DNA of 64,000 bases from an alpha proteobacterium U9-1i. GTDB lineage: Bacteria > Pseudomonadota > Alphaproteobacteria > Caulobacterales > Aquidulcibacteraceae. The notes under the pieces are model-generated. The model worked only from the letters and a program-made list of their open reading frames with translations, did no database searches and was not told the origin of the DNA. The stretch's first letter is position 1. Each line of letters starts with the position of its first letter. A program made the position numbers and the translations under genes. The stretch covers positions 1 to 64,000 of the forward strand of contig BBSY01000001.1 of assembly GCA_000974665.1 (NCBI GenBank), read 5' to 3'. Positions 1 to 64,000 of the stretch are shown here, piece after piece.

Positions 1-711
1 GAACGCGTTGACGTAAATGTTCACGCCGTCGTCGCCCAGGGCAACCTCGCTTTCGCTCGAGAAGACGACGAGGTCGGACGCCAAGCAGAGGTCCATGAAG
101 AACAAATGATCCTCGCCCGCCGAGCGCAGCGCCGTGCTCATGCGTACGCCGCCCAATTTGGCCGCGCGATAGACGATCGACGATGTGTGGGCGAGGTACT
201 CACGGGCAGCGCACTCCGCCATCAGCTTGCCGGGGCAAGTCCGAACAAACGGCACGATCGTCGGCTCGATCGCCGGTTCGTCGACGATGCGCCGCTGGAA
301 TTGCGTGGCGGGCAAATGCGGTTCGCCCTTGGCGTTCGAGTGATCGGAGAAATAAACATCCGCGCCCGCTTCAAGCGCGTCGACGGCGCGCTTCAAATGG
401 CTCGGGCGCCAGGTATCGTCGGAATCCAGCATGGCGATTAAGTCCGCGAACTGCGCCGCGGCGGCGAAGCCCGTATTGCGCGCCGCGCCCGGCCCGCCAT
501 TCTCGCGGCGCAGGATCTCCACTTTTATGTGAGCAGGCGGCGTAGGCGCTGCCTCGATCTCCTTGACGGGATCGAACGGCGACGCATCATCGATCACCAG
601 AATACGAATTTCGGCGTCGGCGATGGTCTGCGCGAACACGGACGCGAGCGCGCGGCCCAAAATGCCGGCCTCGCGCTGGAAATACGGAATGATGACGGCG
701 ATCTTGCGCAA
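1..711 (-). CDS. GT2 family glycosyltransferase (3' end outside window)
   Basis: Reading the minus strand from a TTG at 711 gives a GT-A fold family 2 glycosyltransferase. It opens with a core-strand segment (IAVIIPYFQREAGILGRAL), followed by VIDDASP, the GGPGAARN nucleotide-binding loop and LDSDDTW, which is the DxD metal/UDP-sugar site. An in-frame stop lies three codons upstream, so TTG is the only reasonable start; GAGGTAG precedes it as a ribosome site. The frame stays open to the window edge, so the C-terminus is missing. It probably transfers a sugar from a nucleotide donor to a lipid-linked exopolysaccharide repeat unit at the inner membrane. It is divergent from the glycosyltransferase that starts at 804. 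Confidence 0.85.
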   Translation of the reverse strand, partial: MRKIAVIIPYFQREAGILGRALASVFAQTIADAEIRILVIDDASPFDPVKEIEAAPTPPAHIKVEILRRENGGPGAARNTGFAAAAQFADLIAMLDSDDTWRPSHLKRAVDALEAGADVYFSDHSNAKGEPHLPATQFQRRIVDEPAIEPTIVPFVRTCPGKLMAECAAREYLAHTSSIVYRAAKLGGVRMSTALRSAGEDHLFFMDLCLASDLVVFSSESEVALGDDGVNIYVNAF

Positions 712-803
712 ACGCTGCTACCTCGCGCAAGGATCGTTAACCCGCCCGCGCTACTCAAATGCTAACGCCGAAGGCGCGCTTTTGCTAATGCCAGGTAAAT
801 CGC

Positions 804-1829
804 ATGTTGCGCGTTGACGTCGCCATCCCCTGCTACAAGTACGCGCATTTCCTGCAGACCGCCGTCGCCAGCGTGCTGATGCAGCGCGACGCCGAGGTGC
901 GCGTGCTGATCCTCGACGATTGCTCGCCCGACAATACCGAGGAAGTCGCGGGCCGCCTCGTGCGCCACGACAGCCGCGTCGCCTATTCACGCAATGAAAA
1001 GAATTTGGGCCTCGTCGGCACCGCAAATCGCGGCGTGATTGATTGGGCCGAAGCGGATTTCAACATCCTGCTCAGCGCCGACGATGCACTCGCCCCCGGC
1101 GCGCTCGCCCGCGCTGGCGCGGTGTTTCAAGCGCACCCCGAACTCGGCATGGTCTATGGCATGGGGCTCGTGCGCCCCAACAACGCCATCGACGGCGTCG
1201 AGGATCAACGCTCGCGCACGTATCAAGTGATCTCAAGCGGGCGCTTCCTTGAGCGCGCGACGACCGTGGGCAATCCCGCGCTCTCGCCCGCCGTGATCGT
1301 GCGCACCGATCTGCAAAAGCGCATCGGCGGCTACAATCCAAGTCTACCGCACACCTGCGACATGGAAATGTGGATGCGCTTCGCGGCCGAGGCGCCCGTC
1401 GGCGTGCTGAAAGAGGTGCAAGCGATCTACGCCGAGCATGGCGGCAATATGAGCGCGGGCTACGCCAACCGCTCGCTCGGCGACAGCCGCCAACGTATCG
1501 CCGCATCGGACGAAGTGTTCGCCAAATACCACGAGCGCTTTCCGCAATCGACGCAATGGCGCGCGGCGCAGAAACGTCGCCTGGTGGATGAAGCCTATTG
1601 GCTCGCCGGCCAGTGCGCGATGGAGGGCGACAAAGCCGCCGTCGAAATCTGCCTCGCCTTCGCCGAAGAACATTTCCCCGACGATTGGCGCTCGCAAGCC
1701 TATTGGCGCTTCCGCGTGAAGGAAGCGATGGGCAAAGCCGGCGGCGACATGCTGAGGCGCCTGCGCGGCGATCCGGCAGCGCCGGCGCAAAGCAACGAAC
1801 CCAAGGTTTTCGGCTGGTGGCCGGACTGA
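804..1829 (+). CDS. GT2 family glycosyltransferase
   Basis: A 341-residue family 2 glycosyltransferase. Near the N-terminus are VAIPCYKYAHFLQTAVASVL and ILDDCSPD, and around residue 90 LLSADDAL, a variant DxD donor/metal site (ADD). The middle carries a GGYNPSLPHTCDMEMWMR segment typical of the acceptor side of the family. There is no signal peptide or obvious membrane segment, so it should act at the cytoplasmic face. It is divergent from the glycosyltransferase at 1-711 and convergent, with no gap, with the GT8 gene. Donor and acceptor sugars cannot be told from sequence. Confidence 0.88.
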   Translation: MLRVDVAIPCYKYAHFLQTAVASVLMQRDAEVRVLILDDCSPDNTEEVAGRLVRHDSRVAYSRNEKNLGLVGTANRGVIDWAEADFNILLSADDALAPGALARAGAVFQAHPELGMVYGMGLVRPNNAIDGVEDQRSRTYQVISSGRFLERATTVGNPALSPAVIVRTDLQKRIGGYNPSLPHTCDMEMWMRFAAEAPVGVLKEVQAIYAEHGGNMSAGYANRSLGDSRQRIAASDEVFAKYHERFPQSTQWRAAQKRRLVDEAYWLAGQCAMEGDKAAVEICLAFAEEHFPDDWRSQAYWRFRVKEAMGKAGGDMLRRLRGDPAAPAQSNEPKVFGWWPD

Positions 1830-2720
1830 TCAGCGCGCCAGCGCGTTCGCCTGCGGCCGCTTGATCAGCCAACGCAACAGGTAGCGCGCGCGATGATACG
1901 GCGTGACGTTGAAATCGCGCGCGACATCATCCGCGAACGGCGTATGACGCACGGCGTCCCAATAGATCCAGGCCCACGGATGCCAGATATTCGCCATCCA
2001 CGGCTTTTCGGTGCCGATGAAATGCACGAGGGCCGGCGCCTTGCCGCTGAGCTCGCGCGCTACACCGTCACGGTCGAGGAATTTCTGTGCGTTCCACACT
2101 GGATCGAGTTTGATCCAACGCCCCCAGAACACATAGTTCAGCGCATCCTGGTCTCCGAGCAGCAATTTCTCGTCGTTGCGCACCACAAACTCGAGCGCGC
2201 GCGAAAACAACTTCTGTTCGCGCACCTTGGCGAGATCGATGAGTTGGAGGCCGGCGTTGAAATAGAGCTCGCCATTGTACGGCAGCTCCCAACGCTGCGC
2301 GAATTCTGCGGCGTCGATATACGCATCAAGCACGGCGCCCAATGGCGCGCCGCGCAGATCGGCGTTCCAGAAGTCGCGAATGTCGCCGAGCACGACCATG
2401 TCGGAATCGATGTAGATCAGCCGCGTGCAATCGGCGGGCGCCAGCGTCTCGAGCCCCAGCCGGAACAGCACCGTGCGGTTCAAATGCCCGCGCGTGGCGT
2501 AGGCGGGCAAATCCTTCTCCCCCACCTCGGTCCACACAAACACCGCACCCGGCGCCACGCTCTCGACGCGTTCCTGCGTCGCGCGATCGACATCGGCGTG
2601 CAGCATCAGGAAGCGGAACTCCGCCCCCGGCGCATTCCGCACGATCGACGACACCACAGTCGCGGCGTGCGCGGCGTACCTGCGATCATAGCCGAGCGCG
2701 ATATCGATGCGCTCGCTCAT
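1830..2720 (-). CDS. GT8 family glycosyltransferase (LgtC/WaaJ-like)
   Basis: A 296-residue retaining glycosyltransferase of family 8. It starts with DIALGYDRRYAAHAATVVSS, typical of the family, has LIYIDSDMVVLGDI with the DxD metal site at about residue 105, and FNAGLQLIDL and DQDALNYVF further on, the usual GT8 donor/acceptor motifs. Known members add hexoses to lipopolysaccharide cores or capsules. It is the last gene of a minus-strand run (acyltransferase, deacetylase, GT2, GT8) and overlaps the preceding GT2 by four bases (ATGA), indicating translational coupling. Confidence 0.88.
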   Translation of the reverse strand: MSERIDIALGYDRRYAAHAATVVSSIVRNAPGAEFRFLMLHADVDRATQERVESVAPGAVFVWTEVGEKDLPAYATRGHLNRTVLFRLGLETLAPADCTRLIYIDSDMVVLGDIRDFWNADLRGAPLGAVLDAYIDAAEFAQRWELPYNGELYFNAGLQLIDLAKVREQKLFSRALEFVVRNDEKLLLGDQDALNYVFWGRWIKLDPVWNAQKFLDRDGVARELSGKAPALVHFIGTEKPWMANIWHPWAWIYWDAVRHTPFADDVARDFNVTPYHRARYLLRWLIKRPQANALAR

Positions 2721-3694
2721 GTGGCTTCCGCGGTCAAAGGCTGCTTCAAACGCCCGCGCATCACGTTGCCGATCGCCGTGCGCAGCTCACTCGGGCGCAC
2801 CAAATCAGCGATCGCCAACAGCGGCAGATTGATCATGGGCGTGACCAGCGCTTTCACCGCCTCGCCGCGTTGGCCGTTCTCCACGAACCAATTGGCCTTG
2901 TCGATGAAGTACAAATAATAGTGCCGCAGCGTGCCGTGATACGAGCGCATGAAGTCGAGCGGCCCGGTCCACAAACGATGCGCTTCCGGCAAACCATGAC
3001 GCAGGAATACGTGGCGATCGAAGCCGATGCGTTTACGCTGCAGCGCATCGTACGACCGCGCTGGACGGCCGCGGAACAGAATGCACGGCACCGGCACGAA
3101 CCCGAGTTTGCGCTGACGCGACAAGCGCATCAGCCAGTCCAAGTCCTGCCCCCCAACCAGATGCGTGTCGAAATAGCCGACCTGCTCAACAACCTTCATG
3201 CGCGCGAGGAAGGTGCCGACTTGCGGGAACAGCCCGCTCAGCATCGTCTTCATCATCGCGTCGCCTTCGCCGGGATGCTCCGCCGGCCACGGCGGGCCCA
3301 GCGGCTTCAGGTCCGGATCGGCGTAAATCGCTTGCCCAAAAACCGCGTCGAGGTGCGGGTTCGCATCGAGGAACGCGACGTGCGGACGCATGCAGCCGGA
3401 CAACCAAACGTCATCATCATCGAGGAATGCGATAAACTCACCGGTCGCGACCTTCATCGCCGCGTTGCGCCCATAGGACGAACCCTTACCCGGCGCCGGC
3501 ACATAGATCGCGCCGAGTTCCTTGCAGGTTTGAAGCGTCTCGTTCTTCAAACCATTGTCGCCGACAATGATTTCGAACTCGATGTCATCGCCTTCGGCTT
3601 CAAGCGCGCGAATGCTGGCTATGGCCTGGCGAAACATCACCGGGCGATCGTATGTCGGCACGATCACGGAAATCTTGCGGCGGCTCAAACCCAT
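2717..3694 (-). CDS. GT2 family glycosyltransferase
   Basis: A 325-residue GT-A enzyme: ISVIVPTYDRPVMFRQAIAS at the N-terminus, IIVGDNGLKN, GSSYGRNAAMKVATGEF and FLDDDDVW, the last holding the DxD-type donor site. GGQDLDWLMRL matches the ED/QD acceptor-side motif. It overlaps the upstream deacetylase by 10 bases and the downstream GT8 by four, so all are probably one mRNA. Its likely role is sugar transfer in assembly of the exopolysaccharide unit; specificity is unknown. Confidence 0.88.
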   Translation of the reverse strand: MGLSRRKISVIVPTYDRPVMFRQAIASIRALEAEGDDIEFEIIVGDNGLKNETLQTCKELGAIYVPAPGKGSSYGRNAAMKVATGEFIAFLDDDDVWLSGCMRPHVAFLDANPHLDAVFGQAIYADPDLKPLGPPWPAEHPGEGDAMMKTMLSGLFPQVGTFLARMKVVEQVGYFDTHLVGGQDLDWLMRLSRQRKLGFVPVPCILFRGRPARSYDALQRKRIGFDRHVFLRHGLPEAHRLWTGPLDFMRSYHGTLRHYYLYFIDKANWFVENGQRGEAVKALVTPMINLPLLAIADLVRPSELRTAIGNVMRGRLKQPLTAEAT

Positions 3695-4485
3695 TCCTCC
3701 CAGCGATCGTACTTGCCCGCGAGCAGCGCCTTGAAGATGCGGTCGCCGTCATACTTGGTCACGAAGGTACGCGCGATCGTACCTTCGGGGCGCGTTTCTT
3801 CCGCTTGCGCGTAGATGGTCTCGTAACCGGCGTCGCGCGCGGCTTTCGCGCAGGAATCTGGCCAATTGTTGGATTGCCCGAACGGGATCGCGAACGTCTT
3901 CGGCGCGAAGCCCAAACGCTGCTCGATCGTCTGGCGCGATTGGCCGAGTTCATCGACGACGCGCTGTTGATCGATCGTGGTGAAATCCGGATGCGTCGCC
4001 GAATGGCTGCCAAGTTCGGCGCCTTGCTTCAGCAGCGCTTCCATGTCGAACCAATCGAGCACCAAATGCTCGCACCATGCGTGCTTCTTGTCGCTCCACT
4101 CCGACACCGGGAAGAACGTCCACGGAATGTTGTAGTCCTTGAGGATAGGTGCGGCGATCGTTCGCACGCTTTTCAGCCCATCATCGAAGGTAATGGCGAT
4201 GTCCTTCGGCCCGCCGCCAGTGCGTGCGATCTCGGAGGCAGGCACGAAACGATGGCCGGCGTTCAGCGCCATTTCGATGTGACGGCGGAAATTCTTCTCC
4301 GACACGTCGTTGACGCCGAATTCTTGCTGGCCGATCGAGTGATAGCAAAGGATGCGCCCCACCCAGCGTTTGCTTGGGCGTCCGAACGTCGCCAGCATTT
4401 GGCGCTCGCAGCACAACCTTCCCGCCGCGATATGCTCGCGGCGCAGACCCGTCGCGCGGACCATCTGCTTCAACGCCTGCTTCAT
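3685..4485 (-). CDS. polysaccharide deacetylase (NodB/CE4 fold)
   Basis: A 266-residue carbohydrate esterase 4 protein. ILCYHSIG, then ITFDDGLKS (the TFDDG motif with the catalytic-base and metal Asp residues), and LGSHSATHPDF (the metal-binding HxxxH motif) are all present. The ATG at 4485 is chosen because the sequence before it resembles the out-of-frame neighbour rather than a deacetylase, and because it lies just after the acyltransferase stop (8-base gap). No signal peptide is seen, so it may act on a lipid-linked intermediate in the cytoplasm. By analogy with HfsH of Caulobacter it could remove N-acetyl groups from the polymer; that is inference. Confidence 0.87.
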   Translation of the reverse strand: MKQALKQMVRATGLRREHIAAGRLCCERQMLATFGRPSKRWVGRILCYHSIGQQEFGVNDVSEKNFRRHIEMALNAGHRFVPASEIARTGGGPKDIAITFDDGLKSVRTIAAPILKDYNIPWTFFPVSEWSDKKHAWCEHLVLDWFDMEALLKQGAELGSHSATHPDFTTIDQQRVVDELGQSRQTIEQRLGFAPKTFAIPFGQSNNWPDSCAKAARDAGYETIYAQAEETRPEGTIARTFVTKYDGDRIFKALLAGKYDRWEEWV

Positions 4486-4493
4486 AGCGCCTG

Positions 4494-5585
4494 TTACGCC
4501 TTGCCCGGTTCGACGTGGTTTCCGCCCGCTTGCCGCGCAAGCAGGCGCCCCGTGAGGAAACGCCGCACCGGAACATCGTAAACCGCGTGCAAAATCGACG
4601 CCACGGCGATGGTCAGCATTGTCACCAACGCCACCTGGCCGATGCCGCCGACAAAAGCGCCGCCGTGAAGCAGGTAATTGGTCCAGTCCCGCACCGGCAC
4701 CTGGAAGACGTAGAACCCGTAGGACAACATTCCCGCCGTCGCGCACGCCCGCGACGCGACGCCGCTGACGCTGGAATTTGCCGAAAACGCGATCAGCAGC
4801 GGGAACAGCACGATCGCGGCGAGGCTATCCCACGCCCAGCGCCAGCCCTCCGGCGTCGGAATCATGAACATCACCAACAGCAGCACGAACGACAGCCAAA
4901 ATGGCAAGGCTGGCGGTGACCAATGCGCGCGCAACCGGTAGATCAGCACACCAACGAAGAAGGCGTAGAACACGCGCGGAAAGCCCGCGACGAAATTGCT
5001 CCACACAAAGCCGCCGTCGAGCTGGCCGAAATGGTACGCCGCCCAGACCACGCCCGCCGCTCCAAGCGCGAGCACCGTCCCAAACAGGGTGCGCGTTAGG
5101 CGAAGCGCAATCAGCGCAAACACGACGTTCACCACGAGTTCAAAAAACAACGACCAGGCCGGCCCATTGAAGGGAAACGGCTCGTTGGCGACGGCCGTGA
5201 ACCCAGGCGGCGTCGGGAGATAAAACGCGCCGAGCACGGTCGACAGGCCCACCTGCCCCCAACCCGCCTCGCTCGCGCCCTGGCTAACCTTGAGCGCCGC
5301 CAACGCTGCGCCCAGCAACGTCGCGGCGATGTAGAGCGGATAGAGCCGGATCGCCCGCGCGCGCATAAAAGCACCGAGCCCAAGCCCCGCCGCGAAGCGC
5401 TTGATGTATACGTGCGCCAGCACGAACCCGGAGAGGGCAAAAGAAAAATCCACGGCCAGATAGCGCCCGGGAAGCAGATTCATCAGGGCAACGCTCGGCA
5501 CGTGGTCCGTGACAACCACCAGCGCCGCGAGACCGCGCAATCCGTCAAGAACGGTAAATCGTTGCTGCGTCGCGCCCGCGTCCAT
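4494..5585 (-). CDS. acyltransferase family 3 membrane protein (OafA/ExoZ-like)
   Basis: A 363-residue polytopic membrane protein. It begins with RFTVLDGLRGLAALVVVTDH, the family 3 acyltransferase signature with its conserved Arg and His, followed by about ten hydrophobic segments. The family O-acetylates or O-succinylates cell-surface glycans using acyl-CoA from the cytoplasm. It heads the minus-strand operon that continues with a deacetylase and two glycosyltransferases, so its substrate is probably the same polysaccharide. The intergenic region to the divergent acyltransferase gene at 5734 should hold promoters for both. Confidence 0.86.
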   Translation of the reverse strand: MDAGATQQRFTVLDGLRGLAALVVVTDHVPSVALMNLLPGRYLAVDFSFALSGFVLAHVYIKRFAAGLGLGAFMRARAIRLYPLYIAATLLGAALAALKVSQGASEAGWGQVGLSTVLGAFYLPTPPGFTAVANEPFPFNGPAWSLFFELVVNVVFALIALRLTRTLFGTVLALGAAGVVWAAYHFGQLDGGFVWSNFVAGFPRVFYAFFVGVLIYRLRAHWSPPALPFWLSFVLLLVMFMIPTPEGWRWAWDSLAAIVLFPLLIAFSANSSVSGVASRACATAGMLSYGFYVFQVPVRDWTNYLLHGGAFVGGIGQVALVTMLTIAVASILHAVYDVPVRRFLTGRLLARQAGGNHVEPGKA

Positions 5586-5733
5586 CCATTGAACCTATCA
5601 TTTCTGCCGCGCGCCGTCCCGGCTCGCGTCGCGGCCTTGAGCGCGATCAATCAAGTTCGCCGAAAGCGATGCAAGTTTCGTCGCTGTGGTGTCCGGCAAT
5701 GCGAAACCTGCTCTTCGGCGTAAAACAATCCGC

Positions 5734-6936
5734 ATGGGCGCAACCGGCTCCGGCGGGATTTCGGCGCGCCGCGCGGACTTGGACAGTCTGCGGGTGCTCG
5801 CTCTCCTATTGCTCATCGTTTACCACACGCTGCTGGTGTTCGACCCAGGCGCGAATTGGCGCGTGCTCAGCGACAATGCTCATCCGTGGGCCGGATATTT
5901 GACCGCGGCCCTATCGCCTTGGCGCATGCCTTTGGTCTTCTTCATTGCCGGCTGCGCGGCGCGGTTCATGATCGAACGAATCTCGCCGCTGGGGTTCATA
6001 AAGGAACGCGCGGCGAAATTGCTCACTGCATTCGTGTTTACGATCATCGCGCTGGCGCCGCTCCAAAATTACGTTCGGCTAGACAATCTGGGTGATCCGT
6101 CGATCGGCTATTTCGACTACCTGTTTCGGCTCGCCCCGGGCGCCAACGATTTCCACGGTCTGCCGATCCCGGATTTTGCGCACGCCTGGTTCCTGCCGTA
6201 CTTGTTCGTTTACTCGGCGCTTCTGGCTTTGATTTGGGGCGCCGCCCCGACAGTGCTTCGCCGCATCCAGCAGCTGGTCGAACACGCGCCCATTTGGTTT
6301 ACGGTCGGCGCCTTGATGATGTGGTTTGCGTTTCTGGCCCATGAGGTCGAGCCCAGTCATCTGCAAACCAGCATGCTGCTGGACGATACCCTGGCGCACC
6401 TGAAATTCGCACCTGTGTTCTTCCTCGGCGCCCTCATTGGCAAGAGCGAGACATTTCGCGCCATGCTTATTGCGGCGCGCTTTGAGCTTTGGGCCGCCGC
6501 CTCGATCCTGCTGTTGGGCGACCTCGCGCTTAAGTGGGCGAACGTTCAGCACGACGGCGGCATTGGCGCGTTCTACCCCGCAATACCCGTCGCGCGAGGG
6601 TTATTTGGCGGGGCCATGATGTTCGCAGTCGCCGCTTTCGGCGCCTGGGCCCTTAACCACCCCTCCCGCCAACTCAGCTACCTCTCGGACGCCATCTTGC
6701 CGGTTTATCTGCTTCACCAAACCGTCTTGGTGGTCGCCGCCGACGCCATCACACCATTGGGCTGGCCGCTCTGGGCCGAATTGGCCGTGTTACCGACGCT
6801 GACGTTGCTGCTTCCACTCGGAATTTACCACTTCGCCATCCGGCCGAACGCCTGGTTGCGACGTCTTTTCGGCCTCAAGGCCGACCGCCCAACGCCGCTC
6901 GAACCCGTGCCGGTGGCTGGACCGAAAACTGCATGA
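5734..6936 (+). CDS. acyltransferase family 3 membrane protein (OpgC/MdoC-like)
   Basis: A multi-pass protein of about 400 residues. Early in the sequence RRADLDSLRVLALLLLIVYH carries the Arg...His pattern of acyltransferase 3 proteins, and PWRMPLVFFIAGCAARF resembles the glucan succinyltransferase OpgC/MdoC branch. About ten transmembrane segments follow, including YLSDAILPVYLLHQTVLVV near the end, a hallmark of the branch. The ATG at 5734 is preferred; a GTG at 5686 would add 16 residues with no family character. It probably acylates a glycan during or after export. It stands alone on the plus strand, 77 bases before the next gene. Confidence 0.82.
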   Translation: MGATGSGGISARRADLDSLRVLALLLLIVYHTLLVFDPGANWRVLSDNAHPWAGYLTAALSPWRMPLVFFIAGCAARFMIERISPLGFIKERAAKLLTAFVFTIIALAPLQNYVRLDNLGDPSIGYFDYLFRLAPGANDFHGLPIPDFAHAWFLPYLFVYSALLALIWGAAPTVLRRIQQLVEHAPIWFTVGALMMWFAFLAHEVEPSHLQTSMLLDDTLAHLKFAPVFFLGALIGKSETFRAMLIAARFELWAAASILLLGDLALKWANVQHDGGIGAFYPAIPVARGLFGGAMMFAVAAFGAWALNHPSRQLSYLSDAILPVYLLHQTVLVVAADAITPLGWPLWAELAVLPTLTLLLPLGIYHFAIRPNAWLRRLFGLKADRPTPLEPVPVAGPKTA

Positions 6937-7013
6937 GCTTGGCCCGCGCGGGCCGTCGCGAGTTGGGTTAAAAACCGCGCTCGCGCCGAACGGCGCACGG
7001 CTCATGGACGGCA

Positions 7014-7963
7014 ATGGCGCGCACGGAAGACCCTCGTATCGCGGTTGTGATCGCGGCGTACAACGCCGCGTTAACGCTTGAGCGCGCCGTGCGCTCGGCG
7101 CTGGCGCAGCCTGAAACGAGCGAGATCATCGTGGTTGATGACGCGTCAACCGACGTAACCGCCGCATTAACCGAAAGCTTGGCGAAAGCCGATCCGCGCG
7201 TACGGCTGATCCGCCAATCGCGCAATGCTGGCCCAGCCCACGCCCGTAACGCCGCGCTGAACGTAGCCACGGCGCCCTGGATCGCCATTCTCGACGCCGA
7301 CGATTACCTCGCGCCGGGGCGCTTCGCCGCACTTCTCACAAACGCCGGCGACGCTGACTTCATCGCCGACACCTTGATCCGCATCCCCGATGGCGCGCCG
7401 ACCCCCGCGTTCACGCCGGACCCACGCGTGCTGGGCCCGATCAGCTTCGAGCACTTCGTTCTCGGCAATATGGGAGCGCTCAAAGGCCCGCTCGATTTGG
7501 GGTTCGTGAAGCCAATCTTCCGCCGCGCCTTCGTCGAGCAACACGGCATGCGCTATGCCGACATGCGCCTCGGTGAGGATTATGAATTCTACGCACGCGC
7601 ATTGGCGCTGGGCGCGCGGTTCCTCATGATCGGCGCCGCTGGCTATTTTCGGCCGAGCGCGAAGGCTCACTTTCGAAGGACCATTCCGAACGCGACCTTC
7701 AGGCGCTTCGCGATTGCGATCGCGGCCTCGCTACGATCCGCACGCTCAGCATCGCCGAACGGCGCGCGCTGGATCAGCATGCGTCGAGCGTGGATTGTCG
7801 CCTGCAATGGCGGCGCATGATCAGCGCCGTGAAAGCACGAGACGCCGCCGCCGCCTTGAGCACCTTCACATCGCCTCGCTCGACGCTTTACCTCGCCGCG
7901 CGCCTCGGCGAGCAAGCGTGGTTGCGCAGCGTCGGCCGTCTGGCTGGGCGGAGCGCCCCATGA
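7014..7963 (+). pseudogene. GT2 family glycosyltransferase, frameshifted near 7649
   Basis: The first 212 codons form a normal GT2 enzyme: IAVVIAAYNAALTLERAVRS, VVDDASTD, GPAHARNAALNVA, ILDADDYLAPGRF and LGEDYEFYARALALG. At 7646-7649 (TATTTTC) the frame breaks. In the original frame the tail turns into an Arg/Ser/Ala-rich string ending at 7820. Shifting by -1 restores a plausible tail (SAEREGSLSKDHSERDLQAL onward) for 104 more codons, to a TGA at 7961-7963 that overlaps the ATG of the next gene as ATGA. The intact protein would be about 316 residues. Either one T was lost from the T run (sequencing error or true mutation) or ribosomes shift here; no canonical slippery heptamer is present. Confidence 0.8.
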
Positions 7964-9237
7964 CCAGCGTCGCCGCCCCCAATCCGCGCGCCGCAGCATT
8001 GCGCAAATTGCAGATGCAATTCCTGCCGGAAGCAGCGGCCTTCGCTTTTGTGGCGCTTATGACGGCGCAAGTGTCCGAGGTCGGCCCGCTTTTAGTGCTG
8101 GCGCAACTCGGCATTTTCGGCCTGCTCGTGGTTATGCGGCCGGCGGATTGTTTGCGCATTTTCCTGCGCTGGTGGCCGCTTTTGCTGACGCCGTTGATCG
8201 CGTTTGCATCGTTCTTCTGGTCGGATTTACCCGCGCAATCGGCCCGCTACGGCTTCCAGCTCTTCTTCACGGCGTTCGTCGGCGTATTGCTCGCGAACAT
8301 GCTGCCGCCGCATCGTTTCATCGCGATGACGTTCCTCAGCATGTTGGTGTTCTGCATCCTCTCGGTCGCCAGCCGCCGCATGGGGCCGTCGGTCGAAGGC
8401 CTGGTGCTCGTCGGCTTCACCGGCTCCAAGAACCAGATGGCGCTCGCCGCTTACACCTTGCTGGTGTCAGGCGTCGCTACCTTCCTGCTGCGCGAGTCGC
8501 CGCGCTGGATGCGGCCCGCCGCGCTCTTCGGCGGCCTGGTTGCTGTCTACATTCTTGCGACGACGAGTTCCGCCAGCGCGTTCCTACTGGCGGGCCTGGC
8601 CGCGCCCGGCCTCATCGCGCTTCACCTCACCAAGCGCATGGCGCCCGCCGTCCGCGTCGCGATCCTCGGCTTCGCAATCATCGTCGCCATCCCGATCATC
8701 TTCCTCGCACCCGAGATCGAGGCGGCGATCAATTACTTCCTGTTCGATACGCTCGGCAAAGACCCAACCCTCACCGGCCGCACGCACCTCTGGGCGCACG
8801 CGGTCGACTTGATCTCGCGCAGGCCTATCGAGGGCTATGGCTATCAAGCGTTCTGGCTGGGCGAGAGCCCGGAATCGGTGGGCCTGTTGCGCTGGGCGGG
8901 CGTCGCTGACGGGCGCACCTTCCACTTCCACAACACCTACCTTCAGCTCGGCGTGGACATTGGCTATCTGGGCATGGTGACATTCGCTGGCGCGATCCTG
9001 GCCGGGCTCTTCGCCGGCATGCGCCAGTACATCCTGCACCCTACGACAGCGACGGCGTGGGCATTCGTAATGTTCCTGGGCATCGCCGTACTCAGCTTCA
9101 CCGAGCTTGTGCTGGCGCCGATGCTGCCGCGAACGCTCTTCCTCTACGCCTGCGTTGTTTACCTGTTTTGGTCGCCTCAACCCGCCGCTCAACCGGCGCC
9201 GCGGCGGGTCTACCGCAAGACCTGGGCGGCTGGTTAA
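7960..9237 (+). CDS. O-antigen ligase / Wzy-type polymerase family membrane protein
   Basis: A 425-residue integral membrane protein with about ten hydrophobic segments. The long periplasmic stretch holds LTGRTHLWAHAVDLI and then FHFHNTYLQLGVDIGYLGMV, which match the Wzy_C/WaaL signature (TGR and H-N-x-x-L). In an exopolysaccharide locus such a protein is most likely the ExoQ/Wzy polymerase that joins repeat units at the periplasmic face; a ligase role cannot be excluded. The ATG at 7960 overlaps the stop of the frameshifted GT2 (ATGA), which both fixes the start and shows that the upstream gene once read through. Confidence 0.85.
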   Translation: MTSVAAPNPRAAALRKLQMQFLPEAAAFAFVALMTAQVSEVGPLLVLAQLGIFGLLVVMRPADCLRIFLRWWPLLLTPLIAFASFFWSDLPAQSARYGFQLFFTAFVGVLLANMLPPHRFIAMTFLSMLVFCILSVASRRMGPSVEGLVLVGFTGSKNQMALAAYTLLVSGVATFLLRESPRWMRPAALFGGLVAVYILATTSSASAFLLAGLAAPGLIALHLTKRMAPAVRVAILGFAIIVAIPIIFLAPEIEAAINYFLFDTLGKDPTLTGRTHLWAHAVDLISRRPIEGYGYQAFWLGESPESVGLLRWAGVADGRTFHFHNTYLQLGVDIGYLGMVTFAGAILAGLFAGMRQYILHPTTATAWAFVMFLGIAVLSFTELVLAPMLPRTLFLYACVVYLFWSPQPAAQPAPRRVYRKTWAAG

Positions 9238-9348
9238 CAGCGCGGCGCAGCGACGCGCTTTTGGGGCGTTGCTTTCCCCGTCCGCGCGAACAAGATGCGG
9301 CCGCGACGGGTCTTGCAGGGTAAGCCCTGACATTCGGAGAACGAGACG

Positions 9349-9921
9349 ATGGCTTCGCCAATTTGGCACACGCGACGCGCGCTTTTGGGGTTCCTGGCGG
9401 CCGGCGTTAGCGCGGCTGCGGTCTCAGGCTGCGTCACCAACGAAGCCATCACGCCGACCGAGATCCCGGAATATCGCCTCGGCGCCGGCGACGAGTTGCG
9501 CGTCATCGTGTTCGGAGAAGCCGAACTTACCGGCCCGTTTGTCGTCGGCACCCAAGGCTCGATCGCCTACCCGCTGATCGGTGAAGTGCAGGCCGCCGGC
9601 CTCACCCCGCTCGAACTCGCCGCTCGACTGCGCGAGGGATTGTCGCAATTCCTGCGCAACCCCAATGTCAGCGTTGAAGTCGCGAATTATCGCCCGTTCT
9701 TTATCCTGGGTGAGGTCACGCGCCCGGGCAGCTACCCCTATTCGCCGAACCTAACCGTGCAAAACGCCGTCGCAACCGCGGGTGGCTTCACCTATCGCGC
9801 GAACCGCAATCGCGTTTACATCAAGCACGCTAACGAAGCTCAGGAACGCCCATACGACCTGACCTCCGGTCTGCCGGTCCTGCCCGGCGACACCCTGCGC
9901 ATTGGCGAGCGTCTGTTCTGA
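9349..9921 (+). CDS. short polysaccharide export (OPX/Wza-like) lipoprotein
   Basis: 190 residues. The N-terminal signal ends in a lipobox (VSGC, Cys28), so it is probably a lipoprotein. YRLGAGDELRVIVFGE followed by ISYPLIGEVQ-like sequence is the polysaccharide export (PES) domain, and FFILGEVTRPGSYPYSPNLT begins one SLBB domain. The protein stops soon after (LPGDTLRIGERLF). It lacks the extra SLBB repeat and the C-terminal amphipathic helix with which full Wza spans the outer membrane. GGAG stands seven bases before the ATG. It should work with the Wzc-type kinase encoded next and needs another protein to cross the outer membrane. Confidence 0.9.
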   Translation: MASPIWHTRRALLGFLAAGVSAAAVSGCVTNEAITPTEIPEYRLGAGDELRVIVFGEAELTGPFVVGTQGSIAYPLIGEVQAAGLTPLELAARLREGLSQFLRNPNVSVEVANYRPFFILGEVTRPGSYPYSPNLTVQNAVATAGGFTYRANRNRVYIKHANEAQERPYDLTSGLPVLPGDTLRIGERLF

Positions 9922-10073
9922 CACAGGGCGGCGCGGAATGTGCAGTGCGACGTAGAGGACAGGACAGCTCCAAAAGCCCTGTGCTAGTCTGACCGCGAGG
10001 GGACGCCTTTTTCGGGCTCGTGGTTGGATAAGCGCTGGGCTGGCGCGGTCCGAACCATGGCCGGTGCGAACCT

Positions 10074-12209
10074 ATGAATATGATGAACCAAGAACCGCCG
10101 CAAAACCCGTCAGGGCAGCCCACTGGGCCGCAGGGCCTTGCGGATTTGTTTGGCATCGACGCCGCGCTCGGCATGTTGCGCCGTCGCTTTCTGGTTATGG
10201 CGATGGTCGGTGTCGCCGCCGCTGGCGCCTTGTTCACTTTCTTGATGCTCGGCACGCCGGTTTACCAGGCAACCGCGCTTGTCATGATCAATCCGCGCCA
10301 AGAGCGCGTTTTGCGTGGCGAGGACATCGTCGGCCAATTGCCCCGCGATTCATCGGCCATCGATTCCGAAATCGAATTGATGCGTTCGTCCACCTTGATG
10401 ACCGAACTCGCGGACGCGCTGACGCAGATCGATCGCGCCGCCGGCGGTCCAGCGGTCGAAACAGAAACTGCGGGTGAGCTGACCAGCGAAATCAGCGTGC
10501 GCCGCCGTGGGCTCACCTACGTTATCGAAATTTCGGCGAACTCGGAGGATCCGAGCCGCGCCCAATTGATCGCCAACACCTACGCCGACGTCTACATCGC
10601 CAGCCAAGTCAATTCGCGCATCGACACGGCCCAACGCGCCAATTCTTGGCTCGGCCGTCGTCTATCGGAGTTGCGTGAAGACGTGCAGCGCAAAGAGAGC
10701 GCCGCCGAGACGTTCCGCATCGGCGCCGGCTTGATGTCGGCGGGCGGCACCGCACTGGCGGAATCGCAGATCACCGAAATTCAATCGCAAATGCTTCGCG
10801 CCGAAGCCGATCTCGGCGCCGCCGAAGCGCGCTATCGCCAAGCTCAACAGGTCGTGACCTCCGGTGGTTCGCTCGAATCCGTCGGGAGCGTCCTCAACAA
10901 CGAAGAAATCCGCCAATTGCGCGGCCGTCTCGCTGACATCGCCCGCCGTCAAGCGGACCTCGAAACCCGCTATCTTGAAACACACCCCGCCGTTCAAGCC
11001 GTGCGCTCGGAACGCGCCGACATGGAACAGCAAGTTCGCGAAGCGACGCAGCGCGTGCTTGCCGGTCTGGCGGACGATGTGAACGTCGCCCGCGCGCGTC
11101 TCAGCACGCTGCGCGGTTCGATGTCCGCGGCCACGGGCGAACTGGGAACCAATTCCAACGCGAGCGTACGCTTGCGCGAGCTTGAACGCGAAGCTGCCGC
11201 CAGCCGCGAAGTCTATGAGAGCTACCTCCAGCGCTATCAGGAGATCGCCGATCAGGATCAGCTCAACACCTCGGACGCGCGCTTGCTCTCCTACGCCACC
11301 GAGCCGCACTCGCCGTCGTCGCCAAAGCTGCGCGTCGCGCTGGCGCTCGCCATTGCGCTTGGACTTGTGCTCGGCATCGGCGCCGGCGTGGCGGTCGAAA
11401 TTCTCGATCGCTCGGTAAAGAACGCTGACGAGCTGGAAGCCAAGACGGGCGTACCGGCGATCGCTTCGATTCCCACAATTTCCAAGCGGATGCTGCGCCA
11501 GATGGCGCCGGCGGACCGCCATCCAGCGGGCTATCTTGTCGCGCGCCCAATGTCGGCGTTCACCGAAGCCCTGCGGGTGCTGCGCACAGTGATCGTCTAC
11601 TCCAAGCTCGATCTCACGTCCAAAGTCGTCGCCATCACGTCGGCCTTGCCGGACGAAGGCAAGACGACAATCTCGGCTTGTTTGGCGCGGGTCGCGGCTA
11701 TGTCTGGTCAACGCGTGGTCGTTGTCGATTGCGACTTGCGCAAGCAAAGCATCAACGACGTTCTCGACGTCGAAAGCGACGTCGGAATCCTGCAGGTGCT
11801 GGCGGGTGAAGCGCCGTGGCGCGCCGCGATCATTCGTGACGAAGCCACCGATGCGCACATCCTGCCCGTTGCCACGTCTGGTTTCACGCCGCGCGACGTG
11901 TTCGGCTCGGAGGCCATGAAGGCGCTGCTCACCGAGCTGCGCGCGAATTACGACCTGGTCGTGCTCGATTGCGCGCCGATCCTGGCGATCGCCGAAACCC
12001 GCATCGTCGTGCAGCATGCCGACGCCGTGGTGCTCGTCGCGCGCGCTGGCCGTTCAGCGACGGGCGCGGTACGCTCAGCCATTGCCCAAACAGAAGCTGC
12101 GGGCGGAAAAGTGTTGGGCGTCGCGCTGAATTGCGTGCTGCCGCATTGGCAGTCTTACAGTGACTCCCTCTACTTCTACGATTCCAAGTCCTATTACAGC
12201 GTCGGCTGA
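10074..12209 (+). CDS. Wzc/ExoP-type polysaccharide co-polymerase and tyrosine autokinase
   Basis: 711 residues with the full bacterial tyrosine kinase layout. A Wzz domain has one membrane segment near residues 40-60 and a long periplasmic coiled-coil stretch; a second membrane segment lies around residue 425; the cytoplasmic BY-kinase follows. Walker A is SALPDEGKTT (about 523-532), Walker A' is VVVVDCDLRKQS, and Walker B is LVVLDCAPILAI near 627. The C-terminal 17 residues hold a tyrosine cluster (SLYFYDSKSYYSVG), the autophosphorylation tail. It controls polymer length and export with the OPX protein. The next gene starts 16 bases after its stop. Confidence 0.93.
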   Translation: MNMMNQEPPQNPSGQPTGPQGLADLFGIDAALGMLRRRFLVMAMVGVAAAGALFTFLMLGTPVYQATALVMINPRQERVLRGEDIVGQLPRDSSAIDSEIELMRSSTLMTELADALTQIDRAAGGPAVETETAGELTSEISVRRRGLTYVIEISANSEDPSRAQLIANTYADVYIASQVNSRIDTAQRANSWLGRRLSELREDVQRKESAAETFRIGAGLMSAGGTALAESQITEIQSQMLRAEADLGAAEARYRQAQQVVTSGGSLESVGSVLNNEEIRQLRGRLADIARRQADLETRYLETHPAVQAVRSERADMEQQVREATQRVLAGLADDVNVARARLSTLRGSMSAATGELGTNSNASVRLRELEREAAASREVYESYLQRYQEIADQDQLNTSDARLLSYATEPHSPSSPKLRVALALAIALGLVLGIGAGVAVEILDRSVKNADELEAKTGVPAIASIPTISKRMLRQMAPADRHPAGYLVARPMSAFTEALRVLRTVIVYSKLDLTSKVVAITSALPDEGKTTISACLARVAAMSGQRVVVVDCDLRKQSINDVLDVESDVGILQVLAGEAPWRAAIIRDEATDAHILPVATSGFTPRDVFGSEAMKALLTELRANYDLVVLDCAPILAIAETRIVVQHADAVVLVARAGRSATGAVRSAIAQTEAAGGKVLGVALNCVLPHWQSYSDSLYFYDSKSYYSVG

Positions 12210-12225
12210 GCGGGGGGCGCGCACG

Positions 12226-13359
12226 ATGCGCGTCGCCTACTTTGCCCACGAACTGTCGGACCCAGCCGTCAGCAAGCGCGTGCGCTTGCTGCGCCTCGCT
12301 GGTTGTGACGTCGAATTGTTGGGGTTCGAGCGCGCACGCTTTGGCGACGCACTCGCGCCGCAGCGCCACGTACTGGGCCGCACCGAAAGCGGCAAATTCC
12401 TGCAACGTATTCTTGCAGTCATTCGCGCCTTGCCATTGGCGCATCGGCTCCGCGATGTGTGGGGCTCAACCAACGTCATCATCGCCCGCAACCTCGAAAT
12501 GTTGGCGTTGGTGATGCTGCTGACGCATGTCCGCGGCGATCGTCGGCGCGTCGTTTATGAATGCCTCGACATTCACCGCTTGATGATCGCCGACGGCCCG
12601 TTCAGCGACCTTCTCCGGTGGATCGAACGCTTGTGCTTAGCGCGCACCTCGCTTGTGCTGACGAGTTCACCTGCGTTCGAGGAAAAGCACTTCCGTAATC
12701 GTCAGAAGTTCGCCGGCGAAGTGATGATCGTCGAGAACAAGGTGCTGGCGTTCGACGAGCCGCCGGCTCGCATCGTCGCGCTGCCCGCCATCCCACCGTG
12801 GCGCATCGCCTGGTGCGGCGTTCTTCGTTGCCGCAAGAGTTTCGATATCCTTGACAGCGTGTCGCGCCAACTCGATGGCGGGCTGATCGTCGATTTGTGG
12901 GGCGTGCCTGCGCTTGATCAGATTCCGAACTTCCAAGCGCGAGTGGATGCGAATCCACACCTAAACTTCCACGGCCGCTATCAGCCCGACGATCTGGCCA
13001 AGATCTATGGCGGCGCGCATTTCGTTTGGGCGATCGACTATTACGAGGCCGGCGGCAATTCCGACTGGCTGCTCCCGAACCGGCTTTATGAGGGGTTGCG
13101 CTTCGCCGGCGTGCCGATCGCGCTGATCGGCACCGAGACCGCACGCTGGCTCACCAGCCGGTGCTTGGGCGTCACGCTCGGCGAACCGCTAGCGGCTGAA
13201 CTTTTCCAACATTTGAAAACGTTGCCCGCGTGGCGCCACGCGCATATGCGCGAAGCCGTCACGCGCTCTGATCCACGCGACATCGCGTTTACGCTGCCCG
13301 AATGCCGCGAGATTGCGCGGCGCTTGCTCGGCGTTCCAGTTGCGGCCAACGCCGCATGA
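12226..13359 (+). CDS. GT-B fold glycosyltransferase
   Basis: 377 residues beginning MRVAYFAHELSDPAVSKRVR. The start at 12226 is the first that yields this Rossmann-like opening and comes 16 bases after the co-polymerase gene. NVIIARNLEMLALV and VVYECLDIHRLM mark the first domain. GAHFVWAIDYY...GGNSDWLLPNRLYEGLRFAGVPIA marks the second, where the donor-binding Glu of GT4-like enzymes normally lies. It is likely a glycosyltransferase for the repeat unit. It overlaps the next gene by four bases. Confidence 0.8.
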   Translation: MRVAYFAHELSDPAVSKRVRLLRLAGCDVELLGFERARFGDALAPQRHVLGRTESGKFLQRILAVIRALPLAHRLRDVWGSTNVIIARNLEMLALVMLLTHVRGDRRRVVYECLDIHRLMIADGPFSDLLRWIERLCLARTSLVLTSSPAFEEKHFRNRQKFAGEVMIVENKVLAFDEPPARIVALPAIPPWRIAWCGVLRCRKSFDILDSVSRQLDGGLIVDLWGVPALDQIPNFQARVDANPHLNFHGRYQPDDLAKIYGGAHFVWAIDYYEAGGNSDWLLPNRLYEGLRFAGVPIALIGTETARWLTSRCLGVTLGEPLAAELFQHLKTLPAWRHAHMREAVTRSDPRDIAFTLPECREIARRLLGVPVAANAA

Positions 13360-14342
13360 GCGTCCTCGTCGTCATCCCTTGCCTCAACGAAGAAGCATAT
13401 CTACCCGGCCTGCTCGCGCAGCTGAGCGCCGACGACAACGTTGCGCGCATCGTTGTCGCCGACGGCGGCTCCACGGATCGCAGCGCCGAGATCGTGCGTC
13501 GCGCCGCCGAGGCCGACGCTCGTATCGTGCTGCTGCACAATCCAGCGCGCATCCAATCCGCCGGCGTCAATCTCGCAATCAAAACACACGGTGGCGAGGC
13601 TGCGTTCTTCGTTCGCGTTGACGCTCACGCGGGCTATCCCTCGAATTTCATCGCTACATTGCTTGCCGCGCAGAGCGAAACCAACGCCGATAGCGTCACC
13701 GTCTCGATGCGTGCGGTTGCGCGGTTGGGGGCGTGCTTTCAGCACGCCGCGTCCGCGGCGCAGAATAGCGCGCTGGGCGCGGGCGGTTCGGCGCATCGCA
13801 GCGGCGGTGCGCGCCGTTGGGTCGATCACGGCCACCACGCGCTCTTCCGCACCTCAACGTTCGTCGGCGTTGGCGGTTACGACGAACGCTTCAGCCACAA
13901 TGAGGATGCGGAACTGGATCTCCGCATCGTGCAAAGCGGCGCCAAGATCCTCCTCGCGGCGGACATCCTGATTGATTATTACCCACGCAAAACGCCTTCG
14001 GCTCTCGCGCGCCAATATTTCAATTTCGGCCATGGCCGCGCGCGAACAACGCGCAAACACGACGTCGCCCTCAAGGCGCGCCAACTCGCTCCAGCGATGA
14101 TCGCCCCAGTGATCGCACTCGCGGCGTTTGCGCCGATCTCTGTGTGGTTTGCTGCGCCCATGCTCAGCTGGCTCGGGCTTTGCCTCGGCTACGGCGCGAT
14201 TTTGGGGCTTCGCGAACGCAATTCTTGCGCCGCCGGCGCGGGAATAGCCGCCGCAATCATGCACGCGGCGTGGTCCCTTGGTTTTATCGTGGGGCTAACC
14301 TCAGCACGGCGCGACGCGGTTCATTCCTCGGCCAACGCGTAA
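13356..14342 (+). CDS. GT2 family glycosyltransferase, ExoA-like
   Basis: 328 residues. MSVLVVIPCLNEEAYLPGLL, VVADGGSTDRSAEIV, NPARIQSAGVNLAI and VRVDAHAGYP are the ExoA succinoglycan glucosyltransferase pattern. GGYDERFSHNEDAELDLRI gives the ED acceptor motif. The C-terminus has two to three hydrophobic segments that would hold it to the inner membrane. Its ATG overlaps the preceding stop (ATGA), so it is co-translated with the GT-B enzyme. Its 3' end overlaps the convergent GH16 gene by 22 bases. Confidence 0.86.
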   Translation: MSVLVVIPCLNEEAYLPGLLAQLSADDNVARIVVADGGSTDRSAEIVRRAAEADARIVLLHNPARIQSAGVNLAIKTHGGEAAFFVRVDAHAGYPSNFIATLLAAQSETNADSVTVSMRAVARLGACFQHAASAAQNSALGAGGSAHRSGGARRWVDHGHHALFRTSTFVGVGGYDERFSHNEDAELDLRIVQSGAKILLAADILIDYYPRKTPSALARQYFNFGHGRARTTRKHDVALKARQLAPAMIAPVIALAAFAPISVWFAAPMLSWLGLCLGYGAILGLRERNSCAAGAGIAAAIMHAAWSLGFIVGLTSARRDAVHSSANA

Positions 14343-15163
14343 GCGCGCACGTAATCCACTTCCATGATCACTGGGAACGGCGTGCGCCGATTGGGCGAGC
14401 CCGCCCACGCTCCGCCGATCGCTAGGTTCACCAGCATGTACATCGGTTGGTGCATGTCACCTGGCGTTGCGCGGCGCCGCACTTCGAAGCCGTCGATGAA
14501 CCAAGTCACCTGCTCACGCGTCCACAAGACGCCGTATGTGTGAAAGGCGGATGTCGCGGTGGGCACATTAATCGCTTGCACGCCGCCGTCATTTCCCTCG
14601 TTCGTCTTGAGGCCGACATACACGGTCGTCGGATCGCGGCCGAGATGTTCAAGCACATCGATCTCCGGCGGCCACGACCCATCCGCCGGCAACAACCAGA
14701 ACGCCGGCCACATGCCCGCGCCCTCGGGCAAGCGCGCACGCATTTCGAAATAGCCATAGGTCTGGCTAAAGCTCTGGCGCGTGTTGATGAGGCCCGACGC
14801 GTAGCGATAGTTCCACATCCGCCGCGCGATCCGTCGCGGAACGCGTGCCGCCTTGATGCGCAGCACACCCTGGCGAATTTCGAACGGCTCAAAGCCCAGT
14901 GGTACTTGTCCGGTACCGGTGAAACCTGGCTCTACATAAAGCTGAAGCTCACGGTTGGAGGTGAGCGTTCGGTTGGCGATGCCGTCATAGCCAAACGTCG
15001 TGGACCATACGCCGGTGTCGCCGTGGCGCAGCCGTAGCCGATCAAACTGATCCTCAAAGGTAAGGCGCAACGCGCCGCGCGCAGATGCGGCTTGCTGTGC
15101 GTGGGCCACGCCAGCACCGCACGCGAGCGCCAAGCACAACGTCAAAATCCAACGGCGGATCAT
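14321..15163 (-). CDS. secreted GH16 family glycoside hydrolase
   Basis: 280 residues: signal peptide (residues 1-23, ending GVAHAQ) and one GH16 jelly-roll domain. The catalytic motif PEIDVLEH (Glu167 nucleophile, Asp169, Glu172 acid/base) is intact, and GYFEMRARLPEGAGMWPAFW precedes it as usual. ATG at 15163 is preferred over a GTG two codons upstream because GGGGAG lies at proper distance. Members cut beta-1,3/1,4-glucans or galactans. In ExoK-type loci the enzyme trims nascent exopolysaccharide, the most likely job here. It faces, and slightly overlaps, the ExoA-like gene. Confidence 0.9.
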   Translation of the reverse strand: MIRRWILTLCLALACGAGVAHAQQAASARGALRLTFEDQFDRLRLRHGDTGVWSTTFGYDGIANRTLTSNRELQLYVEPGFTGTGQVPLGFEPFEIRQGVLRIKAARVPRRIARRMWNYRYASGLINTRQSFSQTYGYFEMRARLPEGAGMWPAFWLLPADGSWPPEIDVLEHLGRDPTTVYVGLKTNEGNDGGVQAINVPTATSAFHTYGVLWTREQVTWFIDGFEVRRRATPGDMHQPMYMLVNLAIGGAWAGSPNRRTPFPVIMEVDYVRAYALAEE

Positions 15164-15190
15164 GCCCACTCCCCGCCCGCGCGCGTGAGC

Positions 15191-15964
15191 TTATTGCGCG
15201 CGGCGCCGTCCACCGGCTGACGCTGGCGGCTTAACAGGCAATGGAAGATCGCGGAAGCGCAGACGCAATCCTGGCCGCCACAGCTCGCCTCGATCGCGCA
15301 ATTCGCGCACGGCGCGCGTTGCGATCAGGATGTCGTGCCAGATCGACCACGACAAAGCGTAAATTTTATATGGGCCGCCGACGCTCTCTTCATCGCCATC
15401 GCCATCGCCGAGGCCGATGATGCCGGGCCGAGCGCTCAGATAATAACGTCGCGCCGTACGCAGCGCGTCAACTTCGTCCCGACGCAGCGGCCCTGGACCA
15501 ACCAAACTCATCTCGCCGCGCAGCACGTTGAACATCTGCGGCAGGCGCTCAAGAGCGCGCTGCCACTTGGCGGCGCGGCTCTCTGCATTCAGCGGGGTCG
15601 CGGTTTGCGTTCCCGGCCGCAGCATTTCGATCACCGCTTTCGGCGGCGCGAGTTGAAGACGAAACGCCTTAAACGCGTGGCTGCCATAGCCAATGCGTTC
15701 CTCGGCGACGAACAATGGCCCCGCGTGGCGGATACGCGCCGCCAGCGTGCTGACAACGAGCATCAACAGCCAAATCGGCGACGTCAAAGTCGCGACGACG
15801 AGATCGAACACGCGTTTCGGCGAACCGCCAATCAGCGACTCGTAAGAAACGATCGGCGCGTTCGCGAGATCGCGACGAAGCCCAGCTTCGAACGGCGTGC
15901 ATTCCGACTTTGGTGGCCCTGGCGGCTCTTGACCGGAGGCGCCGCGAGGCATTTGAACGAGCAT
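15191..15964 (-). CDS. degenerate phosphoglycosyl transferase (bacterial sugar transferase) homologue
   Basis: 257 residues, homologous to the monotopic sugar-transferase family. It has SPKRVFDLVVATLTSPIWLL (re-entrant helix), GPLFVAEERIGYGSHAFKAF and LPQMFNVLRGEMSLVGPGP. Key residues are gone: the KFRTM segment is FRLQL, the catalytic Asp-Glu pair before LPQ is Glu139-Arg140, the Arg of GPRP is Gly158, and GLWQV is GLGDG. It is probably not an active transferase. ATG at 15964 is chosen because AAGGGGG precedes it and family similarity begins there; codons further upstream look non-coding. It is divergent from the equally degenerate kinase-like gene. Confidence 0.82.
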   Translation of the reverse strand: MLVQMPRGASGQEPPGPPKSECTPFEAGLRRDLANAPIVSYESLIGGSPKRVFDLVVATLTSPIWLLMLVVSTLAARIRHAGPLFVAEERIGYGSHAFKAFRLQLAPPKAVIEMLRPGTQTATPLNAESRAAKWQRALERLPQMFNVLRGEMSLVGPGPLRRDEVDALRTARRYYLSARPGIIGLGDGDGDEESVGGPYKIYALSWSIWHDILIATRAVRELRDRGELWRPGLRLRFRDLPLPVKPPASAGGRRRAQ

Positions 15965-16153
15965 AAAGCCCCCTTGACCCTCATCGCCCAAAATGCGCAA
16001 AGCGAGAGCGGAATTCAACGCCTTTAGCGGACGTTTTTGAAAGGTGTGCGCGCTGTCGCGCAGGCGCCACCACTGCGATGGGCGCACCTGGGGATAAACG
16101 GTGGCGCCGCGCGGCGGATTACGCGAGAAGGCGTTCAGAAGGGGCCCCGAAAA

Positions 16154-17188
16154 GTGCACCAAGACGTGGCGATCGACACTCAACCTCTGCTGAATTTTCG
16201 TTTGCAAACGACCAGCGCGCGAGACCGCCGGAATGCGCCGACGGCCGCTTGGCCTATACGCGCCGCGCGCCGCGCCGCGCGCGCGCTGAAGCGCCAAACC
16301 CCCGTTCTTATTGCTCTTCTTGCGGTCGGCCTGCTGCTCGGCGTCGGCTATTTCATGTTGGCGCAAGCCCCCCTCGCGACCGCGCTCGGGAGCGGTGCGA
16401 GCTTTGGGCTGGCTGCTGGCGGCTTGCTGGCGCTGGCGCGTGAGCTTGGCCGCAACGCCATCGGGCTCTCGAGTTTTGGCGGTAAAAACAAGTATCCGAT
16501 CCTCGGTGCGGCGCCCGATTTGTCAGCGCAGACGCTTCGCGATCTGGCGCCAGATCAGCGCACGCCGCTCGGCTGCTTGCTGCATCAACCCGCCGCCGGC
16601 TTCGCCACTGCGTTTCGCGATCTCGAAAAAACGCTGTCAAACAAGCAATTGGTGGCGTTCGTTGGCCCCGCTCCGGAAGAAGGCGCAACCACTGCGGCGC
16701 TTGCGGTCGCGGTAACCGCCGCACAACAAGGCCGCCGCGTCATCGCCGTTGATTGCGATCTCGGCCGCCGTTCCCTCACCCGCGCCATCGAGGCTGATCC
16801 GGAACGCGGCGTAGCCGACGCAGTGGCAGCGCCTGAGAGCTGGCGCGACTTCCTGACGCAAGAAGCGGAGTCCGGGCTGGATGTGCTGCCGGCAGGGCGC
16901 ACGCGCAATGTTTGGCGCAGCCCCTTTGACGGGCCGGGCTTCGAGACCCTGATGGACAAGCTGCGTGAGGATTACGACCTGATCGTGCTGGATTGCCCGC
17001 CAACCCTGAACGCGGATGGCGCCATCGTCGCCCGCAGCGCCGACAGGTGCGTGATCGTGACGACCTGGGACGAGACCCCTATCGGCGCGCTCAACGACGC
17101 GCTGCGGGCCCTGGGCCGCTCCGGCCCCGAACATACATCGGTGTTCGTGAACCGCGTGCCGTCGCGCTACGCGCTGGCGCGGTCGTAA
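16154..17188 (+). CDS. Wzc-like BY-kinase homologue lacking the Walker A lysine
   Basis: About 344 residues (GTG at 16154 chosen for AGAAGGGG upstream; TTG at 16037 and GTG at 16166 are alternatives). Two hydrophobic segments lie close together (VLIALLAVGLLLGVGYFML and a Gly/Ala-rich one), with no periplasmic coiled-coil loop between them. The kinase-like domain keeps Walker A' (VIAVDCDLGRRSL) and Walker B (LIVLDCPPTL). Walker A reads APEEGATT, with Ala178 in place of the essential Lys seen in the paralogue encoded at 10074. There is no tyrosine-rich tail. It may be a regulatory partner rather than a kinase. It converges on the Hsp70-like gene with 22 bases of overlap. Confidence 0.78.
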   Translation: MHQDVAIDTQPLLNFRLQTTSARDRRNAPTAAWPIRAARRAARALKRQTPVLIALLAVGLLLGVGYFMLAQAPLATALGSGASFGLAAGGLLALARELGRNAIGLSSFGGKNKYPILGAAPDLSAQTLRDLAPDQRTPLGCLLHQPAAGFATAFRDLEKTLSNKQLVAFVGPAPEEGATTAALAVAVTAAQQGRRVIAVDCDLGRRSLTRAIEADPERGVADAVAAPESWRDFLTQEAESGLDVLPAGRTRNVWRSPFDGPGFETLMDKLREDYDLIVLDCPPTLNADGAIVARSADRCVIVTTWDETPIGALNDALRALGRSGPEHTSVFVNRVPSRYALARS

Positions 17189-18480
17189 GCGGCGAGCATC
17201 GCCTCCGGCGCCAGCGCACCACCTATCGCCACCGCGAGTTGCGGGAACACCGGCGCGAGATTGCCGCCGAACGCCGCGGCGTTCGCCCAATCCGGTATCG
17301 ACGGCCGAGCAACGACTTTGACGCCGCCGCCAGGTGCTGATGATTTGATCAAAGCCTGAATGAATGGCGCGGGCGCGCCGCCGCCAACCGCGACGGCGAC
17401 GATGTGCTTCTGCTTGTCCGCACGCGCGCGATCGCGCAGCGCCTTCAGCGCGCCGAGATAGGCGCGCGTCAGGTCGTTCTGAAATTGCTTGAACCCCTTG
17501 TCGCGCTCGAAATCTTTGAGCGACAGATTGATCACGCGCGCGCCGAACCGGAACACGCCGCGTCCGGTCGCGAACAAGCTCTCTTTCAAATCGCGAACAT
17601 TCGGCCCCATCGCCGCCCAAAGCTCTTGTTGCTGCGCGACGCTCTTCAGGTTTGGGCTCGCGGCCAATGCTTGATTGAGCAGCACGCGATCCATGAAATC
17701 GCCCGCTTGCGCCAAGGTCACGCGGGCTTCATGCAGCTCGGCTGAGCCGGCCAGCGCCGCGATATCCGTTGTACCGGCGCCGACATCCACAACGATCACG
17801 TGAGTTGCGCGATCCGCCAAGCTGACAGCACTGCACGCCGCCGCGGCGGTTGCCTCGTACACCATATCCATCCGCCACGTGGCGGCGGCGACATCATCAC
17901 GCGCCCCTGCAAGCGCCGCGCGCGCCGACGCTGCAGCGACGCGATTTTCCGCTATTTTTAGAGCGTTTCCGACGACACGCGCTTCGCCGAACAGGCGCTC
18001 GATCACACGGTGCGCGGCGATTCGATCGTCACGCCATGCAGGTGATGCGTAGCGCCAAGCATTCACGGCGCCCACCACCGGATCGGAAGCAACAGCGCGC
18101 TCCACCGCCCCCATCAGGAACGCCAAGTAGAGAACAACCAGGTCGCGCTGCTGTAGCGCGCGTTCAGGATCAATCGACGCGGGCGCGCGCGCCGACAAGG
18201 CGCGTTCTAGGTCGGGCGCTGACAGAATTGTCTTGAACGATCGCAGCGCTTGGCGTTTCCCACCTGCTTCAGCCGCGGCGGAAATCGCCGCCGCGCCGAA
18301 CAGGATTTCGTCGCCGGCGATGAACACTGCGCTGTCGAGAAGGAATGGATTGCCGCCACCAAGGGCATTCAGCATCAGGGGACGAATTTTTGCTGCGTCG
18401 AAATCAGTCCATGCGCCCGCAGGCGCTGCCGCGGCCTTTGAGAACGCAGTCCCAAAATCGATGCAAACAGTCCAGTTCAT
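17167..18480 (-). CDS. Hsp70-like ATPase domain protein without substrate-binding domain
   Basis: 437 residues with the actin/Hsp70 ATPase layout: phosphate-1 IDFGTAFSK (7-15), phosphate-2 VIVVDVGAGTTDI (228-240) and the adenosine motif VAVGGGAPAPFI (363-374). It ends shortly after the nucleotide-binding domain, so there is no beta-sandwich or lid for client peptides, unlike DnaK (about 630-640 residues). Its ATG overlaps the stop of the upstream GrpE-like gene (ATGA). The function is unknown; it could be a nucleotide-dependent switch acting on polysaccharide machinery or an unrelated chaperone-like factor. Confidence 0.8.
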   Translation of the reverse strand: MNWTVCIDFGTAFSKAAAAPAGAWTDFDAAKIRPLMLNALGGGNPFLLDSAVFIAGDEILFGAAAISAAAEAGGKRQALRSFKTILSAPDLERALSARAPASIDPERALQQRDLVVLYLAFLMGAVERAVASDPVVGAVNAWRYASPAWRDDRIAAHRVIERLFGEARVVGNALKIAENRVAAASARAALAGARDDVAAATWRMDMVYEATAAAACSAVSLADRATHVIVVDVGAGTTDIAALAGSAELHEARVTLAQAGDFMDRVLLNQALAASPNLKSVAQQQELWAAMGPNVRDLKESLFATGRGVFRFGARVINLSLKDFERDKGFKQFQNDLTRAYLGALKALRDRARADKQKHIVAVAVGGGAPAPFIQALIKSSAPGGGVKVVARPSIPDWANAAAFGGNLAPVFPQLAVAIGGALAPEAMLAAYDRASA

Positions 18481-18908
18481 CGCCCGCGTTTCGCCTTCGC
18501 GGGCTTGCGGGCGGGAGCGAGCTTCACCCGCGCTTTCACCAGCACGTCCTCACCCTTGACGACGCCAGGCGCCAGCACCCTCACGCGCGCGGCGGCGCGA
18601 ACGGCGCCGTCGATCTCATGCTTACGGCGATCGAACTTCTCGATGGCGCCCACTTCGCCGAACCGCTGAGCGCCCCGTTTGCGCGCCACGGTCTCAAGCG
18701 ATTGGGACAAGAGCGCAAATCCGTCCTGCGCTTTGCGCAACGCAGCCGCACTTTTCGTGCGTGACAATTTGCTGAGCGCCAGTTCAACCACCACCACCTC
18801 AGCCAAAGCCGCCGCTAGGGCGCGGTCCGCCTCGGCCCAGCCAGCTTCACCCAACGCGCCAATAAGATCATAGCCGGCGGCCTTCTGGCGCGCCTTCCGC
18901 TGTGTCAT
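18477..18908 (-). CDS. GrpE-like putative nucleotide exchange factor
   Basis: 143 residues, starting MTQRKARQKAAGYD at 18908. The first two thirds are helical, Ala/Leu-rich and possibly coiled coil. The end (FGEVGAIEKFDRRKHEIDGA and a later VLVKARVKLA) follows the GrpE head pattern, where a phrase like FDPNLHEA is followed by a beta domain ending near RPAMVKVA. The assignment to GrpE rests on this weak pattern plus the four-base overlap with an Hsp70-like ATPase gene. It is shorter than normal GrpE (about 180-200) and Lys/Arg-rich at its tail. It would act in the cytoplasm to exchange nucleotide on its partner. Confidence 0.6.
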   Translation of the reverse strand: MTQRKARQKAAGYDLIGALGEAGWAEADRALAAALAEVVVVELALSKLSRTKSAAALRKAQDGFALLSQSLETVARKRGAQRFGEVGAIEKFDRRKHEIDGAVRAAARVRVLAPGVVKGEDVLVKARVKLAPARKPAKAKRGR

Positions 18909-18961
18909 GCGTCCGCCCTCGTCGCGGGCACATTGGCGCCCGCGCTTGCTCCGAAGCAAGC

Positions 18962-20173
18962 TTAGAGGCGGATCTTCACGCCCACGGTGAAGCGGTTGAC
19001 TTCGAAATCGCGGTCGCGGTCGAGGCCATCGGAACTGTTGTCGAAGCGGTCGTAGCGCGTTTCCAGCGCTACGCGGCGGTTCAACAAGTACTCCACGCCG
19101 ATATCGGCGTAGGTCGCTTCATCCTCACGATCGGTCGGCGCTTCGTATTCGCGCTGAATACGGCCGATTCCACCGGAAAGAATGATGTTGCGGCGCAGCT
19201 CGTGATCGACACGAACGCCCATATCCGAGGCGATATAGGTTGCGGCGCCCGAAGCGCCGGTTTCCTCAACGTCACGACGGCCGCGCAGCGTCACTGTCGT
19301 GATCGGCGTCGCGAACCATTGAACATTGCCGGCGAAGGCCACGCCATCGACCTTGTCGTTGAGGTATTCGCGCTCGAATTGCCCCACCGTCACCTCGCCC
19401 GAGAGCAGGCCGGTCAGGTTCATGCGCACGCCGGCGGCGATGGTGCGGCCATCGGAATTGAGCGCGGGGGCGCTATCATACTCACGCTCGTCGAAGCGGA
19501 CATCGCCGAGCACTTGCAGGCGCGGACTCACCGCGACGGCGACACGGCCACCGACGTAATTCTCCGTGCGATCACGGAAACTCTGGCCGAGGCCGTCATA
19601 ATCGGTGTCATTCGTGCCGATGACGCCCGAGAGGCGGAACCGATTGATGGTGTGCTCGGCGCCGATCTGCGCTTCGCGGCGCTGATATTCGACCGGTTCG
19701 GCCAAACCGCCAGCGTCCGGCGCGGTGCGCGGCTCGGTTTCGTTGGCGAGGCGCAAGCTGGCCGACACATTGCTGTCGCGGCCCACATCGAGACGACCGT
19801 AGGTGCCGATGTAGCTGGACTCGGTGTTTTCAGAGTCGAAATCCTGGAAGCGATTGAAATTCGCGCCAGCCGAAAACGACAGCGCGTGGCGCGACCAATT
19901 GGAGTCGAGGCTGCCATACGGATTAACGCTGAATTCCATATCGTCTTGTTCGTTTGTTTCGGTAGCGAACACATTGTCATTTGTGCCCGCGAACAGGTTC
20001 ACGCCCGCCTGCAAAGTGAAGCCGCCGATGCGACGGCCAAGCGGGTCGTAGTCGGGCCGCGGCCGATCCTGAACGCCCTGGTTCGCCTGCGCTTCCTGGG
20101 CTACCGCATGAACCGGAGCAAACGCCACCAAAACGGCAGCCAAAGTCGACACTGATGCTGAACGAATGCCCAC
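18962..20173 (-). CDS. outer-membrane beta-barrel protein of exopolysaccharide locus (BBP2_2-like)
   Basis: 403 residues from a GTG at 20173, which follows GGGGAG at ideal distance and gives a clean signal peptide (cleavage near VHAVAQ-E); an ATG at 20230 would add 19 polar residues. The mature part has the pattern GGFTLQAGVNLFAGTNDNVFAT and then many alternating amphipathic strands with Asp/Asn/Glu turns up to VNRFTVGVKIRL. This resembles the BBP2_2 family of barrels found beside polysaccharide export genes. It is a candidate outer-membrane pore for polymer leaving the short OPX protein encoded at 9349. Confidence 0.82.
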   Translation of the reverse strand: MGIRSASVSTLAAVLVAFAPVHAVAQEAQANQGVQDRPRPDYDPLGRRIGGFTLQAGVNLFAGTNDNVFATETNEQDDMEFSVNPYGSLDSNWSRHALSFSAGANFNRFQDFDSENTESSYIGTYGRLDVGRDSNVSASLRLANETEPRTAPDAGGLAEPVEYQRREAQIGAEHTINRFRLSGVIGTNDTDYDGLGQSFRDRTENYVGGRVAVAVSPRLQVLGDVRFDEREYDSAPALNSDGRTIAAGVRMNLTGLLSGEVTVGQFEREYLNDKVDGVAFAGNVQWFATPITTVTLRGRRDVEETGASGAATYIASDMGVRVDHELRRNIILSGGIGRIQREYEAPTDREDEATYADIGVEYLLNRRVALETRYDRFDNSSDGLDRDRDFEVNRFTVGVKIRL

Positions 20174-20723
20174 GTCAGGCTCCCCACTAGCCGCTTCGGG
20201 GGCGGCAAACCTGTCAAACGATTGCGGCATCGATCCCTCGCTTCCGGTTGCAGTGCAATGCGATGCGCGCGCGGGGGGATAGGCAGGACTCGTTACGCCC
20301 TAAGCGTTCAATTAAAACGCCAATCCCGTTCTACGCGGCAGGCCACAATTGCGCGAACGCCCACAAGCCTGCGCGTGAAACGATGAACCAAATGATACTG
20401 CAATAAAGGATAACGCCGCTGGCCACGATCCAGGGCGGAATCTTCGACTTTTCCCGCAGATACTCTGTGGTTACCGCAGGCGGATACCGCCTCGGTTCTG
20501 CATGGACTTGGGGGCGGCGGAGAGCACCCAAACGTGTGCCTTTCGTTCGACTCGCCCCGTGGCGAGAGCACCTGAAACGACTCTATCTCCAGGGCCGGCC
20601 CTGGCAAGCTTCACTAACAATCCAATTCCACAACCGCGCGAGATAGGTTGCGCCGCACAATTCTTGCATGCGATTGTTTCCGAGCCGCTAAGCGAGGGTT
20701 AGCGGCCGGGGATTTTGGTTAAA
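20174..20723. other. 550-base region between barrel gene and sugar transferase gene
   Basis: Apart from the possible 66-codon membrane ORF at 20331-20531 I see no gene. The region should contain the divergent promoters of the barrel gene (minus) and the sugar transferase (plus). I find no convincing sigma-70 hexamer pair and no terminator hairpin. The stretch 20532-20723 is less GC-rich than its surroundings. Confidence 0.4.
20331..20531 (-). CDS. possible small single-pass membrane protein
   Basis: 66 residues if read from a TTG at 20531; there is no ATG in the frame. After a basic, Pro-rich start comes EYLREKSKIPPWIVASGVIL and a strongly hydrophobic, aromatic-rich helix to the end (WFIVSRAGLWAFAQLWPAA). 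The clean membrane segment preceded by basic residues supports a real protein, while the weak start and lack of a ribosome site argue for caution. Function unknown; its place between barrel and sugar transferase genes would suit an envelope role. Confidence 0.35.
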   Translation of the reverse strand: MGALRRPQVHAEPRRYPPAVTTEYLREKSKIPPWIVASGVILYCSIIWFIVSRAGLWAFAQLWPAA

Positions 20724-21482
20724 ATGACCAATAGGACTATCGAGGCAGGCGCTGAGGTTCGCGTCCTGTTTCGCGGTCGGCAGAATGCAGCGGCTGGACG
20801 GTATCGTCTTTACCCTTCGCGTTCGCCACACCGTGTGACAGACCGGCGGCTCATCCGCAAAGCGCGTCTCGCCAACGGCCGCGCGAAACGCTTCTTTGAC
20901 GTAGTGCTGGCGTCGCTGCTGCTCGCATTTCTGATGCCGGCGCTGCTGACGATTGCTGCGGCCATCAAGCTCACCGATCCAGGCCCCATCTTTTATCGCC
21001 ACAAGCGTCTCGGTCGCCGCGGCAAGCGTTTTGGCTGCATCAAATTCCGCACCATGGCGGTCGATTCCGAAGCGCGTCTTCGGCATCTGCTCGAAACCGA
21101 TCCAAACGCTGCGGCCGAATGGCTGGAGTCGCAGAAGCTGCGCAACGATCCGCGCGTCACGCGCATCGGCGCATTCTTGCGCAAGACCAGCCTCGACGAG
21201 CTGCCGCAGCTTTGGAACGTCATCAAAGGCGAGATGAGCATGATCGGCCCGCGTCCGATCACCCGCGACGAACTCGCGCGCTACGGCCGCGACCGTCGTT
21301 TCTACCTTCTGGTCCGCCCAGGTATCTCGGGCCTCTGGCAGGTTAGCGGCCGCTCAAGCGTCAGCTACGATCGCCGCGTTCAGTACGACCGCGAGTACCT
21401 CGAAGAATGGTCGTGGTTCCAGGAGTTGCGTATCGCCGCGCTTACGCTTCCAGCGGTGATGTTTGCGCGCGACGCCTGCTGA
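20724..21482 (+). CDS. initiating phosphoglycosyl transferase (ExoY/WcaJ-type sugar transferase)
   Basis: 252 residues. The membrane re-entrant helix (AKRFFDVVLASLLLAFLMPA) is followed by the monotopic transferase core: GPIFYRHKRLGRRGKRF, IKFRTM, SLDELPQLWNVIKGEMSMIGP with catalytic Asp158-Glu159, GPRP, and RPGISGLWQVSGRSS. All active-site motifs are intact. It should move a sugar-1-phosphate from a nucleotide donor to undecaprenyl phosphate, the first step of repeat-unit assembly. The start is ATG at 20724; TTG at 20715 is possible. It is the only catalytically complete initiating enzyme in the window. Confidence 0.9.
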   Translation: MTNRTIEAGAEVRVLFRGRQNAAAGRYRLYPSRSPHRVTDRRLIRKARLANGRAKRFFDVVLASLLLAFLMPALLTIAAAIKLTDPGPIFYRHKRLGRRGKRFGCIKFRTMAVDSEARLRHLLETDPNAAAEWLESQKLRNDPRVTRIGAFLRKTSLDELPQLWNVIKGEMSMIGPRPITRDELARYGRDRRFYLLVRPGISGLWQVSGRSSVSYDRRVQYDREYLEEWSWFQELRIAALTLPAVMFARDAC

Positions 21483-21484
21483 TT

Positions 21485-21952
21485 TCAGCTTGGTTGACTA
21501 TAGGCTTTTTCGCCGGGACGCGGTTCGCGCTTCTCGATCGGCTTGAACACGCCTGTTCCGGTCATAAGCGTGCGCTCGCCTGACCAAACACGCCCGCGCA
21601 CCAAAAACAGCCCGTTTTCGCGCGACATGACTTCGCCCCGCCCCTCAACCCAATCGCCGGTTTTGGCGCTCGACAGGAAATCGCACGTCAAGCGGATGGT
21701 CACCCAATAGGACGACGTTTCGATTGAGACGATCTGGCCCCAAGCCATGTCCGCGAGCGTCATCAACATCCCACCGTGGGCGTTGCGCATGCCGTTGGTG
21801 TGCTGATCCTCGACACGAAACGCCATAGTCGAACCGGTTTCGTCGAGCTTGCGATAGAGCGGACCGATTTGACGGGTGAAGCCCCGGCGCCAATCCAGAA
21901 GGCGATAACCTTCTGGAATTTCCATCTCGGGTGCGGCGACGTCATCGGACAT
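21485..21952 (-). CDS. PaaI-family hotdog thioesterase
   Basis: 155 residues with the hotdog motif [20 protein letters not shown], containing the conserved HGG(A/M)xxxLxD pattern, and a beta-rich C-terminal half ([20 protein letters not shown]). Members hydrolyse acyl-CoA thioesters, often aromatic or medium chain, as tetramers in the cytoplasm. The gene is convergent with the sugar transferase gene, two bases apart, and follows a terminator at 21969-22000, so it is probably a separate transcript. Confidence 0.8.
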
Positions 21953-21968
21953 TCAACCATCCAAATGC

Positions 21969-22000
21969 AAAGAGGGCGCAGTCTAGTGACCGCGCCCTCT
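21969..22000 (-). terminator. hairpin terminator for the 22026-22361 gene
   Basis: AGAGGGCGC and GCGCCCTCT form a 9-bp inverted repeat with a 12-base loop. On the minus strand the stem is followed by TTTGCATTT. It sits 26 bases after the minus-strand gene ending at 22026. Confidence 0.7.
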
Positions 22001-22025
22001 CCCGCCAATAACGTGAGCCGACCTC

Positions 22026-22361
22026 TTACTCGACGTCGAGGTCGTCCCCGTCATAATCGTCAACGTAAACTTCGTTCGCCGGCGCCGGCTTCTTGGCGTG
22101 CACGATGCTGCGCGGCATGCCGTTGACCATGTCACTGCGCACTTCGTAGCGCGCCGCGCGGATCGCAGGATGGAAGCCCACGTTCTCGAGCGAGACCATC
22201 ACGGCGTGGCCGCGATCGCGCCAATAGGCTTCGATCTTGTCCTTCAACGCCTGGGCGCCTTCGCGGGTGCAAAAATCTACCAGCGAACCCGGCGCGCGCA
22301 CGGGCGCGAAAGCGGAAAATTCTTCGTCGTCAAACGGCTTCATTGCTAAGCTCAGGCTCAT
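22026..22361 (-). CDS. hypothetical small protein with acidic tail
   Basis: 111 residues from the ATG at 22361, which has AAGGGG about ten bases upstream. The middle (GSLVDFCTREGAQALKDKIEAYW then RGHAVMVSLENVGFHP) looks like a small alpha/beta fold. The C-terminus is highly acidic (VYVDDYDGDDLDVE). I do not recognise a family. It has its own terminator and is divergent from the receiver-domain gene, so it is probably monocistronic. Cytoplasmic by lack of signal or membrane segments. Confidence 0.65.
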   Translation of the reverse strand: MSLSLAMKPFDDEEFSAFAPVRAPGSLVDFCTREGAQALKDKIEAYWRDRGHAVMVSLENVGFHPAIRAARYEVRSDMVNGMPRSIVHAKKPAPANEVYVDDYDGDDLDVE

Positions 22362-22524
22362 GTCCGCAACCCCTTGGATTGCGCGCATGATGCCAAAATC
22401 CCGCACTGCAAAAAATTGCACAGAAGTCGTGGTTGAAGACCTAGCCGCTCACGGGAAGGACCTAAGACCAGACCTATGCCCTACGGCCTAGAGCGCACCG
22501 CCCCCTCCCGAAAGCGCCAGCGAA

Positions 22525-22911
22525 ATGGTCATCTTAGCGCTCATGAATGCGCCGAAGCCTTTGGTCGTCATCTTTGAAGACGACGACGCCTCCGCCGATG
22601 GGCTGATGCTTATCCTGCGCGATTGGGGCGCGGAGGTCCTGCGCGCCGAGGCCGTGGACCCGATTGCTGATATGCTGGGCCGGCGCATTGGTGAAATTGC
22701 CTGCATCATCACCGACTTCAATCTCGGAGATGGCCCAGACGGGGTAACGCTGACGCAGCGGCTTAAAGAACACGCGCCAACTGCACGCGTGCTGGTGCTT
22801 TCGGGTTCGTTCCACGGGCGGGCCGCATTGTCAGCGGCAGCCTCCGGCTACGAAATCATGCAAAAGCCAGCCACCGCGGCGGCGATCATCGATTGGCTTG
22901 AACGCCGCTGA
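22525..22911 (+). CDS. stand-alone response regulator receiver domain
   Basis: 128 residues (122 if the ATG at 22543 is used). A single CheY-like receiver: acidic triplet FEDDDAS near the start, phosphoacceptor Asp in IITDFNLGDGPDG, switch Ser in VLSGSFHG and Lys in MQKPAT. There is no output domain. The hybrid kinase begins 15 bases later, so the pair is probably co-transcribed. It could accept phosphate from that kinase or serve as a phosphate sink in the relay. Confidence 0.82.
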   Translation: MVILALMNAPKPLVVIFEDDDASADGLMLILRDWGAEVLRAEAVDPIADMLGRRIGEIACIITDFNLGDGPDGVTLTQRLKEHAPTARVLVLSGSFHGRAALSAAASGYEIMQKPATAAAIIDWLERR

Positions 22912-22925
22912 CCAAGAACACGCTT

Positions 22926-24740
22926 GTGCGGCGCAGCGACGCCACGCATGAGACCGGAATGCCGCGAGTGCCGTCCATTGATAGCGCACGTTTAGTCGCG
23001 CGCATCCCGCGAGCCGACTTGATCTTGTCCGGCGCGATTGCGCTTGTGTGCGTGCTTGTCATCGTCATGGTCGTGTTGTTGACGTCGGGCTCCCGCGCTG
23101 TGGACGCCTCGCGCGACGCTGCCGCCAACAGCCGCATTGTCCGTGCGATATTGATCGATCTGCGCGAAGCGCAATTCGCGGCGCAATCGGTGCAGCTCGT
23201 CTACCTGCTTGATCGCCGCCGGGACCGGCTTCCGCAGTTCGCGTACGCCAAGGATCAAGCTGAAGACAGCCTCGCCAGCCTGGGCCGCGTCACCGAAGGC
23301 TATCCCGAACTCGCCGCTCTCGGCGCGCAAGTCACCAGCTTGGTGCAAGAAGATTTCGCGCTGATGGAAGCGGCGCTGCGCACCGGCCGCCGAAGCGAGA
23401 CCCGCGATACCGACACCGACCCGCGCATCCGGCTTGGCGCCGTGCTACCCCGCCTCCACGCCGCGCTCAACGCACGCATCGATGTGGCGCGCGCCGCGGA
23501 GCAGCGGGCCCAACGCAGCGTCGAGATCCTCGCACTGGCGCTGGCGGCGCTTTCGCTCATCGCCGCAGGTTTGTCGATATTCGCCTTGCGGCGCGAACGT
23601 GATCAATGGCGGCTGGCGCAGGACGCCGCAGAAAGCGCGCGGGCGAGCGCCACGGCGTCCGACCTTGCGAAAACGCGCTTCCTCGCCGCCGCCAGCCACG
23701 ACATGCGCCAGCCCTTGCATGCACTGACGCTCTATCTCAACGCCATCGGTCGACGCGTGCAAACCGACGAAGCGCGCGACATCGTCGCCAAGGCCGAACG
23801 CGCCGCGCACTCGCTTTCGGGCATGTTCTCCACGCTGCTCGATCTTGCCCGCATTCAAGCGCAAGTCATCAAGCCCGAGATCGAAGTGTTTTCCTTGCAG
23901 GATTTGCTCGATCGCATCGTCACCGAAAACCCCGGCGCCGATCTGAGCGCGGAGCCCGCTCCGATCGAGGTTCGCTCCGACCGCGGCCTCCTCGAGCGCC
24001 TATTGCGCAACCTCGTGTCGAACGCGCTGAAGCACGGCGGCGGCAAGGCCCATATCAGCGTGACCACGCGCGACGCCTTCGCCGAGATAGCCGTGCGCGA
24101 CGAAGGCCCTGGCATCGCGGTGGACGACCAAGCACGCATCTTCGACGAGTTCGTGCGCCTCGACGGGCGCGCCAGCAGCGAAGGATTGGGGCTCGGTCTC
24201 TCCATCGTGCAACGCATCGCCGAATTGCTTGACCACAAAATCGGCGTGCGTTCCGCACCCGGCGAGGGCGCGACATTCACGGTACGCGTGCCCATCGCAC
24301 GCGGCGCGCGCAGCGCGGCGCAAAACCCGCGTACACTTCAGCCCGTCTCGCTACGGGGCGTACGTATCCTCGTCCTTGACGATGACCCCCAAGCGCTCGA
24401 AGCCATTTGCGGTGCGCTGACAGACCTTGAGGCGATCGTGCGCGCGTGCGCCACCGAAGCCGAGGTAATGAGCGCGCTTGACGAAGCCTTCGCGCCAAAT
24501 CTTCTGGTGTTGGATTTGCGGATCGACGGCGCGCTGGTCGGCATCGACATCGCTAATCGCGCGTTGGCGCGGCTTGGCGGCATCGTTCGCGCGATCATCG
24601 TCACCGGCGACACAGGCGCCGACACGCTGGCGACGCTGCGTCAGTCCAACCATCGTTGGCTCATCAAGCCGGTTGACCCGCAACACCTCGCGCAGGCGGC
24701 CGCGGAACTCAGCGGCGCAGCCGAAGCGACGGGCCTATGA
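22926..24740 (+). CDS. hybrid sensor histidine kinase
   Basis: 604 residues from GTG 22926 (ATG at 22959 possible). It has two membrane segments (LILSGAIALVCVLVIVMVVL, and one near residues 200-220) flanking a helical periplasmic sensor of about 140 residues. HisKA follows with AAASHDMRQPLHALTLYLNA (phospho-His), then the ATPase domain with N box NLVSNALKHGG, DEGPGI and GLGLGLSIVQRIAELL. A C-terminal receiver has LVLDDDPQA, phosphoacceptor in LLVLDLRIDGAL and Lys in LIKPVD. The signal is unknown. A NarL-type regulator gene lies 41 bases away on the opposite strand and is the natural output. Confidence 0.88.
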   Translation: MRRSDATHETGMPRVPSIDSARLVARIPRADLILSGAIALVCVLVIVMVVLLTSGSRAVDASRDAAANSRIVRAILIDLREAQFAAQSVQLVYLLDRRRDRLPQFAYAKDQAEDSLASLGRVTEGYPELAALGAQVTSLVQEDFALMEAALRTGRRSETRDTDTDPRIRLGAVLPRLHAALNARIDVARAAEQRAQRSVEILALALAALSLIAAGLSIFALRRERDQWRLAQDAAESARASATASDLAKTRFLAAASHDMRQPLHALTLYLNAIGRRVQTDEARDIVAKAERAAHSLSGMFSTLLDLARIQAQVIKPEIEVFSLQDLLDRIVTENPGADLSAEPAPIEVRSDRGLLERLLRNLVSNALKHGGGKAHISVTTRDAFAEIAVRDEGPGIAVDDQARIFDEFVRLDGRASSEGLGLGLSIVQRIAELLDHKIGVRSAPGEGATFTVRVPIARGARSAAQNPRTLQPVSLRGVRILVLDDDPQALEAICGALTDLEAIVRACATEAEVMSALDEAFAPNLLVLDLRIDGALVGIDIANRALARLGGIVRAIIVTGDTGADTLATLRQSNHRWLIKPVDPQHLAQAAAELSGAAEATGL

Positions 24741-24781
24741 CCGCTCGGTCTTTCGGGTGACGCAAGCGCGGCGCTCGAAGG

Positions 24782-25411
24782 CTAATGTGATTTCAGCTTG
24801 GCGATTGCTTCGGCGCGCGTGCGCACGCCGAGTGCGCGGTAGATCGCCGCCAAATGGATCTTCACGGTGCCTTCGGCTATGTTGAGCGAGCGCGCGATTT
24901 CCTTGCTCGCGCGTCCCTTCACCAACTCCCCCAGCACGTCTTTCTGGCGGATCGTCAACCGGTCGGCCCCCTCCATTGGCGCGGCCGGCGTCACCGTCTG
25001 CCCTGGCTCGCGTTTGCCAATCGCCGGTGGCACGAAGATGCGCCCTTCCAGCACGCTGCGGATCGCCGCGGCGATCTCCGCTGACGGAAGCGATTTCGGA
25101 ATGTAGCCGTGGACGCCGGCAGCCAGGGCGCTGAAGATCTCCGGCCGCTCCTCCCACGCCGAGACGACTGCGACTTTAGCTTCGGGAAACCCGTCGCGCA
25201 GCGCCGCCAGCGCCTCCGCACCAGACATGCCGGGCATGCGTAGGTCGACCAGGATCAGATCGCCTGCGCCTTCGGTCATCAGTATTTCGAGAGCAGCGTC
25301 GAAGGTTTCGGCTTCACGAACAATGTCCGCGCCAAGTTCATCGACCAGCAATTGCTTGAGGCCGCTTCGAAACAGCTCGTGATCGTCCGCAATCAGCACG
25401 GACAACGCCAT
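24782..25411 (-). CDS. NarL/LuxR-family response regulator
   Basis: 209 residues. The receiver has ADDHELF, phosphoacceptor Asp in LILVDLRMPGMSG and Lys in YIPKSLPS. The C-terminal LuxR-type helix-turn-helix reads LTIRQKDVLGELVKGRASKE, then NIAEGTVKIHLAAIYRALGV. It is a DNA-binding regulator. It converges on the hybrid kinase and is the only DNA-binding output in this signalling cluster. It may share its mRNA with the M23 peptidase upstream, but a promoter-like pair at 25479-25507 could serve it alone. Confidence 0.88.
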   Translation of the reverse strand: MALSVLIADDHELFRSGLKQLLVDELGADIVREAETFDAALEILMTEGAGDLILVDLRMPGMSGAEALAALRDGFPEAKVAVVSAWEERPEIFSALAAGVHGYIPKSLPSAEIAAAIRSVLEGRIFVPPAIGKREPGQTVTPAAPMEGADRLTIRQKDVLGELVKGRASKEIARSLNIAEGTVKIHLAAIYRALGVRTRAEAIAKLKSH

Positions 25412-25478
25412 AGCGGACTCCTAGCCACGCCGATGGCAACGCCCCCGCCCCGCGCGGCGGTGTTGCAACCGTTTTCAG

Positions 25479-25507
25479 ATTATCGACAACTTGGAGTCGC
25501 TCAACAA
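25479..25507 (-). promoter_or_regulatory. candidate sigma-70 promoter of the NarL-type regulator
   Basis: On the minus strand TTGTTG and GATAAT are separated by 17 bases, close to the TTGACA/TATAAT pattern. The -10 element lies about 68 bases before the regulator's start at 25411. Visual match only. Confidence 0.4.
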
Positions 25508-25531
25508 AAATCGACCGGCATAAATTTGCGG

Positions 25532-26953
25532 TTAGGGCGCGCCGGCGATCGATCCGCCGGTGGCGCTGATCGGTGTGACTTCGCGCGCACGCACGTCACG
25601 CAGAGTATCGATGCGGCCACGCTCGATCTGGAAGAGTTCAAGATCACGGCCTTCGAGATTACGGCCATTTGCGACACGCAGGCTCATGGGGTTCATCTGC
25701 TGGCCCCGGCGCATCACTTCGTAGTGCAAGTGCGGGCCCGTCGACCGGCCGGTCGTCCCGACATAACCGATCACCTGCCCTTGCCGCACGCGCGTGCCGG
25801 CGCGCACACCGCGCGCGAAACGCGACATGTGGGCGTAGGCCGTCTCGTAACCATCGCCATGACGGATGCGGACATAATTGCCAAAAGAGCTGAAGGGCCC
25901 GGCACGCACAACGACGCCCTCGCCCGCCGCCAAGATCGGCGTGCCGGTCGGGGCGGCGAAATCGACGCCGCGGTGCATCCGCGAATAGCCGAGCACGGGG
26001 TGACGGCGCATGCCGAAGCGCGACGAAAGCCGCGCGCCGTTAATCGGCGTCTTCATCAGGAAGCGCCGCGCGCTCTTGCCGTCGGCGTCAAACCAATCCG
26101 GCGTGCTGGAGCCCGGCGCCATGAACGAATAGAAATTGCGCGCGCCCCGCCGCGTTTCCAGCGACACGAACAACAGATCGCCGGTACGGACTGTATTGCC
26201 CTCATCGTCATAGAAGCGTTCGAACACCAGTTCGAAATTGTCACCCGGTTGCACGTCGCGCTGAAAGTCGACGTCGTACGAGAACGCATCGGCCAAGGCC
26301 GCGACCTCACGGTCGGTGGCGCCAAGGTGCAGCGCCGTGCCGTAGAGGCTCGTTTCCACTGGCGCGGCAATGCGCGCGATTTCGAACGTCAGCGGCATCA
26401 ACACTTCGCGCGCGGCGAATTCTCCGTCGAGCGTGCGGTTCGCGGTGACGGAAGCGCCGGGCTCGGAGCGGAACGCGACAGCCGTCAGCCGCGCCTCGGT
26501 TGCGCCATCGCGGTCAAAAATCAGGTTGATTGGCTGGCCGGGGCGGATCCGCCGCGTGTCATACACTCCGGCGATCGACGCCAACGCATTGGTCACTTCG
26601 CCGGGCGTCACGCCATTGCGCGTCAGCAGGCCGGCGAATGTCTCGCCCCGCCCCACCGTGACGGCGCGGGTTTCATGCGAGAGGTAAACTTCTGTGAATG
26701 CCAGATGTTCGGCGCGCCGGGCCGCGGCTTCGTAGGCGGCTTGATCGGCGGCGTCAGCGGCAGGGGCGGCGCTGAACAGACCGGCGCTCCAAGCCCAGCC
26801 CGCGCCAAAGCACAGACAGGCCATGAGCACTCCGCCCGCGACCAATCCCTTCCAGGATTTTGGAACCCCACTCGGGCCCGCTTGAGAGAATTCTACTCCC
26901 AAATTCAATGCTCCAGCCCCGCGAGGGCCTATATCATCTCGAAACCAGATCAA
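25532..26953 (-). CDS. membrane-anchored M23 family metallopeptidase
   Basis: Up to 473 residues. One membrane segment (LVAGGVLMACLCFGAGWAW, about 36-54) anchors it, followed by a LysM/OapA-like region (VTVGRGETFAGLLTRNGVTP) and a long linker domain. The C-terminal lysostaphin-type M23 domain has HRGVDFAAPTGTP (zinc HxxxD) and HLHYEV (HxH). It should cleave peptidoglycan cross-links in the periplasm, like MepM. The start is uncertain: ATG 26953 lacks a good ribosome site, while TTG at 26902 has GGAG eight bases before it. It is divergent from ydbH. Confidence 0.88.
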   Translation of the reverse strand: MIWFRDDIGPRGAGALNLGVEFSQAGPSGVPKSWKGLVAGGVLMACLCFGAGWAWSAGLFSAAPAADAADQAAYEAAARRAEHLAFTEVYLSHETRAVTVGRGETFAGLLTRNGVTPGEVTNALASIAGVYDTRRIRPGQPINLIFDRDGATEARLTAVAFRSEPGASVTANRTLDGEFAAREVLMPLTFEIARIAAPVETSLYGTALHLGATDREVAALADAFSYDVDFQRDVQPGDNFELVFERFYDDEGNTVRTGDLLFVSLETRRGARNFYSFMAPGSSTPDWFDADGKSARRFLMKTPINGARLSSRFGMRRHPVLGYSRMHRGVDFAAPTGTPILAAGEGVVVRAGPFSSFGNYVRIRHGDGYETAYAHMSRFARGVRAGTRVRQGQVIGYVGTTGRSTGPHLHYEVMRRGQQMNPMSLRVANGRNLEGRDLELFQIERGRIDTLRDVRAREVTPISATGGSIAGAP

Positions 26954-27092
26954 AGGTCTGGGGTTATTCCCCCGGAAACCCTGCCCGCCTCATTAAAGAC
27001 GTCACTACGGGCCCTTGGTCACATAACGAACCCTCGGCCCATGCGAATTGGGACGTCCCTACCTAAGCAGAACGCACGCCAACCAGAACAGT

Positions 27093-30000
27093 ATGGCACA
27101 TAGGTCTAACCAGGCCATTGCGAGTCAAGATCGACCGCTGACAGAGCCCGACACCCCGGCGCCCGCCCCGCGCCGGCGCAGGGTTGTGCGCCGTGTCGCG
27201 ATTTGGAGCATGGCGGGGGCCGGCATGGCCATTTTGGCCGCCGGCCTTTGGATGATCCGGCTGCCGCTGGCGGAAATGACGATCCGAGGGGCCCTGGCCC
27301 AGCGCGGCCTTGGCGCCAGCTTTCAGTTGATTCAGCTCGATTTTTCGAGCGCGACCCTGGCCAACTTCGCCATCGGCGACCCCTCCCGGCCCGACCTTGC
27401 CCTGCCGCTGGCTGAAGCAAGCTGGTCCTGGGCCGGGGTCAGCCCCAGGCTCGAAACGCTTCGGCTGGTCCGCCCAAGCCTGCGACTATCGGTCAACCAG
27501 GCCGGCGCGGTCTCCGCCGGGGCATTAAGAAATATCCGCCCCGGCGAACGGGGCGGCGCTCGCCCGGTCGTGCCTCGGGTGCGCCTCACGATCGAGCAAG
27601 GTGAAGTCCTGATCGATGCGCCGTTCGGACCCCTCCGTGCCGAACTCGTGGCGAGCGGCGTAATCGGCCAGGATTTCGCCGCCCTCGCGCGCATCGCCGA
27701 AACCTCACACCAGGGCGCCGCTTTCGCGCTCGATTCAGGCCGCGCCGAATTCAGCGCGACCGCTGCGGGCGATTTGCTCAGCATGCGCTTCGCGGCGCGA
27801 TCGCGAGCCATGGTGTGGAATGGCGCGCGCGTTGGCCCAGCTCAGATCGAAGCCGCTGCTGAAACGCCGCTCGACCTCGCCACCCTCACCGGCTCTGCCG
27901 CTTGGCGTATCGCCGCCATCACCAGCGAGCACAATTCCGCCGCCGGTATCGCCGGCGCCGCAAACACCAGCCTCACCTTCAGCGAGACCGAACTGACGCC
28001 CGCCACTTGGCAGGCCGAGGCGCGGCTTAGTCTGTTGCGCGGCGCGCAACGCGAAATGCGCCTTGAGAACGGGGAGCTTCGAGCAAACCTCAACGGTGCA
28101 AACGGCCAAGGCGCGATGACATGGTCGGTCACGGCCGCGAACGCCCAAGGACTCGGCGTACGCGCCGCCCAGCCCATCGCCACCGGCGAGATTGAGTTCA
28201 CGGGGCCAGGCGCGTTCAACGGCGCTGCGCAACTCCGCCTCACCAACGCAGCGCTCACGCCCAACGCCCAGCAAAGCATCCGCAACGCCCTACCCAACAT
28301 TTCCGGTTCGCCCATCGGCCCAACACTGGCGCAAGCGGAGAACGCAATCGATCGCGCTGCGGATCGCTTCGATCTCGCAATCCCGCTCACGCTCACCCAC
28401 ACCGAAGGTGTCACGCGCATCGTCGCCGCACAGCCGATCGAGGCGCGCGCCGCCACAGGCGCGCGTGTGCGTGTTGCGGCGCTGCGTCCGGGTGCACCTG
28501 CGCTGGCGATGCAATGGCCCGGCAGCACGTTGACTGGCGCCGCCGCGATCGACCTTGAAGGCGGCAGCGTTCCGCGCGCGACTTTGCTGTTCGATACGAT
28601 CGCCTGGGCGCCAACAACGGGCTTCGACAGCGACGGCTCGCTCTCGATCGGCGACTGGAGCGCCAATGGCGCGCGCATCGCGGCGCGTGAGCTCACGATG
28701 TCCATCGCCGCACCGCTCGGTCAACGCGGGCAACTCGATCTCGTGGGTCCCGTCATCATCACCGGCCCGCTCGGCGACGGCGAAGTGCGTGACATGGCCA
28801 TCGATCTCGATCTCGCCGTGCAATGGGGCCAGGGCTGGCGGGTGGCGCCGAACCGCTCGTGTCTGCCCGTTCGTATGGCCGGTATGGATGCGGCCGGCCT
28901 CTCATTTCAGGGTGGCGCATTCAGTCTCTGCGCCGGCCCGGGCGGCGCGATCGCCTCAGCCGACGCCAACGGTCGCTGGGGTGATGGTTTCATCATCACC
29001 GGCCTCAATCTCAACGGCCGCATGGCCGGCGAAGCCGCGCAACCAGCGCGCCTTTCATCCTCGCGCATCACCGGTCGCTTCAGCGGTGGCGGCGACGCCA
29101 TCCAGCTCAACATCGAAGCCGCCGCGCCGTCGTTCTCTGTCGACATGGCGCCCGATCGCACCATCGACGTCGTTGGCCAATCCATGACCGCGCTCGCGCG
29201 CTTCGGCGGCGGCGCTTGGCGTGTTGACGGCGCCTTCGACCTCGGCCGCTTGGACGATCCGGGTCTCCCAGGTCAAGTGTCGGCGATTCACGGCAATTGG
29301 TCAGCGACACCACAAGACGACGGCGTCCTCATCCGCGTCGATGCCGCCGAAGCGGCGCTCACCGCCCGCCCCGCAAGCGCCGAAGACGAACGCCCTTTAT
29401 TCAACCCCATGCAGCTCTCCGGCGTGAACGCGGAAATGCGCAACGGCGCCATCAACGCGCAGGGCGCGCTGCTCCTGAACGACCAAGCCCGCAACCTCGC
29501 CAGCTTCACCGCGCGCCACGACATCGAAAGCGGCGCGGGCGGCGCGGTTTTCACCGCCGACGCGATCCAATTCGGCGACGCACTGCAGCCCTACGAGATC
29601 AGCGAGCTTGCCCGCGGCGTTGTCGAAAATGTGCGCGGCCCCGCCGCGGGCGTGGCAGAGATTACATGGGACAAGGAAGGCGTGCGCGGCGCGGGCCGCG
29701 TGCGCCTCGACGGCGTATCGCTTGCGCTGGCCACAATTCCGGTGATCGAAAATGTGCGCGGCGAGATCGTGTTTGACGATTTGTTCGCGCTGACCACGCC
29801 TCCGGGCCAAAACGTCACCGTCGGTCTCGTGAACCCCGGCATCGCCGTCGCCAATGGGCGCATTCGCTTCCAACTTTTGGGCGAGCAGCGCGTCGCGGTT
29901 GAAAGCGCCGAGTTCGACTTTGCCTCCGGCATATTGGCGCTAGAGCCGACGACCATCACGCTTGGCGCCGAAGAAGCGAACGTTCGGCTATTGTTGCGCA

Positions 30001-30560
30001 ACGTGGATGCCGCCAATTTGCTTGCAACGCTCAACATTCCCGACCTGCAAGCCACCGGCACCATCGAAGGATCGTTTCCGCTGCGTCTGGCGCGCAACAC
30101 CGCCTTCGTGACGGACGGCGAGCTTTATGCCGCGCCCGGCGGCGGCGTGATCCAGTATGTCGGCAACGCAGGCCAAGACGCCACCGGCGCGGCTCGCATC
30201 GCTTTCGACGCGTTGCGCAATTTCGACTACGACAATCTGCGCATCACTTTGAATGGCGACATTTCCGGCGAAGTGGTGTCCTCGATCCAATTCACCGGCG
30301 AGAATTCTGGCCGCTCAGTCGATATCAGCGAATTGGCGCCAATCCCCGGCGTTGGCCGCGTCACCGCACGCGGCGTGCCGTTCGCGTTCAACGTCAACGT
30401 CACCGCCCCCTTCCGCCGCCTCGCGCAAACCGCTGCGGGCTTCGCCAATCCGCGCGACATCATCAGCGAGGTGGTGGTGACGCCAATTCCGCCCGACGCC
30501 CTGCCCGAAAACCAAGGCGAAAACCCCAATCCCGCCGCAAATCAGACGCCAGATCAATGA
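27093..30560 (+). CDS. ydbH: YdbH-type AsmA-like inter-membrane lipid transport protein
   Basis: 1155 residues from ATG 27093. A basic N-terminus is followed by one membrane anchor (VAIWSMAGAGMAILAAGLWMIRL) and more than 1000 residues of repetitive beta structure, as in AsmA/TamB-like bridges. The C-terminal part (VTARGVPFAFNVNVTAPFRRL then PRDIISEVVV) fits the YdbH domain. Identification rests on fold pattern and on the two downstream genes, which are the YnbE and YdbL families in the usual order. In E. coli YdbH spans the periplasm with YnbE and helps phospholipid transport to the outer membrane. It is longer than the E. coli protein (879). Confidence 0.85.
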   Translation: MAHRSNQAIASQDRPLTEPDTPAPAPRRRRVVRRVAIWSMAGAGMAILAAGLWMIRLPLAEMTIRGALAQRGLGASFQLIQLDFSSATLANFAIGDPSRPDLALPLAEASWSWAGVSPRLETLRLVRPSLRLSVNQAGAVSAGALRNIRPGERGGARPVVPRVRLTIEQGEVLIDAPFGPLRAELVASGVIGQDFAALARIAETSHQGAAFALDSGRAEFSATAAGDLLSMRFAARSRAMVWNGARVGPAQIEAAAETPLDLATLTGSAAWRIAAITSEHNSAAGIAGAANTSLTFSETELTPATWQAEARLSLLRGAQREMRLENGELRANLNGANGQGAMTWSVTAANAQGLGVRAAQPIATGEIEFTGPGAFNGAAQLRLTNAALTPNAQQSIRNALPNISGSPIGPTLAQAENAIDRAADRFDLAIPLTLTHTEGVTRIVAAQPIEARAATGARVRVAALRPGAPALAMQWPGSTLTGAAAIDLEGGSVPRATLLFDTIAWAPTTGFDSDGSLSIGDWSANGARIAARELTMSIAAPLGQRGQLDLVGPVIITGPLGDGEVRDMAIDLDLAVQWGQGWRVAPNRSCLPVRMAGMDAAGLSFQGGAFSLCAGPGGAIASADANGRWGDGFIITGLNLNGRMAGEAAQPARLSSSRITGRFSGGGDAIQLNIEAAAPSFSVDMAPDRTIDVVGQSMTALARFGGGAWRVDGAFDLGRLDDPGLPGQVSAIHGNWSATPQDDGVLIRVDAAEAALTARPASAEDERPLFNPMQLSGVNAEMRNGAINAQGALLLNDQARNLASFTARHDIESGAGGAVFTADAIQFGDALQPYEISELARGVVENVRGPAAGVAEITWDKEGVRGAGRVRLDGVSLALATIPVIENVRGEIVFDDLFALTTPPGQNVTVGLVNPGIAVANGRIRFQLLGEQRVAVESAEFDFASGILALEPTTITLGAEEANVRLLLRNVDAANLLATLNIPDLQATGTIEGSFPLRLARNTAFVTDGELYAAPGGGVIQYVGNAGQDATGAARIAFDALRNFDYDNLRITLNGDISGEVVSSIQFTGENSGRSVDISELAPIPGVGRVTARGVPFAFNVNVTAPFRRLAQTAAGFANPRDIISEVVVTPIPPDALPENQGENPNPAANQTPDQ

Positions 30561-30625
30561 GACGCTCAGTTGACGTTCAGCTGGGGCGCCTAGATTAAGA
30601 GCGGGAACACGCGAGGAGCTTCCCC

Positions 30626-30844
30626 ATGTTGAAGACCGGGGCGAAAGCCGGTTCTGGATTGCTGTTGATGGGCGCGGCCGTCGCTCTCACCGCCGGGTGC
30701 ATACCCGTGCAGGTGCAGGCGCCGGATCGGCCGATCGAGATCAATCTCAACGTGAACATTCGCCACGAAGTGATCGTGCGTCTCGATCAAGAAGCGCGCG
30801 ATTTGTTGAACGACAACCCGGACCTGTTCGGAGACCCGCGATGA
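30626..30844 (+). CDS. ynbE: YnbE-family outer-membrane lipoprotein
   Basis: 72 residues with signal and lipobox (LTAGC, Cys25), followed by RPIEINLNVNIRHEVIVRLD, the conserved YnbE segment that adds strands to the end of YdbH. GAGGAG precedes the ATG. It would sit in the outer membrane as the docking lipoprotein for YdbH. Its stop overlaps the YdbL start (ATGA), indicating coupled translation. Confidence 0.9.
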   Translation: MLKTGAKAGSGLLLMGAAVALTAGCIPVQVQAPDRPIEINLNVNIRHEVIVRLDQEARDLLNDNPDLFGDPR

Positions 30845-31245
30845 CCGCCCGCAACATCAAACTGATCTTCGGCGCGATTGCGCTCGCTGGCGCTCTCGCC
30901 GCCGCTCCCGCGCTCGCACAGGACAATGCGATCAGCCAAGGCCGCGCTGCTGGCGTGATCGGCGAGCAGGCCGACGGCTATCTCGGCGTCCGCACCGGCC
31001 AGACGGCCTCCGCAGACCTGCGGGCGCGCGTCGACCAGTTGAACATTCGCCGCCGCGCCGAATATACAACCCGCGCTGAACGCAACAACGTGACGCCCAA
31101 CGAAATGGCCGCCAGCATCGTCTGCGTGCTGTTTCGTGAGCGCCTGCGCGCTGGCGAATACTATCGCGACGAGGGCGGCACATGGCGCCAAGTCACCGCC
31201 AGCGCACCGGCCGCGCTGCCAAGCTGGTGTCCAGCGGCGAGCTAA
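30841..31245 (+). CDS. ydbL: YdbL-family periplasmic protein (DUF1318)
   Basis: 134 residues. Signal peptide LAAAPALAQ, then GRAAGVIGEQADGYLGVRTG and VDQLNIRRRAEYTTRAERNN, matching the YdbL/DUF1318 family. In E. coli YdbL modulates the YdbH-YnbE bridge. Two Cys residues (SIVCVLF and SWCPAAS) could form a disulfide near the end. ATG at 30841 is set by the four-base overlap with ynbE. Confidence 0.88.
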   Translation: MTARNIKLIFGAIALAGALAAAPALAQDNAISQGRAAGVIGEQADGYLGVRTGQTASADLRARVDQLNIRRRAEYTTRAERNNVTPNEMAASIVCVLFRERLRAGEYYRDEGGTWRQVTASAPAALPSWCPAAS

Positions 31246-31308
31246 GCCAAAACGCCGCGCGCGCCTGCGCACATGGCGCCGGCGCGCGACGCGGCCTACA
31301 TTGACGCC

Positions 31309-31548
31309 ATGTTGCAGGTGTTTCTGCTTACGATCACGCTCGGCGGCATTCTGGCCGTGGTGACGTTCGGCGTGCTCACGGGCTGGGACGCGTCCGCCAT
31401 GAGCATTCATGGGTGGATCGCGTTGGCGCTCGGCACGGTGGTTTCGCTCGCGCTTGGCGGCGGCCTGATGGCGCTGACCTTCTACTCCGCGCGTAAAGGC
31501 TATGACGACCGTATCGAGGTCGACACCGATCCGGATAAGCCGTCGTAA
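31309..31548 (+). CDS. small two-pass membrane protein
   Basis: 79 residues from ATG 31309 (ATG at 31273 would add 12 polar residues; neither has a clear ribosome site). Two hydrophobic helices, VFLLTITLGGILAVVTFGVL and WIALALGTVVSLALGGGLMA, are followed by a charged cytoplasmic tail (YDDRIEVDTDPDKPS). It resembles short conserved alphaproteobacterial membrane proteins of unknown function. It lies between the ydbL end and the nadE palindrome. Confidence 0.65.
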   Translation: MLQVFLLTITLGGILAVVTFGVLTGWDASAMSIHGWIALALGTVVSLALGGGLMALTFYSARKGYDDRIEVDTDPDKPS

Positions 31549-31563
31549 AGTCGCTTAACCATC

Positions 31564-31586
31564 CTTATGTTCAGACTGAGCATAAG
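31564..31586. promoter_or_regulatory. 23-base near-perfect palindrome upstream of nadE
   Basis: CTTATGTTCAG and CTGAGCATAAG surround a central A; 10 of 11 base pairs match. The palindrome ends 17 bases before the nadE start. It is AT-richer than its surroundings, as expected of a repressor operator, but as RNA it could also be a hairpin next to the ribosome site. Confidence 0.5.
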
Positions 31587-31603
31587 CTGATACACTCTCT
31601 CCA

Positions 31604-33631
31604 ATGGCCAAGTCCAAAACCAAGCCGTCCGGCGCCGAGCGTTTCGGCTCCCTTTACGCGCACGGCTTCGTGCGTGTGGCCGCGTGCGCGCCGGTGGTGG
31701 TTCCCGCCGATCCAGCCGCCAATGCCGAAGCCATCCTCGCCTTCGCCCGCGACGCCGACGCGGAGAAAGCGGCCATTCTGCTGACGCCAGAGCTCTCGCT
31801 TTCGGGCTACGCGATAGACGATCTGCTGCACCAGGACGTGCTCCTGAACGCCGTCGAAGACGCCATCGCGAAGATCAAAGCGGAAAGCGCGAAGCTGCTG
31901 CCGGTGATCATCGTCGGCGCACCGCTCCGCGCACGGGGCGCGCTCTTCAATTGCGCCGTGTTGATCCATCGCGGCGAAGTGCTGGGCGTCGTGCCCAAAA
32001 GCTTCCTGCCGAACTACCGCGAATATTACGAGAAGCGCCACTTCGCTTCTGCCGCCGACACCACTGACAACACCATCCAAATCTGCGGCGAGGATGTGAG
32101 CTTCGGCGCCGAGCAAATCTTCGTCGCCAACGACATCGCCGATTTCGCGTTCCATGTTGAAATCTGCGAGGACTTCTGGTCCCCCACGCCGCCCTCAACC
32201 TACGGCGCGCTCGCCGGCGCGACTTTGCTGCTCAATCTCTCCGCCTCCAACGTCACGATCGGCAAAGCCGAGGACCGCAAGGTTTTGTGCGATTCCCAAT
32301 CGCGCCGCTGCGCCGCCGCGTACGTGTTCGCCGCCGCCGGCACGGGCGAAAGCACCACCGACCTTGCTTGGGACGGCCAAGTCATCGCCTACGAACTCGG
32401 TGAGAAAATCGCCGAAGGCGAACGCTTCGCGCGCGCGCCGAAGCTCGTCATCGCCGACGTGGACGTACAGCGCATCGCTCAGGAACGCCGCCGCGTCTCC
32501 AATTTCCGCGACGCCCAAGCCCGCGAACAGGATCGCCTGATCGGTTTCGAGCAAGTGCGCTTCACGCTCGACGCACCCACCGGGGCGCTGCCGCTCAAGC
32601 GCACACTCGACCGCTACCCGTTCGTGCCGGACGATCTCACACGCCGCGATCAGGATTGCTACGAAGCCTACAACATCCAAGTCGCCGGCCTTGCAAAGCG
32701 GCTTGAATCCTCCGGCATCAAACGCGCAATCATCGGCGTTTCCGGCGGCCTCGATTCAACACACGCGCTCATCGTCACCGCGCGCGCCTTCGATCTCATC
32801 GGTCTGCCGCGCACCAACATCATCGGCGTCACGCTGCCGGGCTTCGCCACCAGCGACGGCACAAAGTCCAACGCTTGGGCCTTGATGCGCTCGCTCGGCA
32901 TCGACGCGCGCGAAGTGTCGATTGAACCGCTCGCGCGGCAAATGCTGACGGACCTCAACCACCCCGCCGCGAAGGGCGAGAAGGTCTACGACATCACGTT
33001 CGAGAACGTGCAAGCGGGCCTACGCACCGATTATCTCTTCCGCCTCGCCAACCAGGAAAACGGCCTCGTCATCGGCACCGGCGATCTCTCCGAGAACGCA
33101 CTCGGCTGGCAGACCTACGGCGTCGGCGATCACATGAGCCATTACAACGTCAATGCCGGTGCGCCGAAGACGTTGATCCAACATCTGATCCGCTGGGTCG
33201 CCGCGCAAAAATTGTTCGACGACAACGCGTCGCACACTTTGCTCAAAGTGCTCGACACCGAGATCAGCCCAGAACTCGTGCCGGGCGACGCGCCGCAAAG
33301 CACGCAAGCCGTGGTGGGGCCTTACGAGCTGCAGGATTTCAATCTCTACTGGATCAATCGCTACGGCTGCGCGCCGAGCAAGGTGCTGTTCCTCGCGCAC
33401 AGCGCCTGGGGCGAGAAATATCCATACGCCGACTTGCGCAAATGGCTCGGCGTTTTCATCAAGCGCTTCTTCGGCCAAAGCCAATTCAAACGCTCCGCCA
33501 TGCCCAACGGACCCAAAATCGTTTCGGGCGGCGCGCTTAGCCCACGCGGCGATTGGCGCGCGCCGAGCGACGCCAGCGCGAAACCGTGGCTCGACGAACT
33601 CGCGAAGAACACGCCCGAAACGCTGGACTAA
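31604..33631 (+). CDS. nadE: glutamine-dependent NAD+ synthase
   Basis: 675 residues, the normal length of the two-domain enzyme. The N-terminal nitrilase-type glutaminase has the triad Glu in LLTPELSLSGY, Lys in PKSFLPNYREYYEKR and Cys in HVEICEDFW. The C-terminal synthase has the PP-loop GVSGGLDSTHALI, plus GTGDLSENALGWQTYGVGDH. It makes NAD+ from nicotinic acid adenine dinucleotide, ATP and glutamine-derived ammonia in the cytoplasm. A palindrome at 31564-31586 may control it. Confidence 0.96.
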   Translation: MAKSKTKPSGAERFGSLYAHGFVRVAACAPVVVPADPAANAEAILAFARDADAEKAAILLTPELSLSGYAIDDLLHQDVLLNAVEDAIAKIKAESAKLLPVIIVGAPLRARGALFNCAVLIHRGEVLGVVPKSFLPNYREYYEKRHFASAADTTDNTIQICGEDVSFGAEQIFVANDIADFAFHVEICEDFWSPTPPSTYGALAGATLLLNLSASNVTIGKAEDRKVLCDSQSRRCAAAYVFAAAGTGESTTDLAWDGQVIAYELGEKIAEGERFARAPKLVIADVDVQRIAQERRRVSNFRDAQAREQDRLIGFEQVRFTLDAPTGALPLKRTLDRYPFVPDDLTRRDQDCYEAYNIQVAGLAKRLESSGIKRAIIGVSGGLDSTHALIVTARAFDLIGLPRTNIIGVTLPGFATSDGTKSNAWALMRSLGIDAREVSIEPLARQMLTDLNHPAAKGEKVYDITFENVQAGLRTDYLFRLANQENGLVIGTGDLSENALGWQTYGVGDHMSHYNVNAGAPKTLIQHLIRWVAAQKLFDDNASHTLLKVLDTEISPELVPGDAPQSTQAVVGPYELQDFNLYWINRYGCAPSKVLFLAHSAWGEKYPYADLRKWLGVFIKRFFGQSQFKRSAMPNGPKIVSGGALSPRGDWRAPSDASAKPWLDELAKNTPETLD

Positions 33632-33642
33632 GTAGGCGCCCA

Positions 33643-33860
33643 ACCTCCTCCTCGATGGAGGAGGTGGCCACGAAGTGGCCGGAGGAGGTGCGCGCGCGAC
33701 GATGATGGTCAGCCTCGAGAGGCTAACCCGATTGCGTCGCGGGCCTCACCTCCTCTGTCAGCTCGCTGCGCTCTCTGACAGCTCCCCGCCGAAATCGCTT
33801 TGCGATTTCGGGAACTATCCAGCGCCGGCCGCGAAGCGGGCGGTGGCGAGGAGGAGCGGG
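33643..33860 (+). repeat. intergenic palindromic repeat, copy A
   Basis: Begins with ACCTCCTCC-TCGAT-GGAGGAGGT (9-bp stem), then GGCCAC-GAA-GTGGCC (6-bp stem) and a second GGAGGAGGT, followed by GCGCGCGCGA and further imperfect repeats ending in GAGGAGGAGC. The same core recurs at 34688 and 45931 in the same orientation. It fills the gap between nadE and cysQ. Confidence 0.85.
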
Positions 33861-33906
33861 GCGTTTCGCCTTCAACCCATCAACGCTTCATGCAACACTG
33901 CGCGCC

Positions 33907-34686
33907 GTGACGTATCCCTCCCTTTCCGCACTCATCTCCCTCGCCCGCGAAGCTGGCGACGAGATCATGCGCGTCCGCGCCGAGGGTTTCGACGCGATCC
34001 AAAAAGGCGATGGCTCGCTCGTCACCATCGCCGACCAACGCGCTGAAGCGATCATCGAGGCTGGCCTCGCGCACCTCGCGCCCGGCGTGCCCATGATCGG
34101 CGAGGAAGCGGTCGCCGCCGGCCGCATGCCCGAATGCGGCGACAATTTCTTCTGCGTAGACCCGCTCGACGGCACGCGTGGCTTCGTCAGCGGCGGCGAG
34201 GAATTCACCGTCAACATCGCGCTCATCGAAAACCACGTTCCGATCGTCGGCGTCGTCTACTCGCCCGTGAGCGGCGAGATGTTCGCCGCCGAGCCGGGCC
34301 GCGCGCTGAAGGGCGATGTCGCGATCAGCACAACGCAACCCGGCGTAAACTGGCGGCTCGTCGCCTCAGAACGCTCGGGCCGCAACGCGCGGACGCAAGA
34401 TTTCGCCAACGCGATCGGCCCGCACACATTGTTACACGCATCATCGTCAATCAAATTCTGCCGCTTGGCGGAAGGCGTCGCTGACCTTTATCCGCGCTTT
34501 GGTGACCTTAGCGAATGGGACGCCGCAGCTGGTCACGCCATCCTGGCCGCCGCCGGCGGCGGCGTCATGCGCCTTGACGGCGCGCCGTTGCACTATGGCA
34601 ATCGTGCGGACGCGTTCTTAATCCACGGACTTATCGCCTACGCGAGCGAAGCAGCTAAGGAAGCGGCGTTGAACGCCTTGCGCTAA
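33907..34686 (+). CDS. cysQ: 3'(2'),5'-bisphosphate nucleotidase CysQ (inositol monophosphatase fold)
   Basis: 259 residues. The metal-binding motifs are GEEAV (about residue 60), DPLDGTRGFVSGGEEFTVN and GDLSEWDAAAGHAIL. The phrase EEFTVNIALI after the DPLDGT motif is typical of CysQ rather than inositol phosphatases. It would remove 3'-phosphate from PAP formed during sulfate assimilation. The start is GTG at 33907. It is flanked by repeat copies A and B, so operon links are unlikely. Confidence 0.85.
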   Translation: MTYPSLSALISLAREAGDEIMRVRAEGFDAIQKGDGSLVTIADQRAEAIIEAGLAHLAPGVPMIGEEAVAAGRMPECGDNFFCVDPLDGTRGFVSGGEEFTVNIALIENHVPIVGVVYSPVSGEMFAAEPGRALKGDVAISTTQPGVNWRLVASERSGRNARTQDFANAIGPHTLLHASSSIKFCRLAEGVADLYPRFGDLSEWDAAAGHAILAAAGGGVMRLDGAPLHYGNRADAFLIHGLIAYASEAAKEAALNALR

Positions 34687-34687
34687 C

Positions 34688-34870
34688 ACCTCCTCCTCGA
34701 TGGAGGAGGTGGCCACTTGGCGCGCCGTAGCATTAGCGAAGGCAGGCGAAGTGGCCGGAGGAGGTGCTCGCGTGACGATGAAGGAAGAGCCTCGTGAGGC
34801 AAATCCCGAAGCGTCGCCGGCCTCGCCCTCCCCGCGCTCCGCGCGGCCCTCCCATCGAGGGAGGGCAAGA
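34688..34870 (+). repeat. intergenic palindromic repeat, copy B with 31-base insertion
   Basis: Same core as copy A, but between GGCCAC and GAAGTGGCC there is an extra 31-base block containing GCGCGCCGTAGCATTAGCGA. It ends in CCCTCCCATCGAGGGAGGG, a further hairpin, two bases before the argE stop region. Confidence 0.82.
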
Positions 34871-34872
34871 TG

Positions 34873-36027
34873 CTAAGCGCTCAGGCGTTCGATCAGTCGC
34901 GCCATAAACCGCGCGCCCTCCTCGATCTGGCTCAGCTCGATGCACTCATCCGGCTGGTGCGCTTGGGTGATCGAGCCCGGCCCGCACAATACGCACGGCC
35001 AGCCGGCGCGCTGAAACAGCCCCGCCTCCGCCGCGTACGACGCTGCGCGTGTGTCGTTGTCGCCAGTGAGCGCGCGCGCCAATGTTTCCGCAACGCTGGT
35101 GCGATCCGGCGTCAGCGGCGGATTGTTCGAACGGCGGAACACCGTGACGCCACCTTCCGGCGCGCGGCGTTTGATCTCCGTGTCCAACGCCTCCGCCGCC
35201 GCGCGGAAACGCGCTTCGATCGGATCGGGATCGATTCCCGGCGGGCAGCGCAAATCCCATAGAAATTCGCAGCGGCGCGCGATGATGTTCATCGCCGTGC
35301 CGCCTTCGATTTTGCCGATCGTCATCGTCGGGCCAGGCGGCGAGAACAATGATTGCACGTCCGCATGCGCGCGCGCCTCGTGCGCCAAGTCGACGACGAG
35401 ATTCATCAGCTTCATCGCTTCCATCACCGCCGAGACGCCATCGTCCGGCAGGCTGGAATGCGCCTCGCGCCCGATCACCTCGACACGAAAGCCGCGCACG
35501 CCCTTGTGGCCGCTCACCACTTTCATGCTGGTCGGCTCGCCAACGATCACCGCTTGCGGGCGCGGTACAATGCCTTGCATGTCCGCGATCAGAGACGGTG
35601 CGCCGAGACAGCCCACCTCTTCGTCATACGAAAACGCCACGATGATCGGCGCTTTCAGCTTCGCCGCCAGCGCCGCATCGACGTGCGCCAGCGCCAAAGC
35701 GAGGAAGCTTTTCATGTCAGCCGTACCGCGGCCGTAGAGCTTGCCATCGCGCTCCGTCAGCGCCCACGGATCGGACGTCCAGGGTTGCCCATCAACCGGC
35801 ACGACATCGGTGTGCCCCGACAGCACCACGCCGCCCTCAACCTCCGGCCCGATCAGCGCATAAAGGTTCGCCTTCGCGCCATCCGCATTGAGCACGCGCT
35901 TCGACGCAATCCCGCGCACGGAGAGGAAATCCTCAACCCACGCGATCAACTCAAGATTGGAATTGCGCGACGTGGTGTCGAACGCGATCAGCCGCGCGAG
36001 AATCTCGAGCGTCTGATCGGCGGCCAC
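34873..36027 (-). CDS. argE: acetylornithine deacetylase
   Basis: 384 residues of the M20/ArgE family. SGHTDVVPVDGQPWTSDPW carries the first zinc His and catalytic Asp, GRGTADMKSFLALALA the bridging Asp, and SYDEEVGCLGAPSL the catalytic Glu pair. EAHSSLPDDGVSA belongs to the dimerisation domain and ITQAHQPDE supplies the last zinc His. It removes acetyl from N-acetylornithine in arginine synthesis. It is four bases upstream of the FKBP lipoprotein gene's end and follows it on the same strand, so it may be the last gene of a GST-FKBP-argE operon. Confidence 0.9.
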   Translation of the reverse strand: MAADQTLEILARLIAFDTTSRNSNLELIAWVEDFLSVRGIASKRVLNADGAKANLYALIGPEVEGGVVLSGHTDVVPVDGQPWTSDPWALTERDGKLYGRGTADMKSFLALALAHVDAALAAKLKAPIIVAFSYDEEVGCLGAPSLIADMQGIVPRPQAVIVGEPTSMKVVSGHKGVRGFRVEVIGREAHSSLPDDGVSAVMEAMKLMNLVVDLAHEARAHADVQSLFSPPGPTMTIGKIEGGTAMNIIARRCEFLWDLRCPPGIDPDPIEARFRAAAEALDTEIKRRAPEGGVTVFRRSNNPPLTPDRTSVAETLARALTGDNDTRAASYAAEAGLFQRAGWPCVLCGPGSITQAHQPDECIELSQIEEGARFMARLIERLSA

Positions 36028-36030
36028 GCG

Positions 36031-36579
36031 TCAGCTCCGCGGCGCCTCGACGATGCGGCCGTCAGCCCCTTGGAACGCCAGCAGCACGATGCGGAATTGC
36101 AACGCCGCGCCTGGCGGGATCACTGGCGGCTGGCCTTCGGGGCCGTAGCCAAGTTCGGCCGGAAACGTCGCGATCACTTCATCGCCAGGGCGCATTTGCT
36201 GGATCGCCTCGGAGAAGCCCGGCACGACGCCGTTCAGCGGAAACTGCGCCGGCTGGCCGCGCTCAAACGATGAATCGAACACGCTGCCATCGGCCAACTT
36301 GCCTTCGTAATGGACCAAAACCGTGCTTTCCGCAGTTGGACGCGGCAGCGATTGGTTCGAGCCGCGCGAGCGGAACTCAATCAACAACCCAGAGGGCCTC
36401 GCTTCGACACCTGCTTGCGCACGGGTTTCGGTCAAGAATTCCGCGGAGCGCTCCGCAGCTTCGGCCGCAGACGCTTCGCGCTCTTTCTCCGAGCGTTCGA
36501 TCTCGCCCATCACGCCGCCGCTGTCGCCGCACGCCGCAATGATCAAAATGGCGGCGACCGCGAAAATTCGCATCATCAT
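36031..36579 (-). CDS. FKBP-type peptidyl-prolyl isomerase lipoprotein
   Basis: 182 residues. A short signal ends in lipobox IIAAC, then a charged helical region (EIERSEKEREASAAEAAERS) as in FkpA/Mip dimerisation arms. The FKBP domain follows: VLVHYEGKLADGSVFDSSFE, PLNGVVPGFSEAIQQMRPGD and LGYGPEGQPPVIPPGAALQF. It should assist folding in the periplasm while tethered to a membrane. Three ATG codons in a row (36579, 36576, 36573) make the exact start uncertain; the first overlaps the GST stop. Confidence 0.88.
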   Translation of the reverse strand: MMMRIFAVAAILIIAACGDSGGVMGEIERSEKEREASAAEAAERSAEFLTETRAQAGVEARPSGLLIEFRSRGSNQSLPRPTAESTVLVHYEGKLADGSVFDSSFERGQPAQFPLNGVVPGFSEAIQQMRPGDEVIATFPAELGYGPEGQPPVIPPGAALQFRIVLLAFQGADGRIVEAPRS

Positions 36580-37247
36580 GTATAAAGCTCATCCGATTGC
36601 GGGATGGTCCAGGTCTCAGCGATCCCGGCGCGTTCCCAGTCCTTGAAATCAGCATCCGCGAACATCGTCTCGCAATAGGCTTGCGAAGCCGCTGGCGCGG
36701 AAACCTTGTAGGTGCGCAAGCGCGTCGTCACCGGCGCGAACATCGCATCGGCGATCGAGCGCGTGCCGAACAGCCACGGGCCGTCACCGGCGAATTGCTT
36801 GCGCGCGGCGCCCCACAATTCAAACAAGCGCGTCAGATCGCGCTGCGTGTCCTCGGGCCAGGCTGGCGCCGTATCCAGACGGCGGCGGATGTTCATCGAC
36901 ATATCCCGACGCAAAGCCGCGAAGCCCGCGTGCATTTCACTCGCCGCCGCCCGCGCAAGCGCGCGCGCCTTCGCATCCTTCGGCCACAGCGACGGCGCCT
37001 GCTCGGCTGCCCATTCGCAAATCGCCAGGCTTTCTTGGATGGTGGTTCCGTTCCAGTTCAAACACGGCACTTTGCCGCTCGGCGACACCGCGACAATGTC
37101 CTTGATCTGGGCGACGCCGTAGCCTTCCCCGCCCAGCGGGATCACACGCTCTTCAAACGCTATGCCGCCCCAGCGCAATGCCAGCCACGGCCGCAGCGAC
37201 CAGGACGAATAATTCTTATTGCCGATATAAAGCGTCACGTCAGCCAT
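36576..37247 (-). CDS. glutathione S-transferase family protein
   Basis: 223 residues. The N-terminal thioredoxin-like domain begins TLYIGNKNYSSWSLRPWLAL, with the catalytic Ser/Tyr region, and has VSPSGKVPCLNWNGTTIQES, the cis-Pro and glutathione-binding motif. The C-terminal helical domain carries SIADAMFAPVTTRL. The opening matches the subgroup of proteobacterial GSTs with unknown substrates. It overlaps the FKBP gene by four bases. Confidence 0.88.
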   Translation of the reverse strand: MADVTLYIGNKNYSSWSLRPWLALRWGGIAFEERVIPLGGEGYGVAQIKDIVAVSPSGKVPCLNWNGTTIQESLAICEWAAEQAPSLWPKDAKARALARAAASEMHAGFAALRRDMSMNIRRRLDTAPAWPEDTQRDLTRLFELWGAARKQFAGDGPWLFGTRSIADAMFAPVTTRLRTYKVSAPAASQAYCETMFADADFKDWERAGIAETWTIPQSDELYT

Positions 37248-37347
37248 GCGCGCTTGTTTCAGAGCCCTGCAGGGAGATCAAGCGTCTCGCGCTTTTCCAA
37301 TGCTTGCGTGACCGATACACTCGATTCTCGGGTTTGCGGAGGGCGCG

Positions 37348-38625
37348 ATGCGCTTGATTTTGGCGGCGGCGACGATCGGGGCTTGCTTAGCGGCAGGTCA
37401 CATTATGAGTGGCCGGGAGTCGGACCCGGCGCCCGCTTCCGTAATCGCCGGCGAAACCGCGATGCGCGCTGAGCACGCGAGCCTAGAAATCGGCAAGCAG
37501 GCGGTACCCAACAAGCCGCCGCCACGCGGCGTCTCCGGCGGTGGCGACGATAGCTGCCAATGGGCGAACGATCGCGAGTGCGACGATCCCGACATCGGCA
37601 CCGGCGCGTGCCGGATGGGCACCGACGTTTCCGATTGCCGCGCCATGCGCGCTGGCGATGACGATAGCTGCCGTTGGGCGCGCGATGGCGAATGCGACGA
37701 TCCGAATTTCGGCACCGGCGCATGTGTGCAAGGCACGGACCGCACCGATTGCGGACAAGTGTCCTGGCTGCGCAATCTGAACGACAGCTGCGCCACCTCC
37801 TTCAACAATGTCTGCGAAGAGCCCGGCCGCGGCAGCGGTTGCGCCGCCCGCACCGACCGCAGCGATTGCCGCGGCCGCCAGCGCCCGATGACCATCAACG
37901 ATCACTTCTTCGGGCGCGACGACCGCGTGCGCGTCAACGCCCAAGAATTGCCCTGGCGCTACATGGGCCAATACACGAATGGCGCCGGCGAACGCTGCAC
38001 CGCAACGCTCATCGCCCGCGACGTTATCGTCACCGCCGCCCATTGCATCAACACCGACGAAGGCATCCGCGCCGACGGCACGTTCCAGCCCGAAGCCGGC
38101 GGCCCCGCCGCGCGCACCACCGACTATTTCCTCAATCCCCGCTTCAATTATGAGCGTTTCAACACCACCGACGAAATCGATGGACTCGATTGGTCCTTGC
38201 TGCGCATCGACCAACCACTCGGCGAGCGTTGGGGTTTTGCCGGCACGCGCATCATCACCGCCCAGGGCACGGCCGCCGCGCGCGCGTTCGATCTCTACCA
38301 GGCCGGCTATTCGTGGGACACCGGCGACCGGCTTAGCGCCAACATCGCCTGCCACATCGTCCAGGTGCAGGGCCCGGATAACACGTTCGCGCACGAGTGC
38401 GACACGACGCGCGGCGATAGCGGCTCGGCTTTCCTCGTGCGCAACGGCAATGCGTGGGACGTGATCGGCGTCGACTCGAACTTCCGCAACAATCCAGGTG
38501 GGCCTTTCATCTACATCGCCGTCAGCGCTGCCTCCTTCCAACCTTACGTGGCTGACTTCGTTGCGCGCCGCATCGGCACGCCGGTGGGCCAGCAGACAGG
38601 CATAAAGCCGAAGCGGGATCGGTGA
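37348..38625 (+). CDS. secreted trypsin-like serine protease with three Cys-rich repeats
   Basis: 425 residues. A signal-like N-terminus is followed by three four-cysteine repeats at about 67-97, 105-135 and 146-174 (pattern DDSC-x7-EC-DDP-x-FGTGAC-x4-TD-x-TDC). The protease domain has His232 in VTAAHC, Asp281 in GLDWSLLRI and Ser358 in TRGDSGSAF, a complete chymotrypsin triad. Three further Cys (217, 336, 351) lie in the protease domain. The repeats resemble calcium-binding, disulfide-rich modules and may bind a wall or surface ligand. It ends in a four-base overlap (GTGA) with a pseudouridine synthase gene. Confidence 0.87.
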   Translation: MRLILAAATIGACLAAGHIMSGRESDPAPASVIAGETAMRAEHASLEIGKQAVPNKPPPRGVSGGGDDSCQWANDRECDDPDIGTGACRMGTDVSDCRAMRAGDDDSCRWARDGECDDPNFGTGACVQGTDRTDCGQVSWLRNLNDSCATSFNNVCEEPGRGSGCAARTDRSDCRGRQRPMTINDHFFGRDDRVRVNAQELPWRYMGQYTNGAGERCTATLIARDVIVTAAHCINTDEGIRADGTFQPEAGGPAARTTDYFLNPRFNYERFNTTDEIDGLDWSLLRIDQPLGERWGFAGTRIITAQGTAAARAFDLYQAGYSWDTGDRLSANIACHIVQVQGPDNTFAHECDTTRGDSGSAFLVRNGNAWDVIGVDSNFRNNPGGPFIYIAVSAASFQPYVADFVARRIGTPVGQQTGIKPKRDR

Positions 38626-39383
38626 GTTGGAGCAAGCTCTATTCCGGGCCTGAGCCGCAGCGCGTCAACAAATGGCTGGCGCAGGAGGGCGTCTGTTCGC
38701 GGCGCGAAGCCGAGGCCCTGATCGCCGACGGACTGGTTTCGATTGACGGCGCGCGCGTCGATGACGTCGGGCGCAAGATCGAGCCCGGCCAGAAGCTGAC
38801 GCTTTCGGACAAAGCCCAGCGCAAACTCGACGCGGCGTTCACGGCCGTGCTGAACAAGCCGGTCGGCTATGTGTCATCGCAGCCGGAGACCGGCCAAACG
38901 CCCGCCGCGCGTTTGATCACCGGAGCTAATCTCATCGGCGCCGCCTCGGTACCCGCCAAAGACGCAAGTCTGGCCCCGCTCGGTCGCCTCGACCAGGACT
39001 CTCGCGGGCTGCTGTTGCTGTCTGACGATGGCGTGCTGGCTAAGGCCGTCATCGGTCCGGCGTCGAGGCTCGACAAGGAATATCTGGTCCGCGTTGACGG
39101 CAAGCTGAACGACAAGAAACTGACGCTTCTGCGTCACGGTCTGTCGCTCGATGGCAAAGCATTGAAGCCGGCAAAGATCAACGTCGTCGAAGATCAGCGC
39201 CTGCGCTTCACCCTCAGCGAAGGACGCAACCGCCAGATCCGACGTATGTGCGAAGCCGTCGATCTCGGCGTCACCGACCTGCTGCGCCTTCGCATCGGCC
39301 CGCTGAAGCTCGGCGATCTGCACGAAGGCAAATGGCGTGCGCTGACGCCGCAAGAGCGCAAAGCGCTGATCGCCCAATCATAG
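38622..39383 (+). CDS. RluB/E/F-RsuA family rRNA pseudouridine synthase
   Basis: 253 residues. An N-terminal S4 RNA-binding domain (RVNKWLAQEGVCSRREAEAL, then LIADGLVSIDG) is followed by the catalytic domain with PLGRLDQDSRGLLLLSDDG, which holds the catalytic Asp, then SEGRNRQIRRMCEAVDLGV. RluF is the nearest type by the KPVGYVSS and NRQIRRM phrases, but family branch is not certain. The start is GTG 38622, inside the stop of the protease gene, an odd partnership of secreted protease and rRNA modification enzyme. Confidence 0.88.
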   Translation: MSWSKLYSGPEPQRVNKWLAQEGVCSRREAEALIADGLVSIDGARVDDVGRKIEPGQKLTLSDKAQRKLDAAFTAVLNKPVGYVSSQPETGQTPAARLITGANLIGAASVPAKDASLAPLGRLDQDSRGLLLLSDDGVLAKAVIGPASRLDKEYLVRVDGKLNDKKLTLLRHGLSLDGKALKPAKINVVEDQRLRFTLSEGRNRQIRRMCEAVDLGVTDLLRLRIGPLKLGDLHEGKWRALTPQERKALIAQS

Positions 39384-39391
39384 CAACGCCT

Positions 39392-39405
39392 TGATCTGGA
39401 TCAAA
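39392..39405 (+). promoter_or_regulatory. FNR/FixK-type binding site
   Basis: TTGATCTGGATCAA is a perfect match to the FNR/FixK consensus TTGAT-N4-ATCAA. It is centred about 55 bases before the ATG of the 32-residue membrane protein gene, consistent with class II activation of a short-leader transcript. Confidence 0.75.
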
Positions 39406-39453
39406 GCGCCTCCGGCGGGCCTGCACGAAACTGCCCCCTAGAGGAGAACAGCG

Positions 39454-39552
39454 ATGGTCGATGGCCAAACCTTCGTGTGGTTTGTGGTGGGCGCAATGGC
39501 GACATTCGCGGTGGTGCTCGGCGTGGTGACGGCGATCACACACGAGCGCTGA
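39454..39552 (+). CDS. 32-residue single-pass membrane protein
   Basis: ATG at 39454 with GAGGAG eight bases before it; stop TGA at 39550-39552. The product starts MVDGQTFVWFVVGAMATF and consists of one hydrophobic helix followed by a short THER tail. Its size resembles accessory subunits of respiratory oxidases (CydX, CcoQ-like), and the FNR/FixK box upstream suggests expression under low oxygen; that role is an inference. No oxidase gene lies in this window. Confidence 0.75.
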   Translation: MVDGQTFVWFVVGAMATFAVVLGVVTAITHER

Positions 39553-39581
39553 TCTGTCGCCGAACGCCGGCGCCACCAGCG

Positions 39582-40460
39582 CTAGGGCTCAATCGTCGCG
39601 CTATCGCCCGTGTTCCGCCGCCGCAGCTCAGCGAGCAATTGCGCATCGAAGATCTCCGCCGGCGCCTCGTTCAGCGCTTGCACGAATTCCGTCACGTCGG
39701 AGCGTTCATGCGCCTCCGCGAACGTTCGCCCTGGGATGATGGCGCGGCGGAAGAGATATTCGTCGGACCGTCCCGTAAGGATAAATGCTGGCGCCCAATT
39801 GAAGCCCGCCGCCTTCGCCAGCTCGTTGGTGCAGTTGGAGAAGATGGTGTTGTAATAGCGCGGCTGGGTTTCGAGCGCCTCAGTGCGCGCTAGGAGGCGC
39901 GTGAGCAAAGTGCGCTTCTGTTCATCATCGATCGCCACCGGGTACACAAATATCTCGTGATCGAGCATCACCGCGCGCCGCACCAGGAGGTCGCGCGCGC
40001 TGGCCCAAATGTAGCTCAGCTCAAACGTGTTCCAAATGCCGGCGAGCGCATCGTATTCCTCGCCCTCCTCGCGCCGCGCCTCGATCGTGAGGCCCAGCAG
40101 GCGGTCGCCTTCGAACTCAAACAGCAACAATGTGTGCGCCGCCAGCTGCGAGCCCGGCTGCGGCTCCAGCATGAACCAGACGCTCCGCAGATCGGCGATG
40201 TCGAATTCGGCGGAGACATAGGTTTCGTCGATCGGCCCATCGGCGTTGTAGCTCCAATCGCTTACTGGCGTCACCTCGAACGACGTTCCCGTGACACTGA
40301 CGTCGGGCGTGCGCGAGAGATAAGGGTACCAGTTCCGATCCTGGCGCGGCGGCTCCAACATGCTCGCGCACGATCCAAGCAGCGTGATGAAAGCCATCGC
40401 CGCGAACGCGGGCCGCAATGGATGCGCGCCAAACCAGGTGCCCAATCGTCCCAAGAACAA
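39582..40460 (-). CDS. DUF4105 (Lnb_N-type) membrane-anchored or lipoprotein
   Basis: 292 residues. The N-terminal segment FAAMAFITLLGSCASM is either a signal anchor or a lipobox (LGSC). The DUF4105 domain follows, with EFDIADLRSVWFMLEPQPGS, SYIWASARDLLVRR and the conserved RYYNTIFSNCTNELAKAAG, where the Cys is the likely catalytic residue. In Bdellovibrio the domain is the periplasmic part of a lipoprotein N-acylating enzyme (Lnb). Here there is no C-terminal membrane domain, so the activity may differ. Confidence 0.78.
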   Translation of the reverse strand: MFLGRLGTWFGAHPLRPAFAAMAFITLLGSCASMLEPPRQDRNWYPYLSRTPDVSVTGTSFEVTPVSDWSYNADGPIDETYVSAEFDIADLRSVWFMLEPQPGSQLAAHTLLLFEFEGDRLLGLTIEARREEGEEYDALAGIWNTFELSYIWASARDLLVRRAVMLDHEIFVYPVAIDDEQKRTLLTRLLARTEALETQPRYYNTIFSNCTNELAKAAGFNWAPAFILTGRSDEYLFRRAIIPGRTFAEAHERSDVTEFVQALNEAPAEIFDAQLLAELRRRNTGDSATIEP

Positions 40461-40587
40461 TGCTCCATGAATCGCCCGTCATCTTGCCGCGCGCTGGCGC
40501 TCCAAACCAGCGCCCTCTCGTCGTTTCCCGTTTATCGCGGTGCGGGCCGCGTGCTAAAGAGCAGGCATAAATTTAAGGAGCGGACCC

Positions 40588-41250
40588 ATGGCCTTGCGGA
40601 TCAACGATAAAGCCCCCGATTTTGAGGCCGAGACCACGCATGGCCGGATCAAATTCCACGAATGGATCGGCGACAGCTACGCCATTCTATTCTCGCACCC
40701 GAAAGATTTCACACCCGTCTGCACCACCGAACTCGGCTACCTCGCGAAGCTCGAACCCGAATTCAAGAGGCGCAACGTCAAGGTCATGGGGCTTTCGGTC
40801 GATCCGGTCACCGACCACGAACGCTGGCGCGGCGACATCAAGGAAGTCACCGGCGGCGACGTCCAGTATCCAATGATCGGCGATCACGATCTGAACGTCG
40901 CCAAGCTTTATGACATGCTGCCGGGCGACGCTGGCGAAACCAGCCAAGGCCGCACCGCCGCCACCAACGCGACTGTACGCACCGTTTACATCATCGGCCC
41001 CGACAAATTGATCAAAGCGATGCTGATCTATCCGATGAGCTCGGGCCGCAATTTCGATGAGGTGCTGCGCCTGGTGGAATCTATCCAACTCACCGCCAAC
41101 CACAAAGTGGCCACTCCCGTGAACTGGAAGAACGGCGAGGACGTGATCATCGTGCCCGCGGTCTCCGATGAAGAAGCGAAAACACGCTTCCCGAACGGCT
41201 GGACGACGTTGAAACCCTATCTGCGCGTGGTGCCGCAGCCCAAGGGCTAG
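40588..41250 (+). CDS. 1-Cys peroxiredoxin (Prx6 type)
   Basis: 220 residues. SHPKDFTPVCTTELGYLAKL holds the peroxidatic Cys in the PxxxT/SxxC motif. There is no resolving Cys, and the C-terminal dimerisation domain (TPVNWKNGEDVIIVPAVSDE) is that of Prx6. It reduces hydrogen and organic peroxides in the cytoplasm using an external thiol. GGAG precedes the ATG. The TIR-domain gene follows after 18 bases and may be co-transcribed. Confidence 0.93.
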   Translation: MALRINDKAPDFEAETTHGRIKFHEWIGDSYAILFSHPKDFTPVCTTELGYLAKLEPEFKRRNVKVMGLSVDPVTDHERWRGDIKEVTGGDVQYPMIGDHDLNVAKLYDMLPGDAGETSQGRTAATNATVRTVYIIGPDKLIKAMLIYPMSSGRNFDEVLRLVESIQLTANHKVATPVNWKNGEDVIIVPAVSDEEAKTRFPNGWTTLKPYLRVVPQPKG

Positions 41251-41268
41251 CACTTCAGAGCGGGGACG

Positions 41269-42579
41269 ATGCAGGACGTATTCATTGCCCATGATCGCGC
41301 CGATGTCGGCATCGCCGAGGCCTACGCACGCGCACTAAAGAAGCTGGGCTATGAGTGCGCGTGGGACGCGGGCGGCGTTGTCAATGACGATTGGGCCGAG
41401 CGCGCGCTCGCCACGGTGAAAGGCGCACGCTGCGTCATCGCGCTGTGGTCGCCGCGTTCTGTCACGTCCGAGCATGTGACCTTCTGGGCGACGAGTGCTG
41501 CCGCTCAGGGCAAACTGATCTCGATCAGCGCCTATGGCGATGCCGAACCGCGCATCCTCGCCCACCTCGGCACCATCAATCTCGCCGGCTGGGACTATGT
41601 AAGCCCCACGCCTTCCGCCGAGCTTTTGTTCGCGGCCTTGAAGCGCCACACCAAGAAGGCGCCCAAGCGCGAGCCCGCGCGCGCGCCGGTCGCCGTGGCC
41701 GCGCTGCTTCCGCACCCCACACTGAAGCCATCAAAACCAGCATCACCACGCCTGCGCCGCGCTGACTGGCTGATGTGGCTCGCCGGCGCCGCGGCCGCGC
41801 CGATCATCGCGGTCAGCTTTTTCTTCCTCGGCAGCGAACTCCGCCAAGCGTTCGACCGCGAACAGACCGCCCCCGCGAACGCTCAAACTGTCGCGCCCGC
41901 GCTCACCGCCTCCGCAATCGCCGCACCAGCGGCGCCGACCGGTCCACGCCGCTTTGCCGGCGAGGAAAACCTCGTCACGCTCGCGGAACTCGAACGTTAC
42001 GATTGGCAAGCGGTGGCGCTTCGCATCGAGCAGCGCATCGGCGAAGGCGGCGCGGCAGCGCTGCAAGAGAAAGCCGCAACCGGCGATCCGGCCGCCCAGT
42101 TCGAACTTTGCGTCGCTCATCTTCAAGGCATCGCCGGCCTCGCGCGCGAGGGCGCGCACGCACCCTGCGCCGCCAGCGCCGCGCAGGCGCACCCCGCCGG
42201 CCTGTATCTCGCCTGGATGCTGCGAGACCGCGCCGGCATCGGCTACGATGACGCGCGCCGCCATCTGATCGCCGCCGCCGATGGCGGCTGGGCGCCAGCG
42301 CAACGTCTCCTCGCCGGCTTTCATCGCAATCGGCAGGAAGGGTTTACGCCGGACGCCACGCGCGAACGCGCTTTGCTCTCGGCCGCCGCAGCCGAAAATT
42401 ATCCACGCGCCATGTTCGATTTTGCGAGCCTCTATCTACGGCGCGGTTCGGCGGAAGATCGAGCGCTGGCGGCAACCTATCTCGAGCGCGTTATGGCCGA
42501 TCGCGAGTTCGGCCTCTGTGCGCAGGCGCGGCGCGTACTCGTGCAAATGGGTGAAGAGCCGCCGGCGTGTCGGCGCTAA
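41269..42579 (+). CDS. TIR-like domain membrane protein with Sel1-like repeats
   Basis: 436 residues: an N-terminal TIR-fold domain (DVFIAHDRADVGIAEAYARA, about 1-125), a Pro/Lys-rich linker, one membrane helix (about 168-189), an Ala-rich stretch, then Sel1/TPR-like helical pairs (from about 262) such as GDPAAQFELCVAHLQ and ENYPRAMFDFASLYLRRGS. The position of the catalytic Glu of TIR NADases is Trp73 here, so NAD cleavage is unlikely; it may be a scaffold. It follows the peroxiredoxin gene and overlaps the convergent GNAT gene by four bases. Confidence 0.8.
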   Translation: MQDVFIAHDRADVGIAEAYARALKKLGYECAWDAGGVVNDDWAERALATVKGARCVIALWSPRSVTSEHVTFWATSAAAQGKLISISAYGDAEPRILAHLGTINLAGWDYVSPTPSAELLFAALKRHTKKAPKREPARAPVAVAALLPHPTLKPSKPASPRLRRADWLMWLAGAAAAPIIAVSFFFLGSELRQAFDREQTAPANAQTVAPALTASAIAAPAAPTGPRRFAGEENLVTLAELERYDWQAVALRIEQRIGEGGAAALQEKAATGDPAAQFELCVAHLQGIAGLAREGAHAPCAASAAQAHPAGLYLAWMLRDRAGIGYDDARRHLIAAADGGWAPAQRLLAGFHRNRQEGFTPDATRERALLSAAAAENYPRAMFDFASLYLRRGSAEDRALAATYLERVMADREFGLCAQARRVLVQMGEEPPACRR

Positions 42580-42851
42580 CCCGCCAAGACGTCGCTGACA
42601 TCGCGTCGACGCTGCAGGTACGCCACCGCATACGAACACAAAGGCTGAAGTTTCAGCTTGTTTTCACGCGCATGGGTCACAATCGCGTCCATCAGCTTCG
42701 CTGCATGCCCGCGCCCCCGCAACGCCGGCGGCGTCTCGACATGCGTGAGCAGAACGCCTTCAGGCGTTACGCGATAATCGCAAAAACTCACCCCACCCGC
42801 GTGAGCGAGCTCAAAGCGCTGCTCCTCCGAATTATCGCGAAAGCCTTGCAT
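42576..42851 (-). CDS. mini GNAT acetyltransferase (GCN5-related, YjdJ-like), copy 2
   Basis: 91 residues starting MQGFRDNSEEQRFELAHAGG. VETPPALRGRGHAAKLMDAI contains the acetyl-CoA loop (RGRGxAxxLM), and KLQPLCSYAVAYLQRR follows the family ending. It is the short, about 90-residue N-acetyltransferase family (PF14542 type), substrate unknown. The start overlaps the preceding paralogue's stop by one base (TGATG). Confidence 0.83.
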   Translation of the reverse strand: MQGFRDNSEEQRFELAHAGGVSFCDYRVTPEGVLLTHVETPPALRGRGHAAKLMDAIVTHARENKLKLQPLCSYAVAYLQRRRDVSDVLAG

Positions 42852-43126
42852 CACAAACTCAACACGTCGCCCGCGCTGGGGTTCTTCTCCAGATAGGTCA
42901 CAGCAAACGGGCAACGCGCGTGCAGCTTCAAGCCACTCGCGCGCACGTCGGCCAGGATGTGCTCCATCAAACGCCCGGCAACGCCACGCCCGCGCAGCGC
43001 TTCGGGTGTTTCGAAATGCGTCAGCGCGCGGCGGCCATCGCGCTCATCGCGATAATCGGCGAACGCAACCGCGCCGTCTTCTTCCAATTCGTAGCGGTGT
43101 GAACTCTGATTGTCGCGGTAAGTCAT
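42851..43126 (-). CDS. mini GNAT acetyltransferase (GCN5-related, YjdJ-like), copy 1
   Basis: 91 residues, same length and layout as the following gene: HRYELEEDGAVAFADYRDER, TPEALRGRGVAGRLMEHILA and KLHARCPFAVTYLEKNPS. The acetyl-CoA loop is intact. The two copies share roughly 40 percent of residues by eye, so the duplication is old or the copies have diverged in substrate. It starts one base after the VOC gene's stop, giving a three-gene operon. Confidence 0.84.
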   Translation of the reverse strand: MTYRDNQSSHRYELEEDGAVAFADYRDERDGRRALTHFETPEALRGRGVAGRLMEHILADVRASGLKLHARCPFAVTYLEKNPSAGDVLSL

Positions 43127-43127
43127 G

Positions 43128-43517
43128 TCACGCCTCCGGCATCGGCTTGGGCTGCCACAATTCGATCTTCATGCCGTCCGGCCCGAGAATATGCGCGAAA
43201 CGTCCGTTCGCCTCATCGGGAAACATCTTCACTGGCTCGACGCCGTGGTCCTTGCAGCGCGCCAGGACGCCATCGAGGTCGTCGACCATGAAATTGATCA
43301 TGAATTCGCGTGTCGATGGTTCGAAATAATCCGTGCTCTGCTTGAACGGGCTGAACACCGTGCCCGCGCCCGGATGCGCTGCGGCGGCCTCAGGCGTGAA
43401 CACGACGCCGCCCCAATCATGAAACTCCAACCCCAGCACGCGCTTGAACCAATCGGACGATTCTGGAGGATTCGCCGCTTTGTAAAACACGCCGCCCACG
43501 CCCAACACCTTGGCCAT
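43128..43517 (-). CDS. VOC-family (glyoxalase-like) protein
   Basis: 129 residues from ATG 43517 (MAKVLGVGGVFYKAANPPES). One vicinal-oxygen-chelate unit: WFKRVLGLEFHDWGGVVFTP, FMVDDLDGVLARCKDHGVEP and ILGPDGMKIELWQP, with Glu as a probable metal ligand. Such proteins are often lyases, dioxygenases or antibiotic-binding proteins; the role here is unknown. It leads an operon with two mini GNATs. Confidence 0.82.
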   Translation of the reverse strand: MAKVLGVGGVFYKAANPPESSDWFKRVLGLEFHDWGGVVFTPEAAAAHPGAGTVFSPFKQSTDYFEPSTREFMINFMVDDLDGVLARCKDHGVEPVKMFPDEANGRFAHILGPDGMKIELWQPKPMPEA

Positions 43518-43544
43518 TCGCGTCCCTCCAGCTAAACCGCACGC

Positions 43545-44366
43545 GTGAACTACCGCCACGCCTTCCACGCCGGCAATCATGCTGACGTCTTAAAGCATCT
43601 CGCTTTGGTCTATTGCCTTGCGCACCTGAAGCGCAAGCAATCCCCATTCGCCGTGCTCGATACCCATGCCGGCATCGGCCTTTACGATCTCGACAGCAGC
43701 GAGGCCGAGCGCAGCCCGGAATGGCGCCATGGCATTGCCCGTCTGCACCATTGGCCCGACGCGCCCACGCCGGTGCGCGCCTATCTCGACGCCGTGGCCG
43801 CTTTCAATCCCGATGGCGGCGCGCGCTTCTATCCAGGCTCTCCGGCGCTGATCGCGCACGCTCTCCGCGACGATGATCTCTTGATCGCGTGTGAACTGCA
43901 TGGCGAAGACTCCGAAACCCTACGCGCACGCTTCGCGCGCCAAACCAATGTCCGCGTACATGCCCGCGACGGCTGGGAAGCGCTCACCGCTTTGCTGCCG
44001 CCGCCGCGCACGCGCGGCCTGGTGCTGATCGATCCGCCCTACGAAGAGCCCGATGAACTCGAACGCGCCGCACGCGCCCTCGGCCCGGCGCTCAAGCGCT
44101 TTGGCCACGGCGTTTTTGTTTGGTGGCGGCCACTCAAGAGCGAAAGCGCACTTCAACGCGCCGATTCCGAAGTTCAGGCGCAAGGCGAACGCGAAATCCT
44201 GCGCGCCGATCTCTGGGTCGATACGCCAAGGCCGGACGGCAAACTCACCGGCTCAAGCCTCTTGGTCATCAACCCGCCGTATGGCCTCGACGCGGCATTG
44301 CGCGAAGCGTTGCCGCTGCTCGCGGCACGCATGGCGATGGGCAAAGCAGCCTGGCGGGTTGTCTAG
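43545..44366 (+). CDS. rlmJ: 23S rRNA (adenine2030-N6)-methyltransferase
   Basis: 273 residues. The signature opening MNYRHAFHAGNHADVLKH, VLDTHAGIGLYDL (SAM binding) and GLVLIDPPYEEPDEL (DPPY active site) identify RlmJ. It methylates A2030 of 23S rRNA. The start is GTG 43545. It is divergent from the VOC gene (27 bases), leaving little room for two promoters. Confidence 0.94.
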   Translation: MNYRHAFHAGNHADVLKHLALVYCLAHLKRKQSPFAVLDTHAGIGLYDLDSSEAERSPEWRHGIARLHHWPDAPTPVRAYLDAVAAFNPDGGARFYPGSPALIAHALRDDDLLIACELHGEDSETLRARFARQTNVRVHARDGWEALTALLPPPRTRGLVLIDPPYEEPDELERAARALGPALKRFGHGVFVWWRPLKSESALQRADSEVQAQGEREILRADLWVDTPRPDGKLTGSSLLVINPPYGLDAALREALPLLAARMAMGKAAWRVV

Positions 44367-44436
44367 ACGCACGTCGACCGCGCAGCCTACTGGCTAGCTG
44401 GCTACGGAAGGGCATGTTACCTATCGCCTGTCGGCG

Positions 44437-45174
44437 TTGCGGGATGCTCGTTTCTGTCCCTGGATCGATCCGGCCAGGCATATTTTGACAATTCACGGGC
44501 TTTCGGCATCCAAGCGTACACCGCCTGAACCAGAGCATCTGATTGACCTGGTGGCCGAGAACACTGGCCTACGGGCCGCGCTGGCGTTAGCCGAGGGAAC
44601 CAGCATTCAGCGCGAATTGGTCTCCCAGGAACTCAAACACCGCATTGGCAATCTGATCACCGTCGTTCAAGCGATGGCGCGCAAGACCTTTCGAGACGCC
44701 GATATCGCGCGCGTCGACGACTTCACCGCCCGGTTAAGCGCGCTCGCCGCCGCGCAAACAATACTGATCGACGCCGAGAGCAAGCCCGCCATGCTTTCAG
44801 ATGTCGTACGGCTGGCGCTCGCGGCGCATAACGACGACCGCATCATTGTCGCCGGTCCAGAAATCATCTTGAACGGACGACAGGCTCACGCATTGACCTT
44901 GGCGTTGCACGAGCTCGCCACCAACGCGGTGAAGTACGGCGCCTTGTCCAATGAGGGCGGCGCCGTCGAAATTGTATGGAGCAAAGCAAACGACAAGCTG
45001 GATTTCCTGTGGCGCGAGCGCAGCGGCCCGCTGGTCTCCAAACCAACACGGACCGGCTTTGGCACGTCGCTGGTCACGCTCAATCTCACGACCGCCTTTG
45101 ATGGCGTGGTCGATCTCAGCTTTGAACCAAGCGGCGTTGAGTGCCGCCTCCGCGCGCCCGTCGCTGGCCCTTGA
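44437..45174 (+). CDS. HWE/HisKA_2-type sensor histidine kinase without sensor domain
   Basis: Up to 245 residues from TTG 44437; the true start is unclear, and no ATG precedes the kinase core. QELKHRIGNLITVVQAMARK holds the phospho-His of the HWE/HisKA_2 family, ALHELATNAVKYGALSNEGG the N box, and LDFLWRERSGP the W-x-E motif. GFGTSLVTLNLTTAF closes the ATPase domain. There is no PAS, GAF or membrane segment, so it must receive its signal through a partner, or act in general stress relay as in alphaproteobacteria. No receiver gene is adjacent. Confidence 0.83.
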   Translation: MRDARFCPWIDPARHILTIHGLSASKRTPPEPEHLIDLVAENTGLRAALALAEGTSIQRELVSQELKHRIGNLITVVQAMARKTFRDADIARVDDFTARLSALAAAQTILIDAESKPAMLSDVVRLALAAHNDDRIIVAGPEIILNGRQAHALTLALHELATNAVKYGALSNEGGAVEIVWSKANDKLDFLWRERSGPLVSKPTRTGFGTSLVTLNLTTAFDGVVDLSFEPSGVECRLRAPVAGP

Positions 45175-45376
45175 CCAAACTGGCCAGCGCGAGTCGGAAG
45201 GCGGTCCGCGCGCTCCAACCCGTGCCCGAAGAGGCTTAAACTCACACACCATCGCCCGGCGCCAATGGACCCTGGTAGCGCCTCTATCCCCGCCCAAACC
45301 GCGCTGCGCACGTTGTGGCGCAAGCCTTCGCGCTAAATTTATCCGACACCCCTCGACCGCGCGCATACTGCGTCCC

Positions 45377-45850
45377 ATGACATCCGCCCCATCCCTCAAC
45401 ACAGACGCGCTCCGCGCCATCGTCGCCTTGCTGCGACGTTGGAGCGGGTTCGTGCTGTTGTGGTTGGCGCGGCTCCCCATCCAACGCTCGCGCGCCGACA
45501 TGCTCCGCATGGAGCGCCGCATTGCGCAGCTTATTTTCGTGAGCGCCATCGTCGCCGGCTATGCGCCCGGCGCACGCCGCATGGGGTCACACCGTGTTGG
45601 CCGTTCCTATCGCGGCAGCTGGCATAGTTTCGTTCTGCGCAACGCGCTGCCGAAACTGAGCGCGTTCAACCAAGATCGCCTCGCGCGCATCAAGCACGTC
45701 GCCGCCAACATCGATCGTTACGTCAAGCGCTTCATGCAACGCCTCGCCCGCGGCTTGCTGATGCGCCGTTGCGCCAAGCGCGGCGGCGCGCCGCTTGTGC
45801 TGATTTCGCACGCGCCGGGTTGCGTTCCTGCGTTCGCCGACACGTCCTGA
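45377..45850 (+). CDS. hypothetical basic protein with hydrophobic helices
   Basis: 157 residues from ATG 45377. It has two hydrophobic stretches (WSGFVLLWLARLPI and IAQLIFVSAIVAGYA) and many Arg/His residues, ending GGAPLVLISHAPGCVPAFAD. I do not recognise a family. Codon use looks like its neighbours. It could be peripherally bound to the inner membrane. Confidence 0.5.
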   Translation: MTSAPSLNTDALRAIVALLRRWSGFVLLWLARLPIQRSRADMLRMERRIAQLIFVSAIVAGYAPGARRMGSHRVGRSYRGSWHSFVLRNALPKLSAFNQDRLARIKHVAANIDRYVKRFMQRLARGLLMRRCAKRGGAPLVLISHAPGCVPAFADTS

Positions 45851-45930
45851 TTTTTTTTGCTTTGTCCTGAGCACACAAAACGCGCAGCAATGCCCGGCTG
45901 ACGCGGCGCCTGCGCTTGCTTGTTAAGCCC

Positions 45931-46080
45931 ACCTCCTCCTCGATGGAGGAGGTGGCCACGAAGTGGCCGGAGGAGGTGCGCGCGCGATGATGAAGGCGAG
46001 CCGCCTGTGGCTCACCGCAAGCGCCGCGGGCCTCACCCTCCCGCGCCTTCGGCGCCGCCTCCGATCGACGGAGGGCAAAG
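45931..46080 (+). repeat. intergenic palindromic repeat, copy C
   Basis: Starts ACCTCCTCC-TCGAT-GGAGGAGGT, GGCCAC-GAA-GTGGCC, GGAGGAGGT as in copy A, then GCGCGCGCGATGATGAAGG and an inverted repeat GAGCCGCCTGTGGCTC. It ends in a CCTCCGATCGACGGAGG hairpin. Same orientation as copies A and B. Confidence 0.85.
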
Positions 46081-46102
46081 GTTTCGCCGCCAAGCCACCC
46101 CA

Positions 46103-46134
46103 ACAAAAAAGGGCGCGGATCGCTCCGCGCCCTT
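46103..46134 (-). terminator. Rho-independent terminator of the 30-residue membrane protein gene
   Basis: GGGCGCGGA-TCGC-TCCGCGCCC is a 9-bp perfect stem (11 bp with flanking A-T pairs). On the minus strand the loop reads GCGA, a GNRA tetraloop, and the stem is followed by six T residues. It lies 20 bases after the stop at 46154. Confidence 0.88.
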
Positions 46135-46153
46135 CCCCCGCGATCGTCCCCGC

Positions 46154-46246
46154 TCAGGCGACGATCAATGCAGCTTGGTTCAAGGTCGACAGGGCGACCG
46201 GAACGAAAACGGCGCAAGCGGCGATCAGGCTGTAAAACTTCGTCAT
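46154..46246 (-). CDS. 30-residue membrane protein
   Basis: ATG at 46246 with GGGAGA eight bases upstream; TGA at 46154-46156. The product begins MTKFYSLIAACAVFVPVAL and is one hydrophobic helix ending ALIVA. A good ribosome site and a strong terminator 20 bases beyond the stop support a real, separately transcribed and possibly abundant mini-protein. Function unknown. Confidence 0.72.
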   Translation of the reverse strand: MTKFYSLIAACAVFVPVALSTLNQAALIVA

Positions 46247-46389
46247 ATCCGGTCTCCCTGTTTGGGTTGGGTTCAAGGCATCGCCGAAGCGATGAGTGAA
46301 CCTAGGCCGGCCTAGTTCGTGTTGATGTGACGAGTGTCACGCGTTGCAAAATGCTGGCGGAACCAAACGCGGCCGGGCAAAAGGCGCGG

Positions 46390-47010
46390 ATGAGCCCCAT
46401 CCAATTCATCGAGCAGATCCAGGCTGCCGCCATTGCCGGCGTGACGCTCAACGCGATCATCGTCGCCATCGTGTGCGGCGTGATCTTTGCCGCCGGCAAG
46501 CGCTTCACCGCGCTCTACGTCGGGCTGATGCCGGTGATCAATTGGGCCTTCGCCGGCATCCCGACGATCCCGCTGCCGGGCTGGATCGGCGGCGGCGATT
46601 GGCACCCGTTCACGATCGTCACCGGCCTGGTGCTGGTGGTGCGGGATTTCGCGCAGCGCGAAATTCGCCATTGGATATTCGCCGCCATGGTCGCCGGCCT
46701 CGCACTCTCGACCTTGACGTCCTGGGTGCAGATCGTAGTCGCCTCCGGCGTCGCCTTCATGATCAGCGAAACCGCCGATTGGGCCGTCTACACCTTCACC
46801 AAACGCCCGCTATCGCAGCGCATCATGATCTCGAGCCTGGTCAGCGCGCCCGTTGACCAAGTGTTGTTTCTATCGCTCGCCTCGCTCGCCGTGCCGGGCA
46901 TCTTCGCCTGGGGCTCGGTGATCACCGGCATCATCTCGAAGCTCGCGGGCGCCTACGTGGTGTCCCGTTTGGTTGCAGCGCGGGAGCGTAAAGCCGCGCA
47001 AAGTGGGTGA
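46390..47010 (+). CDS. VUT-family (YhhQ-like) membrane transporter
   Basis: 206 residues from ATG 46390 (AAGG upstream; a GTG at 46327 would add 21 polar residues). Six hydrophobic segments, with VVRDFAQREIRHWIFAAMVA and ISETADWAVYTFTKRPLSQR matching the vitamin-uptake-like/queuosine precursor transporter family, where a conserved acidic pair and D in SETADW are typical. It probably imports a purine-like precursor such as preQ0/preQ1 or another small molecule. No queuosine synthesis genes are adjacent. Confidence 0.72.
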   Translation: MSPIQFIEQIQAAAIAGVTLNAIIVAIVCGVIFAAGKRFTALYVGLMPVINWAFAGIPTIPLPGWIGGGDWHPFTIVTGLVLVVRDFAQREIRHWIFAAMVAGLALSTLTSWVQIVVASGVAFMISETADWAVYTFTKRPLSQRIMISSLVSAPVDQVLFLSLASLAVPGIFAWGSVITGIISKLAGAYVVSRLVAARERKAAQSG

Positions 47011-47227
47011 ATCCCTGGTAAAAAACCGCGTTTGCCCTTGCGTAGCCGGAATGGCCCGCTACAAGCGCGAGGTGGTATGTCGGTCGCAGGGCCGGCGCAG
47101 GTGCGAAATTCCGCAAAGTGCGGCAGTGTTTACTTCCCCCAAACAAGCAGAAGATCGCGGTGACGTGCGGGCGCTTTAGCGTGCGCGCGATGGCGGGCTA
47201 TTGCCCGAGCAAACAGGAAATATGGAA

Positions 47228-47935
47228 ATGAGCTTCGACGACGATTTCAGCGACGACGACACCAACGACCGGAAGAAAGACAAGCGCAAGCGCGGCGGCG
47301 GCGATGAGCCGACCCCGCCTGAGTTTGGCGGCGGCGACACCTTCGGTGGCGGCGGTGGCTATGGTGGCGGCGGCGGTGGCGGTTATCGCGGTGAAGGCCG
47401 TGGCGATCGCGGCGGCTTCGGCGGCGGCGGCCCGGGCGGCGGCGGCGGCGGATATCGCGGCGGCGGCGGCGGTGGTGGCTACGGCGGCGGCGGCGGATAT
47501 CGCGGCGGCGGCGGCGGTGATCGTGGCGGTGGCGGTGGCGGCGGCTATCGTGGCGGCGGTGGCGGCGGCGGTTACGGCGGCGGCGGTGGCGGCGGTTATC
47601 GCGGCGGCGGCGGTGGCGGCGGCTACGGTGGTGGTGGTGGCGGCGGCGGTTTCCGCGGCCCCCCGCGTGAAGGCGGCGGCTTTGGCGGCGGCGATCGTCC
47701 CCCGCGTCAGCCTCTCGGCGATCCGCAGGACGGCACCGTGAAGTTCTTCAACGGCGCCCGTGGCTTCGGCTTCATCACGCCGGACGGCGGCGGCGCGGAC
47801 GTGTTCGTCCACGTGAGCGCGGTCGAGCGTGCGGGCCTAACCCAGCTCACCGAAGGCCAACGCGTCAACTTCCAGACCTTGCCGGACTCCAAGGGCAAAG
47901 GCCCGAAGGCCGTCAATCTGAAGGTCAGCGACTAA
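47228..47935 (+). CDS. glycine-rich protein with C-terminal cold-shock domain
   Basis: 235 residues. The first 40 are acidic then basic (MSFDDDFSDDD, RKKDKRKRGGG). Residues from about 40 to 150 are an almost pure Gly tract with spaced Tyr/Arg (GGGGYRGGGG repeats). The last 70 form a cold-shock domain with RNP1-like ARGFGFITP and RNP2-like DVFVHVSAV. It should bind single-stranded RNA; the RGG/GYR tract favours multivalent binding. ATG 47228 is chosen for AGGA nine bases before; ATG 47222 is possible. A 217-base upstream region may include a long leader. A strong terminator follows. Confidence 0.88.
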   Translation: MSFDDDFSDDDTNDRKKDKRKRGGGDEPTPPEFGGGDTFGGGGGYGGGGGGGYRGEGRGDRGGFGGGGPGGGGGGYRGGGGGGGYGGGGGYRGGGGGDRGGGGGGGYRGGGGGGGYGGGGGGGYRGGGGGGGYGGGGGGGGFRGPPREGGGFGGGDRPPRQPLGDPQDGTVKFFNGARGFGFITPDGGGADVFVHVSAVERAGLTQLTEGQRVNFQTLPDSKGKGPKAVNLKVSD

Positions 47936-47962
47936 ACGGCTGACGTTCAGTTCTGAACAGCA

Positions 47963-47996
47963 AAAGGCCCGCGGAGATCGCTCTCCGCGGGCCTTT
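47963..47996. terminator. bidirectional hairpin terminator
   Basis: AAAGGCCCGCGGAGA-TCGC-TCTCCGCGGGCCTTT is a perfect 15-bp inverted repeat with T/A ends on both strands. It separates the cold-shock-domain gene (plus) from the convergent SRPBCC gene (minus). Confidence 0.92.
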
Positions 47997-48048
47997 CACC
48001 GTCCCCCGCGTCCCCCGCGGGTCCCCCACCCAACTCAATTCCCAAAAC

Positions 48049-49101
48049 TCAGTTCAGCGGCATGAAAATCTCGATCCGCGTCGGCACAGTGCCGTCCGCG
48101 GCGCCCGCTTGGTGCACGATCTCCCATGGCCGGCCGTCCTCACGCATCGGAATGCGATGCGCCTGCATGTACGCATACATCTGCTGATAGACCGCATTCA
48201 CTTGCGCGCGCGTGCCTTCCACGAGCACGTGCATCGCTTGGCCTGACGGGGTTTGCCCGATCTGCACGCCAACCACGGTGAGCGGCGTTGGGCCTGAGAA
48301 AGGATAGCCGACACGGAAGCTCATGCGCTTTTGGACGGCGTCATAGTCGGTGACGACGCGCACCAGCGGGCCTGATGGCGCCAGCTGATACTCGGTCATG
48401 AAGTTGCGCACCTGCTGCAGGCCGACGCCTTCGGCGCGATCGACTTCAGCTTGATTGTCGGAAACGGTCTCAACAACCGAATAGACGAACGTCTGCGGCT
48501 CGAACTGGTCGAAGCCTGGATTAAGGCCTTCAAAATCGACGTTGGGCAATTGTTCGGTAAGTGTCTTCAAGCGTGTGAGGCCGCTATCAAGATCCTTTTC
48601 GATCATCTGCCGCAGCACCAAGTTCATGTAGCGGCAAGGCACATTGATCCAGCCCTCGGCGCATTCGGCCGTCACCAGCCAAGACACATTGGTGGCTTTT
48701 GCCGAGGTTTCGGTCGCGGTGTTGCGCAGTTCCATCCGCGCATTGAGCGTAGCCCGATCGCCGAGTTCGAGGATCGTTTCGACCTGCTCGTTCTCAGCTG
48801 AGCCGACGATCGACATCCGCCCGGCGCCCACTTCGCGCACCGTCGAAATCCAACGCATCGACTGACCTTCGCCAGGAATGTCGGAGATCGCGTAATCAGC
48901 ATCGGGGTCGCGCGCGTAATAAGGCGACCATTCCTTGACGATGCGCAAATCGTTGACCATCGCGAACACCGCCGCGCGTGGCCGATCGACGACGACGCTC
49001 CGCGTCACCTCAAGTTCGTTGGGCAGAAGAAAGCGGCCGACGCCGTAAAGCGCGCCGGTGATCAGCGCGATCACCAGGATTAGCCCAAGAAACCATCTCA
49101 T
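48049..49101 (-). CDS. membrane-anchored SRPBCC / GyrI-like domain protein
   Basis: 350 residues from ATG 49101 (MRWFLGLILVIALITGALYG). An N-terminal anchor is followed by an SRPBCC (START-like) domain, EVTRSVVVDRPRAAVFAMVN and IVKEWSPYYARDPDADYAI, then a GyrI/effector-binding-like domain from about residue 195 (FVYSVVETVSDNQAE, ending VPTRIEIFMPLN). Such two-domain proteins are common in alphaproteobacteria; they may bind lipids or small hydrophobic ligands in the periplasm. The function is not established. Confidence 0.8.
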   Translation of the reverse strand: MRWFLGLILVIALITGALYGVGRFLLPNELEVTRSVVVDRPRAAVFAMVNDLRIVKEWSPYYARDPDADYAISDIPGEGQSMRWISTVREVGAGRMSIVGSAENEQVETILELGDRATLNARMELRNTATETSAKATNVSWLVTAECAEGWINVPCRYMNLVLRQMIEKDLDSGLTRLKTLTEQLPNVDFEGLNPGFDQFEPQTFVYSVVETVSDNQAEVDRAEGVGLQQVRNFMTEYQLAPSGPLVRVVTDYDAVQKRMSFRVGYPFSGPTPLTVVGVQIGQTPSGQAMHVLVEGTRAQVNAVYQQMYAYMQAHRIPMREDGRPWEIVHQAGAADGTVPTRIEIFMPLN

Positions 49102-49323
49102 GCGCCGCACCCGCCGCCGCAAACCAAGCGTAAGGCCGTACCATCGCCGCCCACACCCCGCCACGCGTGGCGTTGCCGGCTTGCAAACGCACCCGCTCGC
49201 TCGCGCAAAGCGCGAGCCACTAACCATGATTGCATTTTTAGCGTCATCGCGTGCCCGGACGACGCCCCTCCAGCCGCGATTTGGTTAGCACACGGATGAA
49301 CCGGCCGTCAGCCGGTGGCTGCA

Positions 49324-49677
49324 TCAAGTTCGGGTGCGGTCCCACACCTGGAACTCATAAGCGATGCAGCGTTCCATCATTTCCCGCCAAACTGGCTCGG
49401 CGATGGACCAGCAGAGCCCGTGTTTCTCCGCCTCGGCGTGGACTTTCGACAACACTTCTTGGATGCGCGCCTCGTCCCGGACGACGTTCCGGCTCGGCTT
49501 AATCCGGGCGGCGGCGTCCATGTAGCCCTGCCGGCGCGCAATCAGCGCAACCAGAATACGATCGATCTCGTCAACGCCCGCGCGGACGTCTTTCATGTCG
49601 CGGCAGGCCCCCGGATCGGGCGCCTCAAAACGCGGGCCGGGATCCTCGATCTGACGGGCGGTATTGGCTTTTTCCAT
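49324..49677 (-). CDS. AroQ-type chorismate mutase
   Basis: 117 residues from ATG 49677. The core VRAGVDEIDRILVALIARRQ (first helix with catalytic Arg), then RIKPSRNVVRDEARIQEVLS and WSIAEPVWREMMERCIAYEF, matches the all-helical AroQ/PchB fold. It would convert chorismate to prephenate for Phe/Tyr synthesis; isochorismate pyruvate lyase (PchB) is the alternative, but no siderophore genes are near. Confidence 0.87.
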   Translation of the reverse strand: MEKANTARQIEDPGPRFEAPDPGACRDMKDVRAGVDEIDRILVALIARRQGYMDAAARIKPSRNVVRDEARIQEVLSKVHAEAEKHGLCWSIAEPVWREMMERCIAYEFQVWDRTRT

Positions 49678-49737
49678 AACTCTGAAATGGGGCAATCGAC
49701 AGAAACTGTCGAGCCGGCCAAGCGTCGCGGGGCAAGT

Positions 49738-50226
49738 TCAGCCCGGCGCCGTTTCCACAGTGCGGCCGGTTTCAACGCGGTCCTCCGGCTGTCCACCGGA
49801 CATCAAACGCGCGGCAAGCGCGCAAGGCCCAGGATCGCACGCAAACGCCCAAACCCGCACGTAAGCGCGGCCGCTGACCGTCGGCGTGATCTGCACGAAC
49901 GGCGTGTCATTGGTAGACAGATCGCGATCCACCAGCGCGCCGTCATTGCCGTAGATTTCCATGTCCATGTCGGAGCAATGATCGTCGCACGCGCCGTAAA
50001 CGCGATAATTCACCCCCGCAACGAGATAGATCGACCACAGATGCGGATCGCCACGCTCGCGCGAAACCACCAGCAAATCAGGCTCAGTGCGATCCTGCGC
50101 ATAGCCACGCGCAACGTGCGGGGCCATGCCGGCCTCGAGATAGGAGCGCACCTCTGTTCGCCCCTGCGCGCTCGCCAGCGGCGCGGCCAGCGCCAACGCA
50201 CACAAAGCCCCGACGATCGCGCGCAT
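49738..50226 (-). CDS. secreted protein with PPC-like beta domain
   Basis: 162 residues. A signal peptide (LCALALAAPLASAQ) is followed by a beta-rich domain: IYLVAGVNYRVYGACDDHCS, DMDMEIYGNDGALVDRD and YVRVWAFACDPGPCALAAR. The pattern resembles pre-peptidase C-terminal (PPC) domains. Four Cys residues could form two disulfides. No catalytic motif. It lies downstream of nothing obvious and divergent from uvrC. Confidence 0.7.
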   Translation of the reverse strand: MRAIVGALCALALAAPLASAQGRTEVRSYLEAGMAPHVARGYAQDRTEPDLLVVSRERGDPHLWSIYLVAGVNYRVYGACDDHCSDMDMEIYGNDGALVDRDLSTNDTPFVQITPTVSGRAYVRVWAFACDPGPCALAARLMSGGQPEDRVETGRTVETAPG

Positions 50227-50334
50227 CTATCCGCCTCCCCTTCTGGTCGTGCGATACTTGAGGGGTAGAGCGCTGCCCCGTCTGGGGCAAGCACTGCGCA
50301 AATCAGCAATGGATCGCTACATTCGTCCAGCCTC

Positions 50335-52434
50335 ATGACCGGCGCCGACAAACCCCCTCTGCCCCCGCTCGAAACCCTGCCCGGCGAAGACCAGCCGCCG
50401 GCGCAGCTGAAGGGCGTGGAAGCCATCCGCGATGTGTGGAAGCGCCTGCCGACGCGGCCAGGCGTCTACCGCATGCTCGGGGCCGACGGAGAGGTGCTTT
50501 ATGTCGGCAAAGCCAAGAGCCTCAAGGCGCGCGTGGCGCAGTACGCCCAGGGACGCGGCCACACCAACGCCATCGCCCGCATGATCGGCATGACGGCGTC
50601 GATGGAGGTGATCCTCACCGCCACCGAAACTGAAGCCTTGCTGCTCGAAACCAACATGATCAAGCGGCTGAAGCCCCGCTTCAACGTGTTGATGCGCGAC
50701 GACAAGAGCTTTCCCTACATCGCCATCCGCGCCGATCACGAAGCGCCGGCATTGCAAAAGCATCGCGGCGCGAAAAGCTTCAAAGGCAAATTCTACGGTC
50801 CGTTCGCCAGCGCCGGCGCCGTCAACCGCACGCTGAACACGTTGCAGAAAGCCTTCCTACTGCGCTCTTGCTCGGACAGCACATATTCGGCCCGCACACG
50901 GCCATGCATGCTCTATCAGATCAAACGCTGCGCTGCGCCGTGCGTCGGCTTGATTGGCGCAGGCGAGTATGCCGGCCTGGTGCGCGACGCGACGGATTTC
51001 CTCGAAGGCCATTCCGTCGACCTTCAAGATCGCCTCGCAGCGGAGATGCGAGAAGCCTCAGACACGCTGGAATTCGAGAAGGCCGCGCGTCTACGCAATC
51101 GCATTCGCGCGCTTGCATCAGTGCGCGCCGCGCAAGGCATCAACCCGGCCACCTTCACGGAGGCCGACGTGTTCGCGCTGTTCCAGGAAGGCGGACAATC
51201 GTGTGTTCAGGTATTCTTCTTCCGCGCCGGCCAGAACTGGGGCAACCGAGCCTATTTCCCGCGCCACAATGTCGAAGAAACCGCGCCCGACATTCTCGCC
51301 GCTTTCATCGCCCAATTCTATGAAGGCCGCGATCCCCCGAAGCTGGTGCTGGTGAATGTGGAGCCAACTGATCAGAGCTTGATTGAAGAAGCCTTGTGTT
51401 TGCGCGCGGAGTGCAAGGTTGAGATCCGCAAACCAGAACGCGGCGAGAAACGAGAGATCGTCGAAGCGGCTTTGCTCAACGCGCGCGAAGCGTTGGGACG
51501 ACGGCTCGCGGAAAGCGGCAGCGTGGCGAAATTGCTCGACGGCGTCGCGGAAACGTTTGGGCTGTCACAGCGGCCCGAACGCATTGAGGTGTACGACAAC
51601 AGCCACATCCAAGGCACGAGCGCGCTCGGCGCAATGATCGTCGCCGGCCCGGACGGGTTCATCAAAAACCAATACCGCAAATTCAACATGAAAGCCGACG
51701 AGTTCGGTGGCGACGATTTCGCGATGATGAAAGCCATGATCCGGCGCAGGTTCGCGCGGATGTTGAGCGAGCGCGCTGAGCCCTCCCCCCTCGCGGGGGA
51801 GGGTTGGGAGGGGGGGCGCGCAGAAGAAGGCGCGGATGTCGATGTCGCGCTCAATTCCGACAGCCCCCCACCCCCTACCCCCGCCCCGCAAGGGGGCGGG
51901 GGTTCTATTCATGACGGCGGCGTCGATTTCTCCAAGGAACGCGACGACGAGCCCGACGCACCGGAAACAAAGTTCGCGGCGAAGCCCGATCTCGTACTTA
52001 TCGATGGCGGTGAAGGCCAGCTTCACGCCGCTCTCGATGCGCTCGATGAGCTTGGCCTCAAAGGCAAGATCGTCATCGCCGGCATCGCCAAAGGCGTTGA
52101 TCGTGACGCGGGGCGCGAACGCTTCTTCATTCCAGGGCGCGCGCCGTTTCGGCTCGAAGAGAAAAGCCCGGTGCTCTATTATTTGCAGCGCCTGCGCGAC
52201 GAAGCGCATCGCTTCGCCATCGGCGCCCATCGCGGCAAACGCAGCGCTGGACTTGTGAAAAATCCGCTTGATGAAATCGGCGGCATCGGGCCCGCGCGCA
52301 AGCGTGCTTTGCTCGATCGCTTCGGATCGGCGCGCGGCGTCTCGCGCGCGGCTTTGTCCGAACTCGAAGGCGTTGAAGGCGTGAGCCGCGAACTCGCCCA
52401 GCGCATCTACGATTTTTTCCACGACAAACGCTGA
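50335..52434 (+). CDS. uvrC: excinuclease ABC subunit C
   Basis: 699 residues. The N-terminal GIY-YIG nuclease is [20 protein letters not shown]. An UVR motif follows near 250 ([17 protein letters not shown]), then the RNase H-like second nuclease ([20 protein letters not shown] and [20 protein letters not shown]) and C-terminal helix-hairpin-helix motifs ([18 protein letters not shown]). It cuts both sides of a lesion in nucleotide excision repair. Relative to other alphaproteobacterial UvrC it carries about 45 extra residues at 481-525, from an in-frame palindromic element. Confidence 0.95.
51776..51905. repeat. palindromic element inserted in frame in uvrC
   Basis: Begins CCCTCCCCC-CTCGC-GGGGGAGGG (9-bp stem) and ends with a CCCCCGCCCC-GCAA-GGGGGCGGGGG-type inverted repeat. 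Base composition is unlike the flanking gene. It is translated as [11 protein letters not shown] then a low-complexity Pro/Gly segment, between the two strands leading to the second nuclease active site. Confidence 0.78.
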
Positions 52435-52499
52435 TCGCGCCACCCGCCCTTGACGTCCAGCATTCGCGCGCTAATATTCACCCATACGGTTGAATATTG

Positions 52500-52829
52500 A
52501 TGACAGCCACGCAAGCCTTGGACAACACCATGATGGCGCTTGCCGATCCGACACGGCGGGCGATTTTGCAGAAGCTCGGCCTTGGCGAAGCGCGGGTGAC
52601 CGAGCTCGCGGCGCCGTTCGATATGTCGCTGAACGCGGTGTCGAAGCACATCCGCGTGCTGGAGCGCGCCAAGCTGGTGAAGCGGCGACGCGCGGGCCGC
52701 GAGCATTTTCTCACGCTTAACCCGAAGCCGCTCGATGCGGCGGCGTTTTGGATCGATACGCAACGCGCCTTGTGGAACCGCCGTCTCGACAAGCTCGAAC
52801 GCGCGCTTCTTGAAGACGACGAAGACTGA
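52500..52829 (+). CDS. ArsR-family transcriptional regulator
   Basis: 109 residues. MMALADPTRRAILQKLGLGE and FDMSLNAVSKHIRVLERAKL form the winged helix of the ArsR family, followed by VKRRRAGREHFLTLNPKPLD. No metal-binding Cys motif is seen. This subtype is usually found with AHSA1/SRPBCC proteins, and indeed an SRPBCC gene starts 11 bases later. It probably represses its own operon. Confidence 0.9.
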   Translation: MTATQALDNTMMALADPTRRAILQKLGLGEARVTELAAPFDMSLNAVSKHIRVLERAKLVKRRRAGREHFLTLNPKPLDAAAFWIDTQRALWNRRLDKLERALLEDDED

Positions 52830-52840
52830 AGGAGATCAGA

Positions 52841-53383
52841 ATGACCGACCTCGCAGAGATTCTCTCGCGCGATGCGCTGCGCGTCGAACGCACGCTTCCT
52901 GCCTCGCCCGAGCGTGTCTGGAACAATCTTGTCGATGCGAAGAAACGCTCACGTTGGTTCTGCGCCGGCGACGATCTCGTGGGCGTCGGTCAGAAATTCG
53001 AGTTGCATTTCGGCCATCACCGCATCACCGACGAACCGCCGCCGGAAAAGTACAAACGCTTCGATGGAACGCAGCCGGATTTCGTTTCATACGGCAAAAT
53101 TCTGGAGTTCGAGCCGAACCGGCGCTTGCGCTTCTCATGGATGGAGAATGACGACAACGCCTCCGACGTGTTGTTCGAGCTATCGCCACGCAGCGATGGC
53201 ACGCGCCTCGTGATCACGCACTCAAAGCTGCCGAACCGCGAGGAGCTAGTGGGCGTTGGCGGCGGCTGGAATGCGCACCTCAACGTGCTTGAGGACGAAC
53301 TCGTCGGCCGTAAGCATCGTGGCTTCTGGAGCGATATCGCCCGCTTTGACGAAGAAATGCAGCGTCTGGTTCCGCCAAGTTGA
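52841..53383 (+). CDS. SRPBCC (AHSA1-like) domain protein
   Basis: 180 residues: LRVERTLPASPERVWNNLVD opens the helix-grip fold, and LEFEPNRRLRFSWMENDDNA followed by FELSPRSDGTRLVITHSKLP matches AHSA1 proteins. It lacks the Hsp90-binding N-terminus of Aha1 proper. Ligand unknown. AAGGAGA precedes the ATG. It is the second gene of an ArsR operon. Confidence 0.87.
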   Translation: MTDLAEILSRDALRVERTLPASPERVWNNLVDAKKRSRWFCAGDDLVGVGQKFELHFGHHRITDEPPPEKYKRFDGTQPDFVSYGKILEFEPNRRLRFSWMENDDNASDVLFELSPRSDGTRLVITHSKLPNREELVGVGGGWNAHLNVLEDELVGRKHRGFWSDIARFDEEMQRLVPPS

Positions 53384-53401
53384 GCCGATTAGAGGACACG
53401 A

Positions 53402-53860
53402 ATGCAAGACTACCAAGCGAGCGCAAAGGTGAGTTGCGCACCGGAGAGATGCTTTCGCGCGCTCACGCGAGATATCGCCTTGTGGTGGACCACGCGCACC
53501 GATGGCGCGGCCGAGGACGCAGGCGCTGAATTCACAGTCCATTTCGGACGAACCTTCAAGACGATGAGGGTCGCTGAACTGATAGCAAATCGCACGGTCG
53601 TTTGGCGTTGCATCGACAGCCATCTCGACCTTGATACGCTTGAAAACAAGTCGGAGTGGACCGGCACTGATATCCGATGGGAGATCGAGGCGTCGGAGAA
53701 TGGCGCCAGGCTGAGCGTGACGCATGTTGGGCTTAACCGATCCATTGGTTGCTACAGCGCTTGCGAGAAGGGCTGGGACTTTTTCTTCATGACGAGCCTC
53801 ATACCTCATCTGGAGAAAGGAATCGGACGGCCCCACCCCCAGACAAGCCAGAGTACTTGA
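53402..53860 (+). CDS. second SRPBCC domain protein of the ArsR operon
   Basis: 152 residues. FRALTRDIALWWTTRTDGAA and KSEWTGTDIRWEIEASENGA, then LSVTHVGLNRSIGCYSACEK, follow the SRPBCC/AHSA1 pattern, but similarity to the preceding gene is low. GAGGACACG stands before the ATG, 18 bases after the previous stop. GC content is a little lower than its neighbours, so it may have been acquired separately. Confidence 0.8.
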   Translation: MQDYQASAKVSCAPERCFRALTRDIALWWTTRTDGAAEDAGAEFTVHFGRTFKTMRVAELIANRTVVWRCIDSHLDLDTLENKSEWTGTDIRWEIEASENGARLSVTHVGLNRSIGCYSACEKGWDFFFMTSLIPHLEKGIGRPHPQTSQST

Positions 53861-53890
53861 AGCGGCGCGCTTTGACCGCCAGAAGGGAGC

Positions 53891-54484
53891 ATGTCATCGC
53901 TCCCGCTTTTGCTCACCCTCTTCCGCATCGCCATGGGCCCGGTCGTCGCCGCGTTGATTTTGTGGGCGGCGGAGTCACTCTACTCTGATCGGCTGCTTGC
54001 GGGCTTCATCTTCGCGCTGGCGGCGATCCTGTTCGTCATCGCCGCGCTCACCGACTGGCTCGACGGCTACCTCGCGCGCAAATTCGACGCGGTGACGCCG
54101 CTGGGCGCAGCGCTCGATCATTGCGCCGACAAGGTGCTCGTCACGTGCGCATTGCTGGCGCTCGCCTACGCAGCGCTGCCGCTGCACCTCACCGCCGCCG
54201 CTGTGCTCATCCTTGGCCGCGACGTTTTGATTGCAGGCTTGCGCGAAGGCTTGTCCGCGTCAGGGCGAATTCTGCCGGTAAGCCCAATTGGGAAATGGAA
54301 AGCGGCCGCGGAAATGGCGGGCGTCGCGAGCTTTCTTGCCTACCAGTCGGCGGCCATCCTTGTTGCGCCTGACGGCACCGTGCTTGGTCTGGATTGGGCG
54401 GCGCGCATCCTGCTCTGGGGCGCAGCGGCGTTGGCTGTCGTGAGCGGCGCACAATATGCGCTGGCGCTCAGAAAGCCGGCTTAG
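53891..54484 (+). CDS. pgsA: CDP-diacylglycerol-glycerol-3-phosphate 3-phosphatidyltransferase
   Basis: 197 residues, four to six membrane segments. The CDP-alcohol phosphotransferase motif D-G-x2-A-R-x8-G-x3-D-x3-D is complete in LDGYLARKFDAVTPLGAALD followed by HCAD. It makes phosphatidylglycerol phosphate at the inner membrane. GPVVAALILWAA near the start and GRDVLIAGLREGL fit PgsA. Its stop overlaps the stop of the minus-strand mini-gene at 54481. Confidence 0.92.
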   Translation: MSSLPLLLTLFRIAMGPVVAALILWAAESLYSDRLLAGFIFALAAILFVIAALTDWLDGYLARKFDAVTPLGAALDHCADKVLVTCALLALAYAALPLHLTAAAVLILGRDVLIAGLREGLSASGRILPVSPIGKWKAAAEMAGVASFLAYQSAAILVAPDGTVLGLDWAARILLWGAAALAVVSGAQYALALRKPA

Positions 54485-54573
54485 TCCGGGCGGCGGAACT
54501 CGATCACGTTCAGCAGCAGAATAACGACAACGAACGCCCCAATCAGGCCCGCCGCGATCCAACCCGTCGCCAT
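54481..54573 (-). CDS. 30-residue membrane protein convergent with pgsA
   Basis: ATG at 54573 with GGAGA seven bases upstream, stop TAA at 54481-54483 sharing bases with the pgsA stop. The product starts MATGWIAAGLIGAFVVVILL and ends NVIEFRRPD: one helix with a basic tail. The good ribosome site supports translation. Function unknown. Confidence 0.65.
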   Translation of the reverse strand: MATGWIAAGLIGAFVVVILLLNVIEFRRPD

Positions 54574-54655
54574 GACACGTCTCCGATTCCGAACTTCCTG
54601 CCCGCTCCTAACCGATCAGCCCGGCGCTGGCTAGCGGCGCGCTTGGGGCCTCTCG

Positions 54656-55033
54656 TCACACGTGCTGGACAACCGAAAGCAGGTTCAAGTCAGGGTCGTG
54701 AAACCAGGCCACCTTCGTACCGTCCGGGGCGGCCCAGATACCCTTCGCGTCCTGGACGAAGAAGCCGTAGCGCTGAAACACGATGCCTTTCGCCGCCAAT
54801 GCGCCCACGGCCTTGTCGATATCGTCCACGTTGAAGGCGAGCACCGAGTACGGCGCGGGAACCACGGCCGGCACGCGCGAGACGCGGATGCGTGCGTTCT
54901 TGCCCTCGAACACACAAGCGAATGTGTCCTCGCTCACGAATTTGAGACCAAGCGCATCACCGTAAAACGCCTTCGCCACATCGAACGGTTTTCCCGTGCC
55001 GACCAAAGTCGTGATTGTCGATGACCCAAGCAT
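54656..55033 (-). CDS. VOC-family (glyoxalase-like) protein
   Basis: 125 residues. AKAFYGDALGLKFVSEDTFA, YSVLAFNVDDIDKAVGALAA and APDGTKVAWFHDPDLNLLSV are the VOC pattern, with the DPDxNxL ending typical of lactoylglutathione-lyase-like proteins. Substrate unknown. It starts nine bases after the TIR gene's stop on the same strand and may share its mRNA. Confidence 0.85.
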   Translation of the reverse strand: MLGSSTITTLVGTGKPFDVAKAFYGDALGLKFVSEDTFACVFEGKNARIRVSRVPAVVPAPYSVLAFNVDDIDKAVGALAAKGIVFQRYGFFVQDAKGIWAAPDGTKVAWFHDPDLNLLSVVQHV

Positions 55034-55042
55034 TCGCGCCTC

Positions 55043-56158
55043 TTAGCGGAAAAAGGTGACAACAAACTCAAGCCCAGTCGCCGGATCGTCGTAGCCGTCC
55101 ACGTGTTGCACGAAACCGCGATGACCGTCTCCAGTAATGAAGCACTGGAACCGAGGAGAAGCCCGCCATGCCGGGTAGGCGACGCCCTGAAAATCCGATG
55201 GCTGAAGTTCGTCGCATTGGCGTCTGCTCGGCGCGAGGTCGAAGTGGCCGGTTTGCATGCGCGCGTCGCCGCGTGGTCGCCATTCATAACGCGATGTGAA
55301 CGCAATCTCGAAATCGTATGCCGGATCGTCGGCCTCGCCCATGCGGCCAGACTCAAAATCAACCAGCGAACCGGCGACCGCGCGCAGCGTAGAGCCGTCC
55401 GCAAGCTCAATCGCTGCGGCGGCCCGCGGCGTGACGATTGCGCTGGCGCCGGGCGCCGCGCCGGCAGGCGTCTGGGCGGTGGTTGATGAAGGATCGGCCC
55501 CAAAGGTGCGCCACGCAAAATAGCCGCCAACGCCAAGCAAGGTGAAGAACGCAAGCGCCGCGAGCAATCCGCCGGCGCCGCCTTTCTTGTTCGCACGCGG
55601 CGCAGGCGGGCGCGATGAGCCGAAGATCGGCTGAGCGTTCATTTCCGAAAGCCAAAAACGCGTCGTGCTACGCAGCGGGCCGGCTGGCTGCGCGGCGACC
55701 CAAGCGCGCACGGCGCGCGCATCGCCGTCGCCCATCATCTTTGCCCAGTCCGCCAGTCCGGCCTGCCCGGACATCGACGCGACGCGCGCTAAAATTTTTG
55801 CCCAACCAGCGTGGTCATCCTCACCGCTCCAATCGGCGAGATTTTCAGCGTGAATCAAGTTGAACGGCGGGATGAGGTCAGTCGGCTCGAGAAACGCCGC
55901 CACCAATTTGTTGGCGCTGTGGCCCATCGCCGCCTCGGCACGGACCCAATCGGACGCGATCGCGCCGGGCGTCCAACAGACAAGCACGCACTTCGCACCC
56001 TTCAGGGCGCCTGCGATCTGCTCGTCGAATGTCGCACCCGCGCTTAAGCTGGTGTCGAACCACACCTTGAGCCCAACAGCTTTCAGCTTTTGCGCGACAA
56101 GTTCGACGCGCGGTCGTTCCTCTCGCTTGTACGAAATGAAAACGTCACACTCGGCCAT
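55043..56158 (-). CDS. TIR-domain membrane protein with periplasmic C-terminal domain
   Basis: 371 residues. The TIR domain (about 1-130) starts DVFISYKREERPRVELVAQK, with ALKGAKCVLVCWTPGAIASD and DWVRAEAAMGH; Glu75 is at the position of the NADase catalytic Glu. A membrane helix follows (LLAALAFFTLLGVGGYFAW, about 196-214). The outer part (from about 235) is beta-rich with two Cys residues and ends GLEFVVTFFR. It may couple an outside signal to NAD cleavage or act as an adaptor. No partner defence genes are adjacent. Confidence 0.83.
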   Translation of the reverse strand: MAECDVFISYKREERPRVELVAQKLKAVGLKVWFDTSLSAGATFDEQIAGALKGAKCVLVCWTPGAIASDWVRAEAAMGHSANKLVAAFLEPTDLIPPFNLIHAENLADWSGEDDHAGWAKILARVASMSGQAGLADWAKMMGDGDARAVRAWVAAQPAGPLRSTTRFWLSEMNAQPIFGSSRPPAPRANKKGGAGGLLAALAFFTLLGVGGYFAWRTFGADPSSTTAQTPAGAAPGASAIVTPRAAAAIELADGSTLRAVAGSLVDFESGRMGEADDPAYDFEIAFTSRYEWRPRGDARMQTGHFDLAPSRRQCDELQPSDFQGVAYPAWRASPRFQCFITGDGHRGFVQHVDGYDDPATGLEFVVTFFR

Positions 56159-56230
56159 GTGCGCCCCCGTTCAAGGAAGCATCGCATGGCGGTACCCGAC
56201 TATCAATTCCGCGCCCGGGAGTAGGTCAAA

Positions 56231-56265
56231 AGAAAAACCGCCGGCGAGAACGACCGCCGGCGGTT
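56231..56265 (-). terminator. Rho-independent terminator of the tol-ftsH operon
   Basis: AACCGCCGGCG and CGCCGGCGGTT form an 11-bp perfect stem with an eight-base loop; on the minus strand it is followed by TTTCTTTT. It lies 24 bases after the ftsH stop at 56289. Confidence 0.88.
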
Positions 56266-56288
56266 GATCTTGATAATGGTGCGAGAGC

Positions 56289-58214
<1,926 letters not shown>

Positions 58215-58360
58215 CAAGCGGACCTTCTGGTCCGGCGCCACCGCGCCGGAAACGTAAACAACGTGTTGAGCAAGATAGGGACCGCGCGGACCCCTGAAAA
58301 CCCCAGACTGACGGGCGCTTATACGCGCACGCAGTCAAGGTCCGGTTTATGTGGAGCGGG

Positions 58361-59605
58361 TTAACCCACGGAAATGCTTGGCGACATCGCGAAATCCGGG
58401 CCTAGGCGATGGGCGATAGCCGCGCGCGTCAGCCAAGTGGCTTCGACAACGCCTCCTGAAATAGCCTCTGCCAGCGACAACACTGCCTGCCCGCGCTCGA
58501 AAATCGGCCTCGCTTGGTCATCAATTGTAACGCGCCAGCCCGCCTCGTTGGCGTTGACCGCGAGACGCCCGTCCCACACCGTCTCAATACGGGGCGGCAG
58601 ATGGAGCGGCGCGATGGCGGCCACGCCTGCTCGCCCAAGCAGGGCGCCCGGATCACGCTTAAGCACAACATCGCCATTGGCCGCGACGAGAGCCGCTCCG
58701 CCTAAGGTCGCGCCGCGAAAGCCCTCTTCGGTGAGACGCGGCATCAGACGGGCCACCGCTTCTGCCTCGGCCAGACGCTCAGCGCCCGCCGCCGCTGCAA
58801 GCAACACCGCCAGAGCGCGCTGGCAGACCAATTCCGCGCCTCGCCACGCGGCGCGCGCCAGCTTGATCTCGCCTTGCCCGATGATGGCGGCCTGCGCGAT
58901 CAAGGCGCGCGCCTCCGCGTCCAACGAGTCCGCCAGTGTGCGCAGCCGCCCGGCCGTGCGCGCCAACCGCGCGGAATCGAAGCCGCTGCGCTCCAGTTCC
59001 GACAGCTGAGCGCGCACGCGCACGCGCTCGAAACGCGGGTTGGTATTGGCGGGATCCTCGATCCATGCCGCGCCCCGCGCGCGCAACAGCGCGCGAAGGT
59101 CGTCGCGGCGCGTGTTGAGCAAGGGCCGGAGAAGCCTGACGCCGCGCCCCTCTGGCCATACCGGCGCACTGCTCTCAGCGGCCATGCCGGCAAGCCCACG
59201 CCAGCCGGAGCCCGCCCCCGCGCGCATCAGCACCGTCTCCGCCTGATCGTCCGCCGTGTGCGCTGTGAGGATCGCTTCAGCGCCGCTGCGTCGCGCGGCG
59301 TCACAGAGCGCCACGTAACGTGCGCGACGCGAGGCCTCTTGGCCGCGGGCGCTGTTCCCGGTCCACGTCAGCGTGACGATTTCAGCCCCGACGCCGCGTG
59401 CCTCTGCAAACATCGCTGCGCGGTTTGCGTCCTTTGACGAGCCGTCGCGCAGCGCGTGATCAATCACGACCGCGCGGAAGCGCGCGCCGGAATCAGCGAG
59501 GAGATGCAACAAAGCGGTGGAATCGCCGCCGCCCGACAATGCGAGGACGAGCGGCGCGTTTTTCCAGCGATGAATAAAGGCTTGATCGAGCGATACGCTC
59601 GTCAC
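58361..59605 (-). CDS. tilS: tRNA(Ile)-lysidine synthase
   Basis: 414 residues from GTG 59605, whose GTGA overlaps the cpoB stop; TTG 59614 is also possible. The PP-loop LALSGGGDSTALLHLLA and VIDHALRDGS, then ILTAHTADDQAETVLMR, are the TilS N-type ATPase signatures. The C-terminal region is shortened and lacks a recognisable full TilS C domain by eye. It modifies the anticodon C34 of tRNA-Ile(CAU) to lysidine, an essential step. It lies between cpoB and ftsH as in many proteobacteria. Confidence 0.92.
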   Translation of the reverse strand: MTSVSLDQAFIHRWKNAPLVLALSGGGDSTALLHLLADSGARFRAVVIDHALRDGSSKDANRAAMFAEARGVGAEIVTLTWTGNSARGQEASRRARYVALCDAARRSGAEAILTAHTADDQAETVLMRAGAGSGWRGLAGMAAESSAPVWPEGRGVRLLRPLLNTRRDDLRALLRARGAAWIEDPANTNPRFERVRVRAQLSELERSGFDSARLARTAGRLRTLADSLDAEARALIAQAAIIGQGEIKLARAAWRGAELVCQRALAVLLAAAAGAERLAEAEAVARLMPRLTEEGFRGATLGGAALVAANGDVVLKRDPGALLGRAGVAAIAPLHLPPRIETVWDGRLAVNANEAGWRVTIDDQARPIFERGQAVLSLAEAISGGVVEATWLTRAAIAHRLGPDFAMSPSISVG

Positions 59606-60438
59606 GCCGGGCAATTGGCGGCGCGGGCTTCGCGCGTCGCCAAATCACGCACGTTGCGCGGCGCGTTCGGATAACGGCGCGCGAGCGACGCAAACGCGCC
59701 GCACGCTTGGCGCAAATCCGCGGCGTCGTTAGCGCCATCCTGCGCCATACCGGCCAGCGCCATACCGAGACGCACCTGGGCCTCCGGCCCGCGTGGGCCA
59801 TTTGGCGTTGCTTGAAGATATTGAACGAAGTTGGCGGCGGACGCCTGATAATTGTTGCGCGCCAGCAAAGTGAACGCGAACCAGAAACGCGCGTCAGCGG
59901 TTTGCTCCGCGTTTGGGAACGCTTCGAGAAATTGTCCGAATGCGTTTTCAGCTTCAGCGTAATTGCCGTTCACGAGATGCTCGCGCGCACGGGAATAGGC
60001 GTCGCCCGCATTTCCCGGCAATTGACTCGCCGACAGCGTGCCCAACTGACCAGTCGCCGCGCTTGGCGCACTCGCGGGCGGCGGCGGCGGGCCGATCGGG
60101 CCGCCGGCAGGCTGCGTCGGCGTTTGCGCGGCGGCAGGCGTTTGCGTGCTCTCGACGGCGCTTTGGTTCACCGATGCAAGCTCGCCGACCATTGCCCGCA
60201 GGCGCGTGATTTCACGATTGGCCTGCACCAATTCGTACTGAACGCGTTCGTTCTCAGCCGTCGCTTGGCGGAGTTGGCTTTCCAATTCCTCGATCCGATC
60301 CTGGCGCGCATCGGCTTGGCCGTACCCCGAGGGCGGCGGCAGCTGCGTCTGCGCGAACGCGGCAGGCGCAAAGGCAAGACCGGTCGCGGCGAGCAACGCC
60401 GCCAGCCGGACCCGGTTCACATCAAATGATTTGTTCAT
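59602..60438 (-). CDS. cpoB: cell division coordinator CpoB (YbgF)
   Basis: 278 residues from ATG 60438. Signal peptide (GLAFAPAAFAQ), a coiled coil (RQDRIEELESQLRQATAENE and on, about 48-90), a Pro/Ala-rich linker, then TPR repeats (YSRAREHLVNGNYAEAENAF, DARFWFAFTLLARNNYQASA). It coordinates outer-membrane constriction with septal peptidoglycan synthesis through TolA. It sits directly after pal, as usual. Confidence 0.93.
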   Translation of the reverse strand: MNKSFDVNRVRLAALLAATGLAFAPAAFAQTQLPPPSGYGQADARQDRIEELESQLRQATAENERVQYELVQANREITRLRAMVGELASVNQSAVESTQTPAAAQTPTQPAGGPIGPPPPPASAPSAATGQLGTLSASQLPGNAGDAYSRAREHLVNGNYAEAENAFGQFLEAFPNAEQTADARFWFAFTLLARNNYQASAANFVQYLQATPNGPRGPEAQVRLGMALAGMAQDGANDAADLRQACGAFASLARRYPNAPRNVRDLATREARAANCPA

Positions 60439-60508
60439 GGACCGCACCCTTGCGCGCGGGCGCCGGCGAAATTGGGGCGCGGCTGCGCCCCAATCGCCAG
60501 CGTGCCTT

Positions 60509-61009
60509 TTAGGACACCGCGCCGGAAACGATCTGGCTGTGACCGTTGCGGTTCACGCTCCAGGCTTCTTCGTTGGCGCGCGGATCGAGCGGACGTTCCT
60601 TGCCGTAGGAGACCGTTTCCATCCGGTTGGCGGCGACGCCGAGACCAACGAGATAATCGCGCACCGCGGCGGCGCGGCGGGCGCCGAGCGCAAGGTTGTA
60701 TTCGCGCGTGCCGCGCTCGTCGCAATTGCCGGCGACCAGCAGACGCACGTTCGGATATTGGCGCAGCCACGCCGCTTGACGCTCAAGGATGGAGCGCGCT
60801 TCCGGCGAAAGGTCGAAACGGTCATAGCCGAAGAACACACGGTCACCGACCGACACGCGGAAATCTTCGATGGAGCCCGCCGTCGGGCCAGACGGTTGCT
60901 GCGGCGTCACGACCGGCGCTTGCGTCTCTGGGACCGGCGTCGGTTCGGGACGGCTCGCACAAGCAGCGAGAGACGCCACAGCGGCGACGGCGATGAGAGT
61001 GTTACGCAT
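60509..61009 (-). CDS. pal: peptidoglycan-associated lipoprotein Pal
   Basis: 166 residues from ATG 61009. Lipobox LAAC, a Pro/Thr-rich linker, then the OmpA-like domain: VFFGYDRFDLSPEARSILER, VRLLVAGNCDERGTREYNLA (peptidoglycan diaminopimelate site) and LGARRAAAVRDYLVGLGVAA. It links outer membrane to peptidoglycan and binds TolB. GGGGAG is found upstream. Confidence 0.96.
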   Translation of the reverse strand: MRNTLIAVAAVASLAACASRPEPTPVPETQAPVVTPQQPSGPTAGSIEDFRVSVGDRVFFGYDRFDLSPEARSILERQAAWLRQYPNVRLLVAGNCDERGTREYNLALGARRAAAVRDYLVGLGVAANRMETVSYGKERPLDPRANEEAWSVNRNGHSQIVSGAVS

Positions 61010-61116
61010 TGGGTCAATTCTCCCCTGTTGGGCGGCGCCTTCGGCGATCGCATGAAACTCTAGCAGTTCGACTGCAAGACTACTGACGAACCGCATACCT
61101 CACAATCATGTTCCCA

Positions 61117-62454
61117 TCACGGCAGCAAGGGCGACCAAGCGGGGTCGGAAGCGTCGGTTTGCGTTGAAACTGGACGCAAATTCCGTCCCGTAAGGTCAAC
61201 GGACCATAAACGCGGCCCGCGCCCGCGCTCTTCGCGAAAGAACATGATCACCCGCCCATTGGGGGACCAAGTGGGCGCTTCGTCGAGATAGCTTTCGGTT
61301 AATATGCGTTCACCAGAGCCATCAGGGCGCATGACGCCGATCGCGAAGCGCCCGTTGCCCTGACGCGTAAACGCAATCAAATCACCGCGCGGGCTCCACA
61401 CCGGCGTCGAATAGCGCCCGTCGCCAAAGCTGATGCGACGCTGCCCTGAGCCGTCGCGGTTCATCACATAAATCTGTGGGGTTCCGCCGCGATCGGAGTT
61501 GAACGTGATCTGCGACCCATCCGGCGAATAGCTTGGCGACGTATCGATCGCCGGTTGATTGGTGAGCCGCACGCGTTGGCGTGAGCGCAAATCCATCGAG
61601 AAGATCTCGCTGTTGCCGTTCATATCGAGCGTAAACACCACGCCCGAGCCATCGGGATTGAAGCGCGGCGAGAACGTCATGCCGGGAAAATCGCCCAGCA
61701 CTTCGCGGCGATTGGTTTCGAGATTGTAGAGGAACACGCGCGGCGCGCCCGTCTCGAAGCTCATATAGGTGATCATTTGCGCCGACGGCGAAAAGCGCGG
61801 CGTCAGCACCATGGCGTCCTGGCCGGTGAGGAAGAACGGATTGGCGCCGTCCTGATCCATCACCATCAAACGCTTGATGCGGCGCGTACGCGGGCCGCTT
61901 TCCGACACGAACACGATGCGCGTATCGAAATAACCGCGCTCGCCGGTGAGCTGCTCGTAGATCTGGTCAGCAATGCGATGGGCGATGCGGCGCCAATTGT
62001 CCGGCGTCGTCGCGTATTGGAAGCCGGCGAGAGATTGCTCGGCGAACACGTCCCAGAGGCGGAACTCGATGCGCACGCGCCCATCCGGCAGCGGCGTCAC
62101 CTGGCCGACAACCAACGCTTGCGCGTCGATGATTTTCCAATCGGCGAAACGCGGCGGCACGTTGAGATCACCGATGCGCTCGATGAAGGCTTGCTGATCG
62201 ATCGGACGAAACAACGCCGAGCGCTCAAGGTCGGCACGAATGACGCTGGCGACATCGCGGCCGATTTGCTGCGCGGCGGGGCTCGCAGCAAGGAAATCCG
62301 GCGCAGCGACCGGCATCGGATTGAGGTGGCCCTCTTCGATGTCGACGTGGAGACGACCGCCACCCGTCGTCTGTTGCGCGAAGGCGGGCGCAGCAGCAAA
62401 CAGCGCGCAAAACGCGACAAAAGCGGCGAACAGGGTTCTGAACTGATGCATCAT
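61117..62454 (-). CDS. tolB: Tol-Pal system translocation protein TolB
   Basis: 445 residues with signal peptide ([11 protein letters not shown]), an N-terminal alpha/beta domain ([20 protein letters not shown]) and a six-bladed beta-propeller with repeated DPDG/S-like blades ([40 protein letters not shown]). It is the periplasmic partner of Pal and TolA. GGAAG lies six bases before the first of two ATG codons. Confidence 0.96.
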
Positions 62455-62468
62455 CAGACTTCCTTGGC

Positions 62469-63185
62469 TCAGATACGAGGCCGGAATGTGAACTCCAGTC
62501 TCGCCCAGGTATCGAAGTGCTCACCTACCGCCGGATCGTCCGGGAACGGATAGGGATCGCACTGGCGCACGGCGCGCACAGCAGCTTCCACCGCCGTGCG
62601 CATAGAAGGATCGAAGGTGTAATTGCGCGGATTTGTGACGCGCGGTTGGCCATTCAGAGTGCCGTTGCGGTTTAAATCGAACTCGAGCGTCACCACCAGC
62701 CGCTCCGGCTCCGGCAAATCCACCGGCATGCGCCAGCAGCGCATCAGATGGGCGCGCGTCAGAGAGCGCACGCGATCTTCCATCGAGGCGCGTTCGGCAG
62801 TGCCAAGGCCAGCACTGCGTTGATTGCGATCAGACGGCGCGCCCTCTTGGCGCTGACGTCCCGGCGTCTTCTGTTTGTCAATCAGGCCAGACACAGCCGC
62901 GAGATCAAACTCGTCGGCAGCGGTCGCGCGACGTTGCGGCGCGGGCGTTGGCGCGGGCGCGGGCTCTTCCTCGGCGGGCGGCGCTTCCTCGGGCGCCGGC
63001 GTCTCCTCTTCCGGCACTTGCTCGGCAAGCGCCTGAACGTTGGATTCCTCCGCGACGTCCACGATCTCAACCGGCACGACGTTGCCGATTTCCGCCGGCA
63101 TCTCGCTGCGCGCTTCCCAGGCGAGCATCGTCATCATCACGGCCCCGATATGGCCAACGATGGAAACGATCACGCCCGCGCGCAT
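62469..63185 (-). CDS. tolA: TolA-like energy-transducing protein
   Basis: 238 residues. An N-terminal membrane helix ([20 protein letters not shown]) is followed by an acidic Pro/Ala/Glu region in place of the long helical domain of E. coli TolA, then a C-terminal domain ([40 protein letters not shown]) with two Cys residues, as in alphaproteobacterial TolA. It transmits force from TolQR to TolB/Pal. It is shorter than E. coli TolA (421). Confidence 0.9.
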
Positions 63186-63187
63186 CG

Positions 63188-63664
63188 TTATTCCTCCTCG
63201 CGCGCGGGCTCCGCGCGCGGCGCTGCATCCGCGGTATCGGTGACAAGGCCGAGATTACGGAAGCCGGAGCTTGAGAGCCGCGCCATCACGTCAGCGACGA
63301 GGCCGTAATCGGCGGTCGCGTCAGCGCGGATGAACACGCGCCGGTCATAGCCCTCGCGCGAAATCGCCCGCATCTGCGCCACGAGCTCTTCGCGCGTGAC
63401 CACGGTTTCCTGCACGTACACGGTGCCATCGGCCTTGATCGAAATGGAAAGCGGATCGGTTTCGCTTTCGAGCTGCTTGGCTTCGGTGCGCGGCAATTCC
63501 ACCGGCACGCCGACCGTGAGCAACGGCGCCGTCACCATGAACACGATGAGCAGCACCAGCATCACGTCCACGAAAGGCGTGACGTTGATCTCGGACAGCC
63601 GCCCGCGGCGCGCTGACCTGCGCCCGCGCCGTCCGCCCTTGGAGGATGCGAGGCTTGCGCCCAT
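63188..63664 (-). CDS. tolR: Tol-Pal proton channel subunit TolR
   Basis: 158 residues. A basic N-terminus, then one membrane helix with the conserved proton Asp (INVTPFVDVMLVLLIVFMVT), and an ExbD-like periplasmic domain (VFIRADATADYGLVADVMAR). With TolQ it uses the proton gradient to drive TolA. Its ATG overlaps the tolQ stop by one base and its stop is two bases from tolA. Confidence 0.95.
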   Translation of the reverse strand: MGASLASSKGGRRGRRSARRGRLSEINVTPFVDVMLVLLIVFMVTAPLLTVGVPVELPRTEAKQLESETDPLSISIKADGTVYVQETVVTREELVAQMRAISREGYDRRVFIRADATADYGLVADVMARLSSSGFRNLGLVTDTADAAPRAEPAREEE

Positions 63665-64000
63665 CAACCGCGCTCACTGAGGCGGCGCGAGAGACGCGCG
63701 TTCACTTCATCACTGAACGTATCGAGACGATCGCCGAAGCGATCGAGATCGCCGGTGAACTTGTTGTAGAAAATCACCGCCGGGATCGCCGCGACCAAGC
63801 CGAGCGCGGTCGCGAACAAAGCTTCGGCGATGCCGGGCGCGACGACGGCGAGATTGGTTTGTTGCTGCGCGGCGATGTTGGTGAAGGCGTTCATGATGCC
63901 CCACACGGTGCCGAACAAGCCGATGAACGGCGCTGACGCACCGACCGTCGCCAGCACGCCCATGTTGCGCGAGGCGCGGCCCATCTCGCGTGAGATCTGC
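63664..64000 (-). CDS. tolQ: Tol-Pal proton channel subunit TolQ (5' end outside window)
   Basis: The C-terminal 111 codons are present: [40 protein letters not shown] and [20 protein letters not shown], the conserved third and second helices of MotA/TolQ/ExbB proteins. It continues beyond the window end. First visible gene of the tol-pal operon. Confidence 0.95.

Follow-up and report, generated by a model that had tools for sequence, protein, structure and literature searches.

What would two polysaccharide-synthesis enzymes that appear to have lost catalysis be doing next to an Hsp70-like and a GrpE-like gene, inside an exopolysaccharide (EPS) export locus? The question is posed by positions 15191–18908 of a 64,000-nucleotide stretch of DNA (the window) from the alpha proteobacterium U9-1i (contig BBSY01000001.1, positions 1 to 64,000). 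A preliminary description had placed four such genes there, the two pseudoenzyme genes being divergent, the GrpE-like and Hsp70-like genes coupled, and the block bordered by genes for a GH16 enzyme and a barrel protein. All four genes, both flanks, the divergent arrangement and the coupling, in the form of an ATGA overlap, were confirmed (Table 1). The block looks like a control module that is apparently undescribed and whose function is predicted here. Wzy, OPX and Wzc are present in the window's exopolysaccharide locus, and all ten proteins scanned from 7714 to 21482 are products of EPS or module genes, with no restriction, helicase or methylase neighbours among them. Across 40 fetched regions the BBP2 barrel gene lies beside the gene of the GrpE-fold protein (GrpEl) in 25; GH16 was rejected as part of the module, since a match, weak and distant, was found in 3 of these regions.

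Table 1. Features of the block and of the surrounding export locus (positions in the window).
Feature	Position	Strand	Remarks
Short OPX/Wza polysaccharide export protein, 190 aa	9349–9921	+	PF02563, 1.8e-24
Wzc (PCP-2a)	10074–12209	+	Intact BY-kinase domain (DEGKTT), Tyr-rich tail
GH16 family hydrolase	14321–15169	-	PF00722; adjacent, but not conserved with the module
psPGT (pseudo-phosphoglycosyltransferase, PF02397)	15191–15964	-	PF02397, 6e-21; lacks the catalytic Asp-Glu dyad
psPGT–psBYK divergent intergenic region	15965–16165	.	Likely shared promoter region
psBYK (two-TM BY pseudokinase)	~16166–17188	+	Related to the C-terminal half of Wzc
Hsp70-like protein, NBD only, 437 aa	17167–18480	-	Profile and predicted structure
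GrpEl (GrpE-fold protein)	18477–18908	-	Predicted fold; 4-bp ATGA overlap with the Hsp70-like gene
BBP2_2 outer-membrane beta-barrel	18962–20230	-	PF10082, 1.9e-83; EpsX-like translocon part by analogy
Intact initiating PGT	20715–21482	+	KFRTM and SLDELPQ retained

The earlier claim that both enzymes have lost catalysis is upheld at the level of motifs: the catalytic residues are gone, and they are gone family-wide. The Asp-Glu dyad of active monotopic PGTs, present in the intact PGT at 20715–21482 (SLDELPQ), is missing from psPGT, which reads ALERLPQ at this site. Both residues are replaced in all 20 aligned psPGT rows, the Glu by Arg in 17. Because the lost Asp has become Glu in 15 of the 20, psPGT may retain residual activity. 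psBYK has a BY-kinase fold from which the Walker-A Lys has been lost in 22 of 22 rows (Ala in 21, Thr in 1), while the Walker A' DxD is retained in all 22; two hydrophobic segments were found in 21 of them, and the Tyr-rich tail is absent (1–2 Tyr in the last 25 residues). The start codon of psBYK in the window is uncertain, either GTG at 16166 or TTG at 16202. In a kinase tree, psBYK sequences fall on one side and Wzc on the other (100/100), which contradicts recent copying of the adjoining Wzc as the origin of psBYK; this possibility was rejected. In G211, a BY-kinase frame of 306 aa that stands alone was likewise discarded as a psBYK, as it retains the Walker-A Lys.

Loss of catalytic residues would also be expected if psPGT and psBYK were decaying remnants of duplicated enzymes. 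The psBYK branches are indeed longer than those of Wzc, and in G053/L054 psBYK is split across two frames. However, psBYK forms one old group, and dN/dS is below 1 in all pairs listed, both for psPGT (14 of 41 pairs; 0.08–0.52) and for psBYK (14 of 52; 0.10–0.60), values that are rough with dS near 0.8–1. As the same residues are lost throughout the family, other positions are invariant and dN/dS stays below 1, we consider decay extremely unlikely.

A close parallel is offered by EcpK of Myxococcus xanthus and HfsB of Caulobacter crescentus, BY pseudokinases of Wzx/Wzy polysaccharide pathways which, in the available portion of PMC12004946, are proposed to act as PCP scaffolds. According to the same portion, these are stand-alone BY-kinase folds devoid of the Walker-A Lys and the Tyr tail, as is psBYK, and HfsB is important for the stability of HfsA. 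psBYK might thus be a scaffold of this type, the Hsp70/GrpE-like pair merely helping its assembly, which we regard as unlikely. In contrast to PCP partners lacking a BY-kinase domain, the adjoining Wzc (10074–12209), assumed here to be the partner, keeps an active-type kinase domain with DEGKTT, and its last 24 residues include 5 Tyr. Moreover, psBYK has its own pair of TM segments, is tied to the Hsp70/GrpE-like pair and psPGT, and keeps Walker A' and B, which are reported as absent from EcpK (PMC12004946, available portion). The Hsp70-like protein, for its part, lacks a substrate-binding domain.

This protein matches the nucleotide-binding domains (NBD) of Hsp70/BiP at profile level (5.6e-19). 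Its predicted model (pLDDT 91) retrieved Hsp70-family PDB entries with Foldseek E-values down to 3.8e-13 and TM-scores to the query of 0.51–0.60 among the 50 matches listed. Ten ATPase positions in the phosphate-1, phosphate-2 and adenosine motifs are conserved in 39 of 39 rows. With 437 aa and no further domain in the predicted model, a substrate-binding domain is absent. The predicted model of GrpEl shows the long helices and the C-terminal beta domain of the GrpE fold; its first 12 Foldseek PDB matches are all GrpE entries (probability 0.98–1.00; E 2e-4 to 1e-2; next E-value 1.8), and TM-scores to the query are 0.37–0.51. GrpEl matched no Pfam family and scored 24.4 bits against the NCBIfam GrpE model NF010760, for which the cut-off is 240; a profile search of PDB sequences found no GrpE, whereas the structure search did. 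Judged by its model, GrpEl is a putative nucleotide-exchange factor of the Hsp70-like partner.

The two genes recur as a pair. The ATGA overlap is possible in 24 of 25 pairs, and GrpEl lies beside the Hsp70-like gene in 37 of 38 matches, the one miss being marginal (G053:C5:710032; E 7.7e-4). psBYK adjoins the Hsp70-like gene in 30 of the 32 matches listed, the other two lying on other contigs. The profile rows came from Hsp70-like gene regions, and the informative part of these counts is that almost nothing was found elsewhere. The pair could be a chaperone devoted to the folding of export proteins, for instance the barrel or Wzc, given its predicted GrpE and Hsp70 NBD folds and the barrel gene adjoining it. 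Yet a chaperone of this kind would be working without a substrate-binding domain, canonical dnaK and grpE are encoded elsewhere in the genome, and two assemblies have the pair but no BBP2 barrel, so we hold this role to be improbable. The canonical genes also led us to reject a DnaK/GrpE pair displaced from its heat-shock locus.

The preliminary description had left the co-occurrence of the four families to a neighbourhood survey; in it, 23 of the 60 family genomes, that of the window included, proved to have all four together. A genome-wide search of these 60 genomes yielded 23 strong psPGT relatives (the four f2 pair genomes were covered in 20-kb regions only). All 23 lie beside psBYK in a fixed divergent order, at a spacing of 151–386 bp as measured from the ends of the profile matches. 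psPGT is present in all 22 loci with an adjoining Wzc and in G038, where the contig is cut off, and in none of the 10 other pair or triad genomes searched; among the module genes only psPGT tracks the export genes.

Searches of the family and the order gave 37 Hsp70/GrpE-like pairs. Twenty-two have a Wzc nearby: a script counted 21 at a distance of up to 12 kb, and G044 was added by hand. The G044 locus is divided between two contigs, one of which, C468, carries psPGT next to Wzc together with the end of the Hsp70-like gene. The pair of G038 is accompanied by barrel, PGT and GT4 genes on a contig ending before any Wzc; three are separated from a Wzc by 23–38 kb, and the other 11 have different locations. 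By these counts the pair resides mainly, but not only, in polysaccharide loci within the order. The proposal that it belongs to such loci therefore stands in part, with more distant relatives found in restriction/defence loci, and a tie to polymer synthesis as such does not hold in the form given. Fragmentary Hsp70-like matches (two in G037, two pieces in G045:C6, and G044:C468) are omitted from the co-location count, and the two pieces of the G039 Hsp70-like gene and of the G053 psBYK were each entered as one coordinate span. Kinase counts are among the matches listed, weak ones that are neither of Wzc length nor psBYK being omitted. Thresholds for the Hsp70-like protein were 1e-3 in one search and 1e-15 in another, and psBYK was searched for in family genomes, not across the whole order.

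The core of the module is the triad of Hsp70-like protein, GrpEl and psBYK, which also occurs where no Wzc adjoins. In G057 and G059 it shares a thioesterase/RR/HK flank with the window, and no Wzc (among the matches listed), psPGT or barrel was found in these assemblies. The triads of G023, G024 and G014 adjoin PEPCK, MaoC/FAD-enzyme and GlnD genes, and G013 and four f2 genomes have solitary pairs. As the triad is found without an adjoining Wzc, and in G057/G059 without any found, its function is not confined to this EPS pathway.

The pair also resembles a candidate phage-defence pair, PDC-M61A/B, both window proteins matching its PADLOC models. The Hsp70-like protein matches PDC-M61B over residues 2–422 (1.6e-51) and GrpEl matches PDC-M61A (3.1e-7) at model positions 392–479 of 482 only, the N-terminal part of about 390 residues being absent from GrpEl. 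In contrast to the defence candidate, the window pair has EPS genes as neighbours, and the Hsp70-like proteins lie on separate branches of the tree. More distant relatives of the pair stand alone or in restriction/defence loci (L090–L092, L095, L096), unlike that of the window. We found no mention of PDC-M61 in the open-access literature searched, nor does Hsp70, GrpE or DnaK occur in the main text of a paper on BREX-related systems (PMC12839542).

The PEPCK, MaoC/FAD-enzyme and GlnD neighbours, the solitary pairs, the Wzc-less triads on a window-like flank and the PDC-M61 match would all fit a triad that is an independent membrane switch for stress or defence, located at the EPS locus by chance, with only psPGT and the barrel serving polymer export. 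We regard this as possible, though doubtful. Triads of the window clade are mostly in EPS loci, where psPGT has joined them in a fixed divergent order, and OPX is retained in 10 of 10 genomes checked for it. Furthermore, the G057/G059/G049 copies are nested within the EPS-associated clade, which suggests that in this lineage the EPS setting is older than the triad-only setting.

We favour, tentatively, a conserved control module of the exopolysaccharide locus in which an ATP switch acts through a membrane pseudokinase and to which psPGT has been added. The model of the preliminary description, a nucleotide switch acting on a non-catalytic platform, may hold. The switch is most likely related to the defence-candidate pair and wired into exopolysaccharide control by the added psPGT. 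At its core, an Hsp70 NBD that lacks a substrate-binding domain would be reset by a dedicated exchange factor of GrpE fold, with translational coupling providing a fixed ratio of the two. The switch would act on membrane-bound psBYK. As this pseudokinase is similar to Wzc in the part that runs from TM helix 2 through the kinase domain, it could bind to the kinase ring of Wzc and yet not phosphorylate. EPS loci would add psPGT, most likely pairing with the active initiating PGT, and through this pairing the nucleotide state of the switch would gate initiation as well as polymerisation/export. We infer all protein-protein contacts, the direction of control and the input signal. Several observations sit uneasily with this control module, namely the triads without an adjoining Wzc, the occupation of defence loci by distant relatives of the pair, the active-type kinase domain of the local Wzc, unlike the partners of EcpK and HfsB, and the Glu that stands for the lost Asp in 15 of 20 psPGTs.

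An improbable reading is that psBYK and psPGT mimic the two control enzymes of capsule/EPS synthesis, the Wzc kinase domain and the initiating PGT, as decoys guarded by the PDC-M61-related Hsp70/GrpE switch. Interference with the polysaccharide machinery, whether from phage or from another agent, would then set off a response. If true, the system would represent a new type of bacterial sensor made of pseudoenzymes.

Post-translational on/off control of polysaccharide pathways is an open question in many systems. The module offers a testable case, with two apparently dead enzymes co-conserved with an NBD-only Hsp70 and its own GrpE. Through it, polysaccharide loci are connected with a family that is listed as a candidate for phage defence, and the lineages that keep the triad without adjoining export genes provide a natural experiment. 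No description of the psPGT/psBYK/Hsp70-like/GrpE-like combination was found in the open-access literature searched, of which the listings were partial, and no open-access paper was found that joins Hsp70, a GrpE-like protein and polysaccharide export.

Related elements are nevertheless known. In Myxococcus, the partner of SglK is GrpS. The Hsp70s SglK and StkA affect EPS/fibrils in this genus and, as far as the available sections report, are not heat-shock-induced (PMC8265645, PMC4319316). They thus share with the window protein the Hsp70 type and the EPS/fibril link, but SglK resembles DnaK and is able to stand in for that of E. coli (PMC8265645, available sections), whereas the window protein is an NBD only, encoded in an export locus. 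Post-translational control at the PGT has precedents: phosphorylated EpsW shifts the large PGT EpsZ towards the dimer and thereby activates it, and the small PGT CapM is phosphorylated by CapB1. EpsW is a response regulator and CapB1 an active tyrosine kinase, and a pseudo-PGT is not mentioned in the accessible text (PMC12802240). Finally, a possible parallel lies in the CoCoNuT type IV restriction systems, in which Hsp70-like ATPase domains have been recruited to a non-folding role. The units there have an SBD in addition to the NBD and are either fused to McrB/McrC homologues or encoded alongside them (PMC11090510, in the part available).

The gene identifications that the preliminary description made in the block at 15191–18908 were correct. 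A pseudo-phosphoglycosyltransferase (psPGT), a stand-alone two-TM BY pseudokinase (psBYK), an Hsp70-like protein made up of a nucleotide-binding domain (NBD) only (ASK) and a GrpE-fold protein (GrpEl) lie within an exopolysaccharide (EPS) locus on a contig of 341,807 bases, in a genome of 4.05 Mb in 5 contigs. In the same genome, at G000:C3:267090–274456, a second OPX (243-aa frame) and a long PGT (628-aa frame) lie less than 7 kb apart and may mark a holdfast-type (hfs) locus.

Features of the EPS locus and the four-gene block
Feature	Position	Strand	Remark
Wzy/ligase-like protein	7714–9237		One end of EPS locus
Short OPX/Wza	9349–9921		
Wzc	10074–12209		
Two glycosyltransferase-like genes	Between Wzc and GH16		Named by eye
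GH16	14321–15169		Directly before the block
psPGT	15191–15964	-	PF02397 at 6e-21
psBYK	~16166–17188	+	Matches Wzc-type kinases
ASK	17167–18480	-	
GrpEl	18477–18908	-	
BBP2 barrel	18962–20230		After the block
Intact initiating PGT	20715–21482		End of EPS locus, next after barrel

The SLDELPQ motif of the intact PGT reads ALERLPQ at the same place in the window psPGT. The Asp is lost in all 20 aligned rows (Glu in 15, Ser in 2, Gly, Gln and Val in 1 each), as is the catalytic-motif Glu (Arg in 17). For psBYK, the Walker-A Lys is replaced by Ala in 21/22 rows and by Thr in one, while Walker A' DxD is present in 22/22 and the Walker-B Asp in 20/22. Its C-terminal 25 residues hold 1–2 Tyr, and RFGRLRxD, a C-terminal motif of most relatives, is missing from the window copy. 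Two hydrophobic segments (Kyte-Doolittle mean ≥1.5 over 19 residues) are found in 21/22 rows; psBYK is therefore similar to Wzc starting at TM2 but lacks its periplasmic part. A kinase-domain tree (61 rows, 58 different; midpoint root, long branches flagged) places the 32 stand-alone rows on one side and the 29 Wzc rows on the other (support 100/100). For the pair L038–L044 (dS 0.8), dN/dS was 0.08 for psPGT and 0.10 for psBYK; with dS <1.2 it ranged over 0.08–0.52 (14 listed of 41 psPGT pairs) and 0.10–0.60 (14 listed of 52 psBYK pairs), figures that are rough because dS is near saturation. The psBYK of G053 (L054:11349–12324) occupies two frames, the result of either a mutation or an assembly error.

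The window ASK (437 aa) contains no substrate-binding domain and scores 17.3 bits against Pfam HSP70, below the cut-off of 20.6. A profile built from 39 ASK relatives matches Hsp70/BiP NBDs at 5.6e-19, and ten phosphate/adenosine positions are identical in 39/39 rows. The best 50 PDB matches of its structure model (pLDDT 91, pTM 0.91) are Hsp70-family by title with the exceptions of 3cqx ('Chaperone Complex') and 7sqc (ciliary apparatus), at TM-scores to query of 0.51–0.60. GrpEl (143 aa), which adjoins its NBD partner, matched no Pfam family, and its profile found no GrpE among PDB sequences. The first 12 structure matches of the GrpEl model (pLDDT 82, from 7 sequences) are all GrpE (prob 0.98–1.00, E 2.1e-4 to 1.2e-2, TM 0.37–0.51), with the next match only at E 1.8. 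A 4-bp ATGA overlap of the two genes is possible in 24 of the 25 pairs examined. Canonical dnaK and grpE are located elsewhere in this genome. It also holds a second Hsp70-like paralogue (G000:C5:59852–61171, L064) that adjoins a histidine-kinase-like gene and lacks a GrpE-like partner, likewise seen in L071 and L072. A mutation or an assembly error has also divided the Hsp70-like gene of G039 (L073:6147–7411) between two frames.

Search profiles were built from genes of ASK regions; adjacency of the source rows is by construction, and the test of linkage is the near-absence of genome-wide matches elsewhere. Genome-wide searches returned almost nothing away from ASK regions. By coordinates, GrpEl lies <300 bp from an ASK in 37/38 matches; psBYK adjoins ASK in 30/32, the remaining two being on other contigs, and psPGT and psBYK are 151–386 bp apart in 23/23. 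Within the family, GrpEl occurs in 33, psBYK (E ≤ 1e-120) in 28 and psPGT (E < 1e-80) in 23 of 60 genomes, with further psBYK as a two-piece copy (G053) and divergent copies (G014, G023, G024). Across the order, ASK (E ≤ 1e-15) was found in 45 of 299 genomes and GrpEl in 36, from 6/54 genera.

Wzc is near 22 of the 37 ASK/GrpEl pairs (21 within 12 kb by script, G044 added by hand). Barrel, PGT and GT4 accompany the pair of G038, where the contig ends; in G031, G043 and G052 the barrel adjoins and Wzc is 23–38 kb away, and in L035, the one of these loci looked at, glycosyltransferases adjoin psBYK. The other 11 pairs lie elsewhere (G049, G057, G059, G023, G024, G014, G013 and four genomes of f2, another family of the order). 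psPGT is present with all 22 Wzc-near pairs and in G038; at E < 1e-80 it is absent genome-wide from 10 other pair genomes, and in the four f2 genomes no psPGT match was found within the 20-kb regions searched. Of 52 ASK paralogues that lack GrpEl, 11 have a Wzc at a distance of 12 kb or less. Such paralogues in L065, L068, L069, L070, L080, L085, L087, G211 and G242 are ~10 kb or less from other Wzc, often with Wza/barrel genes too.

In L057 and L058 (G059, G057) the triad of ASK, GrpEl and psBYK is flanked by thioesterase/RR/HK genes, as in the window, and in L057 (Pfam scan) by transhydrogenase genes on the other side. Neither Wzc nor the BBP2 barrel was found in these assemblies (93 and 96% complete), each of which has one OPX ~6–7 kb from a long PGT. 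As these rows and G049 are nested in the EPS-associated clade of the Hsp70-like tree (98/96 and 97/94), the simplest reading, which depends on the tree's rooting, is loss of the EPS genes with the triad retained. Triad neighbours in G023, G024 and G014 are PEPCK/HK, MaoC/FAD-enzyme and UDPGT-like/GlnD genes. The four f2 genomes and G013 carry a solitary pair (L174:9450–11641, L175–L178), in which a ~260-aa protein (one 318 aa as picked) is coupled to an ASK of ~464 aa. This partner has a GrpE-like end and, at its N-terminus, an additional part that resembles a winged helix by visual inspection alone. ASK was the sole match at these loci among 23 window-protein queries. The psBYK profile matched once per genome, in frames of 734–763 aa that are Wzc-type because the Walker-A Lys is kept.

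The nucleotide switch acting on a dead platform, as previously proposed, remains viable, but the comparative data split it in two: they suggest that the proposed switch and the pseudokinase form a module core not bound to EPS, and that psPGT is its EPS-specific part. We infer the interactions, the direction of control and the signal. By analogy, there are published precedents for each half of the model. A PCP scaffold role has been proposed for BY pseudokinases (PMC12004946), the initiating PGT is a reported point of control (PMC12802240), and effects of Hsp70s on EPS are described (PMC4319316, PMC8265645). Hsp70-like units are also employed by CoCoNuT restriction systems (PMC11090510). Among the matches listed from the open-access literature, no paper with this gene combination was found.

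In 7/8 distant loci (L088, L090–L093, L095 and L096, not L089) the ~490-aa gene that lies upstream of a longer ASK is also matched by the GrpE-like profile. In L090 (region 5259–14308) PADLOC labels the two genes PDC-M61A and B, a candidate phage-defence pair, and it assigns the gene of L096 to PDC-M61A. From the window, ASK matches PDC-M61B at 1.6e-51 and GrpEl matches PDC-M61A at 3.1e-7; the solitary-pair ASK matches PDC-M61B at 6e-64, its ~260-aa partner having no PADLOC match. Given these matches and the varied restriction/defence surroundings of the distant pairs (L090–L092, L095, L096), the Hsp70/GrpE-like pair appears to be an old unit that serves in several settings, and the match of PDC-M61A to the GrpE-like profile is a clue to the working of that candidate system. 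L090 has HmaB and a DUF499 protein as neighbours, L091 a ZorD/DpdE-like helicase, L092 both a helicase and a type III restriction enzyme, L095 PglW and L096 a type III methylase.
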